Source of the DNA: a virus
Virus record (IMG/VR): IMGVR_UViG_3300042519_001561
Coordinates: 1-40,646 of that record
DNA: 40,646 nt
Strand: one strand, 5' to 3'
The notes under the pieces were generated by a model. The model worked only from the letters and a program-made list of their open reading frames with translations, was not told the DNA's origin and ran no database searches. This document shows, in pieces, positions 1 through 40,646 of the stretch (positions within the stretch are counted from its first letter, which is position 1; every line of letters begins with the position of its first letter). The position numbers and the translations under genes are program-made.

Positions 1-495
1 GGAGGGGGCGTCGCAGTGGCGTCTGCACGCATTAGGCGAGTTGTTGGTCTGCATCCTCGGTGGCAGACGGCTGTTGAGGGGTTTCGCGCGCGCGAGGTCA
101 AACGATTACTGGATAACGGCATGGACGCGGCTGAGATAGCCGATGCGAGTCTGGAGACGGTTGAGATTTACGCGGAAAGGTTGCGGTCGGCGCGGGCTTT
201 AACGATTGCCCGTACCGAGGTGATGGCGGCGCAAAATATGGGTCAGGTGTTGTCGTGGTATCAGGCGTCTGATGATGGTTATTTGGATATGTCGTTGGCT
301 GTAAAGGAGTGGGTGGCTGGTCCTTCTGGTTGGAAGAGCATTGAGGTGTGTCCTGTGTGTATGGAGTTGGCTGGTCAGCAGGTTCCTGTCAATGGCAGGT
401 TTAGCAATGGCGATGTGATGCCTCCGTCGCACCCGAATTGTAGGTGCACGATGAACTTGATTCCTTTGGCGTTGTTGGGCGATGGTCGTGAGTAG
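1..495 (+). CDS. MuF-type head morphogenesis protein, C-terminal part (5' end outside window)
   Basis: The reading frame is open to the left edge, so the GTG at 16 is probably internal and the gene starts upstream. The visible 3' part has the hallmark of SPP1 gp7/MuF minor head proteins: an ARTE motif (TIARTEVMAA) followed by CPVC, a short loop and a terminal PPSHPNCRC segment, which in the family forms a metal-binding or structural Cys/His cluster. MuF proteins sit with the portal inside the procapsid, and in many phages they carry C-terminal toxin domains. Here the protein ends right after the MuF core, and toxin-like domains are instead encoded as separate genes immediately downstream. The next gene overlaps it by 14 bases. 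The family call is firm; the true length is unknown. Confidence 0.85.
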   Translation, partial: GGGVAVASARIRRVVGLHPRWQTAVEGFRAREVKRLLDNGMDAAEIADASLETVEIYAERLRSARALTIARTEVMAAQNMGQVLSWYQASDDGYLDMSLAVKEWVAGPSGWKSIEVCPVCMELAGQQVPVNGRFSNGDVMPPSHPNCRCTMNLIPLALLGDGRE

Positions 496-1867
496 GTCGC
501 GCGCGGAGATTAAGTTGGCGATGCGTAAGGCGTCGTTTGCTTCACGGTCTGAAGCGGCGCGGTATGCCGCCAGCATTCGGTGGAAGGGCAATGTCAAAGA
601 GGAGAATGACCCTGACAATCCTGTGACTGAGGCTGGCAAAGAGGCGATGCGTTTGGCATCTGGTTTGGCTGGTTTTGATGAAGCAACAAATTCAATTCCA
701 CGAGGGGTCAAAACTCCCGTTTTTTATTGGTCACAAGCGTTTGGCAATACAAAAGATTCCGAGTTTGGTTCAGAGGAAGAGGCTCGCGCTTTTATAGCGG
801 AACAAAAGTTGCTTGACCCAGAAGGGGTGTTGTACATTTGGCAAGGTTCGCAAAAGCCTCGTGCAGAGTTGGTGTCTAAATTTCCCAACGGCGTCTGGAC
901 GGTTATGGATGCTCAGTTGACATTGGGCTATATCAATAACAATGTCAGACCTGTTGACCCAAGTAAGCCTCATTCGTGGGATGATATTAAATATGTTACG
1001 CCATCCAAAATTTATGGTATCAACCCTGAAACTAACGAAATAGACGACCGAAATACAATCGTGGTAGGTGATGCCGAGGGGCAAAAAGCCGATGCGATGG
1101 TCAAGAACACTAGCCCTAAGAATCCTGCGGGTTTGGATAGGGCGGGGCTTGTTTATTGGGAACGGTCAAATATGGTGAAATTTACGGGGTATGGAGAGCA
1201 GAATTATTGTTCGTCTTTGGGGTATTACGCTTCAATGCACGCAGGGTATGGTCAGCCTTATCCAAGACCTGATAATAGTTACCGTGTTGTGCACAAGGTC
1301 AGGGAAGGCAAATTGATGGATTTAGCACAAAATCTTGTTGATTCTTTAAGAAACGCTCCTAATGCTCAACCGACATTGTGGAGAGGCATCGGGGCGTCAC
1401 ATCAAACAGAAATTAAAAATGCAGGAAAGGTAACAAAGGATTCCGAGGTTGGGGATACTTTTACTGTTGGGTTAGGGGCGACATCGCGTTCTATTGCGGC
1501 GGCGCGGTTTTATGCCACGCCATATTCCTACAACACAAACGAAGATGGAATACCAACGCTTATGCGTATTAAGGCAGGTTCTAAAGGGTTGGCATTAAGT
1601 TCAAAGATGAGTGCTTATCCTCACGACCAAGAAGTTTTGACGAGTGGCGAGTTCAGGATTGTCGGTAAAGAAGTGGTTAACTTGAGCCAAAAGGCAAGAA
1701 GGGTTGCTGAACAGCGGATGCGAATAGCAGATGTTCAAAAACTTCCGTCGGGGACAAGAGGCAAGACTGATTTGCTGGCAAGGGAGCAAGAGGCTTTGAA
1801 AGATGTTTTAGAATCGCGTGATAGAGAGTTGTTTACGATTATTGATGTAGAACAGGTCAGTGTGTAG
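482..1867 (+). CDS. Tagged ADP-ribosyltransferase-like effector
   Basis: A 461-residue protein that starts inside the MuF gene, so the two are translationally coupled. Residues 16-37 carry the shared tag. The C-terminal half fits the R-S-E type ADP-ribosyltransferase fold: Arg301 in TLWRGI, an STS-like strand GATSRS around residues 333-337, and a catalytic Glu384 in DQEVLTSGEF. The residue two before the Glu is Asp382, where Glu or Gln is usual, so activity or target choice may be atypical. Members of this fold transfer ADP-ribose from NAD+ to host proteins; T4 Alt is the classic phage-packaged example. The middle (about 60-220) is unrecognised. No signal peptide is visible, which fits delivery with the virion rather than secretion. 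The fold call rests on motif order, not a profile search. Confidence 0.68.
   Translation: MVVSRSRAEIKLAMRKASFASRSEAARYAASIRWKGNVKEENDPDNPVTEAGKEAMRLASGLAGFDEATNSIPRGVKTPVFYWSQAFGNTKDSEFGSEEEARAFIAEQKLLDPEGVLYIWQGSQKPRAELVSKFPNGVWTVMDAQLTLGYINNNVRPVDPSKPHSWDDIKYVTPSKIYGINPETNEIDDRNTIVVGDAEGQKADAMVKNTSPKNPAGLDRAGLVYWERSNMVKFTGYGEQNYCSSLGYYASMHAGYGQPYPRPDNSYRVVHKVREGKLMDLAQNLVDSLRNAPNAQPTLWRGIGASHQTEIKNAGKVTKDSEVGDTFTVGLGATSRSIAAARFYATPYSYNTNEDGIPTLMRIKAGSKGLALSSKMSAYPHDQEVLTSGEFRIVGKEVVNLSQKARRVAEQRMRIADVQKLPSGTRGKTDLLAREQEALKDVLESRDRELFTIIDVEQVSV
527..592 (+). repeat. Tag copy 1 (protein residues 16-37)
   Basis: Peptide KASFASRSEAARYAASIRW followed by KGN, close to the N-terminus of the ART-like protein. 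It is preceded by MRK rather than the [LVF]EK seen in most other copies. Confidence 0.9.
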
Positions 1868-1869
1868 TT

Positions 1870-3468
1870 ATGGCTCATTTAGGTAATTTGTCGGGGCTGT
1901 TTTTTAGTCATCAACTTCAACCAGATGATGATTTGGAGAAGGCTAAGTTCGCTTCGCGTTCTGAAGCCGCGCGCTACGCGGCGAGCATCCGCTGGAAAGG
2001 CAATGTCAAGGGGGATGACGACGGTGTGGATACGCCACTGAAGTTAGCGCAGGATGCTTCGGTGTTACGAAAGGAATACGGCGATTTTTTGGATGACACG
2101 AGCGCGGGGATGAGCGGTATTTTGCTCAGTCCTGACGAATGGCAACTTTATGGGTTTCAGGCAGGCGACCAGAGGTATGTGTCTGTTTATATTGGTGGAG
2201 TTCGGCACACTGTGCCAACCAAAAAATTGTTGCAGTTGGAGCAGAAAGTGTGTGCTATTGGAGAACGGGCAAGGGCGTTGGCGCAAGCATCGGTGGTTTT
2301 TGACGAGCCGTTGACTGAGGAGCAACAGGGAGAAATCAATCTTGCGCGACAGGCTATGGAAAAAAACATTACAGAGCAGTCGGGCGGGGTATTGGGTGGT
2401 TATAACGGTCAGCCATCCAAGGCTATCAATATCTATCATCAAGACGAAAGTTTTGGCGGTCCAGGTTTTTACATAGGCTTACACACGATGGCAGACTGGA
2501 ATCTTGTGTCGCCAAAAGAGACTGAGGGTGGTTTTATGAAAGACCTTGAGATTTTTTTCGCGGATGCTAAAAAGGTGCCGACGGGTGTCAAAAAAGCATA
2601 TGATGCGTTGGTCAAGTTTCAGGCTTCGGACAAAACTTACGAGCCTGATGAAGATGATGCCGAACCAGTGCCGATGTCTGAAGCGGCGATAAGACGGACA
2701 ACAACACTTCTCTTAAATAACCTAAACAAATCTTTGCTTCGCAATGGCAATAAATGGATTGAAAGTTTGACGGGTAAACCTCTGACTCAGTGGAGCAAGG
2801 AACGCCGTGATTTGGGCGACCCTGATGAAACAAAGTATGAACTCGCACAAAGAAACGAAAAGAAACTGGCAGATGCGTATGCAGATGTAATGAGGGGCAT
2901 GGGTATTGATATCGGCAGACCCCCTGAAACGGTAAAAGATGGAAAGTACGACCGAAAATTGCAAGAAGATGTCAGAAAGATTTTTCCAAGTCGCATTGTA
3001 AAAGAAGTTCAAAAATCTTTCGGGGCGATTCGCACAATAAAAATTCCAGGCGGAGGGTCGTGGAATACGATTGGAAGCGTTATTAAAACTTCTGGTGGAA
3101 GAAGCACTAATCTTCACGAGTTTATGCACGCCGCTACTTATGCTGACCCTGTGTTGAGGTCGTTGGAGAATGCGTTTCTTGAACGGCGCAGAATGGGCGA
3201 CCCTAAGCGCACGCGGGAACAATATGATGTGTCAGAAAGAATCACTGCTATAGAACCCTATGATTCAGTACGAGGCAAATACGGTGGTGCTTATGTTAAA
3301 GACCAGTTATCTGACCCTTACGCTGGTAGAAAATACTCCCTTGGCGGTGCAACCGAGTCTTTGACTAGGGGTTTGGAGTTTTTAGTTGCGGACAGGTTCA
3401 ATAGTGATGATGATGACCACAAGAATTTTACTTTGGGGGCTTTAATTATGGCAGGCACGGCACCGTAA
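1870..3468 (+). CDS. Tagged HExxH metallopeptidase-like effector, copy A
   Basis: A 532-residue protein starting 2 bases after the previous stop. The tag lies at residues 24-45, after a short acidic stretch (PDDDLEK). The C-terminal domain has a zinc-peptidase signature: HEFMH at 416-420, then a conserved YVKD..SDPYAGRKY block and GATESLTRGLEFL, in which Glu496 is the likely third zinc ligand. This arrangement (HExxH, DPYxGxxY, TExxxxGLE) recurs in phage head-associated metallopeptidase or toxin domains. The C-terminal domain is shared with the protein at 4714-6273; the middle regions do not obviously align. The substrate is unknown and could be a host protein or a virion protein. The next gene starts on the last base of the stop codon. 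Confidence 0.68.
   Translation: MAHLGNLSGLFFSHQLQPDDDLEKAKFASRSEAARYAASIRWKGNVKGDDDGVDTPLKLAQDASVLRKEYGDFLDDTSAGMSGILLSPDEWQLYGFQAGDQRYVSVYIGGVRHTVPTKKLLQLEQKVCAIGERARALAQASVVFDEPLTEEQQGEINLARQAMEKNITEQSGGVLGGYNGQPSKAINIYHQDESFGGPGFYIGLHTMADWNLVSPKETEGGFMKDLEIFFADAKKVPTGVKKAYDALVKFQASDKTYEPDEDDAEPVPMSEAAIRRTTTLLLNNLNKSLLRNGNKWIESLTGKPLTQWSKERRDLGDPDETKYELAQRNEKKLADAYADVMRGMGIDIGRPPETVKDGKYDRKLQEDVRKIFPSRIVKEVQKSFGAIRTIKIPGGGSWNTIGSVIKTSGGRSTNLHEFMHAATYADPVLRSLENAFLERRRMGDPKRTREQYDVSERITAIEPYDSVRGKYGGAYVKDQLSDPYAGRKYSLGGATESLTRGLEFLVADRFNSDDDDHKNFTLGALIMAGTAP
1939..2004 (+). repeat. Tag copy 2 (residues 24-45)
   Basis: KAKFASRSEAARYAASIRW then KGN. From the Phe onward, 21 residues are identical to copy 1 although 12 of the 21 codons differ synonymously. 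Confidence 0.9.
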
Positions 3469-4709
3469 TGAAACAGTGGTTGTTTTCTGTTGGCGGTAAG
3501 CCTCGTTACGCGCGGTGGGACGGCGTGTTGGATACTGACTCTGTTGAGTTGCGCGAGGAGGCTGATGCGTTGATTGCTCAAGGGGTGATGGTTGAGTGTG
3601 CCGAGGTGGGTTATCTCCGCAAGGCTTCTTTTGAAACAAGGGTAAGGGGTTGGGGCACGATTACGCGGGCTGTTGTTATGGTCGCTGATTCTGGCTCCAT
3701 TGAGTTCCCGTTTTCGTATTTCAACCATAGTTGCATTGAGGAAGATGATGTGGAGAAGGCGTCGTTTTCTTCGCGCAGTGAAGCGGGAAGATATGCCGCC
3801 AATCAACGCTGGAAAGGGAATGCGAAACAAGAGGGCGCGCCAGAACTAAACGGCATAGAGCAAATGAAATCTCAGGTCAAAGAAATGCAATCTAAAGTTG
3901 CCGAGATTCAAAAAGAACAACAAAAAGTGCAGAAGGAAATCGCGAGAGCCAACAGCATCCCTAGTCGGAGGCACTATTTGGGCGGATTAAGAAACAAATC
4001 AAGGTTTCTGGATGGAGAAACAAGAGATTTATTCAACCAAATCGCTCCTTTAATTGAGGTCATTCAAAGAGATGCCGACGCGCGGATGTCAACTTTTCGT
4101 CAAGAGTCAAGATTGGATACAACATCTACAGCCGAAGAGTTTGGCGACAAGTTGTATGACTTACAGCAGATGAGTGCCAAGGTGGATGCGTCGCCGTGGG
4201 GTCAAGACCGTTTGCATCCTGAACCTGATTTGCAGTCGTCGGAGCCTGAAAAGTTCCAAAAATTAAGGGATAGGTGGGTTGTGGCGGACGACCCAACTTT
4301 GAAAATGAATAAAGCGTTGCGGGGCGAAGCGCCGATGACCGCAGGGGATAAAGCAAGGGCGTCGGAGGCTAAATGGTTGACAAAGGGTGTAGCGCCTGAG
4401 CCGTTTGTTGTAACACGCACGATGTCTTTGCCTCTGGAAATGGCAATGTCAATTAAAAAGGGGTTGGTGTTTGAATCTAAGGGGTATCAGGCAAGCGAGC
4501 GCGGTATTGGCTCTATCTACAATCGTCAACAACAGAACCCCGGCAGTATTCACACAAGAATGTTTATTCAGGTTCCTGAAGGTTCTCACATGGCGGATGT
4601 AGGGTATGGCGAAATCATTTTGCGCCCCGGTCGTCTCAAGATTGTGGCAAGCGATTGGGATGGCGAACAGTTGGATGTTATTGCCGAGTTAGTACCGCAG
4701 GAGGCTTAA
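3468..4709 (+). CDS. Tagged protein: cassette domain A + tag + ART-like C-terminus
   Basis: 413 residues, starting in a TAATG overlap with the metallopeptidase-like gene. Residues 1-90 (domain A: WDGVL, LIAQG, GWGTITRAV, FPFSY) are homologous to the stand-alone 101-residue protein at 6274-6579. The tag is at 97-118. A Lys/Gln/Glu-rich segment at roughly 120-160 looks like a coiled coil. The C-terminal third resembles an ADP-ribosyltransferase fold: Arg317 in VVTRTM, a middle strand around ESKGYQASE, and Glu382 in YGEIILRPGRLKIV. The position two before that Glu is Tyr380, not Glu or Gln, so the enzyme may be divergent or inactive. The ART assignment is weaker than for 482-1867; the domain A homology is clear by eye. 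Confidence 0.55.
   Translation: MKQWLFSVGGKPRYARWDGVLDTDSVELREEADALIAQGVMVECAEVGYLRKASFETRVRGWGTITRAVVMVADSGSIEFPFSYFNHSCIEEDDVEKASFSSRSEAGRYAANQRWKGNAKQEGAPELNGIEQMKSQVKEMQSKVAEIQKEQQKVQKEIARANSIPSRRHYLGGLRNKSRFLDGETRDLFNQIAPLIEVIQRDADARMSTFRQESRLDTTSTAEEFGDKLYDLQQMSAKVDASPWGQDRLHPEPDLQSSEPEKFQKLRDRWVVADDPTLKMNKALRGEAPMTAGDKARASEAKWLTKGVAPEPFVVTRTMSLPLEMAMSIKKGLVFESKGYQASERGIGSIYNRQQQNPGSIHTRMFIQVPEGSHMADVGYGEIILRPGRLKIVASDWDGEQLDVIAELVPQEA
3756..3821 (+). repeat. Tag copy 3 (residues 97-118)
   Basis: VEKASFSSRSEAGRYAANQRW then KGN. Here the tag is internal, between domain A and the coiled-coil/ART part, so the tag need not be N-terminal. Confidence 0.9.
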
Positions 4710-4713
4710 TCTG

Positions 4714-6273
4714 ATGGACATTGTAAAACCAAACGATGATGCGTCTTGGCGTATGAAGCGCATTAGTGATGGGCAGTTGGAGTTAGTTCAAGACGATGAT
4801 TTTGAGAAGGCTAAGTTTGCTACGCGGTCTGAAGCGGCGAGATATGCGGCGAGTATTCGCTGGAAGGGCAATGTTAAAGGCGACGATGATGGCGGTCGTG
4901 ACCCTGTGTTGGAGCAGGCAATCGGGCGGGTACGCGCGATGGTTAACCAATTAGGCAGGCTTCCTATGGGTTCTGCGGCGGATGACGAGGTTTTCGCCGC
5001 TGACTGGAGCAAGGTTGTTGACACATTGTTTGTGCATGTAACAGACAAAGGGTTTATTCCTACGGCTCCTGTAATGGCTGTGGAGACGGAGATTCGGGCA
5101 CTTGGTAAAATGGTGTACGAAAGTTTGACGGGAAGTGGGGCGGCGGATTCTGCTGAAGAAGCCGACAAAAGAGAACTTGAAGCGATGCGTACAAAACAAA
5201 CAACTTTAGAGTTGGCGGAAGTGGCTTTGGCAAAAGTTATGAGTAGCCCTGCTTTGGCTGGAATTGACCAAGAATTAAGGGTTTTGAGGAAAGAGCACAG
5301 GGAGGCTTCCAAGGCAATGATGCAGGCAACGAAAGACATGGCTGACAATAAAGTGCCTTGGGGCAATCGCCAAACACCAGAACAGCGCGAGGCGTATTAC
5401 AAGGCATTTGCAGAAAGAAAAATTCAGCAAAAACTCAAAGCAGAACTCAAACTCCAAATGGATTCTAAGCAAAAGAAAATTGATGAAGTGGTGAGGAACA
5501 CGGTTTTTCGCACGGCAGAGGGGGAGTCTATCTTTCTAAGTGGCGCGGCGAAGCATGCTGAAAAGACCTTCCAAGAAGCCATTGTAAGAAGCAGTGTGAC
5601 GGGGGTGGATTTGGCTGAAGCGGTTACAAAGTTGGTGTCTCAATATCGGGGCACGGGTGGGCAATTACAGATTAAAGCGGCAAAAATGAAAGGGGATTTG
5701 ATGGGCAAACCATCAGAAGGTGCCGATTTTGTACAGAAGTATGTAGGCGATATTGCAACTCACATGCCAAAAGAGTGGGTTGACGATGTGAACGCTAAAT
5801 ACGGGGCTTCACTGGTTCTAGTCAAGACTAAAGGAGGGGGGTCGTGGGCACAGTTGACGAGGGAAATTAGCACTTCTGGCACAACACAAGTCAATTTGCA
5901 CGAATTCATCCATGCGGCGATGTACGCCAGCCCTGTACGGCAGGCTATAGAGCATGCCCATCTGTCTAAAAGAACATTTGGTTCTGCTTCTGCACCGATA
6001 GATGGTTCTTTTCAATCAAAGATTGTTAAAGGCAGACAGAAAACAGTCGGCACTATTGATTACCCAACGGGAGAATCCATTTCTCAGGGAAACTATGTAA
6101 AAGACAAATGGGTTGACCCCTATTCAGGGCGTATCTACAACAGTGGTGGAACTGAAGTAGTGACGGTGGGCTACGACTCTTTCTCGCGGAGCGGGTGGCG
6201 CGCGAGCGCGACTTTAGGAAAGTTGGATATGGAACAGGTGTATTTGACTTTGGGATTGTTGATGGCGTCGTAG
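4714..6273 (+). CDS. Tagged HExxH metallopeptidase-like effector, copy B
   Basis: 519 residues with a good ribosome site (GCAGGAGG) 10 bases before the ATG. The tag is at 32-53, preceded by QDDDFEK. The C-terminal domain is a paralogue of 1870-3468: HEFIH at 396-400, YVKDKWVDPYSGRIY, then GGTEVVTVGY with Glu481 as candidate third ligand. The HExxH-to-Glu spacing is 85 residues here and 80 in copy A. After the Glu the sequence reads VGYDSF instead of RGLEFL, so the region behind the active site has diverged. The middle is long, helical and Lys/Glu-rich (about 120-300), suggesting a coiled coil. As in copy A, a domain A gene follows at once. Confidence 0.66.
   Translation: MDIVKPNDDASWRMKRISDGQLELVQDDDFEKAKFATRSEAARYAASIRWKGNVKGDDDGGRDPVLEQAIGRVRAMVNQLGRLPMGSAADDEVFAADWSKVVDTLFVHVTDKGFIPTAPVMAVETEIRALGKMVYESLTGSGAADSAEEADKRELEAMRTKQTTLELAEVALAKVMSSPALAGIDQELRVLRKEHREASKAMMQATKDMADNKVPWGNRQTPEQREAYYKAFAERKIQQKLKAELKLQMDSKQKKIDEVVRNTVFRTAEGESIFLSGAAKHAEKTFQEAIVRSSVTGVDLAEAVTKLVSQYRGTGGQLQIKAAKMKGDLMGKPSEGADFVQKYVGDIATHMPKEWVDDVNAKYGASLVLVKTKGGGSWAQLTREISTSGTTQVNLHEFIHAAMYASPVRQAIEHAHLSKRTFGSASAPIDGSFQSKIVKGRQKTVGTIDYPTGESISQGNYVKDKWVDPYSGRIYNSGGTEVVTVGYDSFSRSGWRASATLGKLDMEQVYLTLGLLMAS
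4807..4872 (+). repeat. Tag copy 4 (residues 32-53)
   Basis: FEKAKFATRSEAARYAASIRW then KGN. Apart from one Ser-to-Thr change it matches copy 2 through the following NVKGDDDG, again with many synonymous codon differences. Confidence 0.9.
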
Positions 6274-6579
6274 ATGAAGTGGCTTTACAGCAGGGGAAAC
6301 AAAAGGTTTGATGCGTTGTGGGATGACGGGGTGTTGTCGTCGTCGGATGATTTGCTGGTTTCGTCTGTTTCGCAGTTGATAGAGGACGGCGAGATTGTGC
6401 CGTGTGGGGTGGTCGGACCTGATTTGCCTGCCAGTCTTGATGACGAGGTGGTTGCTTGGGGCACTATTAGTCAGGCAGTGCGTTCTGTGAGGACGGGTAA
6501 AAGTAGGTTCCCTGTTTGCCCTGTTGCTCCAGAGACGACTTTGGAGGCTGACGCGGGCGAAGGCATGTGGGCGGTCTAG
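6274..6579 (+). CDS. Stand-alone domain A protein, companion of the metallopeptidase-like gene
   Basis: 101 residues, with its ATG directly after the TAG of the metallopeptidase-like gene. It matches residues 1-80 of the protein at 3468-4709: an N-terminal W-[LF]-x-S strand, GVL, LIEDG..VPCGVV, then VAWGTISQAVRSV and RFPV. In both places domain A sits immediately downstream of a tagged metallopeptidase-like gene, which points to a functional partnership such as inhibitor, chaperone or structural partner. It has no tag, signal peptide or membrane segment. I do not recognise the family. Confidence 0.7.
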   Translation: MKWLYSRGNKRFDALWDDGVLSSSDDLLVSSVSQLIEDGEIVPCGVVGPDLPASLDDEVVAWGTISQAVRSVRTGKSRFPVCPVAPETTLEADAGEGMWAV

Positions 6580-6626
6580 CGGGGGTTAGCGTTGCTTGAC
6601 CACGGTGAACTATTACGATTGGGGTT

Positions 6627-8531
6627 ATGCACCCCGATTCAACATCAAAACTGCTTGCCATGTGGGAAGAGGGCGAATTGGAGTGGGACGACCTGCCAGA
6701 AAGCACCCGTATGGCGCTTGAGGACAGCGAGGATGAACAAAACGCTGTTTATGACGACGATGAAGAGGACGACGGGGGGAGCATGGATGAGTTGTTCACC
6801 GTTGATGTAGAAAAATCGCTGGATATGGAGTTGCTTCATAAAGCCAACGAAGAGCACCGATTCACTCTTGGACCTTGGTATATCCCCAACCAGTATGACG
6901 CTCACGGCGAGTGGACGGACGCTGAGGAACTTCAAAAGGCGTTGTGGGACTATGTGCAGACAGGCGATAGGGGTATCAGACTTCAGCACAATAAGGATTT
7001 GGTGGCTGGGGAGTGGCTTGAGGCGATGTCGTTTCCTGTCCCTGTGACTATCGGGATGACCAAGGATGCGACAACGAAACAGGTGACTTATCCTGCTGGG
7101 ACTGTGTTTTTGGGTGTGCAGTGGAAGCCGTGGGCTTGGGAGATGGTCAAGGCGGGCAAGATTACTGGGTTCTCTATCGGCGGAGCGGCGGCTCGTTTGG
7201 ATATGAGCATGCCTGTTGAGGTTGGCAAGGGTGTTTCCCGCAAAGGGTTTTCTTCTCCTAGCGACCCTGTTTTGTTTTCGCAGGTTAAGAAAGAAACCAA
7301 TGGAGTTGGCGTCTGGGAAGAGTATGTCGCGCGCGGGGGTACTGCTCGGTGGATGTCTCAGGCTGAGGCAAAGTTGTTAAAGGCTTCGTTCGCGTCGCGT
7401 TCGGAGGCGGCTCGTTATGCGGCGAACATGCGTTGGCGTAACTTGAAGGCTCGCACTGCGGAGTTGGCTCAGTCGCTTGGGATAAACGAGAGCGGGACAC
7501 CTGTACGAGGTCCGATGCCGATGCCTAAAACAAAGCAAGGGCGGGCGATGCGACAAGCAATGAAGTCGTTGGATGGGCATATTGATTTTGATAAGGCTTA
7601 TCAGGCGTGGGTTGACGCAGAAGGCAACGAGGAGCAGGATGTTCCGCTTTTGAAAACGGGTGAAAAAGTCCCTTACCATTTTTTGCGGTTGCACATGACG
7701 CCTGAAAGAGCACAGTTGCATGACGAAATTGTTGAGTTTGAGATGGCGGGCAAGGTAAGACGCCCTTCATCGGATAAGCCAGTGTTTGTTTTCATGGGCG
7801 GTGGACCTGCTTCTGGTAAGACAACCATGTTGAAGTCGGGTGACATTACTGTTCCGACAAGAGGTGCAGACGGAAAACTAAAAGAAGGCGCAGATTCAGC
7901 GCATGCTATTGAAATTAGCGCGGACGAATACAAAGCGTTTATCCCTGAATACGAGGCTTTAAGGCGAGGCAGAGGAGGGGAAGCGATGCGTATGAAAGCG
8001 GCGGGCATCGCACACGAAGAGTCGTCCATGATTGCAAAAGCAATTCAGCGTCGGGCTATGGATTCGGGTGTGGACATTGTGTTGGATGGTCTTGGCGATA
8101 GTGACAGAGGCTCTCTGATTGGCAAAGTAAGGCGCGCTAGAGAAGCGGGCTATCAAGTAAGGGGCTTGTACGCAACGATTCCTACGGAAGTGGCTGTTGA
8201 ACGCGCGTCGGCTCGCGGGAAACCAGAGGGTGTGCAAACAACGGTTTCAGAAGGTTTTACTATCACTGGCGAGGGGCGCTATGTAAGCCCTCTTATTGTG
8301 CGGGCGGCTCACGCGAAGGTAAGTGCTGTTTTGCCGTCGGTTATTGATGAAGGTGTTTTTGACGAGGTGACGGTTGTTGATACCAAGTCTCGTCCCGCGA
8401 AAATCATTTATCGTTATGACAGCGAAGCCAAAGGCGATGCGAAAGGCACGGTCGTTGACAGTGCTGGTTGGCAAGCATTTTTGGATAAAGGTGAAGGATT
8501 TGATGAAGGCAGGTCGTTAATTGGACTCTGA
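6627..8531 (+). CDS. XkdF-type prohead protease - tag - zeta-toxin-like kinase fusion
   Basis: 634 residues with three parts. Residues about 75-200 look like the XkdF family of phage serine proteases: TLGPWYIPNQYDAHGEWTDAEEL, candidate catalytic His121 in RLQHN, and Ser183 in GKITGFSIGG. The tag follows at 252-270. Residues about 335-600 resemble a zeta-toxin/UDP-GlcNAc kinase domain: Walker A GGGPASGKT at 391-399 (Lys398), ISADEYKAFIPEY, AHEESSMIAKAI, VDIVLDGLGD, and GYQVRGLYATIPTEVAVERA. Zeta toxins phosphorylate UDP-N-acetylglucosamine and block peptidoglycan synthesis; other P-loop kinases share the fold. The N-terminus is very acidic (residues 30-50). Position ahead of scaffold and capsid genes fits a maturation protease. 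The fusion to a toxin-like kinase across the tag is unusual. Confidence 0.75.
   Translation: MHPDSTSKLLAMWEEGELEWDDLPESTRMALEDSEDEQNAVYDDDEEDDGGSMDELFTVDVEKSLDMELLHKANEEHRFTLGPWYIPNQYDAHGEWTDAEELQKALWDYVQTGDRGIRLQHNKDLVAGEWLEAMSFPVPVTIGMTKDATTKQVTYPAGTVFLGVQWKPWAWEMVKAGKITGFSIGGAAARLDMSMPVEVGKGVSRKGFSSPSDPVLFSQVKKETNGVGVWEEYVARGGTARWMSQAEAKLLKASFASRSEAARYAANMRWRNLKARTAELAQSLGINESGTPVRGPMPMPKTKQGRAMRQAMKSLDGHIDFDKAYQAWVDAEGNEEQDVPLLKTGEKVPYHFLRLHMTPERAQLHDEIVEFEMAGKVRRPSSDKPVFVFMGGGPASGKTTMLKSGDITVPTRGADGKLKEGADSAHAIEISADEYKAFIPEYEALRRGRGGEAMRMKAAGIAHEESSMIAKAIQRRAMDSGVDIVLDGLGDSDRGSLIGKVRRAREAGYQVRGLYATIPTEVAVERASARGKPEGVQTTVSEGFTITGEGRYVSPLIVRAAHAKVSAVLPSVIDEGVFDEVTVVDTKSRPAKIIYRYDSEAKGDAKGTVVDSAGWQAFLDKGEGFDEGRSLIGL
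7380..7439 (+). repeat. Tag copy 5 (residues 252-271)
   Basis: LLKASFASRSEAARYAANMRW, lacking the KGN that follows most copies (RN here). It marks the boundary between the protease and kinase domains. Confidence 0.9.
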
Positions 8532-8736
8532 TATTTTTACTAAGGTTTTTTTGAGGTCTGGTCTTGGCACTGACAGACTTTTGGAGTTGTACGCAATGGT
8601 TATTGGCGGCGCTGACGCTGGTGATTGTGATTTGACAACCCCTGATGAGGGTGTGCTGTTTAGTTTGTTAAAAGCCGATGTTGATGGCACTGTGTTGCCT
8701 GATGGAGTTATATGGGATGTGCCTTATGAGTTGTGA
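8521..8736 (+). CDS. Small acidic protein after the protease-kinase gene
   Basis: 71 residues. The TTG start overlaps the end of the upstream gene by 11 bases, with a purine-rich GGCAGG just before it. Contents include FLRSGLGTDRLLELYAMVIGGAD and an acidic, glycine-containing C-terminus ending IWDVPYEL. No known family, membrane segment or signal peptide is seen. Its position directly behind a zeta-toxin-like domain makes an antitoxin or chaperone role conceivable, but nothing in the sequence resembles epsilon antitoxin. It could also start at the ATG at 8596, giving 46 residues. Confidence 0.45.
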   Translation: MDSDIFTKVFLRSGLGTDRLLELYAMVIGGADAGDCDLTTPDEGVLFSLLKADVDGTVLPDGVIWDVPYEL

Positions 8737-11149
8737 TTGTGGTTGTGGGGATTGGAATTTGTCTAAGGCTGATGTCACTGTTTTGAAGCAGTTGCGCGAG
8801 GGCGTTTTGGCTGATTTGCCAATGTCTATCTGGCAGTCGTTGATTGTGGATGTGGAAAAAGCGGGTGGGGTTCTTGCGGTGGAGGGCACTGCGGGCAAGG
8901 TCATCCGCGAGGCTGTTCAGAAGGCTTCTTTGTCTCCTGCTTGGCAACGCAAGGAAGGCAAGAATCCAAGTGGCGGTCTGAACAAGAAGGGGCGTGATGC
9001 GTATGCCCGCGAAACGGGTGGCAAGTTAAAGCCTCCTGTGAAGGAAGGCGATAATCCGCGTCGGGCGTCGTTTTTGGCGCGAATGGGCAACGCAGAAGGT
9101 CCTGAGCGTAATCCTGATGGTTCGCCTACGCGTCTTTTGCTGAGTTTGCAGGCTTGGGGTGCTAGTTCTAAGGAAGATGCTCGCGCGAAGGCTAAGGCAA
9201 TTTCAGCGAGGAATGAAGCCGTTGAAAAGGCGAAGTTCGCGTCGCGTTCTGAGGCGGCTCGTTATGCGGCTCAACAGCGGTGGAAGGGGCATGCGAAAGA
9301 GGGCGACAGCAAGACAACAGCGCCTCGTCCTGCATCTGGGTCTAAAGGCAGAGCAGGAAAAAAGGTTGCTCCTAAGCCGAGTTCGGCTGGTCGTGGCGAC
9401 GGAACTGATGCTGTCGGGCAAGAGGGAAACGCAACGGTCAGGTTTGGCGAGATGTCCAAGAGCATTGAATGGGCTTTTTCTAAAGACACTTTAGTTAAGG
9501 CGGGTTTGAGGTTAAAGAGTCAGGGGTATGGAGAGAAGGAGGCGACGGAGGCTGAGTTAAAACTTGGACAAGATGCGAAAGAGTCTCTCAAGAAAATCTT
9601 GGATGAAGAAGGCGTAAAGGTTCAGGAGGCGTTAGATAATCTCGGCAAAGGGTTTATGCCGTCATTGCAAATAAGCATTTTGGAACGGTCAAGGGGTCTT
9701 TTGAGGAGGCAAGCAAAGGCTACTGAGCGCGAGGCAGAGGAAAAGGGTTTGGTACCCACCCAGCGTGAGGAGAACACTGTTGGCTCTATGGTTTACACGA
9801 CCAAGCGAACAATTCTTGAAAACATGGCTGACTATGTTGATTTGGAATTAAAGCGCGCTAATGCGACTCTTAAACCCAAAAAAGGCAAAGGAGAAGTAAA
9901 CGATTTTATTGACTTTCCTGATGCTCAACGCGACCGTAGGAATACTGAAAGAACAACTTTGAGGGTTAACGGCAAATCGCGTACATATCAGCCGACTAAA
10001 GTTAAGGCGTCCGAAATTGCCAAGGGCGACATTGTTCGTAACGAGTCAGAGGTAGAGCCTCGTAAGGTTGTTGCTTTTGGCGGGGACACACGGACTGACA
10101 CTTCTGTTGGTAAAGCGCCTGTTGTGCTTATTACGCAGTCGTTGGACGGCACCGACGGCAAATTGCAGACTTCTAGTAGCAGTGGCGATTCTAAATTGTT
10201 GCGGTTTGACGAGGTAGTGGATAAAGCAATGCCTCAGGGCGCGGGCGACCCTCGTTCTAATGCGGGGCGTTACGCCGCCGAGCAACGCTGGAAGGGGCAC
10301 ACCAAAAAGACAGAAATTGATGCCAACCTCAGAGAACAGGGCAAAAAGCCGATTGCGGGCGGGGAAACTAATCAAGACCCATCTGGCGATGTGATTGACA
10401 CTTTGGTTGAGGCTTTGTCGCAGTACAAGGCTGGTAATCAAGTGGTTGTTCCAGCGGAGTCGGTTTATACGGTTTTGGGAGAGTTGGCGGCGTTCGCGAA
10501 AGATGCGAAAGACAAGGGCGATAAAGCAACTGACTTGGATTTGTGCAAGGTGTCGGTGCCGGGCACGAACTTGTTTTGTGGGGAGAATAAGGGTTTGCTT
10601 CGGGAGGAGATGCCTCAGTTATCTGGTGTTCCGACCAAGGGTTCTAAAGCAGACGGCATGGAGAAGGACAAAAAGGGTCGGGCTAATATCGGTGAAGCGT
10701 TTGTGGAGCATTTACGCGACGGCGGGGTGGAGACGCGCGAGGGCGAGGTGCCCGCGTCTAGTTTGAAAGCAACTCAAAAGCAGGTGATTGGTGCTGATGT
10801 CGCGGGGATTATGAAGGCGTTGGAGGATGGCTCTATGCCTGAGCAGACGCTTTTTGTGTCTCGTGATGGTTATGTGATTGACGGGCATCACCGCTGGGCG
10901 GCGGCTGTTGGGCTGGACTACAAGGATGGCAAGGCGGGCGATTTGAAGATGAAGGTGCGGGTTATTGATTTGTCTATTGATGAGGTGCTGAAAAAGGCGA
11001 ACGCTTTTGCTGATGAGATGGGAATGCCTCGTCGTTCTGGCGATGCAAACGCAGATGCGAAGCGCAAGGACAATGATGATGAGCCAAGCAAAGGCGACGG
11101 CAAAGGCAAAGACAAGAAGAAAAGCAAAGGCAAAAAGACCGAAGGGTAG
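8717..11149 (+). CDS. Tagged multidomain protein: DUF6321-like + two tags + ParB/Srx-like domain
   Basis: About 810 residues if the ATG at 8717 is used (GGAG nine bases upstream); ATG 8726 is also possible. The N-terminus is Cys-rich (SCDCGCGDW), then a W..LIVDVEKAGGVLAVEG segment similar to the N-terminus of the protein at 11188. Residues about 75-160 match the DUF6321-like phage domain (PSGGLNKKGRDAYARETGGK, GDNPRRASF, PTRLLLSLQAWG). The first tag starts at residue 171; a reduced second tag lies near 513. The C-terminal 200 residues contain a ParB/sulfiredoxin-like fold: SSLKATQKQV, LFVSRDGYVIDGHHRWAAAVG (Asp722 begins DGHHRW). The end is a Lys/Gly/Asp-rich tail. ParB-like domains of this type bind nucleotide and may act as nucleases or CTPases; this protein's activity is unknown. 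Confidence 0.65.
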   Translation: MCLMSCDCGCGDWNLSKADVTVLKQLREGVLADLPMSIWQSLIVDVEKAGGVLAVEGTAGKVIREAVQKASLSPAWQRKEGKNPSGGLNKKGRDAYARETGGKLKPPVKEGDNPRRASFLARMGNAEGPERNPDGSPTRLLLSLQAWGASSKEDARAKAKAISARNEAVEKAKFASRSEAARYAAQQRWKGHAKEGDSKTTAPRPASGSKGRAGKKVAPKPSSAGRGDGTDAVGQEGNATVRFGEMSKSIEWAFSKDTLVKAGLRLKSQGYGEKEATEAELKLGQDAKESLKKILDEEGVKVQEALDNLGKGFMPSLQISILERSRGLLRRQAKATEREAEEKGLVPTQREENTVGSMVYTTKRTILENMADYVDLELKRANATLKPKKGKGEVNDFIDFPDAQRDRRNTERTTLRVNGKSRTYQPTKVKASEIAKGDIVRNESEVEPRKVVAFGGDTRTDTSVGKAPVVLITQSLDGTDGKLQTSSSSGDSKLLRFDEVVDKAMPQGAGDPRSNAGRYAAEQRWKGHTKKTEIDANLREQGKKPIAGGETNQDPSGDVIDTLVEALSQYKAGNQVVVPAESVYTVLGELAAFAKDAKDKGDKATDLDLCKVSVPGTNLFCGENKGLLREEMPQLSGVPTKGSKADGMEKDKKGRANIGEAFVEHLRDGGVETREGEVPASSLKATQKQVIGADVAGIMKALEDGSMPEQTLFVSRDGYVIDGHHRWAAAVGLDYKDGKAGDLKMKVRVIDLSIDEVLKKANAFADEMGMPRRSGDANADAKRKDNDDEPSKGDGKGKDKKKSKGKKTEG
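9227..9292 (+). repeat. Tag copy 6 (first tag in the ParB-like protein)
   Basis: VEKAKFASRSEAARYAAQQRW then KGH, separating the DUF6321-like domain from the central helical region. Confidence 0.9.
10253..10300 (+). repeat. Tag copy 7 (reduced, second tag in the same protein)
   Basis: Only the core remains: RSNAGRYAAEQRW then KGH, preceded by GAGDP instead of EKA[SK]FAS. It lies just before the C-terminal segment that ends in the ParB-like domain. Confidence 0.82.
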
Positions 11150-11187
11150 TTTAGCCCCCTAAAGGAATTGACAAAAGTAAGGTACCG

Positions 11188-12177
11188 ATGATGAAGCGTA
11201 GTGATGAAATAGTGTTGGACGGGCTAGAGCCTTTTGCTCTTGAAATGGTTTCGGCTGAACAGTGGGCTTTGGCGAAGCAGGCTGTGAATGATGCGGGTGG
11301 CATTTTGGCTTCTGATGGTGCGGTTCGTGATTTGCTTGAGAAGGCTTCGTTTGCTTCTCGTTCTGAGGCTGGTCGTTACGCGGCGAACATGCGTTGGCGT
11401 GGTTCGGTTCCGCAGGGTGGTTTGGCTACGGCTCAGTACCGACAGGCAGAAAATGCTAAGGCTGGTCGCGGAGCGGGGAATCCAGCAAGAGAATCCGATT
11501 CTGACCCTGCCAATCCTGACGATGAGCAATCACGAAAGATGGCTACTCGCGCGCGAAGCATTGCTGAAGGTGATTTGTCGGATATCGCGTCAATTATTCG
11601 TCGCGACTTTAGAGAGCAAGGCAAAAAGATTCCACCTGCCGCGCAACCGTATTTGGATGCTTTGTCAACTTTGGGGACGGTTGATGACCAGTACGGCATG
11701 GATTCAGGCAAGTCCATCGTGGCGTATGCGTTGAGCAATCTAGGTTCTTACAAGGGTGAGACGGCACGGCTGGTTAAGGCTGAGTTGAAGGCTCGTTTGA
11801 AGGGCAAGCAGGCTGATGCTCGTTCAGAAACCAATGACAGTCCTGAGTTCACTGGTAGAACTACTGGTCGCCAAGGCGGACCTGCCGAAGGACCAAAATA
11901 CAAAAAAGGTATGAGTCTGAAAGAGATTACGGCGAATGTTCGTCAGGATTTGAAGGCAGTAAAATTGCCAGCGGGCGTAAAACTTGGGGTTCGCATGAGG
12001 GACGGTTTGGCTGTTGTCGTTGATATCAAGGGCTACACGGGCGACCAGCAGAGTCCAGAGGCTAAAGCACTCAGAGATGAAATAGATGCCATCAGAAGGT
12101 CTTACAACCGTAGCAACAGTGACCCTATGGTTGACTACTCTGACGAAACCTATTACGGCAATACAGATTTCAACTAA
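11188..12177 (+). CDS. Tagged LPD29-like polyvalent-associated protein
   Basis: 329 residues; ATG 11188 or the adjacent ATG 11191. The N-terminus (EQWALAKQAVNDAGGILASDGAV) resembles that of the protein at 8717. The tag is at 52-71. The middle (75-230) is unrecognised. Residues about 241-329 fit the LPD29 pattern from polyvalent proteins: SLKEITANVRQDLKAVKLP, GVKLGVRM, a short beta pair, then SNSDPMVDYSDETYYGNTDF, which parallels the family's SDxMxDYFDxxFY ending. LPD domains accompany enzymes in proteins delivered by phages and conjugative elements; their own function is largely unknown. The domain call is from memory of the motif and should be tested by profile search. Confidence 0.62.
   Translation: MMKRSDEIVLDGLEPFALEMVSAEQWALAKQAVNDAGGILASDGAVRDLLEKASFASRSEAGRYAANMRWRGSVPQGGLATAQYRQAENAKAGRGAGNPARESDSDPANPDDEQSRKMATRARSIAEGDLSDIASIIRRDFREQGKKIPPAAQPYLDALSTLGTVDDQYGMDSGKSIVAYALSNLGSYKGETARLVKAELKARLKGKQADARSETNDSPEFTGRTTGRQGGPAEGPKYKKGMSLKEITANVRQDLKAVKLPAGVKLGVRMRDGLAVVVDIKGYTGDQQSPEAKALRDEIDAIRRSYNRSNSDPMVDYSDETYYGNTDFN
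11341..11403 (+). repeat. Tag copy 8 (residues 52-72)
   Basis: LEKASFASRSEAGRYAANMRW then RGS. It shares NMRW with copy 5 and the Gly of SEAGRY with copy 3. Confidence 0.9.
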
Positions 12178-12365
12178 TGGGTGCCGATTTACCTCCGATG
12201 GTGGAGATGTGGGTCAAGCAACTGTTGAGTCCTGAGTTCGTTGAGGTGATGCGTTCTCAACCGTTTGACCGTGTTGATGTTCGGTTGTCTTGTAGCAGGG
12301 GCAAGGTTTCTCGGCTTCCTGTCATCGTTTTGAACGGTGGTCAAGCGGAGTGGGTTGACGGCTGA
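12177..12365 (+). CDS. Small protein after the LPD29-like gene
   Basis: 62 residues, starting on the last base of the previous stop codon (TAATG). It contains MVEMWVKQLLSPEFVEVMRSQP, a plausible amphipathic helix, then short beta-like stretches (RVDVRLSC, RLPVIVLNG). No family is recognised. It ends the effector run just before a promoter. Overlapping starts support translation; the product is hypothetical. Confidence 0.5.
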   Translation: MGADLPPMVEMWVKQLLSPEFVEVMRSQPFDRVDVRLSCSRGKVSRLPVIVLNGGQAEWVDG

Positions 12366-12366
12366 T

Positions 12367-12395
12367 TTGACTGGGGGGCTTTACTATGGTAGAGT
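12367..12395 (+). promoter_or_regulatory. Sigma70-like promoter of the winged-helix gene
   Basis: TTGACT at 12367-12372, a 17-base spacer and TAGAGT at 12390-12395. The predicted transcript start falls near 12402, very close to the AGAAGGAGG ribosome site at 12402-12410, giving a short leader before ATG 12419. Confidence 0.6.
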
Positions 12396-12418
12396 GTTTG
12401 TAGAAGGAGGAACTGAAT

Positions 12419-12799
12419 ATGGAATTAAATCCAACACTTCAGGTCGCGCAGGCGATTGAGCAATACGGACGCCCATGCTGGGTAGCCCATGTCCCCACAC
12501 GCGTGAGGAAGATGGTGCCCTACGAGGTAATCATGGAATTGCTTGAAGGGGCACAACCGTCAGAAGGTTCGGTCAGCAAAGATGACAAGAAGGACAAGGC
12601 GATGCGTTGGTGCAAAGAGCACTTGTTTGAAGAAGTGACCGTAAAGCAGATTGCAGAAATCGGCGGTCTGGGTGAGTCCAGTGCACGGACGCTGATAACG
12701 AGCCGACCTGATGTGTTCAGAAAGTCGGGACGCGGGGTGTACGAGATTCGTGACCCGCAAGCCGACCGAGGCAGAGTCGCTAAAAAAAGAGCGCGCTAA
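12419..12799 (+). CDS. Winged-helix DNA-binding protein
   Basis: 126 residues with a strong ribosome site (AAGGAGG, 8-base spacing). The C-terminal half is a helix-turn-helix with wing: TVKQIAEIGGLGESSARTLI as the HTH, then RPDVFRKSGRGVYEIRDP as the wing strands, ending in a basic tail (RGRVAKKRAR). The N-terminal 60 residues (VAQAIEQYGRPCWVAHVPTR) are unrecognised. It has its own promoter and is followed by a structured leader and a terminator-like hairpin, so it is set apart from the effector genes and the head operon. A regulator of late or accessory genes is likely, though a packaging-associated DNA-binding role cannot be excluded. Confidence 0.65.
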   Translation: MELNPTLQVAQAIEQYGRPCWVAHVPTRVRKMVPYEVIMELLEGAQPSEGSVSKDDKKDKAMRWCKEHLFEEVTVKQIAEIGGLGESSARTLITSRPDVFRKSGRGVYEIRDPQADRGRVAKKRAR

Positions 12800-12922
12800 C
12801 TAAACCCAAGTTGATAGACGGGGTGTAACACCTTCGTCGTATGCTGTGTTTTGTCCAAGACCTGTGGGTCGCTAAACAGTTTCGGCTGTGATGCGTTCAC
12901 GGGTTTTTTTATTTGAGGAACT
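12800..12922 (+). promoter_or_regulatory. Structured leader upstream of the head genes
   Basis: 123 bases without a gene, holding several small inverted repeats: GGTGT-A-ACACC near 12821-12831, GACC-TGTG-GGTC at 12859-12870, ACAG-TTTCGG-CTGT at 12876-12889, and the terminator-like hairpin. The third repeat overlaps the terminator stem, so the two cannot form together; that is the geometry of an attenuator. No promoter with both boxes is seen inside it. Confidence 0.4.
12886..12910 (+). terminator. Rho-independent terminator-like hairpin before the scaffold gene
   Basis: Stem CTGTGA / TCACGG (six pairs, one G-U) with a TGCGT loop, then G and seven T. It ends 12 bases before ATG 12923. The stem is modest, so partial termination or attenuation is as likely as a full stop. 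Confidence 0.55.
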
Positions 12923-13705
12923 ATGACAAAACCACAAACTCGCAAGATGGTGGCTTTGAAAGTTCTTGAGACAAGTGGCGTTGACCATCCAGCACATTTA
13001 GAAGAAGGCTGGATAGTTATGAAGAATTCAACAGGAGCAAAGATGAGCGAAGAAGTCGGTATGGAATCAGGTCTGGAAGAGGCTTACATTGAGCGCGTGG
13101 TGGAACTTGAAAAAGCCCTTGCTGATGCTGAGTCAAAGAATGACAACTTAGAGTCCCGTTTGGTCAAGGCGTATGAAATGCCTAAAGCCAAGGATGAGGA
13201 TGAAGAGGAAATGGACGAAGAGGACGAAGAGGACGAAGAGGAAATGGCAAAGTCTTTGCTAAAGTCCGTTCCTGAGCCTGTTCGCCAGATGCTTCAGAAA
13301 GCACAATTTGATGCTGACTTCGCGCGCGAGGAACTTCGCAAAGAACGCGAGTCAAAGCGCGACCGTGAATATGTTGCTAAGGCTCGCCAGTGGGACAATC
13401 TCACTCTTGACCCTGAAGAAGTTGGACCTGCACTTCGCCGTTTGGCTGATGCAGAACCAGTTTTGTCCGATGCGATTGAGAAGGCTCTTGACGCGGTTAA
13501 CGCTCAGGCTGAATCAGCAAGCATTTTTGAAGAATTGGGTCGTGGCACAAGTTCACAATCTGACTCTGATGCTTTCTCCAAAGTTCAAAGTCTGGCTAAG
13601 TCAGCGTATGAGCGTGGAGATTTCGCGACTATTGAGCAGGCTATTTCTGCCACAGTCGCTACCAACCCAGACCTCTACACCGCGTACCGTGCGGAAACTC
13701 GTTAA
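12923..13705 (+). CDS. Capsid scaffolding protein
   Basis: 260 residues. The N-terminal block VLETSGVDHPAHLEEGWIVMK is common at the start of phage prohead protease/scaffold proteins of the XkdF group. A highly acidic run (residues about 92-110, Asp/Glu/Met) is followed by a long charged helical region (REELRKERESKRDREYVAKARQW) and a helical C-terminus, all typical of scaffolds. No catalytic motif is present; the protease function is in 6627-8531. It lies two genes before the major capsid gene, as expected. The ribosome site is GAGG at 12914-12917. Confidence 0.75.
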   Translation: MTKPQTRKMVALKVLETSGVDHPAHLEEGWIVMKNSTGAKMSEEVGMESGLEEAYIERVVELEKALADAESKNDNLESRLVKAYEMPKAKDEDEEEMDEEDEEDEEEMAKSLLKSVPEPVRQMLQKAQFDADFAREELRKERESKRDREYVAKARQWDNLTLDPEEVGPALRRLADAEPVLSDAIEKALDAVNAQAESASIFEELGRGTSSQSDSDAFSKVQSLAKSAYERGDFATIEQAISATVATNPDLYTAYRAETR

Positions 13706-13716
13706 GGAGTACAACA

Positions 13717-14112
13717 ATGGCATACGAAATCGCTGGATATCCAGTAAAAATCACACTTGTGGCTGGTGCAGACCTGTCCTCAAAGCAGTATTTGTTCGTC
13801 AAACTGAATACCTCTGGTCAGGCTGTCATCTGTGACGGTGCGACTGATTCACCTATCGGTGTTCTTCAGAATGACCCTGCTTCTGGTGAAGAAGCGCAAG
13901 TGCTTGTAGTCGGTGGAACAAAACTTGTCGCTGGTGCGGCAATTAACCCCGGCGTCAAAATCGGAACAGGTAGCAATGCGAAAGCAGACACCAAAGTTGC
14001 GGGAACTGACACCACTGAGTACACCGTTGGTGTTGTTCTGCTGGGTTCATCAGCAGATGGCGACATCATCACAGCCGTTATCAACTGCGCCTCGCCAAAC
14101 CGAGCCGCTTAA
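13717..14112 (+). CDS. Head decoration protein (DUF2190-like)
   Basis: 131 residues behind AAGGAG. A small beta-rich, Gly/Ala/Thr-rich protein with the pattern seen in capsid-stabilising decoration proteins: VKITLVAGADLSSKQYLFVKL, ATDSPIGVLQNDP, GTKLVAGAAINPGVKI, then VGVVLLGSSADGDIITAVI. It sits directly before the major capsid gene, the usual place. It probably binds the outside of the expanded capsid. Codons are richer in C-ending forms than in the effector region, consistent with high expression. Confidence 0.75.
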   Translation: MAYEIAGYPVKITLVAGADLSSKQYLFVKLNTSGQAVICDGATDSPIGVLQNDPASGEEAQVLVVGGTKLVAGAAINPGVKIGTGSNAKADTKVAGTDTTEYTVGVVLLGSSADGDIITAVINCASPNRAA

Positions 14113-14135
14113 TCCATTACTAGGAGCAGAAAAAA

Positions 14136-15086
14136 ATGCCACAGCCAACTCAAAATGCAGTCCATGTTGACGCGATTCTGACAAACATCAGTACCGCCTA
14201 CATGCAACAGGCAAAGAACTTCATTGCCACACGGGTTTTCCCTATCGTGCCAGTGTCAAAGCAGAGCGACAAGTTCTTCACTTACACCAAGAACGACTGG
14301 TTCCGCGACGAAGCGCAACGACGCGCCGACGCTACCGAGTCCGCTGGTGGAGGTTACAACCTCTCAACAGATTCGTACCAAGCAGATGTGTATGCGTTCC
14401 ACAAGGATATCGGCGACCAAACCCGTGCTAATGCGGATGCGCCTATCAATGTTGACCGTGAAGCGGTTGAGTTTGTTACAAGCCGTTTGCTTCTCAAGAT
14501 GGAAACACAGTTTGTTGCTAACTATTTCACCACTTCTGTGTGGGGAACTGACTACACACCTTCAAACCTTTGGTCTAACTACGCAACCAGCGACCCAATC
14601 AGCGACATTGAAACTGGCAAGCGCGCCATTTTGTCGGTGACGGGTTACGAGCCAAACACTTTGGTTCTTGGTTACGATGTTTTCACATCTTTGAAGAATC
14701 ACCCTGACCTCGTTGACCGTATTAAGTACACTTCTTCGCAAATCATCACAGAGGAACTTCTTGCTTCTTTGTTTGATGTGCCTCGCGTGATGGTTGCTAA
14801 GGCTGTCAAGGCTACGAACAACGAAGGTGCCGCTGGTGCCTACGCGTTCACTCATGGCAAGCATGCCCTTTTGACCTACTCTGCACCGTCTGCTGGACTT
14901 CTTCAGCCTTCTGGTGGTTACATCATGTCTTGGACTGGTGTTTCAGGCGGTTTGGGTGCCACTGTCGGTACAAGTCGTATGCGTATGGAACAGTACAAGG
15001 CTGACCGCGTTGAGGCTGAAATCGCTTTTGACATGAAAGTAATCGGTACAGACCTTGGTTACTTCTTCAACGGCGCTGTCGCTTAG
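14136..15086 (+). CDS. Major capsid protein
   Basis: 316 residues, AGGAG ribosome site. Features match major capsid proteins of many actinophage-type siphoviruses with an HK97-like fold: FIATRVFPIVPVSKQSDKFF near the N-terminus, the WFRDEAQRRADATESAGGGY loop, YAFHKDIGDQTRANADAP, and a C-terminal EQYKADRVEAEIAFDMKVIG strand. There is no obvious long N-terminal delta domain, in keeping with a separate scaffold. It assembles into the icosahedral shell. Highly biased, C-ending codon choice (GAC, AAC, ATC) stands out against neighbours. Confidence 0.88.
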   Translation: MPQPTQNAVHVDAILTNISTAYMQQAKNFIATRVFPIVPVSKQSDKFFTYTKNDWFRDEAQRRADATESAGGGYNLSTDSYQADVYAFHKDIGDQTRANADAPINVDREAVEFVTSRLLLKMETQFVANYFTTSVWGTDYTPSNLWSNYATSDPISDIETGKRAILSVTGYEPNTLVLGYDVFTSLKNHPDLVDRIKYTSSQIITEELLASLFDVPRVMVAKAVKATNNEGAAGAYAFTHGKHALLTYSAPSAGLLQPSGGYIMSWTGVSGGLGATVGTSRMRMEQYKADRVEAEIAFDMKVIGTDLGYFFNGAVA

Positions 15087-15098
15087 TCAGGAGTAATA

Positions 15099-15593
15099 AT
15101 GAATCGTCTTACTAGAGGTCATGCCCTCGTCGGTGCTTTGAGCATTGATGCGCAGGACATCACAATTTCGGATGACCTTGCTGTAGGTGGTGACTCTGCT
15201 GTAACTGGCAACTCTGTTGTAAGTGGTGACTCTCGCATAGTTGGTACTTCCTCAGTTACTCGTTCAGCAGGAACAATCGCTGACGGTGCTTCAATGGTTG
15301 CATCAGCCTCAGATATCATTAACAACACGGTTGCTAGTGCTACTCCTACAGCGGCACGAAATGTGACCACTGTTACAGCAGAAGCAATTGTTGCTGGTCA
15401 TCCCACTACCTACGCAGTAGGTGACACGACTGAGTTCACGCTTATCAACTTGGCGGCGGCTACTCATGCTCTGACTTTGGTTGGTGGAACGGGCGTAACC
15501 ATTGTTGGTTCTGCAACCGTTTCTGCCGCTTCAAGTGCCACTTGGTATGTACGAATCGCAAGTGCTACAACAGTAGTTCTTTACCGTAAATAA
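15099..15593 (+). CDS. Beta-rich head-associated protein
   Basis: 164 residues behind CAGGAG. The N-terminal half carries short repeats of the type [DS]-x-x-V-x-G-[DN]-S (VGGDSAVTGNSVVSGDSRIVG), suggesting a beta-helix or fibre. The C-terminal half is an Ala/Thr/Val-rich beta domain (TTEFTLINLAAATHALTLVGG, TWYVRIASATTVVLYRK). Position between the capsid and connector genes suggests a second decoration protein or head fibre. No firm family. Confidence 0.5.
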   Translation: MNRLTRGHALVGALSIDAQDITISDDLAVGGDSAVTGNSVVSGDSRIVGTSSVTRSAGTIADGASMVASASDIINNTVASATPTAARNVTTVTAEAIVAGHPTTYAVGDTTEFTLINLAAATHALTLVGGTGVTIVGSATVSAASSATWYVRIASATTVVLYRK

Positions 15594-15613
15594 CAACTAC
15601 AAGGAGTGTCCTC

Positions 15614-15847
15614 GTGACCGTAGAAAAATGTATGTATCAAGTAACAAAGCAACTTCCAGTTGATGATGGTTACTTGGCTGTTGGCGAAATTGTTGATGCT
15701 TCTGGTTGGCGTAATGTCAAGGCGTTGGTCGCGGGGCGTTATTTAGTGCCTTTGACCTCTGTCTATGTGAAGCAAGACGATGCGTTGGAAACCAAAGTGG
15801 TTAAAGCCAAGGCTGTTCGTCCTGTTGGAGCAACAAAAGAGGCTTAA
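15614..15847 (+). CDS. Small head-module protein
   Basis: 77 residues with a GTG start chosen because AAGGAG lies eight bases upstream. The sequence has one compact region (PVDDGYLAVGEIVDASGWRN, LVAGRYLVPL) and a Lys/Val/Ala-rich tail. Proteins of this size and content occur between capsid and connector genes in siphoviruses, but I cannot name a family or role. Confidence 0.6.
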   Translation: MTVEKCMYQVTKQLPVDDGYLAVGEIVDASGWRNVKALVAGRYLVPLTSVYVKQDDALETKVVKAKAVRPVGATKEA

Positions 15848-15868
15848 CCCGCTTACGAAAGGTGCCTT

Positions 15869-16261
15869 ATGGCGTGGACATATTCAGGCGACCCCGCTGG
15901 TTCTGCTCGCGACAAGGTACGGTTTTTGTGTGGGGATGTGGACACGACCAATCAGCAGTTGAACGACGCTGAGATTTCGTTTTTGTTATCTGAGTGGAAC
16001 AACGATGCGTATGTGTCGGCGGCTTGTGCTTGTGATGCTATTGCGGGCAAATACCAGTCAAAGGCTGATAGTTCGCGTTCGGTTGGCGATTTGTCTATTT
16101 CTACACAGAATTCGGCGACTGCTAAAGGGTTTCAAGATAGGGCTTCGTCGCTTCGCGCTCAGGCTTTGAGGGCTTCTCCGCCGTCTGTGAATTTTGATGG
16201 CGTAGCGTTTGACGGCACTTATGCTTTCCAGATTGACATGGACGGGTATGTTCAGCCGTGA
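15869..16261 (+). CDS. Head-tail connector (adaptor) protein
   Basis: 130 residues. The N-terminus ARDKVRFLCGDVDTTNQQLNDAEISFLLSEW is the characteristic pattern of phage head-tail adaptors (RDxVRxLxGDTDxxxxxLxDxEIxxxL), which bind the portal after packaging. A helical middle (ACDAIAGKYQSKAD) and a short C-terminal tail follow. The stop overlaps the next GTG start, indicating coupled translation within the connector cluster. Confidence 0.75.
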   Translation: MAWTYSGDPAGSARDKVRFLCGDVDTTNQQLNDAEISFLLSEWNNDAYVSAACACDAIAGKYQSKADSSRSVGDLSISTQNSATAKGFQDRASSLRAQALRASPPSVNFDGVAFDGTYAFQIDMDGYVQP

Positions 16262-16584
16262 CGATTGAGACTGCTTTTCTTAATTTGATGCCTTCGTCTG
16301 TGACGGTGTTTGGTGTCCAGTCCACCGATGCGTATGGCAAAAACACATTTGCAGGTAGTGGGACTTCTGTGCGGTGTCGCATTCAGCAGACAGGGCAGGT
16401 CATTAAGACCGAGGATAGGGACGATGTGTATGAGCAGGGTCAGATTATCTTTTATGGCACCCCGACGATTACTACCGCATCTAAAATTGCATTGCCTGAT
16501 GGCTCTTTCCCGTTGATTTTGTCGGTCAAGGTGCATAATGATGAATCTGGGGCGCACCACACATCAGTTTCGTTTGGAAACTAA
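16258..16584 (+). CDS. Head-closure (stopper) protein
   Basis: 108 residues starting at a GTG that overlaps the previous TGA. It has the small beta-barrel layout of head-tail stoppers: SVTVFGVQSTDAYGKNTFAGSGTSVRCRI, GQIIFYGTPTITTASKIALPDG, then PLILSVKVHNDESGAHHTSVSF. Stoppers close the connector and hold packaged DNA. The assignment rests on gene order and this pattern. Confidence 0.65.
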   Translation: MTIETAFLNLMPSSVTVFGVQSTDAYGKNTFAGSGTSVRCRIQQTGQVIKTEDRDDVYEQGQIIFYGTPTITTASKIALPDGSFPLILSVKVHNDESGAHHTSVSFGN

Positions 16585-16586
16585 CT

Positions 16587-17021
16587 ATGGCTCGCGCTCC
16601 TATAACGGTCACTCTCGCTGGCTATGGCAAGTTTATGAAAACTATGGGGGATGCACGCCAGTCGGTGTTGCCCATCGCCAAGGAGGTGCTGTACAGCGAG
16701 GCTCAGTCCATTCTGCGCGAAAGTAGGATGGAAGTGCCGTTCCTGTACGGGTTTTTGTCTGCTTCTGGACGGGTGCATGAACCTGTCATTTACAACAACA
16801 AAGCAATGGTAGAGATTTCTTATGGCGGGGCGTCGGTTGACTACGCATTTGACCAGCACGAAAACGAAACATGGAAGCACGCGGCGGGTCGTAAAGCGTT
16901 TTACCTGCGCGACCCTGTTGAAGAGGCTCGTAAAGGCTTTGGTGGGAGGCTTCAAAGGCAGATGCAACGGCTTCTGTACGCTCGTGGCGGGCATCAGGCA
17001 GGGCAAGAGGAGCAGATATGA
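16587..17021 (+). CDS. HK97 gp10-like tail connector protein
   Basis: 144 residues. Family features are visible: an N-terminal helix (KFMKTMGDARQSVLPIAKEVL), a middle strand reading PVIYNNKAMVEISYGG, the YAFDQHENETWKH segment and a basic C-terminal helix (RLQRQMQRLLYARG). HK97 gp10-type proteins act at the head-tail joint or in tail completion. The gene ends four bases inside the next one. Confidence 0.7.
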   Translation: MARAPITVTLAGYGKFMKTMGDARQSVLPIAKEVLYSEAQSILRESRMEVPFLYGFLSASGRVHEPVIYNNKAMVEISYGGASVDYAFDQHENETWKHAAGRKAFYLRDPVEEARKGFGGRLQRQMQRLLYARGGHQAGQEEQI

Positions 17022-17413
17022 CCGTCCTTGATGCGTTAGGTAATTACCTTGTCTCAAACGGTATTGGGACTTTGGCTACAACGATTTTTTTGGCTCGGAT
17101 GCCTGATTCCCCTGATGCTTGTGTGACTCTGTACGAGTCGCAAGGGGCAGGTGGGGCTAGTACCTTCGGTGCAGGGGTTACGGCGTTTGATGTGCCTCGT
17201 ATCCGTGTTTTGTGCCGTGCTGGGCGTAACGACTATCAGATTGCTCGCGCGAAGGCTGTGGATGTCCGCAATTTGCTGGGCGCTGTCCGCAAAACGACCC
17301 TTTCTGGTGTCGGGATTTTGACGATTTTGGCGACCAGTGAGGTGTACCCGATGGGGCGCGACGGCGATGACCGTCCAATTATCGGATGCGATTACAGCGT
17401 ATGGCTGTCGTAG
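17018..17413 (+). CDS. Tail terminator protein
   Basis: 131 residues, GAGGAG ribosome site inside the preceding gene. The order DALGNYLVSNGIG, TIFLARMPDSPDACVTLYES, VPRIRVLCRAGRNDYQIARAKAVD, then a short C-terminal strand pair (GILTILATSEVYPMGRDGDDR) is typical of tail terminator/minor capsid proteins that cap the tail tube and join it to the head. Position before the tube genes agrees. Confidence 0.68.
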   Translation: MTVLDALGNYLVSNGIGTLATTIFLARMPDSPDACVTLYESQGAGGASTFGAGVTAFDVPRIRVLCRAGRNDYQIARAKAVDVRNLLGAVRKTTLSGVGILTILATSEVYPMGRDGDDRPIIGCDYSVWLS

Positions 17414-17547
17414 CAAATCCTTATGGGGGTTCGGTTTCAGAGGATAAAGAGCCACGATGCTGGCGATGCAAGAAGATGCTGGCGGTTCTGGTCACGCGCC
17501 CGTGGGTAATTATCTGCCATCGGTGTAAAGCCAAAAACGGAGCATGA
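17401..17547 (+). CDS. Com-like zinc-ribbon mini-protein
   Basis: A 48-residue frame beginning 13 bases inside the tail terminator gene. Cys20-x2-Cys23 and Cys39-x2-Cys42 frame a short hydrophobic stretch: CWRCKKML, then VIICHRCKAKNG. This closely matches the zinc finger of phage Mu Com (C-x-x-C-NKLL, then I-x-C-P-R-C), an RNA-binding translational activator of mom; Com-like proteins are also found in other phages and prophages. No mom-like gene lies in the window, so its target here is unknown. Overlap with the upstream gene suggests coupled expression. Confidence 0.6.
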   Translation: MAVVANPYGGSVSEDKEPRCWRCKKMLAVLVTRPWVIICHRCKAKNGA

Positions 17548-17576
17548 TTGACTTTTGGGGGCAGGGCAGGTAAGGT
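17548..17576 (+). promoter_or_regulatory. Sigma70-like promoter after the Com-like gene
   Basis: TTGACT, a 17-base spacer and TAAGGT at 17571-17576, starting right after the Com-like stop. It has the same -35 box and spacing as the promoter at 12367. It would drive the transglycosylase and possibly the tail genes. Confidence 0.5.
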
Positions 17577-17598
17577 TTCTCCAGCGATTGATTGTTTG

Positions 17599-17605
17599 AA
17601 GGAGG
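17599..17605 (+). promoter_or_regulatory. Shine-Dalgarno without a standard start codon
   Basis: AAGGAGG is as strong as any ribosome site in the window, but the next bases offer only ATA (17609) or ATC (17612), opening an 18-19-residue frame to a TGA. It could be a decayed leader-peptide gene or chance. Confidence 0.3.
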
Positions 17606-17724
17606 ACAATAATCGGTCGGGAGTTGTTTCAAGTCTGCGGATTTTGGAACCTTTGTTGGCATTGAGGTGCGCTCTTTAGAGCCAGTTGTACTGGTAGTTG
17701 TATTCGCCTATTTAGGAGGCGCTG

Positions 17725-18228
17725 TTGTTAAAACGCTTATTACTTTGTTGTTGTTTGTTTTGGGGCACTTTGAGTGCTCCCGTATTTGCAGGGGCTTCAC
17801 AGCCCCCTGTGACCTCTGTGAAGGTGGTCAAAAGGTCTGTGTCAATCCCATCTGACAAAACTCATCGCTGTCCCAAGTGGGAACCTTTGATGAAGAAGGT
17901 GGGTTTAGAGCCGATTGAGGTGTTCAGTTATTTGGCTTGGCGTGAGTCGCGTTGTACGCCCAAAGCGGTCGGGTGGAACTATCGCAAAGGCAAGAGCGTC
18001 AAGGACTGCAAATTGATGCCTTACGATGCGTACAGGAAGTGTCCTGCTGTGAAATCGTATGACTCTGGACTTTGGCAGGTCAATTCAAGTTGGAAAACTG
18101 TGACAGCGCAGGTGTGCAAGTCTCCACAAGGCGACATGACCGTGCTGTTTGACCCTGTGTGCAACGCAAAAGTGGCTAAGTACCTCTTAGACAATGGTGG
18201 ATTCAATCATTGGTCGTTGAAAAGATAA
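17725..18228 (+). CDS. Secreted lytic transglycosylase (SLT/lysozyme-like)
   Basis: 167 residues. The TTG start is chosen because TAGGAGG lies just upstream and yields a signal peptide: LKRLLL, then CCCLFWGTLSAPVFA with likely cleavage after Ala. The mature part has a lysozyme-like pattern: FSYLAWRESRC with candidate catalytic Glu74, then SYDSGLWQVNSSW, and a C-terminal YLLDNGGFNHWS. Several cysteines (RCTPK, DCKLM, KCPAV, VCKSP, VCNAK) suggest disulfides, in keeping with an exported enzyme. It would cut peptidoglycan glycan strands. It is placed between head-tail joining and tail-tube genes, away from the lysis cassette at 35572. Confidence 0.72.
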   Translation: MLKRLLLCCCLFWGTLSAPVFAGASQPPVTSVKVVKRSVSIPSDKTHRCPKWEPLMKKVGLEPIEVFSYLAWRESRCTPKAVGWNYRKGKSVKDCKLMPYDAYRKCPAVKSYDSGLWQVNSSWKTVTAQVCKSPQGDMTVLFDPVCNAKVAKYLLDNGGFNHWSLKR

Positions 18229-18240
18229 CTACGGTTTAGC

Positions 18241-18259
18241 CCAAGCCAACTGGCTTTGG
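18241..18259 (+). other. Hairpin in the gap after the transglycosylase
   Basis: CCAAGCC-AACT-GGCTTTGG forms a seven-pair stem with one bulged T. No T-run follows, so it is not a standard terminator. Confidence 0.35.
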
Positions 18260-18271
18260 TAGTAAATTCAG

Positions 18272-18346
18272 ATGCGTAAGTGTCCTTGTGACCTCGGCTT
18301 TCACCGTTCGTGCCCTCAGTGGTCTGTGGGAACTGAGGTGCTTTGA
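18272..18346 (+). CDS. Possible 24-residue Cys/His mini-protein
   Basis: ATG-initiated frame in an otherwise empty 140-base gap, encoding MRKCPCDLGFHRSCPQWSV and a short tail. The clustered Cys and His residues suggest a metal site. There is no clear ribosome site and no family, so this may be non-coding. Confidence 0.2.
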   Translation: MRKCPCDLGFHRSCPQWSVGTEVL

Positions 18347-18368
18347 CGCCTTGTTTTCAGGAGTAGAA

Positions 18369-18608
18369 ATGCCTAAATATCGTGTTTTGCAGGGGATTGA
18401 CTTCCCTCCTGACCGCCGCGTTGAAGCGGGTGCAATCGTGGACGACTTACCTCCTAAAGCAATCAAATGGCTCCGCGAGCAAGGTTTGATTGAGTTGGAA
18501 GATGCGAATAGCGCGGACGAATTTACTCCAGTCAAAGATGTTGTGGCGTCAAAAAAGACCCCTGATGTCGTTGCTGATGTTGTTCTTGAAGAAACGGTGG
18601 AAATCTAA
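18369..18608 (+). CDS. Small conserved tail-region protein
   Basis: 79 residues. The ATG at 18369 is preferred over upstream starts because CAGGAG lies at the right distance. The pattern KYRVLQGIDFPPDRRVEAGAIVDDLPPKAIKWLREQGLIE is recurrent in actinophage proteins near tail genes (a small barrel plus a helix ending in WLxxxGxIE); the remainder is a Val/Asp-rich tail. The function is not established. It overlaps the first tail-tube gene by one base. Confidence 0.65.
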   Translation: MPKYRVLQGIDFPPDRRVEAGAIVDDLPPKAIKWLREQGLIELEDANSADEFTPVKDVVASKKTPDVVADVVLEETVEI

Positions 18609-19339
18609 TGGCTTTTATTCATGGTAAATCAGTGTCAGTGCTTCACGGCGTTACGGATTTGAGTTCTTTTTTGAACGAAGCCAGCACCGCGGTACAGGTA
18701 GATACTGCCGAAACAACCACTTTTGGTGCCGCTGGTGGCGGAAAAACCTACATTACTGGTCTAAAAGACGGCACTTTGTCGTGCTCAGGTTTGTTTGACG
18801 GTGCTTCTACAGCAGTTGATGCTGTGTTGACAGCAAGTTTGGGTTCCGATTCTTTGTCCCCTGTAACTTACGCGCCAGAAGGCTTTGCCATTGGCTCGCG
18901 CGTTGCTGTTTTGAAGGCTAAAAGCACTTCTTACCAAGTTTCTTCACCTGTTGGCGATGTGGTGTCGGTTTCTTACGACGCTCAGGCTGATGGAGGCATT
19001 GACGCAGGCGTTTCTTTGTGCTTGTTGGCATCTGTATCTTCTACAACCAACTCCACAAGTCACGACAACGCCGCTTCTAGCGCAAATGGCGGATTGGCGC
19101 AGTTGCATGTGACGGCGAACACCCGCGATGTGGGCACAGTTTTTAAGGTTCAGCATTCAGCCGACAACTCAACTTGGGCTGACCTTGCAACTTTTACAAC
19201 CGTAGCAACGGTTGTTACAGCATCGGAAAGAGTCGCTATCGCTAGTGGCACTACCGTCAACCGTTATCTTCGGGCACAGGCAACTTTGTCCGCTGGTACG
19301 GGTTCCATCACCTATCAAATTTCCTTTTCTCGGAGGTAA
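18608..19339 (+). CDS. Major tail tube protein 1, with C-terminal beta domain
   Basis: 243 residues. Residues 1-140 are a tail-tube domain: FIHGKSVSVLHGVTDLSSFLNEASTAVQVDT, AETTTFGAAGGGKTYITGLKDG, SYQVSSPVGDVVSVSYDAQADGG. It is clearly homologous to the next gene. The extra 100 residues (VTANTRDVGTVFKVQHSADNSTWADLATFTT, then NRYLRAQATLSAGTGSITYQISFSRR) look like an Ig-like or BNR-type surface domain that would decorate the tail shaft. Tube proteins stack as hexameric rings around the tape measure. Confidence 0.75.
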   Translation: MAFIHGKSVSVLHGVTDLSSFLNEASTAVQVDTAETTTFGAAGGGKTYITGLKDGTLSCSGLFDGASTAVDAVLTASLGSDSLSPVTYAPEGFAIGSRVAVLKAKSTSYQVSSPVGDVVSVSYDAQADGGIDAGVSLCLLASVSSTTNSTSHDNAASSANGGLAQLHVTANTRDVGTVFKVQHSADNSTWADLATFTTVATVVTASERVAIASGTTVNRYLRAQATLSAGTGSITYQISFSRR

Positions 19340-19344
19340 CACAC

Positions 19345-19764
19345 ATGGCTTTTGCACATGGTAAATCAGCAGTATTCAAATTGGACGATTCGGGTGGCAC
19401 CCTTCGTACCTTGTCAAGTTATGTCTCAGAGGTCAGTTTGCCTCGCAACATTGACACGGCAGAAACAACAACATTCGGCGCGTCAGGCAATGCCAAGACC
19501 TACATCGTAGGTTTGTCGGATGCGACTATCGGCGTGTCAGGGTTTTTTGACGCTACTGCCGATGGTTATTTGGCTGGCGTAGTCGGTAATGCCGCCACCT
19601 TGTCATTTGAAATTGGACCTGAAGGTAGTGGCGTGGGTGCCATTAAGTACACAGGCGAGTGTATTATGACCTCGTACCAAGTTGGTTCTTCCGTTGGAGA
19701 TGTTGTATCTGCTTCGGCTGACTTTCAAGTTACAGGTGCCATCACCCGTGGCACTTACTCATAA
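19345..19764 (+). CDS. Major tail tube protein 2
   Basis: 139 residues behind CGGAGG. It parallels the N-terminal domain of the upstream protein: AFAHGKSAVFKLDDSGGTLR, IDTAETTTFGASGNAKTYIVGLSDATI, SYQVGSSVGDVVSASADFQVTG. It lacks the C-terminal Ig-like extension. Having two tube paralogues side by side suggests a mixed tube or a major/minor pair, as known for phages with two tail-tube versions. Confidence 0.75.
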   Translation: MAFAHGKSAVFKLDDSGGTLRTLSSYVSEVSLPRNIDTAETTTFGASGNAKTYIVGLSDATIGVSGFFDATADGYLAGVVGNAATLSFEIGPEGSGVGAIKYTGECIMTSYQVGSSVGDVVSASADFQVTGAITRGTYS

Positions 19765-19781
19765 CCAATAGGAGAAAAACC

Positions 19782-20165
19782 GTGTCCCTTCGTGACCGCA
19801 TTTTAGCAGTAGATGATTCCCAGAGAGAACAACTTGTTGTTCCTGAATGGGGTATGACCATTGAAATCAGAGGTATGAGTGGTGCTAGTCGCGCTTCAAT
19901 TACCCAAGACGCCGCCGACAACAACGGCACTATCAACTTCGGCAAAATGATGCCTGAAATCATCGTCGGATGCGTATTTGACCCTGAGACTGGTGAGCAA
20001 GTGTTTACTGCCGATGACCGTTCTCTGGTGATGGAGAAGTCGGGCGCGGCGTTGGACAAGATTGTTACTCTTGCTATGGCTTTGTCAGGTTTCGGCGAAA
20101 AAGCGGTGGATGAAGCGGGAAAAGGCTCCTTGTCAATAGCGAGCGCCGATTCCTCTTTAACCTAG
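19782..20165 (+). CDS. Tail assembly chaperone (G-type)
   Basis: 127 residues from GTG 19782 (AGGAG upstream). It is acidic, with LRDRILAVDDSQREQLVVPEWGMTIEIRGMSGASRASITQDAA, the usual opening of tail assembly chaperones in actinophages. It precedes the tape measure gene and contains the slippery site near its 3' end. It binds the tape measure during tube assembly and is probably absent from the finished virion. Confidence 0.75.
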   Translation: MSLRDRILAVDDSQREQLVVPEWGMTIEIRGMSGASRASITQDAADNNGTINFGKMMPEIIVGCVFDPETGEQVFTADDRSLVMEKSGAALDKIVTLAMALSGFGEKAVDEAGKGSLSIASADSSLT

Positions 20166-20317
20166 CGGAGTTGCTAGGGCGTACCGTGGCTGAATTGCTT
20201 TATGGTTCGCCCGCTCATAGACCGATTTCTTCTGCGGAGATAGTGGAGTGGGTGGCGCTGTTTAAGTTGAGAAATCACGAACAGGCTCAACAGGCTCAAC
20301 GACAAAGCAGGAAGTAA
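19782..20317 (+). CDS. Tail assembly chaperone G-T fusion by -1 frameshift
   Basis: Reading shifts by -1 at 20117-20123, after 114 codons of the G frame, and continues for 64 codons to TAA 20315-20317, giving about 178 residues. The T part reads FNLAELLGRTVAELLYGSP, then PISSAEIVEWVALFKLRN and a Gln/Arg-rich end. This matches the second half of actinophage chaperone fusions (RTVxELL, then SSAExxEWxAL). No separate start codon with a ribosome site is apparent for the T frame. The fusion lies directly before the tape measure gene, as in lambda gpG/gpGT. Confidence 0.8.
20117..20123 (+). other. Programmed -1 ribosomal frameshift slippery site
   Basis: The heptamer G_GGA_AAA is in register with the zero-frame codons GGA and AAA (Gly-Lys), as the X_XXY_YYZ rule requires. 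The nearby GAAAAAG run at 20097-20103 does not fit the rule in this frame. Confidence 0.8.
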
Positions 20318-20320
20318 TTT

Positions 20321-23300
20321 ATGGCTGATGATATGAATATCCAAGCGGTATTGTCAGCCGACGCGTCAGGGATGGTGCGGGGCTTCAATAGTGCTACTGC
20401 TTCCGCTCAACAACTTCAAGCAAAACTAAACCCTCTCAACCGTTCTTTATCAATCGCTGGCGGGGTTATTGGTGGTGCTGGTTTTGCCATGTACAAGATG
20501 GGCAGGCAGGCGTTTGATGCCGCGGCTCGTGTGTCGGAGATGCGTGTGGCTATTGGCGCTATTGGTAAGGCGTCGGGGCTTGGCGAAAAAGCCATTATGG
20601 ACACCGCTAAGGCAATTCGCAAGCAGGGAATTGAGATGGCGGCGGCTCAAAAGATTGCCATTACCTACGCTCAAAACAACCTGAATATGGCTGACGCGGC
20701 AAAAGTTGCCCGTGTCGGTCAGGACTTGGCTGTTATTTCTCAACGAAACTCTACTGATACGGCTGAATTGCTGACGAGGGCTATCCAAACGGGTAACTCA
20801 CAGTTGTTGAAATCGGCGGGTATCTCGCGTATGGCTGGCGAAGCCTATGATGAATACGGCAAGAAGTTGGGCAAGAGTTCTACATCTTTGTCTGCTTTGG
20901 AGCGTCAGCAGGCTATTACGAACTTGATTCTGTCTGAAGGAGCAAAGGTAGCGGGTATTTATGAAGCCGCGATGACCGAACCCGGCAAGGTCTTGCGGTC
21001 ATTCCCTCGTCTGGTCAACGACATGCAGGTTGCTTTAGGTCAATCTTTGCTTGATGGTTTCGGACCTGCAATCAAGGTGTTTTACGATTTTACCAAAGCG
21101 ATATCGCAGGCTGTCTCGGAGGGCGGTGCGTTTCATCCAATGGTGCAGGTGATGAGTGGTGTGATGACCCAGTTGCTTGAACCGCTTGTAAATGGCATCA
21201 GCGCCATGACCAATTTTGTTAAATCTTTAAGTTTGAGCCAATCAGGTGTTGCTTCGGCGACTGCTTCGGTGTCTAAGTTTTTGCCTGTTTTGGCGGCGAT
21301 GGGCACGGGGTTGTCGGTGTTGGCTGGCAAGAACATTTTGAGCATGATTCCTGTAATTGGTAAATATGCCTCGGTGTTTAACCCTTGGGTCGGGGCTATT
21401 ACAGTGCTGGTGGCTCTAAGTCCTCGGTTAAGAGAGTCCTTTATGCGTATTGTCAAGGCGTTTTTGCCTCTGCTTCCCGCAGTAAAAAACACGGCTATCG
21501 CGTTTACAAAGATGGCTGAGAAGATTGTGGAAACCATCGCCGATGTGGTGGATGTTCTGGTCGGACCGCTGACTGTTGCTGTATCTATTTTGTCGGCAGG
21601 CATCTACTTGCTGACATCGGCATTTGGTTCGCTGGAACCCGTCATCTATCTCATTGGTTCCGCAATGCTTATCTCTTTTGTCAAGGGTGCCGTTGCTGGT
21701 AATCAAGCAATCAAAACGCTTGTCTTTAACTTGCACTTCATGGGCTTACAGTTGAAAGAAACGGCGATGCGACTGAAGAGTAACTTCGCATTTGGGTTGC
21801 AACAGACGGGTTCGGCTCTAAAGGCTTTTTCTGCTACGGGCATCGCCGCATTCAAGGCTGTTGGATTGGCGGCGAAAGCAATGGCTGTTTCACTGATGGA
21901 AGTGTTGTTGCCGTTGATAGCAATTTTTGCTGTTATCAAGGTTGTTCAGATGTTGGGAGCGGCGTCTAAGCAGACTAAAGAGCGCACAAACGATTTGAAT
22001 GACGCTTTGAAAGAGAATGTTGAGGCTCTGAAGGGCAATAAAGAGGCTACTTTGCAGTATCTTGCTTCGCTTGATGGGGTCGCAAAGCAACTGACGATGA
22101 CAGGCAAGGACGGCGACAAACTGACGAGCGCGTTGAACACGATGGGTGTTAGTGCTACGGATTTTGCTGACAAGTTAACGCTTTTGAAGGGCGCTCAGGA
22201 CAGGGGTGGGGTGGCAAGAGTTGCTTACTATAAGAGTCTTTTGTTGGCGCAGGGCGTTGAGGCAAGTCAGGCACAATTGATTGCTGACCAAGTGCATTCT
22301 CAGGAGGCTTTACGCGATGTGTTGTGGAATGTGAAAGAAGAATACAAGGGCTATGCGACAGCCTTGGAAGAGATTGACGACCAAGCGGAAAAAACCAGTA
22401 TTCAAGATTTGGTGACGGCAAGGTTGTCTCAAATTTCTGCTTTGGGTAAAGAGCAGGCGGCTTATGCTTCAGATGTCGCGGAGAAAGTTCGTGCTCAAGC
22501 CGCGACAGAAGGATTGACGAACGAAACCATTGTTGCTCAGCGTGTTTTGGTTGAGTTAAATGCTAGTTATGTCAAGTTCATTGCTAAGCAAAAAGAAAAG
22601 ACAGCGGAGGATTTGAAGTCAACACAGGTGGTTGGCACAACCGCTGTAGCCATGCAAACGCTGATTGGCAAGTTGGAGGCTTTGACTTTGGCGGAGGGCG
22701 ACGCCAAGTTTAAGACCGAGGAGTTGGCGACTGCACTGTTTGGTGTTGCACAGATTGAGTTTAATAAGAACGCGAAGTCAGTGTTGGAGATGCGTAAAGA
22801 AATGACCGCGTTGCATGACGAGGTTCGCGCCAATAAGGGCAATTTTGATTCTTTGACGGGTTCGGCTTTGCAACTGGCTGACAATATCGCTAAAAACGCG
22901 ACCGAGATGAAGAACATGGGCAAGTCAAGCGCCGATATTGCGGCGATGCAGTCTGTGTTGGCTTCTAAGTTTTTGGAAGTGGCTAAAAATGCGGGCTTTC
23001 AAAAAGGGGCTGTTGAAAAGTTGATGACTGCTCTCGGCTTGCTTCAAAACATCCGCACTGTGGCAATCGTTGATTTAGATATGACCGCCGCCGTCAACAA
23101 ATTAGAGTTGCTTCGCAAGGGGCTGTCAATGTTCAGTGGCGAGAGCGGTTATGTTCAGGGTCAGTTAATGGGCAATTTACAAAAACTTATTGCTGATTTG
23201 AAGAAAGAAAAGACCGCCTTGGTTAGCGCGGGAAAGACTTTTACTGAAACCACCAAGACGGATAAGGGTGCAGAAACAGCGTCAAGGATGAAGGGCTTGA

Positions 23301-25045
23301 GGGATGAAATAACCAAGACCTACGAAGGCGCGCTCGCGAAGGCAACGGAACGAATCAAGAATGCGAAAGACGCGCAGGAAAGTTTTGCTAAGAGCATCAA
23401 AGACAGCATTCAGGACATGGCTTCCCTTGGGCAAGCGTTCGCGGCGGTTGAGGAAAATAGCGCCAAAGTTAAGGAGTCACACGACAGACTAAGTTCTTCT
23501 GTCAGCGAGGCGATGCTTTCGGTTTCTGCTTTTACAGGCATTATTGAAGGTCAAACGGCGGCTCAGGAAGCGTTGAAGCAGTCTTTGCTTGGTCAAAGTG
23601 ATGCTCAATCGCTGGTCAACAATCTTCAAGCGGAGCAAGGCAGACTGTTGGCGCAGTACGGCAGGGCTAAGACTCGCGAGGACCAACTCAAAATCTATGA
23701 TGATTTAGCGCGCAATACGGAAGCCCTTACGAAAGCACAGGAGAAACTGGCGCTTTCAGACACCGCTGTTGCTGACGCACAGAAAGAATCCGACAAGGCT
23801 GGCAAATCGTTTATTGAGGGCTTGCGACTGAAGGTTCAGGCGGCTAAAGACTTTGGGCAAAAACTGCAACAGTTGAAGTCGCTTGGCTTGAATGAGAATG
23901 CTTTGAGTCAGGTTATTGGTGCTGGCGCGGTTGCTGGTGGGGCTATGGCTGATGAGTTGATTAAGGGCGCGGCTGACGGTCTTGGCACAATCGGTGAAAC
24001 TAATAAGTTGGTCAATGAAGCATCGGAATTGGCTAAAACCATTGGGGTGGGGATTGCTGACTCGTTTTACGATATTGGGACTACTTCTGGTCAAGCCACG
24101 ATTGACGCGTTCAAGGCACAGGCTGAGAAGGCAGTTGAGTTTGCTGAAAGAATCAAAACCCTTGTTGCTATGGGGCTTAACGAAACGAGTCTCCAGCAGG
24201 TGTTGGCGGCTGGTGTTACTGCTGGTACGAAACTTGCGGATAGTTTGATTGCTGGCGGGAAGGATGCGATTGCTCAGACGAACGCGATTCAGACGGCTCT
24301 TGAGAATGCGGCGGGTTCTGCTTCTCAGGCGGCGGCAAAGAAGTATTACGACGCTGGTATTGCTTTTGCTCAAGCCATTTATGACGGTTTAGACGCCAAA
24401 TGGAAGGAGTTGAAGCCGAAAATTGACAAGATGACGGAGCCAGAACTGAAGAAGGTTCTTGACCAAGCGGTCATTGATGCGAACAAGGTTACACAACCTG
24501 GACCCGATATTAAGACGCCGATTATGGATACGACTTACACGGCTCCTGTTCTTACTTTGCCTCCTGATTTGGTAATTACTTTGCCTCCTGATTTTGTGTT
24601 TACTTTGCCTCCTGATATTGCTGACCAGATTTCGCGCGACATCGGCGGACTGGCTGGGTTCAGTGGACCTGCCTTCAGCAACCCTGCACCTCCTCCTGTT
24701 GTGGTTGCTCCAGCCGTGATGCCCGATTTCGCGAACTTTGATTGGTCTGGGATTGACTTTGGCGACATGTTTGCTGGTATTTCTGTTGGTGGTTTGGCTA
24801 CTTTCGCCACGGGAGGCATCGTAAATAAGCCAACAATCGGTTTGGTGGGCGAAGGTGGCGAGTCAGAAGCAATCATTCCTTTGTCCAAATTAGGCGACAT
24901 GGTTGGAGGCAAGGGAGAGACTAATATCTACCTAACTGTTACGGCAGGAATGGGAACGAACGGCGCGCAGGTAGGTCAAGAAATTGTGAACGAGTTAATT
25001 GCATGGCAACGGCGCAACGGCGCACTCCCAGTTAGGGTTCAGTAA
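20321..25045 (+). CDS. Tape measure protein
   Basis: 1574 residues, the longest gene in the window. The N-terminal 300 residues are a typical tape-measure helical region (IQAVLSADASGMVRGFNSATASAQQLQAKLN). Hydrophobic segments fall around 300-380 and 410-560, with long Ala/Lys/Glu/Gln-rich helices to about 1360. Two related units of about 80 residues lie at 1167-1340 (FGQKLQQLKSLGLNENALSQVIGAG and FAERIKTLVAMGLNETSLQQVLAAG). A Pro-rich linker near 1407-1433 and a conserved FATGGIVNKPTIGLVGEGG, then SEAIIPLSKL block near 1494-1524 close the protein. No peptidase or lysozyme domain is evident. The known scale of about 0.15 nm per residue would give a tail near 235 nm. The stop overlaps the next start. 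Confidence 0.9.
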   Translation: MADDMNIQAVLSADASGMVRGFNSATASAQQLQAKLNPLNRSLSIAGGVIGGAGFAMYKMGRQAFDAAARVSEMRVAIGAIGKASGLGEKAIMDTAKAIRKQGIEMAAAQKIAITYAQNNLNMADAAKVARVGQDLAVISQRNSTDTAELLTRAIQTGNSQLLKSAGISRMAGEAYDEYGKKLGKSSTSLSALERQQAITNLILSEGAKVAGIYEAAMTEPGKVLRSFPRLVNDMQVALGQSLLDGFGPAIKVFYDFTKAISQAVSEGGAFHPMVQVMSGVMTQLLEPLVNGISAMTNFVKSLSLSQSGVASATASVSKFLPVLAAMGTGLSVLAGKNILSMIPVIGKYASVFNPWVGAITVLVALSPRLRESFMRIVKAFLPLLPAVKNTAIAFTKMAEKIVETIADVVDVLVGPLTVAVSILSAGIYLLTSAFGSLEPVIYLIGSAMLISFVKGAVAGNQAIKTLVFNLHFMGLQLKETAMRLKSNFAFGLQQTGSALKAFSATGIAAFKAVGLAAKAMAVSLMEVLLPLIAIFAVIKVVQMLGAASKQTKERTNDLNDALKENVEALKGNKEATLQYLASLDGVAKQLTMTGKDGDKLTSALNTMGVSATDFADKLTLLKGAQDRGGVARVAYYKSLLLAQGVEASQAQLIADQVHSQEALRDVLWNVKEEYKGYATALEEIDDQAEKTSIQDLVTARLSQISALGKEQAAYASDVAEKVRAQAATEGLTNETIVAQRVLVELNASYVKFIAKQKEKTAEDLKSTQVVGTTAVAMQTLIGKLEALTLAEGDAKFKTEELATALFGVAQIEFNKNAKSVLEMRKEMTALHDEVRANKGNFDSLTGSALQLADNIAKNATEMKNMGKSSADIAAMQSVLASKFLEVAKNAGFQKGAVEKLMTALGLLQNIRTVAIVDLDMTAAVNKLELLRKGLSMFSGESGYVQGQLMGNLQKLIADLKKEKTALVSAGKTFTETTKTDKGAETASRMKGLRDEITKTYEGALAKATERIKNAKDAQESFAKSIKDSIQDMASLGQAFAAVEENSAKVKESHDRLSSSVSEAMLSVSAFTGIIEGQTAAQEALKQSLLGQSDAQSLVNNLQAEQGRLLAQYGRAKTREDQLKIYDDLARNTEALTKAQEKLALSDTAVADAQKESDKAGKSFIEGLRLKVQAAKDFGQKLQQLKSLGLNENALSQVIGAGAVAGGAMADELIKGAADGLGTIGETNKLVNEASELAKTIGVGIADSFYDIGTTSGQATIDAFKAQAEKAVEFAERIKTLVAMGLNETSLQQVLAAGVTAGTKLADSLIAGGKDAIAQTNAIQTALENAAGSASQAAAKKYYDAGIAFAQAIYDGLDAKWKELKPKIDKMTEPELKKVLDQAVIDANKVTQPGPDIKTPIMDTTYTAPVLTLPPDLVITLPPDFVFTLPPDIADQISRDIGGLAGFSGPAFSNPAPPPVVVAPAVMPDFANFDWSGIDFGDMFAGISVGGLATFATGGIVNKPTIGLVGEGGESEAIIPLSKLGDMVGGKGETNIYLTVTAGMGTNGAQVGQEIVNELIAWQRRNGALPVRVQ
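24552..24616 (+). repeat. Three 24-base repeats in the tape measure Pro-rich linker
   Basis: TTACTTTGCCTCCTGAT occurs at 24552, 24576 and 24600, exactly 24 bases apart, encoding TLPPD units (TLPPDLVI, TLPPDFVF, TLPPDIAD). Length variation by slippage is plausible. Confidence 0.8.
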
Positions 25046-28000
25046 TGACTCATTACTCTCAAGGTTTTGCTCACCCTTCTAACCAAGCCCTCGCGTTTCA
25101 AGTTGATGTAGGTTTTGGAATTAGCACGATTGACCCAACAGGCGTGTACACCGAGATTTCTACTTATGTTCGCGATATTAGTATTACTCGCGGGAAAACT
25201 GACGACTTGCAAGATTTTTCTGCTGGTCAAGCAACAATAACGCTAGATAACAGGGATAGAAGATTTGACCCTTCGTATGTGGACGGACCATATTTTGGAG
25301 ACTTGCTTCCGAGGACGAGAATCAAAATAACAGCAATCGCCAACAGTATGGGTTTGCCTATATTCAGTGGTTTTATCTCAGGATGGCCCCAATCGTTTGG
25401 TCAATACGGTGTTGACGCTACTTGTGTAATTGAGTGTTATGACTTGACGGCGATTATGAGCCAGATTGACTTGCCGACCGATGCGTCCAAGGGAATAGTG
25501 ATGTCTCTTTTTCAAACTGGTTATGTTGGTGGACCTCCGAGTGCGGCATCAAAGTTTTTTAGGTTTGGAGATTTTCTTCAACAAGCCGACACGGTTTATG
25601 ACACGGGCGGAACAACCAATGCGTATTGCTCTCTCGGCGCTGGCGGTGGTGTAATCCCAAGCACGGTGAGCCATATTGGTCCTGAGTTGTCGCCAGAACT
25701 TAATGGGACATCTTCGTATTTTGTTGGTCCTACTGTAAGCGCGTCATACAGAACGCAAGTTACTCATGCCGTGACATTGACCCCTTCTCATACATCAATA
25801 GCATTTGGAGGGTGGATTTCTATTGCACCAAGTTCAACAAATTATCAAGGGCTAACTTCAGGAGCAATAGTAACAGTAGGTCAGTTTCAAGTAGGTCTAA
25901 GCAACCTTGGTTGTATCATTCTTTACAATGCCAGTGGCACTCGCATAGCAGAAACAACCACTGTCGTTGATGATGGTGTGTCTCGCCATATCATGTTTTA
26001 TTACAATGCGACTAGCAATCTTTCATCAATTTATATAGATGGAGTTGACAGTACAGGTTTTTCAACAGCATCAGTAGTCCAGTCGTCAGATGCAATAACC
26101 TTTGACAGTCTCTACTACACTTTTTACGCTCAAGACTGGGTTTTCTTTTTGTCAAGCGCACTTCCTACTGTGGCGTTGTGGAACAGCGAAACACCGTCTT
26201 TATACCCTCGGATTTTGTATGGGGCAGGCGTCAACCAAGCCCTGATGAGCACATACGACAGGTTTTTTCTTTTGTGTGCTTTGTCATCGTTTGATGTAGC
26301 AAACCAAACAGATGTAGAAACGGAAGCCGAGTATTTAGGTCAATGCTTGGAATTAAATTTTGCTGGAAAAACTTTGCTTCAATCCCTTCAAGATGTTGCC
26401 AGAACAGAACAAGGTTTCTTGTTTACCTCAAACTATGGAAAACTGACTTTTCTGCCTCGCTACGCCATTGCCCAGACCCTCATCGGTTTGCCTCGCATGA
26501 CCTTTACTGACAATCCAAACTATTTGCCAGCGGACAGGGAGGACCCGCAGGGGGAGTTTTATATTGGGTACACAAACTTTGGTTTTGAGTTTGACGATGC
26601 CCAACTAGCCAACTTCACGCAAGTTGCTGTGGGCAGTGGCAGTCAAGGTTCGTATGAAGATAGCACTTCTGTTAATGCTGTGGGGAAGAAAAGCCTGACT
26701 ATTGACACCTTGCTTTCCGAGGTCAGCGATGCGTATGACATGTCTGAGGCGTTGACCAACATCTATAAAGACCCTATTTTGCGGATTAAAGAGATGACGG
26801 TGATGCCTGTCAACAAGTATCAGGCGCAACAACTATCTCTCATGGAAATTGGTGATTTGATTGCTGTGAGTCGTTTGCCTCAAGGTGTGGGCGACCCCGT
26901 TGAAGAGTATTTGACTGTTTTGCAGGTTAAACACAACATCACGCCCGATAAGTATGTGTTTAGTGTGTACGCGTCGGCACGCCCAGTGAATTCGTTTTTT
27001 ATTCTGGGTGGCTACACGGAGCAGGAAACATTCGTTAATCGGTTTACGGGTCAAGGCACTCAAACCATGTCGGGTGCCGAGTGGGTTAGTTCTGGCGGGG
27101 GAAGCGCCATTGAAGCAGGCAACGGGCGCAGAAGTGTTGATGCGATAAGCATTGAAAGAATTAGTAGCAGTGGAGCGATGAGCCTTACTGCTCGCACTTC
27201 TTATATGTCTGCTGTTACTGTGGGCAATACCTACAAGTTTTATTGTTGGTATAAGTTTCAAATCAATGGTTCAAGACAATTAAGAATAGATTGGCTTTGG
27301 TATGACTCTTCTTTGGCTTTGATTTCTACGGTGACGGGTTCAGCCGTGCAAACGCTTTCTACTGCCGACAACAACACTGGATGGAAAGTGCTTTCCGACA
27401 CTGCTGTAGCGCCCGCAGGGGCGGCATATCTCAGACCAAAAATTCACGCTATTTCTACCAATACAGTTGGTGACGGGTATCTTTTTTCTGATTTTGTTTT
27501 GTTTGACTCTACTGCTACCACTAATGGCGACCCGTTAAATAATTTTGGTTATGCACAGGTTTTTTCAGGTGGTTATTCTTGGGGTGAAAAAAAGAATCTT
27601 ATGCAAAACCTTTTGAATATGGGAGTCATTGCGCCTCCGCAACCACCATATACACAACCTTCTCCACCGCATGTAATCACGACCGCTACTGGAATTATGG
27701 CGGCTTTTGGTTTTGACGAATACTTTGGTTACGACGGGCTTCAAAGAAATAAGATTACTTTTTCTGCCAATACTCCAGCGCAATTTGGACCTAATAACAT
27801 AACTCTCATTGCTACTGAAGAGATGTCCACTTCTTTTGATGGTTTAGCAATAGCCAATGGAAGCAAACTTAATGGGTATTATTTTGCCCAGTTTGACTAT
27901 TATTACGCAGTCGGAATCGTGGACTACAGCGAGACACTTAGAATTAAGGTCACTTTCAAAACCGATACTGGGACTTTGTTGCAAACAGATTATGGTGACT

Positions 28001-28368
28001 ACATTTATCCTGACCGCGACACGGGGAAGGCTTTTGTCACTGGTACTGCTCCTGCCAACAGTGCGTTTGTGCAGATTCAGATAGAAATAACTAATGCAAA
28101 AGCAAACTCTGAATGGTGGTTTACTGGGTTTCTTTTTGAAACTCCTTTAGGCGACCGTGATGTTGTTTACAGTCCATATCCAAATGTGGAGCGCCCTTAT
28201 TTCCGATTTGGTGAATCGGATGCTGTTTATCCTTTCCGTGTAATTGACGCGACGCTCGCGCCTTTTGTGGATGCGAACACAAGTCAGATTGGTACTTTTA
28301 CTTTGGCTGATTTGAATAATTATTTTGAGGGTTCTGCTCTTGATTCAACGGATATTCTGGGTTTCTGA
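25045..28368 (+). CDS. Large distal tail / baseplate hub protein with LamG-like domain
   Basis: 1107 residues beginning on the last base of the tape measure stop. The N-terminus (AFQVDVGFG, TYVRDISITRGKTDDLQDFSAGQATITLDNRDRRFDP, then SGFISGW) is the usual distal tail protein pattern in actinophages. Residues about 225-345 resemble a LamG/concanavalin domain (HTSIAFGGWISI, ISRHIMFYYNATSNLSSIYIDG-like). A hub-like region follows (LLQSLQDVARTEQGFLFTSNYGKLTF; LSLMEIGDLIAVSRLP). The C-terminal third has two carbohydrate-binding-module-like beta domains. It probably forms the tail tip and takes part in host binding. Confidence 0.75.
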   Translation: MTHYSQGFAHPSNQALAFQVDVGFGISTIDPTGVYTEISTYVRDISITRGKTDDLQDFSAGQATITLDNRDRRFDPSYVDGPYFGDLLPRTRIKITAIANSMGLPIFSGFISGWPQSFGQYGVDATCVIECYDLTAIMSQIDLPTDASKGIVMSLFQTGYVGGPPSAASKFFRFGDFLQQADTVYDTGGTTNAYCSLGAGGGVIPSTVSHIGPELSPELNGTSSYFVGPTVSASYRTQVTHAVTLTPSHTSIAFGGWISIAPSSTNYQGLTSGAIVTVGQFQVGLSNLGCIILYNASGTRIAETTTVVDDGVSRHIMFYYNATSNLSSIYIDGVDSTGFSTASVVQSSDAITFDSLYYTFYAQDWVFFLSSALPTVALWNSETPSLYPRILYGAGVNQALMSTYDRFFLLCALSSFDVANQTDVETEAEYLGQCLELNFAGKTLLQSLQDVARTEQGFLFTSNYGKLTFLPRYAIAQTLIGLPRMTFTDNPNYLPADREDPQGEFYIGYTNFGFEFDDAQLANFTQVAVGSGSQGSYEDSTSVNAVGKKSLTIDTLLSEVSDAYDMSEALTNIYKDPILRIKEMTVMPVNKYQAQQLSLMEIGDLIAVSRLPQGVGDPVEEYLTVLQVKHNITPDKYVFSVYASARPVNSFFILGGYTEQETFVNRFTGQGTQTMSGAEWVSSGGGSAIEAGNGRRSVDAISIERISSSGAMSLTARTSYMSAVTVGNTYKFYCWYKFQINGSRQLRIDWLWYDSSLALISTVTGSAVQTLSTADNNTGWKVLSDTAVAPAGAAYLRPKIHAISTNTVGDGYLFSDFVLFDSTATTNGDPLNNFGYAQVFSGGYSWGEKKNLMQNLLNMGVIAPPQPPYTQPSPPHVITTATGIMAAFGFDEYFGYDGLQRNKITFSANTPAQFGPNNITLIATEEMSTSFDGLAIANGSKLNGYYFAQFDYYYAVGIVDYSETLRIKVTFKTDTGTLLQTDYGDYIYPDRDTGKAFVTGTAPANSAFVQIQIEITNAKANSEWWFTGFLFETPLGDRDVVYSPYPNVERPYFRFGESDAVYPFRVIDATLAPFVDANTSQIGTFTLADLNNYFEGSALDSTDILGF

Positions 28369-29021
28369 TGGCTGGTACGGGTTACAAGAGTTTTACGCCG
28401 TCGTCGTTGACTTCTGATGAGGTGAATACTTATTTGATGCAACAGAGTGTGATGGTGTTTGCTTCTAGCGCGGCTAGGAGTTCTGCTTTGCCTGTGCCTG
28501 CTGAGGGGATGGTGTCATTCCTTAAAGATACTGATGTGACTCAGTATTACACTGGTTCTGCTTGGGTAAATGTCAATTCTGTTTCTCCTACTTTTACAGG
28601 AACGGTGCTAAAAACAAGTCAGCCAATTATCTCTGGGCAAATAGGTTCTTCTGGAAACATAACTTCAGGGCAACTCGTGCCTTTTGATGATTTCTGGGTT
28701 AGTCGTGGAATTACTTACAACTCATCAACTCGTAGATTTACAGTACCAACAACAGGTGTTTACAGAATAACAATGAACCCATTTTGGAACACTGGCGGTG
28801 GCACAAAGCGTATTTTTATAGGTGTTGATACTGATACTCCAAACTCAGTAACACATAGAGGGCAGGCTTATTCTGAAGCCTCCGTGTATGAGACAGGTTG
28901 CCTAATTAGTGTTGTAACAATTAGTGCTAATAGTTATATTGTTTTTCGTGTTCAAGAAGGCACTCTTTACAACCAATCAGGTGACCGCTTTAATCAATTT
29001 TCTATTGAGTTAATAGGATAA
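28368..29021 (+). CDS. Tail fibre-like protein, N-terminal cassette + C1q-like domain
   Basis: 217 residues starting in the previous stop (TGATG). Residues 1-68 are a cassette shared with the genes at 29302 and 32960 (GYKSFTPSSLTSDEVNTYLM, VMVFASSAARSSAL, EGMVSFLKDTDVTQYYTGSAW). A short SPTFTGTV linker leads to a C-terminal domain of C1q/TNF-like jelly-roll type: FWVSRGITYNSSTRRFTVPTTGVYRITMNPF and a closing YIVFRVQEGT strand. Such domains form trimers at fibre tips and bind receptors. Confidence 0.68.
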   Translation: MAGTGYKSFTPSSLTSDEVNTYLMQQSVMVFASSAARSSALPVPAEGMVSFLKDTDVTQYYTGSAWVNVNSVSPTFTGTVLKTSQPIISGQIGSSGNITSGQLVPFDDFWVSRGITYNSSTRRFTVPTTGVYRITMNPFWNTGGGTKRIFIGVDTDTPNSVTHRGQAYSEASVYETGCLISVVTISANSYIVFRVQEGTLYNQSGDRFNQFSIELIG

Positions 29022-29034
29022 AAAAAGGAAAAAT

Positions 29035-29298
29035 ATGAATATATTTACAGTTACACTCACAGATGCAGAATTGAAAGCACTTGCTTATGTCTGCTACGAC
29101 CCTCAAGATTGGATTGATAATGCAATCCATGAACGGTGTCGCCTCGCTATGGAAGAAATCTTCACAGCAGAAGTGGCACGAATGGTTGCTGACCCAACCA
29201 CAACCTCAATCCCTGCTGACCGTGAACAAGTAGTTCTGGATGCAGATATTCAAAGTGGCAAAGAGCGTCAAGACGCAGAACCAAGCGGTCTGGTGTAA
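29035..29298 (+). CDS. Small conserved tail-region protein
   Basis: 87 residues behind AAAAGGA. The stretch TDAELKALAYVCYDPQDWIDNAIHERCRLAMEEIFTAEV is a recurring phage pattern (Ala-leading helix, QDWxDNAxxxR helix) found near fibre genes; its role is unknown. C-terminal residues are polar and probably disordered. Codon choice leans to A- and C-ending forms compared with the flanking fibre genes. Confidence 0.6.
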   Translation: MNIFTVTLTDAELKALAYVCYDPQDWIDNAIHERCRLAMEEIFTAEVARMVADPTTTSIPADREQVVLDADIQSGKERQDAEPSGLV

Positions 29299-29301
29299 AA
29301 A

Positions 29302-29679
29302 ATGCCTTCTGGTTCGGGTTGGAAGAATTTTACAAGCGCCGCATTGGCTTCTGACGATGTAAATGGCTACTTGATGAGTCAGGCTGTGATGGTTTTTGAT
29401 ACCAGCACGACCCGTTCAGCAATTCTTGTTGCCCCAACCGAAGGTATGGTTTCGTACCTTAAAGACAGCAATAGTGTTCAATACTTCAACGGTGCGTCTT
29501 GGGCGTCTATTGCTGGGGTGACTTCGCTTAGTTCTTTGACGGATGTGGCTTTGTCGTCTCCAGCGTCGGGGCAGGCTTTGGTGTACTCTGGGTCTGCTTG
29601 GGTTAATCAGGTTATATCAACAGACCCAATGAACGACGGCAAGTTCAGCGCAATAATCGTTATGGATGTAGGAGTTTAG
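29302..29679 (+). CDS. Short fibre cassette protein
   Basis: 125 residues. Residues 1-66 repeat the N-terminal cassette (GWKNFTSAALASDDVNGYLM, VMVFDTSTTRSAIL, EGMVSYLKDSNSVQYFNGASW). The remainder (LTDVALSSPASGQALVYSGSAWVNQV) is the SxLTDVxLSSPxxGQxLxYxGSxWVN repeat familiar from phage tail fibres. It lacks a C1q-like tip, so it may be a fibre base or a truncated paralogue. Confidence 0.65.
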   Translation: MPSGSGWKNFTSAALASDDVNGYLMSQAVMVFDTSTTRSAILVAPTEGMVSYLKDSNSVQYFNGASWASIAGVTSLSSLTDVALSSPASGQALVYSGSAWVNQVISTDPMNDGKFSAIIVMDVGV

Positions 29680-29681
29680 TC

Positions 29682-30047
29682 ATGGCAACTGGGGACAGAG
29701 CAGAAGCAAGGCTACTTGGACCTGTGCAACTTTCGGCGACCGATTCGGCGTTGGGAAGTAGCGTTTCGGGCACTTACACATGGATTGTTAAGCAAATTAT
29801 CCTGTGCAATACAACTGGCAATGACAGGCTTGTGTATTTAGGAATTGGTAACGATTCAGCGACGGGTGGTACTGCTGGGAGATTTTTGCATGCACTCCCG
29901 ATTGCTGGTTACGACACTCTTGTGTTGGACACGGCTTTGGTGCTTGTGGGGAATGCGACAGCGGGTAGTTCTGACCGTATTTGGGGTTATTCTGATTCGG
30001 CTTCTTCTGTGAATGTGACTGTAATTGGTTGGAGAAAGACTAACTGA
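29682..30047 (+). CDS. Small beta-rich virion protein
   Basis: 121 residues, GGAG ribosome site. The sequence reads as a single beta sandwich: TYTWIVKQIILCNTTGNDRLVYLGIGND, then PIAGYDTLVLDTALVLVGNATAGS and SVNVTVIGWRKTN. Proteins of this type occur among tail-fibre genes in many phages, but the exact role is not known. The TGATG overlap with the next gene indicates coupling. Confidence 0.6.
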   Translation: MATGDRAEARLLGPVQLSATDSALGSSVSGTYTWIVKQIILCNTTGNDRLVYLGIGNDSATGGTAGRFLHALPIAGYDTLVLDTALVLVGNATAGSSDRIWGYSDSASSVNVTVIGWRKTN

Positions 30048-31045
30048 TGGGTATTTCTTCTGCTCTTGGTTCGTCGGCGTTGTTGCCTGCGGGACTTGGA
30101 TTCCGCAACAAAATCATCAACGGCGACTTTGGCATCAACCAACGAGCATTTACTAGCACCTCAACAGACGGGGCTTACGGTTTTGACCGTTGGCGAATGT
30201 TTGCTTCTGACGGAACAACAACTTACAGCGCACAAACTTTCACTGCTGGAAACGCTATCCCCAATCAAGAACCAAAAAACTTTGCTCGTCTTGTAACATC
30301 AGGACAAACATCATCTACTGCTGTTTCTATTTTGGTGCAACGAATTGAAGATGTCCGAACATCCGCTGGTCAGCAAGTAACAGTTTCTTTTTGGGCTAAA
30401 GCCGCAAGTGGCACACCAAAAGTTTCTGTTGAATTTGTGCAAGGTTTTGGTTCTGGTGGTTCTGCTGATGTGAACACATACATCAACCAAGTGACTCTTT
30501 CTACTTCGTGGGTTCGTTACACGGTGACAGGTGTTCCGCCTTCTATTTCAGGTAAAACTATTGGTTCTGATAATGGTTATTTGGCTTTGCATTTGTGGGT
30601 TTCGGGCGGTTCAACATACAACAGTCGTACTGGTTCTCTTGGTATTCAGTCAAACACTTTTGATTTTTGGGGTGTGCAGTTGGAACAGAACTACCAGCCA
30701 ACCCCGTTTGAACAACGACCCATTGGTATTGAATTGCATTTGTGCATGAGGTACTTCCAGAATTATCCTTATGGACAAGCAAACGAACTTCCAGTTGCTA
30801 TTGGTTATGCACCAGCAAACTATTATTACGGCTCACAAAACATGCGTGTGCCATTTAGAGCAGCCCCAACTATAACTTTATCTAGCATCCAGTGGAGAAA
30901 TCCAGCAACATCTTTATTGGCTGCTGGAAGCAATGTTTATTACAACGCCACCGCAGATGGTTCTTATTTTGCTTTTATTGCTTCTAGTGGTGGATATAAT
31001 GCTTTGAGTTTCTTTATTGCTTCAACACAGACTGCGGAGTTATAA
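30047..31045 (+). CDS. Tail fibre protein with carbohydrate-binding-like domain
   Basis: 332 residues. The segment GFRNKIINGDFGINQRAF, then YGFDRWRMF is a widespread fibre motif that opens a carbohydrate-binding-module-like beta sandwich (about residues 20-220: RIEDVRTSAGQQVTVSFWAKAASG, FDFWGVQLEQNYQPTPFEQRP). The last 100 residues (CMRYFQNYPYG, then MRVPFRAAPTITLS) form a second beta domain. It is probably a side fibre or tip that recognises host glycans. Confidence 0.72.
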   Translation: MGISSALGSSALLPAGLGFRNKIINGDFGINQRAFTSTSTDGAYGFDRWRMFASDGTTTYSAQTFTAGNAIPNQEPKNFARLVTSGQTSSTAVSILVQRIEDVRTSAGQQVTVSFWAKAASGTPKVSVEFVQGFGSGGSADVNTYINQVTLSTSWVRYTVTGVPPSISGKTIGSDNGYLALHLWVSGGSTYNSRTGSLGIQSNTFDFWGVQLEQNYQPTPFEQRPIGIELHLCMRYFQNYPYGQANELPVAIGYAPANYYYGSQNMRVPFRAAPTITLSSIQWRNPATSLLAAGSNVYYNATADGSYFAFIASSGGYNALSFFIASTQTAEL

Positions 31046-31047
31046 AA

Positions 31048-31266
31048 ATGGCTAGATATATTGAAGGTGACTTGACGCAGTATGTGTGGTGTCCACCTAA
31101 TATCCCAGCACTTGCTCGTTACATTGAACGAATAAACGATGACGGTACAGTTTCTTCTATTCCACCCGACCCTGCAAATGCGGATTTTGTTGCTTATGAG
31201 TTGTGGTTATCAGAAGGTAACACTCCTGAGCCGTATCAAGAACGATTTGCAAGCGAGGAACCGTAA
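31048..31266 (+). CDS. Small fibre-associated protein
   Basis: 72 residues, ending one base into the next gene. The C-terminal DFVAYELWLSEGNTPEPYQE matches the YxxWLxEGNTPEP segment often found at the end of phage fibre and fibre-chaperone proteins. The N-terminus (ARYIEGDLTQYVWCPP) is unrecognised. A fibre assembly helper is a reasonable guess only. Confidence 0.5.
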   Translation: MARYIEGDLTQYVWCPPNIPALARYIERINDDGTVSSIPPDPANADFVAYELWLSEGNTPEPYQERFASEEP

Positions 31267-31994
31267 TGGGTATTTCTCAACAAATAGGTGCTGCTTCTAT
31301 GGTCAGATGGGGAGTATGTACTAGTACTACACGACCTGCATCTCCTTATCATGGTCAGCATGTTTACGAAACAGATACCAACCTCCAGTTTGTATGGAAT
31401 GGTTCTGCGTGGGTTAATAACTATGCTTCATCAGCATCTCCTACTTTTACGGGAGTTCCTGCTGCTCCTACTGCTACTGCTGGAACAAGTACTACTCAAA
31501 TAGCCACTACTGCATTTGTTACTACTGCTGATAATCTTAAAGCGAACATTGCTTCTCCTGTATTTACTGGAACTGTGATAAATCCAACACAGCCAGCGTT
31601 CTCTGCTTACCCTGCTGTGAACTACGGCTTGGCAAATGCGAACATTATTTATCACACTGCAACTCTTTTTAATGTTGGTGGTCATTTCAACACTTCTAAC
31701 TATAGATTTACGGCACCTGCAATGGGCGTGTATCACTTTAGTTTGAACCTGAATGTTTATAACTTGGACACTGGTAATTATTTCATGCCTGCACTGTATA
31801 AAAATGGGAATGGGCTGCATTACGGAGACAGACAGAATGGTTTAGGGGCAACAGACATAAACGCCAATGTGAGTGCTTCTATATATCTGCAAACAGGTGA
31901 CTATGTTCAGCCGTATTGTATATCTAATGATGGTGCATACAACATAAGTGGTAATCATGTTTGGAACTCTTTTACTGGTGTTTTGGTGTGGTAG
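31266..31994 (+). CDS. Tail fibre-like protein, short cassette + C1q-like domain
   Basis: 242 residues. The N-terminal module differs from 28368 and reads VCTSTTRPASPYHGQHVYETDTNLQFVWNGSAW, shared with 32002. The middle holds the common fibre linker SPTFTGVPAAPTATAGTSTTQIATTAFV. The C-terminal domain is C1q-like: ATLFNVGGHFNTSNYRFTAPAMGVYHFSLNLNV, then a terminal WNSFTGVLVW strand. It is a likely trimeric receptor-binding tip. Confidence 0.68.
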   Translation: MGISQQIGAASMVRWGVCTSTTRPASPYHGQHVYETDTNLQFVWNGSAWVNNYASSASPTFTGVPAAPTATAGTSTTQIATTAFVTTADNLKANIASPVFTGTVINPTQPAFSAYPAVNYGLANANIIYHTATLFNVGGHFNTSNYRFTAPAMGVYHFSLNLNVYNLDTGNYFMPALYKNGNGLHYGDRQNGLGATDINANVSASIYLQTGDYVQPYCISNDGAYNISGNHVWNSFTGVLVW

Positions 31995-32001
31995 GTAGAT
32001 A

Positions 32002-32952
32002 ATGGCTATTTCTAATAATGCGTCAGGTATTAGACCCGGAGTTTGTACTTCAACTACACGCCCTACTGCTCCGTATGTGGGTCAGTTTATTTTTGAGACA
32101 GACACTTTACTTTCTAAGTATTGGTCAGGTTCGGCATGGAGCAATTTTGTTGGTGGTGTAAGTAGTTTGACTGCTGGCACAGGGGTATCTGTGTCTAGCA
32201 CTACAGGTGCGGTAACTGCCAGTATTGGGCAGTCGGTTGCTACAAGCGCATCACCAACATTCTCAAATGTTAATTTAACGGCACCATCAGCAGGGTTAAC
32301 GATTGGTTCGTGGTCGTCTGGCGCTACTGCTTGGGGTGCGGTTGAGGGTAATCGTGGGTATTTGCTACTTCACAACACCGCTTCCGACTCCAGTATTTAT
32401 TTGCGTACAAAAACAGACGCAGGAAATGTAAACATTGGCTCAAACAACAGCAACACTTTGTTAGTAGGCGATGGTTTTGCAACGGTAAACGGTTCGTTCA
32501 CTATTAGTTCTACTCTTGCAGTGGCAGGTCAGATAAATTCTCCTAACCAGTATTGCTACAACGGGGACAATACTGGTGGTGTAGCAATTTCTTATTCTGG
32601 CACTCCTGTTATCCCACCTAATACATATTTTAATGTTGGAAGTGCTTTTAATACAGGTAACGGGCGTTTTACTGTCCCTATTGCTGGTTATGTTTTGTGT
32701 TCGTTTAACTCATTGATAACTAGAAACCTAAATGCTTCTCACGCTTATGTTCATTTTGCAGTTAACGGAGTCAGAAAGTCCGTTGTTACACATACTGTTT
32801 ATGACTTGGGTGGTAACTATCAGAGTTTGAATAACACAGCGATTGTTTATTGCCCTGCTAATAGTTATGTCACTGCCGTATTTACAACTCCACAAGCATC
32901 AGCGTATGGAGGCGAATATGGTCTTGGTCTTACTTACAGGTTTTTAGGATAG
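32002..32952 (+). CDS. Tail fibre-like protein, short cassette + C1q-like domain
   Basis: 316 residues. The N-terminal VCTSTTRPTAPYVGQFIFETDTLLSKYWSGSAW module matches that of 31266. A beta-rich, Ser/Thr-rich shaft (residues 50-180, including LTAGTGVSVSSTTGAVTASIG) precedes a C1q-like head: YFNVGSAFNTGNGRFTVPIAGYVLCSF and AVFTTPQASAYGGEYGLGLTYRFLG. The longer shaft suggests a fibre reaching farther than its neighbours. Confidence 0.68.
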   Translation: MAISNNASGIRPGVCTSTTRPTAPYVGQFIFETDTLLSKYWSGSAWSNFVGGVSSLTAGTGVSVSSTTGAVTASIGQSVATSASPTFSNVNLTAPSAGLTIGSWSSGATAWGAVEGNRGYLLLHNTASDSSIYLRTKTDAGNVNIGSNNSNTLLVGDGFATVNGSFTISSTLAVAGQINSPNQYCYNGDNTGGVAISYSGTPVIPPNTYFNVGSAFNTGNGRFTVPIAGYVLCSFNSLITRNLNASHAYVHFAVNGVRKSVVTHTVYDLGGNYQSLNNTAIVYCPANSYVTAVFTTPQASAYGGEYGLGLTYRFLG

Positions 32953-32959
32953 GAACAAT

Positions 32960-33628
32960 ATGGGCGGTTACAAACAATTTACTCCAGCCACTTTGACTTC
33001 TACGGATGTTAATGCGTATCTAATGAACCAGAGTGTGATGGTGTTCGCTACTTCCACTGCTCGTGCTACTGCTCTTGCTTTTCCAACTGAGGGGATGGTC
33101 ACTTACCTTCAAGATACTAACTCTACTCAATATTACACTGGTTCTGCTTGGGCATCTTTGGCTACACTTGCTTCTCCTACTTTTACAGGCAATGTGACAT
33201 TGAGTAGTGGAAATATAACTATCCCCAATCAGCCTGCATTTTATGCCCAGACAACAAGCCCCTCTGGAATAGTGCAGACAAACACTGTCATATTGTTAAA
33301 TAACCCAATAGTTAATAGAGGGTCTGCCTATAACTCTTCCAATGGTCGTTTTACCTGCTCAACTGCTGGCTTGTACCAATTCTTTTTTGGAACAATCAAA
33401 ACTGATGGTAAAGACGCTGATGTGAGCAGATTTCGTATTAGAAAAAATGGCACAAATGCTTCCACTGAATTAAGATTGTCGGAAAGCGGAGGCTACGGAG
33501 AAAGTTCTTCATTAGTTTGTTTAATCGCATGCAATGTAAATGACTATGTGGATGTTTTTATTGGTGCTGACACAGGGGGATGGTATGGCAACCAATACGC
33601 ACACTTCGGCGGATTTTTAATTGGTTAA
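32960..33628 (+). CDS. Tail fibre-like protein, N-terminal cassette + C1q-like domain
   Basis: 222 residues. Residues 1-68 repeat the 28368-type cassette (GYKQFTPATLTSTDVNAYLM, EGMVTYLQDTNSTQYYTGSAW). The SPTFTGNV linker and a C-terminal C1q-like domain follow (VNRGSAYNSSNGRFTCSTAGLYQFFFG, DYVDVFIGADTGGWYGNQYAHFGGFLIG). The tip sequence is unlike the other three C1q-like tips, as expected for receptor-binding domains under diversifying pressure. Confidence 0.68.
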   Translation: MGGYKQFTPATLTSTDVNAYLMNQSVMVFATSTARATALAFPTEGMVTYLQDTNSTQYYTGSAWASLATLASPTFTGNVTLSSGNITIPNQPAFYAQTTSPSGIVQTNTVILLNNPIVNRGSAYNSSNGRFTCSTAGLYQFFFGTIKTDGKDADVSRFRIRKNGTNASTELRLSESGGYGESSSLVCLIACNVNDYVDVFIGADTGGWYGNQYAHFGGFLIG

Positions 33629-33641
33629 CAATAAAGGAAAA

Positions 33642-35381
33642 ATGCGTAGCCGATGGATTGTGGCTTTGCCCGCGATTGTTTTGTTTTTGTTTTCTGTACC
33701 TGCTGATGCCAGTGGGGTGCAGGGTTTAGAAGCGGTCGGTTATGTTTTTGACGACGAGATTCCTGTGCGGAGTTCGGATTTGTACCCGTCGTGTGGTTCG
33801 GAGATTGAGAATAATATCAATCGGAACTTTGATTATGAGCCGTTTCAGCAGTGCCCTGATGATTTGTTTTTGTTGCATTATTCGGGTTTTATTACGGTTC
33901 CAGAGCATGAGACGGTGCAGTTTTGGTTGGCGCATGACGACGGGGCGACTCTTAGCGTAGGTGATGCGATTGCTGAGGAGTGGTGGTTGGATACGGGTTG
34001 TTCGTGGAGTATTACGGAATCGGTGTCTTTGCCGAGCGGGGTACCTGTGCCTTTTGATTCTTGGATGTATGAAAGGGGTGGAAACAGTTGTTATATGTTG
34101 GCGTGGTCTTTGGATGGGGGTCAGTTGACGATTGTTCCTGATGGGGCTTTTACGACGCAGGAGAGCGCGGTTACGACTAGCACTTCTACGAGCAGTTCTA
34201 CGACGACGACAGTTGTACAAGTTCCTGTACAAGTTTCTTCTACGACGACGACGGATTCGTCAACGACGACTACCTCTACCAGTTCATCATCTACGACGAC
34301 TTCTACGGTTTTTTATTTCCCTGAGCCAGACACAACAGAGCCAGCACTAGAGCCGATATCACCATCCAGTACAACAACATCTGTGACCTCCATCACTTTA
34401 CCGCCGATTACTATTACCGACGATACGACCGTAGCACTGCCTGATTTGCCAAGTGTGGATATCGCCGTGCCTGAGCAGGAAGCGGTTATTGAGCCTGTTA
34501 TTACAGAGCCAACCCCGCAGATGCAGGAGGAAGCAGACAATGAGGTTGCGGTGATTATTGATGCTGGTGGGGGCGATGCGTTAGTGATTGATGCTGTGAC
34601 GGATTTGGTTGACGCGGTGGAAACTCCGCAGGAGATAAGCGCGGTTTTGTCGGCTGTGGTTGGTTCGGATTTGTCGGACAGCCAGTTCGCTGAGGTGATT
34701 GATGGTGCTTTTTCGTCGGATTTGTCTGATGAGGAGTTGGCGGTGGCTTCTGAATCTGTGTTTGCCGATATTGGGTTGCTTGACGAAACTAAGTTGGACG
34801 CGGTGTTGGAGGCTATTTTTGATGAGCCTTTGTCGGATAAAGCCTTTGATTCTGTGTTGGAAGCGATTTTTGATGAGCCTCTTTCGGACGATGCGTTTAC
34901 CGCGGTGTTGGATGCTGTGCTTGCGGAGCCTTTGTCGGATGTGCAGTTTGAGAGTTTGGTGGATTCTTTGGCGGGGGATGATGTTACGGATGAGCAGATA
35001 AGTGGCGCTGTTGAGGCGATTGTGGAGTTGGGTTTGTCTGCGGATGAGTCGTTGGTTTTGGCGTTGAGTGAGGATGTTTTGGATGTTGTCTCGGAGACAC
35101 AGGCTGAGGCGATTTTTGATGCGTTGGTGGTTGAGGATTTGTCGCCTGCTGAGGAGTTGCTTTTGGTCACGGTTTTGTCAGGACAGCCTGACGAGATTAA
35201 GGATGTTTTTGAGGATTCGGTGAATGTGTATTCGGAGGGGTTGGACGAGTATGTGCCTGCTGGGTCGTTTGTGGATGTCGGGACGCGCCGTGCTTTGGTG
35301 GCTGTTTCGGGCATGGTTGGGGCTGTGTCGGGGGCTATCTCGCCGACGGCTAGTTCTGGCGGGGGCAAGAAAGTCAAGTAG
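33642..35381 (+). CDS. Secreted PA14/GLEYA-like protein with Thr/Ser linker and acidic repeats
   Basis: 579 residues from ATG 33642 (AAAGGA just upstream; a TTG at 33621 would bury the signal). A signal peptide (MRSRWIVALPAIVLFLFSVPADAS) leads to a PA14/GLEYA-like beta domain at about 20-165, with FWLAHDDGATLSVGD as its core and several cysteines. A Thr/Ser run (about 177-223) is typical of actinobacterial wall-exposed proteins. Residues about 340-516 contain imperfect repeats around LSDxxFxxVLDAIFxEP. The C-terminus has VPAGSFVDVGTRRALVAVSG, a weak hydrophobic segment, and ends GGGKKVK. It looks like a host surface protein acquired by the phage. Possible roles are superinfection exclusion, altered cell surface, or a virion part; no direct evidence selects one. 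Confidence 0.6.
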   Translation: MRSRWIVALPAIVLFLFSVPADASGVQGLEAVGYVFDDEIPVRSSDLYPSCGSEIENNINRNFDYEPFQQCPDDLFLLHYSGFITVPEHETVQFWLAHDDGATLSVGDAIAEEWWLDTGCSWSITESVSLPSGVPVPFDSWMYERGGNSCYMLAWSLDGGQLTIVPDGAFTTQESAVTTSTSTSSSTTTTVVQVPVQVSSTTTTDSSTTTTSTSSSSTTTSTVFYFPEPDTTEPALEPISPSSTTTSVTSITLPPITITDDTTVALPDLPSVDIAVPEQEAVIEPVITEPTPQMQEEADNEVAVIIDAGGGDALVIDAVTDLVDAVETPQEISAVLSAVVGSDLSDSQFAEVIDGAFSSDLSDEELAVASESVFADIGLLDETKLDAVLEAIFDEPLSDKAFDSVLEAIFDEPLSDDAFTAVLDAVLAEPLSDVQFESLVDSLAGDDVTDEQISGAVEAIVELGLSADESLVLALSEDVLDVVSETQAEAIFDALVVEDLSPAEELLLVTVLSGQPDEIKDVFEDSVNVYSEGLDEYVPAGSFVDVGTRRALVAVSGMVGAVSGAISPTASSGGGKKVK

Positions 35382-35571
35382 TCCTTGACCGTGCTAGTGC
35401 TATTTGGGGGTGTTCTAGCCCTTAGTATTGGTTCAAACCCGCTTATGTCGGGCAACCATGTGCCTGTGGGTAGCAATTAAGGCGCAATGTGTATCTTTTG
35501 TGCTCCCCGATGCGTGGTTGTTTGTCCGTAGTCGGTATCTAGCAACACAGTAATAGCGTCGGAGATGTCAC
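35373..35571 (+). other. Intergenic region before the lysis cassette
   Basis: About 190 bases without a gene. A six-pair hairpin GTCAAG-TAGTC-CTTGAC (35373-35389) spans the stop of the PA14-like gene, and CCCG-CTTATGT-CGGG lies at 35438-35452. Neither is followed by a T-run. No promoter with both boxes was found. Confidence 0.35.
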
Positions 35572-35736
35572 ATGCAATCGTTTTGGAGCGAAGTTCACGC
35601 TTTGGCTTTCACTCTTGCAGGCGTCGGACTCGTGCTTATTACCCTAAGTGGCGATACTCGGCGATGGGGCATTTGGGTTTCAGTTATAGCCCTCGCCGTC
35701 CATTTGGGCGGTTTTCTGATGAAAGACAGTGAATAA
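35572..35736 (+). CDS. Small membrane protein, candidate holin
   Basis: 54 residues from ATG 35572 with GGAG seven bases upstream. Two hydrophobic segments are visible (LAFTLAGVGLVLITL and WGIWVSVIALAVHLGGFLM) with a charged SGDTRR turn between. The size and the position directly before two lysis-type genes suggest a holin or holin partner. The stop is immediately followed by the next ATG. Confidence 0.6.
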   Translation: MQSFWSEVHALAFTLAGVGLVLITLSGDTRRWGIWVSVIALAVHLGGFLMKDSE

Positions 35737-35976
35737 ATGAGCACTCCAACCAACAAACAATTTCACGCCAACGCTACGGCTTCTGGCGGTGTCCTCGGAA
35801 TCGTGACCTATTTGCTTATCAAGTTCAATGTTGACCCTGCTCTAACCAGCATGGCGTTGCCGATGTTCGCTGGTTTGCTCTCTTATGTCTCCACCAAGAT
35901 TGGCGACCCGACGGTTGCTTCTTTCATTGGCACATCGTCTGCCGATGGCAAGCCATTAACAATGGGTGACGAATAA
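35737..35976 (+). CDS. Holin-like membrane protein
   Basis: 79 residues. Two hydrophobic stretches (SGGVLGIVTYLLIKF and LTSMALPMFAGLLSYVSTKI) are followed by a soluble, acidic tail (GTSSADGKPLTMGDE). It lies between the small membrane protein and the M15 peptidase, with spacing of two bases or less to each. This is the usual holin-endolysin arrangement. Which of the membrane proteins forms the hole is not decidable from sequence. Confidence 0.62.
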   Translation: MSTPTNKQFHANATASGGVLGIVTYLLIKFNVDPALTSMALPMFAGLLSYVSTKIGDPTVASFIGTSSADGKPLTMGDE

Positions 35977-35978
35977 CG

Positions 35979-36545
35979 ATGAAGTACCCTTACCGTAAAC
36001 TTGTTTTGCCCGATGCGTTGAGCCAGCAAATCAACGGCAAGTTAAGTCCTAAAGTTCTCGCGAGCGTCAAAACTGGCGGAAAAATGTGGAAAGGCGCTTC
36101 GGTGTCTTTCAACGCGATGTACGACGAAGCGCAGAAAGCGGGCATTACGCTCCGCAATATCGGCGATTATCGCTCGTTTGATGACCAACTGGCTATGTTT
36201 CGTGACCGTTATGCGTTAGTTGACCAAGGGCGCAAGCCACAGGTGACACGCCAATTTGAAGGCAAGACTTGGTTTCTCAAGAAGGGCAAGTCTCCATCGG
36301 CGGCTCCAGACCCAACAGGCAAAAAGGGTTCTAATCATGGTTGGGGTTTGGCTATTGACCTAGCGGTTGAAGGCAAAAAAGGCGAGTTAGTCGGTTTGGG
36401 CAGTGCGAACAAGGCGATGGCTTGGATGTGCGCCAACGCTCCTCGTTTTGGGTTTTACTTGCAGAGTGATAATCCAAAGTCTCCAGAGTTTGAGGCTTGG
36501 CACTGGCAGTATGTTTTGGGCGATGTTCCGCCTTCTGCTTCCTAA
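35979..36545 (+). CDS. Endolysin, M15 (VanY-type) peptidase
   Basis: 188 residues. Zinc-site motifs of the M15 D-Ala-D-Ala carboxypeptidase/L-Ala-D-Glu peptidase family are complete: SNHGWGLAIDL with His120 and Asp127, and EAWHWQY with His175. GDYRSFDDQLAMFRDRY is the usual N-terminal helix. There is no signal peptide, so release depends on a holin. No separate cell-wall-binding domain is seen; the C-terminus ends soon after the catalytic His. It cuts peptide cross-links of the host wall at lysis. Confidence 0.82.
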   Translation: MKYPYRKLVLPDALSQQINGKLSPKVLASVKTGGKMWKGASVSFNAMYDEAQKAGITLRNIGDYRSFDDQLAMFRDRYALVDQGRKPQVTRQFEGKTWFLKKGKSPSAAPDPTGKKGSNHGWGLAIDLAVEGKKGELVGLGSANKAMAWMCANAPRFGFYLQSDNPKSPEFEAWHWQYVLGDVPPSAS

Positions 36546-36556
36546 GTTGGTTTCTT

Positions 36557-36739
36557 GTGGAAGCAATCATTGTCGCGTTTATCGGCGCTACAGGGGTGGT
36601 GCTGGCGGCAGTTTTGTCGTTTCTGTCATCGTTTCGTAAAGAAAACCAAAGCGACCACGCTTATGTGGTTGATAGTTTGTCGCGGATTGAAAACAAATTA
36701 GACGGTCATATCACCGACCATGTGACAGGCAAGGTGTAG
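36557..36739 (+). CDS. Small membrane protein with C-terminal helix
   Basis: 60 residues. The GTG at 36557 is chosen because it begins just before the membrane segment (AIIVAFIGATGVVLAAVLSFL). A short charged helix follows (NQSDHAYVVDSLSRIENKLDGHITDHV). This one-span layout with a cytoplasmic helix is common among actinophage lysis-cassette proteins next to endolysins. It may be a second holin or antiholin. Confidence 0.58.
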   Translation: MEAIIVAFIGATGVVLAAVLSFLSSFRKENQSDHAYVVDSLSRIENKLDGHITDHVTGKV

Positions 36740-36768
36740 GGTTCCTTCTGCCAGTTCTGGAGGTTCAG

Positions 36769-37002
36769 ATGGGGTTACTTGACGATTTGATGGCGGCTAA
36801 TGAAAGCCGTAAAAGCAAATGTTTAATGGGACAGACGATTGACGCTATGAGCGACTTGGACAGGGGCGAATTTCTTAACGCCTTGGAGTCGGGTCATTTT
36901 AGTTCTTCTACTGTGTCAACTGTTTTGAAAAACAACGGTTACATTGTGTCGGAGGACACAGTTCGTCGTCATGTACAAGGCAGGTGTCGTTGTGGGCTTT
37001 AA
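36769..37002 (+). CDS. Small HTH protein (terminase-small-subunit-like)
   Basis: 77 residues, GGAGG ribosome site. The pattern SKCLMGQTIDAMSDLDRGEFLNALESGHFSSSTVSTVLKNNGYIVSEDTVRRHVQGRC has a C-terminal helix-turn-helix (STVSTVLKNNGY, then EDTVRRHVQG) and a C-x-C end. Similar small proteins in actinophages are annotated as HTH or terminase small-subunit-like. The next gene overlaps its 3' end by 32 bases. A role in DNA binding is likely; packaging or regulation cannot be distinguished here. Confidence 0.55.
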   Translation: MGLLDDLMAANESRKSKCLMGQTIDAMSDLDRGEFLNALESGHFSSSTVSTVLKNNGYIVSEDTVRRHVQGRCRCGL

Positions 37003-38194
37003 GGATGATTTTGATTCGTCGGCATCTGAGTCGGTGCCAGACAAAGAAAAAGCGTGGGTAGAAATCACCTCCGATGGTGGCGAGATTTCTACTGGGCAGT
37101 TGTCAGTTGAATTAGACGGTAACTGGGATTCCATTTTGCTTGGGTTTAACTTAGACCCAAATGTCTTTGAGGTTGTGGACGACACCGTTCGGTGTTCTAA
37201 GTGGCAGTCATCTAAGCGTCTTGAGAATGGCGATAGAGATTTGATTTGGTTGTTTTCGTATCGCGCGAGGTTTCGCCGTCGGCAAAGCAATGTTATATCT
37301 GACGAGGATATTGATGCGATACGGCAGGGCGTGGCTAAATGGCGTCCTTCAGCGCCCAAAAAGCAGGTTTCTGATGCTGTTCCTTGCACCTTTGTAGTGT
37401 GTTTGGCGGACTGGCAATTAGGTAAATCGGCTGGCGGTGGTGTTGATGCGACTGTCGCCTATGTCATCAAATCTTTTAATGATGTGATTACGCGCGTTGC
37501 TGACCTTCGCAAGATGGGGCGAAACATTGAGAACATTGTGATTGCCAATATGGGCGACCCGATTGAGGGTTGTGGCGACCATTACGCGTCGCAGACTTTT
37601 ACTGTTGAGTTGAATCAGCGTCAGCAGTTGTTGTTGGCTTTGGATTTGTGGACGCAGGCTGTTGGTCGGTGGGCTGTGCTCGCTGAAGGTGCAGAGTTTT
37701 TGTCGGTGTTGTGCAATCATGGCGAGTGGATGCGTAGAGGTTCTAAGTCCATTACCAGTGATTCGGATAATGCTGGCGCGTTTTTGGCTGAGGCGTTGCA
37801 GAGAATCCTTGCTGACCGTGACGAGTTGCAACATATTAAGTGGTCAATCCCACATGATGAGATGACGATTACAAGCGTTCTGTCGGGTGTGAATGTTGCT
37901 TTTACGCACGGGCATACCATTCCCTCTCCTGCAAAAGAGGCTGATTGGATTAGGGGTCAGAGTATTCGGATTTTGCGCGAGGAAGGCAGAGAGCCTGATT
38001 TGTGGGTTACTGCTCATCGCCATCATTTGTCTGTTGCTGATTTTGGTGCTTACACTCGTATCCAGTGCCCTACTTTAGACGGTGGTTCTAAATGGTGGAC
38101 AGACAGGTCTGGTTTGTGGTCTAGGCGCGGTACTTTAACTTTCACTGTTGGCACTCATGCTGATTTGGGTTGGGCTGACTTAGCGGTGCTATGA
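36971..38194 (+). CDS. Calcineurin-like metallophosphoesterase
   Basis: 407 residues using ATG 36971 (overlapping the HTH gene); starts at 36944 or a little downstream are also possible. The C-terminal 270 residues show the five metallophosphoesterase motifs in order: ADWQLGK (Asp147), MGDPIEG (Asp196), CNHGEW (Asn249-His250), THGH (His313, His315), and AHRHH (His349, His351). The N-terminal 130 residues are unrecognised. Such phage enzymes may be nucleases or nucleotide/phosphate hydrolases; proximity to the recombination genes favours nucleic-acid work. The first motif is D-x-Q rather than the common D-x-H, which may change metal choice. Confidence 0.72.
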   Translation: MYKAGVVVGFKDDFDSSASESVPDKEKAWVEITSDGGEISTGQLSVELDGNWDSILLGFNLDPNVFEVVDDTVRCSKWQSSKRLENGDRDLIWLFSYRARFRRRQSNVISDEDIDAIRQGVAKWRPSAPKKQVSDAVPCTFVVCLADWQLGKSAGGGVDATVAYVIKSFNDVITRVADLRKMGRNIENIVIANMGDPIEGCGDHYASQTFTVELNQRQQLLLALDLWTQAVGRWAVLAEGAEFLSVLCNHGEWMRRGSKSITSDSDNAGAFLAEALQRILADRDELQHIKWSIPHDEMTITSVLSGVNVAFTHGHTIPSPAKEADWIRGQSIRILREEGREPDLWVTAHRHHLSVADFGAYTRIQCPTLDGGSKWWTDRSGLWSRRGTLTFTVGTHADLGWADLAVL

Positions 38195-38811
38195 CAACGA
38201 TTGTGGCTATTCAGGGTGACGGGTTTGCCGTTGTCGGTGTTGACTCGCGTTTGAGCACCATTGACGAGTCTGGTTTTGCTTCTCAGCGGTCAACGATGAG
38301 GGAAGGTTCGTCCAAGGTCGCGGAAGTCGGACGGTATTTGCTTGCCGCGGCTGGGGATGTTCGCGCAATTAACCTGTTGCATCATGCGTTTGCCCCGCCG
38401 AAGCCTTTTCCTAGTTTGGATGGCACAGCGTTAGACCGTTTTATTACGGTTAAGTTTGTTCCTGCTTTACGCGCTTGCTTTGAAGAGCACGGTTATTCTC
38501 GCCCAGATAGCGCAAAAGGTTCGCATGTGGCAGAGCACGATTCTACGGTGGTCGTTGTGGTCAACGCTGTCGTGTACATAGTTGACGGGGATTACTCATG
38601 GGCGTCGGATGATGACGGTATTTACGCTGTTGGTTCTGGCGCGCAATACGCTTTGGGGGCGATGCAGGCTACGCGACCTCGCAAGTTCACTGTGGATTCG
38701 GCAAAGAAATGTCTGATGAAGGGTCTTGCCAGTGCTTCTACCTTTGATGCGTACACGGGTTCGCCGTATGTTTTGTTTGTTCAAACTAAAAACTTGACAG
38801 AGCGCCTTTAA
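38191..38811 (+). CDS. Proteasome-beta/HslV-like Ntn hydrolase
   Basis: 206 residues, overlapping the previous stop (ATGA). Removal of Met1 exposes Thr2, as in HslV and proteasome beta subunits: TTIVAI, then GFAVVGVDSR (Asp18 and Arg20, numbered 17 and 19 in the mature protein, matching the conserved Asp17 and Arg19), a Lys42 in SSKV (the Lys33 equivalent, with a short insertion), LLAAAGDVRAI, and the family block AVGSGAQYALGAMQA. These are the residues of N-terminal threonine peptidases. No propeptide is present, so Met removal alone would activate it. No ATPase partner lies next to it. It could degrade host or phage proteins, or be an unrelated Ntn amidase on the same fold. Confidence 0.7.
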   Translation: MTTIVAIQGDGFAVVGVDSRLSTIDESGFASQRSTMREGSSKVAEVGRYLLAAAGDVRAINLLHHAFAPPKPFPSLDGTALDRFITVKFVPALRACFEEHGYSRPDSAKGSHVAEHDSTVVVVVNAVVYIVDGDYSWASDDDGIYAVGSGAQYALGAMQATRPRKFTVDSAKKCLMKGLASASTFDAYTGSPYVLFVQTKNLTERL

Positions 38812-38858
38812 CTAGGTACAGTTCGGCGAATCAAAACGCGCGACTAAAGCGCAAATAC

Positions 38859-38876
38859 CTTGACACACCCGTCAAG
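38859..38876 (+). promoter_or_regulatory. Palindrome upstream of the recombination genes
   Basis: CTTGAC-ACACCC-GTCAAG, six-base arms, 12 bases before ATG 38889. A TTGACA lies inside it but no fitting -10 box follows. Operator or small hairpin. Confidence 0.4.
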
Positions 38877-38888
38877 CAGAATGGGGAC

Positions 38889-39836
38889 ATGATGAAATTA
38901 TTACCAAAACCAACTCACGGCTCTCTTGAATGGCTGAATCAGCGTTGGAAAGTTGATGGTCGTGCAGTGTTCGGGGCTTCAGATGCCCCTGTGATGATGG
39001 GCGCTTCGTCGTACCGCTCACGCGCCGATTTGTATTTTGACAAGATGGAGTTGCCCGTTATCCGCGAGACAAGTCCAGCAATGCGTAGAGGGAACCTTCT
39101 GGAACCAGCGTGTTTGCAGTTTGCATCTGAAGAGATGGGCATTGATTTGGTAACACCAGAGTGGCAGTATCAAAACGGTCGTTTCGTGATTTCTGCTGAT
39201 GGGGTGGACAATGCTGATACCCCAACTGTTGTTGTTGAGGCAAAGACGACTGCTCGTTACTCAGTAGATGAGTCAAGTGATTTGCCAATGGAATGGCGTT
39301 GGCAGGGTTGGGCACAACAGTTGGTGACTGGTTGCCCCGTGTTCTTTGTTGTCTTAGACCGCCGTCAAGTGTTTTCTCTCGTGGAGTTACCTCAGATGGA
39401 TGGCGCTTTAGAAAGGCTAGTAGAAGAGTCTGAGTTGTTTGGCGAAGTTGTGGATTCCCAGCGCGGGTTGGAACACCTCATTAACGAGATGAGCGCCGAT
39501 GACATTTCGCGGGCGTACACAGAAGTAAAGGGCACTGTTGAATTGGATGAGGAGGCTCGTCTGTGGATTGCTAGTTTAGATATCGCGCGGGAGGCTCGCT
39601 CTGTGGCAGAAGGTCAGGAAAAGCAGGCTAAGGATGCGTTAGCGCGGTTATTGAAAGATGCTGAGGTTGGTACTATCAACGGGCAAAGTGTTGTCTCGTG
39701 GAAGCAGACTATGGGCAGAGAATCTTTGGACACTAAAAGGCTAAAGACGGAGCATCCTGATTTGGTTGCCGAGTATATGAAAAAGGGCGCGCCGTATCGG
39801 ACGATGCGTTTGATGAAAGAAACAAAGGGAGAATAA
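38889..39836 (+). CDS. YqaJ-type viral exonuclease
   Basis: 315 residues; ATG 38889 or the neighbouring ATG 38892. The N-terminal 190 residues match the YqaJ/lambda-exonuclease PD-(D/E)xK fold: GRAVFGASDAPVMMGASSYRS, MRRGNLLEPACLQFA, ISADGVDNADTPTVVVEAKTT (Asp and Glu-x-Lys of the metal site), and WRWQGWAQQLVTGCPVFFVV. The C-terminal part is helical and charged. The enzyme resects 5' ends for single-strand annealing recombination. It overlaps the annealing-protein gene by one base (TAATG), as is usual for exonuclease/annealase pairs. Confidence 0.85.
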   Translation: MMKLLPKPTHGSLEWLNQRWKVDGRAVFGASDAPVMMGASSYRSRADLYFDKMELPVIRETSPAMRRGNLLEPACLQFASEEMGIDLVTPEWQYQNGRFVISADGVDNADTPTVVVEAKTTARYSVDESSDLPMEWRWQGWAQQLVTGCPVFFVVLDRRQVFSLVELPQMDGALERLVEESELFGEVVDSQRGLEHLINEMSADDISRAYTEVKGTVELDEEARLWIASLDIAREARSVAEGQEKQAKDALARLLKDAEVGTINGQSVVSWKQTMGRESLDTKRLKTEHPDLVAEYMKKGAPYRTMRLMKETKGE

Positions 39837-40618
39837 TGATGGATGAGATAACAGCAGAATTGTTGCGGGAAGTTTTGGAGAAGTATCGCACTCCAGACCC
39901 GAAGATTGTGGGCAAGTTGCCTAAGGGTGGAGTTACTTTGTCCTTTGTCGGGCACGGTGCCATCACGGAAATTTTGATTCAAGTTGACCCTTTGTGGTCG
40001 TGGGAGCCGTTGGAGATTCGCGACGGTCGTCCAATGATTCATGTGGAGAATGGCATGGCAACAATGTGGGGACGCATGACGATTCATGGCAAATCCATGA
40101 TTGGTGTCGGTTCAGTTAGAGCAGATAAGCCTGAATATGAGAAGGAAATTATCGGCGACTTTTTGAGAAATGCCAGTATGCGTTTCGGCGTTTGTTTGGC
40201 GCTTTGGCAAAAGGGTGAAGCCGAGCGCGGTGGCGATTGGTCTGATGCTCCAGTGAGGAAGGCTTCATCGCCTCGTCAGGCTCCTGTTCGTGGCGCGGGT
40301 GAGGATGAGGACTACCTCAGAGATGCTTTTGAAGGCTTGAGTGAAGTGCCTGTGGCGACGAAGGTTGCTCCGACGGCGAGCACTCAGAAGTATCCACCTT
40401 CGGAGAAGCAGATGACTTTGATTCGCAAGATGATTGCAGACAAGGGTGTGCTAGACCCTATGGCTATGGCTTCTGAGTTGCTCGGTCGCAAAGTGTCTGC
40501 TTTGTCTGATTTGTCAGGTAAGGACGCTTCTGCTTTTATCGGTGATTTGATTGCAATGAAACCAAACCAGAATCCACAGCGGGAAATTTTCGCTGACCCC
40601 ACCGACGAACCTTTTTAA
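39836..40618 (+). CDS. ERF/Rad52-like single-strand annealing protein
   Basis: 260 residues with two ATG codons in a row. The N-terminal 130 residues have the annealase pattern LSFVGHGAITEILIQVDPLWSWEPL, then MTIHGKSMIGVGSV and EIIGDFLRNASMRFGVCLALW, like ERF-type proteins of actinophages. A Pro/Ala/Arg linker leads to a conserved C-terminal helix pair (SEKQMTLIRKMIADKGV, ALSDLSGKDASAFIGDLIAM), also common in these proteins. With the YqaJ exonuclease it forms a recombination module. Confidence 0.78.
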   Translation: MMDEITAELLREVLEKYRTPDPKIVGKLPKGGVTLSFVGHGAITEILIQVDPLWSWEPLEIRDGRPMIHVENGMATMWGRMTIHGKSMIGVGSVRADKPEYEKEIIGDFLRNASMRFGVCLALWQKGEAERGGDWSDAPVRKASSPRQAPVRGAGEDEDYLRDAFEGLSEVPVATKVAPTASTQKYPPSEKQMTLIRKMIADKGVLDPMAMASELLGRKVSALSDLSGKDASAFIGDLIAMKPNQNPQREIFADPTDEPF

Positions 40619-40646
40619 GTTTCTTCAAGAAAGAGTAGTTATGTCT
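40619..40646 (+). other. Window edge: inverted repeat and likely start of the next gene
   Basis: TTTCTT-C-AAGAAA (40620-40632) precedes an ATG at 40641 cut by the window end. The remainder cannot be judged. Confidence 0.3.

What the first reader, a model, noticed from the sequence alone, without database searches (positions are those of the whole stretch)
6627..8531. Prohead protease and zeta-toxin-like kinase fused through the tag
A single frame encodes an XkdF-type protease domain, tag copy 5, then a zeta-like P-loop kinase with intact Walker A. A maturation protease must enter the prohead; a toxin joined to it would enter too. If the protease cleaves at or near the tag, head maturation would free the kinase and other tagged cargo inside the capsid, ready for ejection. 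Region GGSM to RARTAEL (about 50-277) would then be the processed part.
Basis: partly seen in the sequence, partly recalled or inferred. Interest (0 to 1): 0.78.

Follow-up and report, generated by a model that had tools for sequence, protein, structure and literature searches.

The report
Self-cutting phage protease-kinase polyprotein with tags
This virus joins its head-maturing protease to a toxin-like kinase through a short tag shared by its other probable cargo proteins, and sequence statistics suggest the protease cuts at a lysine site in each tag, so one maturation step would release a set of proteins inside the virus head for delivery into the host.

Summary
ORF 6627-8531 (634 aa) carries an XkdF protease (Pfam S78_2, 5e-11), tag copy 5 (aa 250-270) and a zeta-type kinase (7e-23) with intact Walker A. 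The order XkdF-tag-zeta recurs in 11 distinct viral contigs. The tag (phi-x-K-A-x-F-[AG]-[SD]-RS-x-A-G-RYAA-xx-RW) occurs 223 times in 175 ORFs at 63 loci, nearly always in the head gene block, and no bacterial genome copy was confirmed.

The cleavage idea gains support. The motif phi-x-K-[ASG] is about ninefold over-represented in the scaffold (9 vs 1), sits in 97 of 107 tags, and brackets the protease (K72|A, K201|G). Nineteen other XkdF loci in Bacillota show the same lysine excess (104 vs 24); other P1 residues do not. Controls behave: T4 gp22 gives E (known gp21 site), protease-free scaffolds give nothing, and HK97's known site (FNK103|S) fits.

Best reading: a T4-like head-cargo system built as a self-cutting polyprotein. 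Predicted cuts free the protease (about 73-201) and the kinase (253-634), which keeps the tag helix at its new N-terminus. Cleavage, packaging and ejection are inferred; no proteomics exists. The tag helix's own role is unknown.

The parts
6627..8531 (+). Whole fusion ORF, 634 aa: acidic N-terminus, XkdF protease, linker, tag, zeta-type kinase
6807..6818 (+). Predicted upstream cut site VEK63|S
   Evidence: motif match; inferred
6834..6845 (+). Predicted cut site LHK72|A at the N edge of the protease; K72 invariant in the family
   Evidence: inferred
6825..7214 (+). XkdF (Peptidase_S78_2) domain, residues 67-196; invariant D91 (6897-6899), H121 (6987-6989), S183 (7173-7175)
7221..7232 (+). Predicted cut site VGK201|G at the C edge of the protease, present also in relatives without a tag here
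   Evidence: inferred
7374..7436 (+). Tag copy 5, LLKASFASRSEAARYAANMRW, with predicted cut LLK252|A followed by the RSEAARYAANMRW helix
7506..8495 (+). Zeta-type kinase module shared with the other fusions (residues 294-623); Pfam core 379-588; Walker A from residue 391 (7797-7826)
527..595 (+). Tag copy 1, in the ORF 482-1867 (ADP-ribosyltransferase-like by inspection; no Pfam match)
1939..2007 (+). Tag copy 2, in the ORF 1870-3468 (HExxH, LHEFMHAA, zincin-like by inspection)
3756..3821 (+). Tag copy 3, in the ORF 3468-4709
4807..4875 (+). Tag copy 4, in the ORF 4714-6273 (HExxH, LHEFIHAA)
9227..9289 (+). Tag copy 6, first of two in the ORF 8678-11149 (DUF6321 plus a ParB-like C-terminal part)
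10250..10312 (+). Tag copy 7, divergent, second in the ORF 8678-11149, preceded by VDK516|A
11341..11406 (+). Tag copy 8, in the ORF 11188-12177
12923..13705 (+). Predicted scaffold, 260 aa, with nine phi-x-K-[AS] sites (K64, 82, 88, 110, 114, 126, 153, 187, 226); 0.8-1.0 expected
1..495 (+). MuF-type minor head protein, C-terminal part; left border of the tagged block
14136..15086 (+). Major capsid protein, no N-terminal phi-x-K-[AS]; right border of the head block

Best explanation
The ORF is a head-packaged polyprotein. It enters the prohead with the scaffold and with the other tagged proteins. On maturation the XkdF serine protease (H121, S183) cuts after lysine at phi-x-K|[A/S/G]. It frees itself at K72|A and K201|G, cuts the kinase loose at K252|A inside the tag, breaks up the scaffold, and trims the other tagged proteins at the same element. 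Each released cargo, including the zeta-type kinase 253-634, then starts with the tag's basic helix (RSxAxRYAAxxRW). That helix most likely holds the cargo in the core or on DNA so that it is retained and ejected with the genome. The kinase would act early in the new host on an unidentified small-molecule substrate (UDP-GlcNAc, NAD or another nucleotide). Shown: domains, tag, motif statistics, gene order, recurrence. Inferred: cleavage, packaging, ejection, helix role, kinase substrate.
For: (1) XkdF-tag-zeta in 11 distinct contigs, sometimes with more tag-bounded modules between (L063: three tags, 1205 aa) or a swapped cargo (L034: XkdF-tag-X-tag-ParB-like). (2) Scaffold homologues: phi-x-K-[AS] 74 observed, 10.3 by shuffling (z=21), reversed motif 11; window scaffold alone 9 against 0.83. 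(3) 97 of 107 tags carry phi-x-K-[ASG] (14.6+-3.7 by shuffling, reversed 7), with variable spacing to the helix, so the two elements are separable. (4) The motif lies at the N edge of XkdF in 21 of 25 proteins (reversed 1 of 25) and at its C edge even where no tag helix follows. (5) Generality: lysine is the top P1 in scaffolds of XkdF phages of Enterococcus, Lactococcus, Arthrobacter, Vibrio, Rhizobium and Haloarcula; over 19 Bacillota loci pooled K is 104 against 24.2 and no other residue is in clear excess. (6) Controls: T4 gp22 returns E, the known gp21 specificity L/I-x-E; P22 gp8, T7 gp9 and lambda Nu3 show no excess; the known HK97 cut is FNK103|S104. (7) Gene order: portal, MuF, tagged ORFs, XkdF, scaffold, capsid. 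(8) Upstream modules and cargo are shuffled around the tag.
Against: No protein-level data for any member. The motif is short: P0001 also has matches inside folded domains (K104, K175, K323, K403, K471, K621), so context must matter. Homologous scaffolds are not independent sequences. Tagged proteins outside the tags also show a mild excess over shuffling (180 against 107, reversed 135). Structure models gave no usable XkdF fold (pLDDT 30-60 and 54). HHTV-2's protease ORF lacks the excess. The N-edge motif is present in only 10 of 19 Bacillota XkdF loci. Several tags have V, M, R or K after the lysine.
Confidence: 0.62

Rival explanations
1. The tag is an uncut docking or DNA-binding helix. 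phi-x-K-A-x-F is part of the docking surface, and repeated tags give avidity. The protease-kinase fusion stays whole and only hitch-hikes into the head.
For: The helix core RSxAGRYAAxxRW is far more conserved than the lysine site. Tags are more alike within a genome (0.768) than between genomes (0.645), and zeta-associated tags resemble their own genome's tags (0.710) more than orthologous zeta tags (0.623), as expected if they share a binding partner.
Against: The same phi-x-K-[AS] element is dense in the scaffold and flanks XkdF where there is no helix. Helix and lysine site vary in spacing. One docking tag would suffice in an uncut chain, yet up to four occur, at domain borders.
Confidence: 0.22
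2. phi-x-K-[AS] marks cleavage of the scaffold and of XkdF, but tagged cargo is protected; the tag's lysine is coincidental or structural.
For: Ten of 107 tags depart from [ASG] after the lysine. No MS data exist.
Against: 97 of 107 against 14.6 expected, and divergent tags keep the element at a different spacing.
Confidence: 0.1
3. Ordinary domain shuffling: tags are inert linkers or recombination points left by mosaicism.
For: Pre-tag and cargo modules are combinatorially shuffled.
Against: The core residues are near-invariant in 109 tags. Codons differ at 54% of same-residue pairs within the window (63% expected for random draws), so selection is on protein and not recent DNA copying. Restricted to head-module genes of phages.
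Confidence: 0.04
4. The kinase domain is a decayed or structural relic with no activity.
For: Substrate unknown; divergent from solved zeta toxins by sequence.
Against: Walker A, D433, R526, R530 and R551 are invariant in the fusions; the fold matches zeta and AvrRxo1 kinases.
Confidence: 0.08

Closest known systems
T4 internal proteins (IPI-III, Alt) with capsid-targeting sequences, cut by gp21
   Same: Unrelated cargo proteins share a short targeting element, are packed with the scaffold, are cut by the prohead protease at a tripeptide motif shared with the scaffold, and are ejected (PMC9026906).
   Different: T4's targeting peptide is N-terminal and removed. Here the tag can be internal and repeated, the helix is predicted to stay on the cargo, the cut follows lysine not glutamate, and the protease itself carries cargo.
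Polyvalent proteins of phages and conjugative elements (Iyer 2017, PMC5512222)
   Same: Many effector domains in one chain, encoded near head genes; zeta kinases, ARTs, metallopeptidases and ParB domains; an assemblin-like peptidase proposed to process.
   Different: That survey finds the assemblin-like peptidase always at C termini. Here XkdF lies N-terminal or central with cargo after it. The find calls on that paper showed no shared tag, cut motif or XkdF name.
2H phosphoesterase-XkdF fusions of Arthrobacter and Microbacterium phages (Salgado, Ottawa, ValentiniPuff)
   Same: Cargo fused to the same protease family, with LTK|A or ITK|S at the junction in Salgado and Ottawa.
   Different: No tag; cargo on the N side; different enzyme.
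MuF polymorphic toxins (Jamet 2017, PMC5576092)
   Same: Toxin domains joined to a head protein for delivery on infection; the zeta-containing minor head protein of cyanophage PSS2 is the best annotated-phage match to the kinase.
   Different: The carrier is MuF and not the protease; no tag in PSS2.
HK97 gp4 prohead protease (Peptidase_S78)
   Same: Known cut K103|S104 reads FNK|S, matching phi-x-K|[AS].
   Different: A separate Pfam family (PF04586); scaffold is part of the capsid protein; no cargo.

Membership tests
XkdF / Peptidase_S78_2 (PF14550) | Profile match over the curated cut-off | tested here: met
   43.0 bits against 24, residues 67-190
XkdF / Peptidase_S78_2 (PF14550) | Conserved His and Ser of the predicted active site | tested here: met
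   H121 and S183 invariant in 14 diverse members
XkdF / Peptidase_S78_2 (PF14550) | Encoded between portal/MuF and scaffold/capsid genes | tested here: met
   gene order in the window and relatives
XkdF / Peptidase_S78_2 (PF14550) | Herpes-protease-like fold | tested here: inconclusive
   models too poor
XkdF / Peptidase_S78_2 (PF14550) | Proteolytic activity | not testable with these tools
   needs biochemistry
Zeta toxin kinases (PF06414) | Profile match over the curated cut-off | tested here: met
   81.6 bits against 22.3
Zeta toxin kinases (PF06414) | Walker A and zeta-type fold | tested here: met
   GGGPASGKTT at 391; Foldseek to 4z8v 5e-9, 1gvn 1.5e-8, 2p5t 5e-7
Zeta toxin kinases (PF06414) | Partner epsilon-type antitoxin | not tested
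   no antitoxin search was made; the upstream 101-aa ORF 6274-6579 is related to a pre-tag module, not obviously an antitoxin
Zeta toxin kinases (PF06414) | Phosphorylation of UDP-GlcNAc, toxicity | not testable with these tools
   needs an assay
T4-type capsid-targeted internal proteins | Short shared element on unrelated cargo encoded with head genes | tested here: met
   175 tagged ORFs, about 47 cargo clusters
T4-type capsid-targeted internal proteins | Targeting element N-terminal and removed on cleavage | tested here: not met
   tag often internal and repeated; predicted cut precedes the helix
T4-type capsid-targeted internal proteins | Packaged and ejected | not testable with these tools
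   no virion proteomics
Polyvalent proteins | Several effector domains in one chain near the head module | tested here: met
Polyvalent proteins | Assemblin-like peptidase always at the C terminus | tested here: not met
   XkdF precedes the cargo
MuF polymorphic toxins | Toxin fused to MuF | tested here: not met
   MuF is a separate ORF

The most novel reading that the evidence does not exclude
A lineage of uncultured tailed phages packs a swappable arsenal of host-acting proteins as protease-cut polyproteins: a roughly 25-residue module joins a lysine cut site to a helix that stays as the N-terminus of every released cargo, and the protease carries and frees its own toxin-like kinase. More broadly, phi-x-K|[AS] would be the cutting rule of XkdF proteases, so head-borne effectors of many phages could be read from sequence.
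Probability: 0.5. Interest if true: 0.86.

Novelty: new variant of a known kind. Interest (0 to 1): 0.76.

Why it matters
It gives a concrete, testable cutting rule for a widespread but little-studied prohead protease family, and a tag that lists probable injected proteins by sequence alone (175 ORFs here, many without any known domain). If right, one protease matures the head, degrades the scaffold and releases a whole cargo of host-acting enzymes, including a toxin-like kinase that would be synthesised as part of the protease chain. A roughly 25-residue packing and release module could also be used to load proteins into phage heads of laboratory strains.

Tried and rejected
Sequencing artefact (lost stop codon): rejected, the fusion recurs in 11 contigs. 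Tag as recent DNA duplication: rejected, synonymous codons differ. Tag as a known domain: no Pfam or meaningful PDB relative; none confirmed in 84,980 bacterial and archaeal genomes at that sensitivity (177 pattern matches), and a bare 29-aa tblastn in phages found nothing. XkdF fold by AlphaFold: two jobs, both too poor. PDB by sequence: no kinase relative; the weak matches were unrelated chance hits. Other P1 residues (E, R, D, Q, N, T, S, A): no clear excess in XkdF loci. Capsid protein, portal and tail proteins as substrates: no comparable enrichment. Literature search for the XkdF cut site or for HSTV-1/HHTV-2 mature termini found no data.

Full report
What is there. The window is a 40.6-kb viral contig. 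ORF 6627-8531 encodes 634 aa with an XkdF (S78_2) protease at 67-190, a tag at 250-270 and a zeta-type kinase (Pfam core 379-588). Seven ORFs between the MuF-type head protein and the scaffold carry eight tags. The tag consensus from 109 distinct copies is phi-x-K-A-x-F-[AG]-[SD]-RS-[EA]-A-[GA]-RYAA-xx-RW, with little conservation more than a few residues beyond it.

How widespread. Two scans of IMG/VR gave 175 non-redundant tagged ORFs with 223 tags at 63 loci; some loci come from one contig. A scan of 84,980 bacterial and archaeal genomes confirmed none. Gene order is portal, MuF, tagged ORFs, XkdF, sometimes more tagged ORFs, scaffold, capsid, with some tagged ORFs upstream of portal. Cargo domains found by Pfam include ADP-ribosyltransferases, GNAT acetyltransferases, DUF3626, DUF6321 and DUF5872. 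Upstream modules and cargo families are shuffled: one pre-tag family of 20 ORFs precedes at least nine cargo clusters, and one cargo family of nine follows several different pre-tag families.

The fusion recurs. XkdF-tag-zeta is found in the window, L001, L023, L024, L032, L040, L042, L063, L076, L082 and L103. L034 has XkdF-tag-X-tag-ParB-like. L029 and L035 have XkdF alone, without tag or kinase. So cargo is swapped behind the protease at tag borders.

The cut rule. Scaffold homologues are packed with phi-x-K-[AS]: 74 sites against 10.3 by shuffling, while the reversed motif (same composition and helical spacing) shows 11 against 10.3. The window's scaffold alone has nine against about one. 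The capsid, portal and tail proteins show no comparable excess. MuF proteins mostly carry one such site near the N terminus. Lysine is the top P1 in scaffolds of eight other XkdF phages from distant hosts. In 19 Bacillota XkdF loci, outside the protease domain, K is 104 against 24.2 and E, R, D, Q, N, T, S, A are all near expectation; where the protease ORF is short, the next ORF usually shows the lysine excess instead. As controls, the same test on T4 gp22 returns E, matching gp21's known L/I-x-E, and P22, T7 and lambda scaffolds return nothing. HK97's mapped cut K103|S104 (PMC10275583) reads FNK|S in the record. I conclude that phi-x-K|[A/S/G] is very probably the XkdF cutting rule.

The rule applied to this ORF. 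XkdF is bracketed by LHK72|A and VGK201|G. The N-edge site is found in 21 of 25 XkdF proteins (reversed motif in one), and the C-edge site is kept even where no tag follows. The tag contributes LLK252|A. The lysine site occurs in 97 of 107 tags (14.6 expected), and its distance to the helix varies from 3 to 9 residues, so tag equals cut site plus helix. Predicted products: protease about 73-201, a linker, and tag-helix-kinase 253-634. Motif matches inside folded domains (K104, K175, K323, K403, K471, K621) are presumed buried; this is an assumption.

The helix. It has no Pfam or meaningful PDB relative, is modelled as a helix (258-283), and is basic. Tags are more alike within a genome than between genomes, and zeta-linked tags resemble their own genome's tags more than orthologous ones, as expected if they share a partner. 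Whether it binds scaffold, shell or DNA is not known.

The kinase. Fold search gives AvrRxo1 and zeta/PezT toxins. Walker A, D433, R526, R530 and R551 are invariant among the fusions. Activity is therefore likely, but the substrate is open.

Known neighbours. Polyvalent proteins (PMC5512222), MuF toxins (PMC5576092), T4 internal proteins (PMC9026906) and giant-phage propeptides (PMC10052503) are the closest kinds. What differs is the shared internal tag, the lysine rule, and a protease that carries its own cargo on its C side. I therefore call it a new variant of a known kind.

Limits. Everything about cleavage, packaging, ejection and toxicity is inferred from sequence. The XkdF models were too poor to use. 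Scaffold homologues within the phage group are not independent, though the distant phages and the 19 Bacillota loci largely are.

Noticed in passing
L010 11269-12390, L012 8257-9396, L011 6925-8097: Arthrobacter and Microbacterium phage proteins annotated as 'RNA ligase', 'aldolase class I' or 'capsid maturation protease' are 2H phosphoesterase-XkdF fusions; the first two have a phi-x-K-[AS] site at the junction, so the RNA ligase label hides the prohead protease.
   Followed up: partly
L116-L134 (Bacillota genomes): Lysine excess at phi-x-K-[ASG] around XkdF proteases appears general to the family, beyond this phage group.
   Followed up: yes
window 6274-6579: A 101-aa untagged ORF just before the fusion resembles the N-terminal, pre-tag part of the ORF 3468-4709; a free-standing copy of a pre-tag module, also present in L001 and L015. 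Possible loading partner.
   Followed up: no
window 1870-3468 and 4714-6273: Two paralogous tagged proteins with HExxH (LHEFMHAATYADP, LHEFIHAAMYASP), zincin-like but without a Pfam match.
   Followed up: no
L024 4188-7655: A 1156-aa polyprotein with four tags, directly after MuF, the clearest case of tag-separated modules.
   Followed up: no
L047 10202-11386 (HHTV-2 capsid protein): The N-terminal 50 residues hold VTK|S and IEK|A, possible capsid maturation cuts in an archaeal XkdF virus whose protease ORF itself lacks the lysine excess.
   Followed up: no
MuF proteins of L014-L041: A single phi-x-K-[AG] within about the first 10-35 residues of most MuF proteins suggests an N-terminal propeptide.
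   Followed up: partly
window 33621-35381: A long TTG-start protein with Thr/Ser-rich low-complexity stretches in the tail fibre region.
   Followed up: no

Follow-up and report, generated by a model that had tools for sequence, protein, structure and literature searches.

The 48-residue zinc ribbon protein encoded beside the tail terminator gene (TT) of this phage binds, with a probability of about three in four, short bipartite RNA elements termed here GU elements, and thereby controls the translation of virion genes of its own phage. The stretch of DNA analysed, referred to as the window, is an entire IMG/VR virus record of 40,646 nt that holds a siphophage tail region and encodes a capsid protein with 55% identity to the capsid of Arthrobacter phages Ottawa and Kharcho. 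In the proposed mechanism, the Com-like protein would be made together with the tail terminator and would bind the GU elements, which would fold as hairpins once bound, and binding would alter the translation of g15614, of the unit formed by g18368 and the tail tube genes, and of the gene at the tail assembly chaperone position (TAC). Judged from the comparisons below, what is new here is a Com-type ribbon with a putative GU-type operator and candidate targets among the virion genes, distinct from the Com-mom pair of phage Mu. The features concerned are collected in Table 1.

Table 1. Positions in the window of the Com-like gene, its neighbours, the GU elements and a recurring peptide motif
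Feature	Position	Strand	Basis or remark
ASFASRSEAARYAAxxRWKGN copies	542, 1954, 3771, 4822, 7395, 9242, 10250, 11356	+	Translated ORFs
GU element at g15614, GUGUCCUCGUGACC	15606..15619	+	3' half holds the g15614 GTG start (15614-15616)
g15614, small protein gene 3' of the capsid gene, candidate target	15614..15847	+	ORF list
Tail terminator gene (TT)	17018..17413	+	PF12691, E 3e-13; conserved upstream neighbour, overlaps the Com-like gene
Com-like zinc ribbon gene	17401..17547	+	48 aa, ATG start; second in-frame ATG at 17386
Lysozyme-like gene (SLT), 3' of the Com-like gene and 5' of the leader	17725..18228	+	PF18896/PF01464
Leader of g18368 and the tail tube genes, 140 nt, two GU elements	18229..18368	+	Leader alignment
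Leader GU element 1, GUGUCCUUGUGACC	18280..18293	+	Leader scan
Leader GU element 2, GUGCCCUCAGUGGUC	18310..18324	+	Leader scan; one G-U pair
g18368, small protein gene ahead of the tail tube genes	18369..18608	+	ORF list, synteny
Major tail protein gene 1 (MTP1)	18608..19339	+	phrog_9522, E 5e-60
Major tail protein gene 2 (MTP2)	19345..19764	+	phrog_10528, E 8e-44; PF06199
TAC GU element, GUGUCCCUUCGUGACC	19782..19797	+	Begins exactly at the GTG start of the TAC-position gene
Gene at tail assembly chaperone position (TAC)	19782..20165	+	Weak Phage_TAC_1, E 0.003, below cut-off

The Com-like gene is real and under selection at the protein level. A sequence-only reading of the window had described an open frame of 48 residues overlapping the TT gene, and the frame, an overlap of 13 nt and the many relatives bear this out; the residues that it named, including a KxKN tail, are present as C20-W-R-C23, 15 further residues, C39-H-R-C42 and then KAKN. 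Relatives were found in IMG/VR at 42 loci with a single-protein query and at 67 with an alignment query, and at least 507 were confirmed in a wider scan, while a scan of genome contigs for the protein gave one 11-residue match, in Paenibacillus. Homologues with broken frames or missing cysteines, which the same reading had named as evidence against the gene, were looked for: all four cysteines, in the motif PRC..C-x15-C..C...N, are kept in 73/73 hmmsearch matches (E <= 1e-3), a conservation that is partly selected for because the matches were picked by profile score. These 73 derive from the subset of loci used for this count, some of them duplicated, and comprise 45 sequences distinct as DNA, in which pN is lower than pS in 990 of 990 pairs.

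The surroundings of the gene are equally stable. Specifically, wherever the genes were detected, divergent loci repeat the order TT, Com-like gene, optional cargo, a leader of about 140 nt, g18368, MTP1, MTP2, TAC and tape measure. A search that started from the tail tube protein, and so did not depend on the Com-like gene, left 80 loci; all 52 of them that show TT and more than 1,500 nt upstream carry the Com-like gene, many of these contigs being closely related, and the gene ends 133-445 nt past TT (53 loci). The order is retained in Arthrobacter phages Ottawa, Kovu and Waltz, with about 10-13 kb separating the Com-like gene from the tube genes, and the TAC-position genes of these three phages are annotated as tail assembly chaperones. 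Four loci hold the gene in another setting: by Pfam, it precedes the terminase large subunit gene in L072 and L076 and the portal gene in L074, and in L075 it is flanked by two long genes that have no Pfam match, where a terminase or portal reading was dropped for lack of Pfam support. The gene names "phosphoesterase" (window) and "ADP-ribosyltransferase" were rejected as lacking Pfam support.

The slot taken in the window by the lysozyme-like gene is variable among relatives. A 62-codon GTG frame with a hydrophobic stretch (17667-17855) overlaps the start of that gene and is possibly holin-like, possibly a product of chance. In other lineages a cargo gene lies between the Com-like gene and the tube genes (L034 6166-7506, L042 1852-3192), and a window gene at 36944-38194 resembles it by eye; Pfam gave nothing for this window gene and nothing above the cut-off for that of L034, and the gene in the cargo slot of L071 has a weak match to Metallophos_2 (E 0.007, below cut-off). 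Farther away, upstream of the capsid gene, a peptide motif of the approximate form ASFASRSEAARYAAxxRWKGN recurs in eight copies, one more divergent, across seven large ORFs; the string RSEAARYAA had no match in the literature searched, and the recurring motif could be a common tag by which, for instance, proteins are packaged into the capsid.

By its profile kinship, the 48-residue protein is classed as a Com-type zinc ribbon of the PF10122 superfamily, though it falls below the Pfam cut-off itself; the assignment follows from relatives that match Com families and from a profile-profile match to canonical Com. A search with the Com family profile, which the sequence-only reading had proposed, gave a divided answer: the window protein has no PF10122 match in Pfam, but its relative gp5 of Arthrobacter phage Ottawa reaches 23.6 bits against a cut-off of 22.9, with PF10122 as its best family. 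Of nine Com-like relatives, this one lies above the PF10122 cut-off, five below it and three have no match, and in 18 whole records the family is matched in five, once above the cut-off. Against phrog_6417 ("translational regulator") the window protein is weak (E 0.21), while Ottawa gp5 (7.6e-7), L034 (5.3e-6) and L075 (1.4e-6) match. Moreover, hhalign joined a 29-member Com-like profile to nine canonical Com proteins with a probability of 97.3% and E 2.5e-11 over 33 columns, so that the Com-like reading is supported both by this comparison and by the family matches of the relatives. The feature that marks membership of Com, CxxC-x15/16-CxxC with an LLA...I.C.RCK core, is present, and the four-cysteine ribbon CxxC...KLLA...I.C.RCK..N is common to Com of Mu and its relatives (PF10122, phrog_13819, phrog_6417). 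The window type differs from Com of Mu in an N-terminal N(P/A)YG stretch, a TRPW motif and the fixed place of its gene beside TT. An AlphaFold2 model of the protein has a mean pLDDT of 58, and the best hit of a PDB sequence search with the Com-like profile has an E of only 0.11. As far as sequence can tell, the protein works like Com.

The RNA site of canonical Com offers a second line of comparison. According to Nowacka et al. 2019 (PMC6483171), SELEX with Com of Haemophilus sputorum selected GAGNNCC-N2-3-GAGNNCC, a hairpin site in which the GA is accessible and a stem of 3-4 nt is closed at the loop by a C-G pair; the site of Mu Com is given as GAAUGCCUGCGAGCAUCCC and overlaps the start codon of mom, which Mu Com activates. 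The same paper reports that Com prefers hairpins over duplex RNA, a point on which an earlier study disagreed, and describes the structure of the Com-RNA complex as still to be determined (PMC6483171). Rewritten as GA-[4 bp]-C-N2-3-GA-[4 bp]-C, the Com site has the same layout as the GU element, which carries GU and mostly 3 bp. In layout both are bipartite, G-X-[stem]-C-N2-4-G-X-[stem]-C, with the stem putative in the GU form; both frequently come as two copies and lie on the start codon or ahead of it. They differ in that X is U and not A in the window type and its stem mostly 3 bp and not 4. The GU element had been defined before the SELEX motif was known to the author, and the strict scan used at first did not require the final C, which the element model of that time already contained.

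The GA form also accompanies canonical com genes in their genomes. Of 12 canonical com loci, 11 have it between com and the start region of the next gene, 6 of these with two copies (tandem spacing 22-25 nt), and none has the GU form there; as the three Mcat loci are near-copies, and UMP151 and Phipami28 likewise, the independent cases number fewer than 11. The next gene is mom in Mu, JD024 and PAN70 (by annotation; PF25680 for PAN70), a methylase in B3, UMP151, Phipami28, Bise, Chuche, Mcat1 and Mcat6 (by annotation or Pfam; PF02086 for UMP151, Mcat1 and Mcat6) and hypothetical in Mcat3 and Komp_PAO1_1; the com-methylase locus of Escherichia phage Chuche has neither the GA nor the GU form. 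The 11 GA-bearing loci (L043, L079, L080, L081, L082 and L289-L294) extend the SELEX-derived site to com-methylase pairs. These pairs (Pseudomonas B3, UMP151, Phipami28 and Bise; Moraxella Mcat) have in common with the window a Com-type ribbon and one or two elements before the regulated gene, and differ in that the regulated gene is a DNA methylase and the elements are GA-type. In Pseudomonas phage Komp_PAO1_1 (L292 1804-2925), the com-like gene has a GA element, and behind it come a small hypothetical gene and one for a protein of 373 aa whose acetyltransferase-type matches are weak; the latter could be an unrecognised modification gene.

The GU element was recognised from aligned leaders and reads GU-[3 bp]-C-N2-4-GU-[3 bp]-C. 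The window alone holds four on the + strand (15606, 18280, 18310, 19782) and none on the other, a count that is weak evidence for a single genome because dinucleotide shuffles of the whole window have a mean of 1.5 and reach up to 4. Across relatives, 49 of 50 non-redundant leaders (72 unique leaders collapsed at 90% identity) carry the element and 28 carry at least two copies, set against 0/50 on the minus strand, 1, 0 and 0 of 50 for the GA, GC and GG forms, and a mean of 0.42 and a maximum of 3 of 50 in 100 shuffles of the leaders; in an earlier scan, 4/52 leaders were without it. The start of the TAC-position gene has a GU element in 47/54 non-redundant regions and none in 7, and g15614 has one in 28/36 relatives and none in 8. 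Taking the three sites together, 142 copies lie in 11,647 nt, and the remaining 409,844 nt of the same 50 loci hold 9, a ratio that is descriptive since the three sites were chosen after a listing that covered many of these loci. The strict element is absent from the leaders of Ottawa, Kovu and Waltz. The three Arthrobacter phages with a Com-like gene keep the element at the TAC start with different encoded N-terminal residues, which suggests selection at the RNA level at this site; in the family of the window, the TAC element also codes for conserved residues. An Rfam search of the window at the gathering threshold gave no match.

Compensatory pairing suggests that the GU element is an RNA hairpin. 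With the pattern GTN3C-N2-4-GTN3C, which imposes no pairing rule, 70/100 matches pair at all three positions, whereas exchanging the 3' halves leaves on average 31, and never more than 46, of 100 fully paired (20,000 permutations, which like the other pairing controls ignore relatedness and shared ancestry). The stems seen are GUC/GAC, GCC/GGC, GCC/GGU, ACC/GGU, GCG/CGC and GGC/GCC. Among pairing-selected elements, 32 cells show a change in both partners (9.0 ± 2.2 in shuffled ones), and sliding the partner breaks the signal; as that table was built on elements selected for pairing, the weight is placed on the unselected 70/100. Energy folding of the leaders is weak, with the stem in the minimum-energy structure for 12/77 elements and a mean pair probability of 0.14, and when 17 leaders are folded to a consensus, element 2 forms its stem and element 1 pairs otherwise; folding alone does not predict the elements, so the stems are read from the compensatory changes. 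A stem of 3 bp would need the Com-like protein to hold it.

Gene and element are present or absent together in the small set examined. Two relatives lacking the gene were compared: in ValentiniPuff the capsid, neck, tail tube and tape measure genes match in order and TT and TAC by position only, with no Com-like gene and a gap of 16 nt where the leader would be, and in RDJL Phi 1 the capsid gene alone matches and the Com-like gene is likewise absent. For both whole records, tblastn gave no match to the Com-like gene at E <= 10, the Com-like profile found nothing better than E 0.16 and 0.013, respectively, in their 40 kb parts, and each has two GU matches in 40 kb, none at tail genes. In the reverse direction, a scan of IMG/VR with one tandem GCC-type pattern returned 10 stretches, six in the leader of g18368 and MTP and four elsewhere (two of them identical), which look coding-like by eye. 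The leader cases in records of 24-61 kb have a Com-like gene in 3/3, and the three contigs of 4-13 kb without one start 45, 340 and 909 nt before the element, so that the place of the gene is not covered. At L072, in its other gene setting, two strict GU elements lie directly 3' of the Com-like gene.

This joint occurrence speaks against a different account, held to be unlikely, in which the GU elements function on their own or for another RNA-binding protein of phage or host, and the Com-like protein, though encoded nearby, has some other role, such as that of a small virion or assembly factor tied to TT. Its place beside TT in 52/52 loci, kept even with the chaperone-position element more than 10 kb off in Arthrobacter phages, would suit such a role, but the layout of the element equals that of the selected Com site, and the GA form accompanies the canonical com genes. 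Binding of the GU elements by the Com-like protein itself remains the preferred reading.

As to the effect of binding, we lean modestly towards activation, by analogy with Mu Com, whose site also overlaps a start codon and which activates mom from there. A repressor is the main alternative, if a tentative one: bound at the start codons of TAC and g15614, the protein would block ribosomes and balance the amounts of virion proteins, like the coat proteins of ssRNA phages. The GU element begins at the position of the window's start codon in 42/54 TAC regions, and that of g15614 in the window encloses the start codon and overlaps a Shine-Dalgarno-like AAGGAG by one base, as repression would have it; conversely, the leader elements sit about 53-102 nt 5' of g18368, and Mu Com, according to PMC6483171, is an activator despite a site that overlaps the start codon of mom. 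A general masking of the ribosome site like the inhibitory structure of Mu was rejected: no Shine-Dalgarno-masking helix emerged in the leaders, where the ribosome-site region has a longest complement of 5.9 nt on average (5.3 nt in shuffled sequences) and of 8-10 nt in some lineages.

An effect on transcription, with the protein influencing termination once bound to the nascent RNA of the leader, is improbable, albeit with some features in its favour. The CGTG(G/C)CC repeats directly after the gene in L072 and L074-L076 run into terminator-like hairpins, and a TANNNT box precedes element 1 in 17/17 aligned leaders; against this, no terminator-like hairpin is seen by eye after the elements of the window leader, and elements at the starts of TAC and g15614 suit translation better. 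The box itself (18263-18268 in the window) is invariant in those 17 leaders, begins about 17 nt 5' of element 1 and may be a promoter element for a transcript starting just before the GU elements. The repeats, CGTG(G/C)CCC in L074 (645-702), L075 (4784-4832) and L076 (419-462), are direct and come straight after the Com-like gene, the second being by eye the 5' arm of the terminator-like hairpin, possibly an RNA switch on termination; no strict GU element follows the gene in these three loci.

Translational control of virion genes has lastly to be weighed against a classic com gene that has its partner, mom or a methylase, at another place in the phage genome. The sequence-only reading had seen no mom-like gene and had offered either a mom-type gene outside the window or a different RNA target. 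Its first observation holds, since Mom (PF25680) is found in 0/18 records, which include the window record in full and the complete genomes of three Arthrobacter phages (most of the remainder are fragments), and on the same count a Mom partner for the window protein was rejected; of the two options, the different target gains from the Com-site-like elements at virion gene starts and the distant mom does not. The record of 40,646 nt may be a fragment, which would leave room for a distant partner, but the window has no strict GA element, and no DNA-modification family was found in six genes adjoining the Com-like gene of relatives (L034, L005, L130, L044 and two of L071), so the classic arrangement is very improbable. 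The gene that follows is lysozyme-like in the window and directly a tail gene in some relatives. Unlike Com of Mu, the window type was found without an adjacent mom or methylase gene, and its candidate targets are virion genes at several places. A Com-like gene among tail genes with no modification gene, together with Com-site-like elements at virion starts, leads to the view that the protein probably regulates virion production.

Partial parallels exist in other phages. In ssRNA phages the coat protein binds a small operator hairpin at a start codon, which is alike in being a start-codon hairpin bound by a phage protein, although protein and phage type are unrelated. Cluster K mycobacteriophages reportedly have start-associated sequences, short repeats at gene starts in an actinobacteriophage, which resemble the GU elements in being short and repeated at gene starts, reportedly differ in sequence and are not known to have a partner protein. 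Literature searches turned up no report of tail genes as the target of a Com-like protein.

Com has hitherto been known as a dedicated switch for one DNA-modification gene. A broader view, somewhat favoured here, is that Mu Com is a special case of a wider system of zinc ribbons and bipartite hairpin operators of GA or GU type, with DNA modification as one branch, and that in a large group of siphophages, including Arthrobacter phages, this system governs, as one small late regulon, how the tail tube, the gene at the chaperone position and a gene on the capsid side are translated. If true, the same pairing of protein and RNA would regulate virion assembly genes in many phages, and a testable operator would partly account for the control that a virion operon has over the amounts or the timing of tail parts. 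The change from A to U in the operator, beside diverged ribbons, would constitute a natural set for learning how Com reads RNA.
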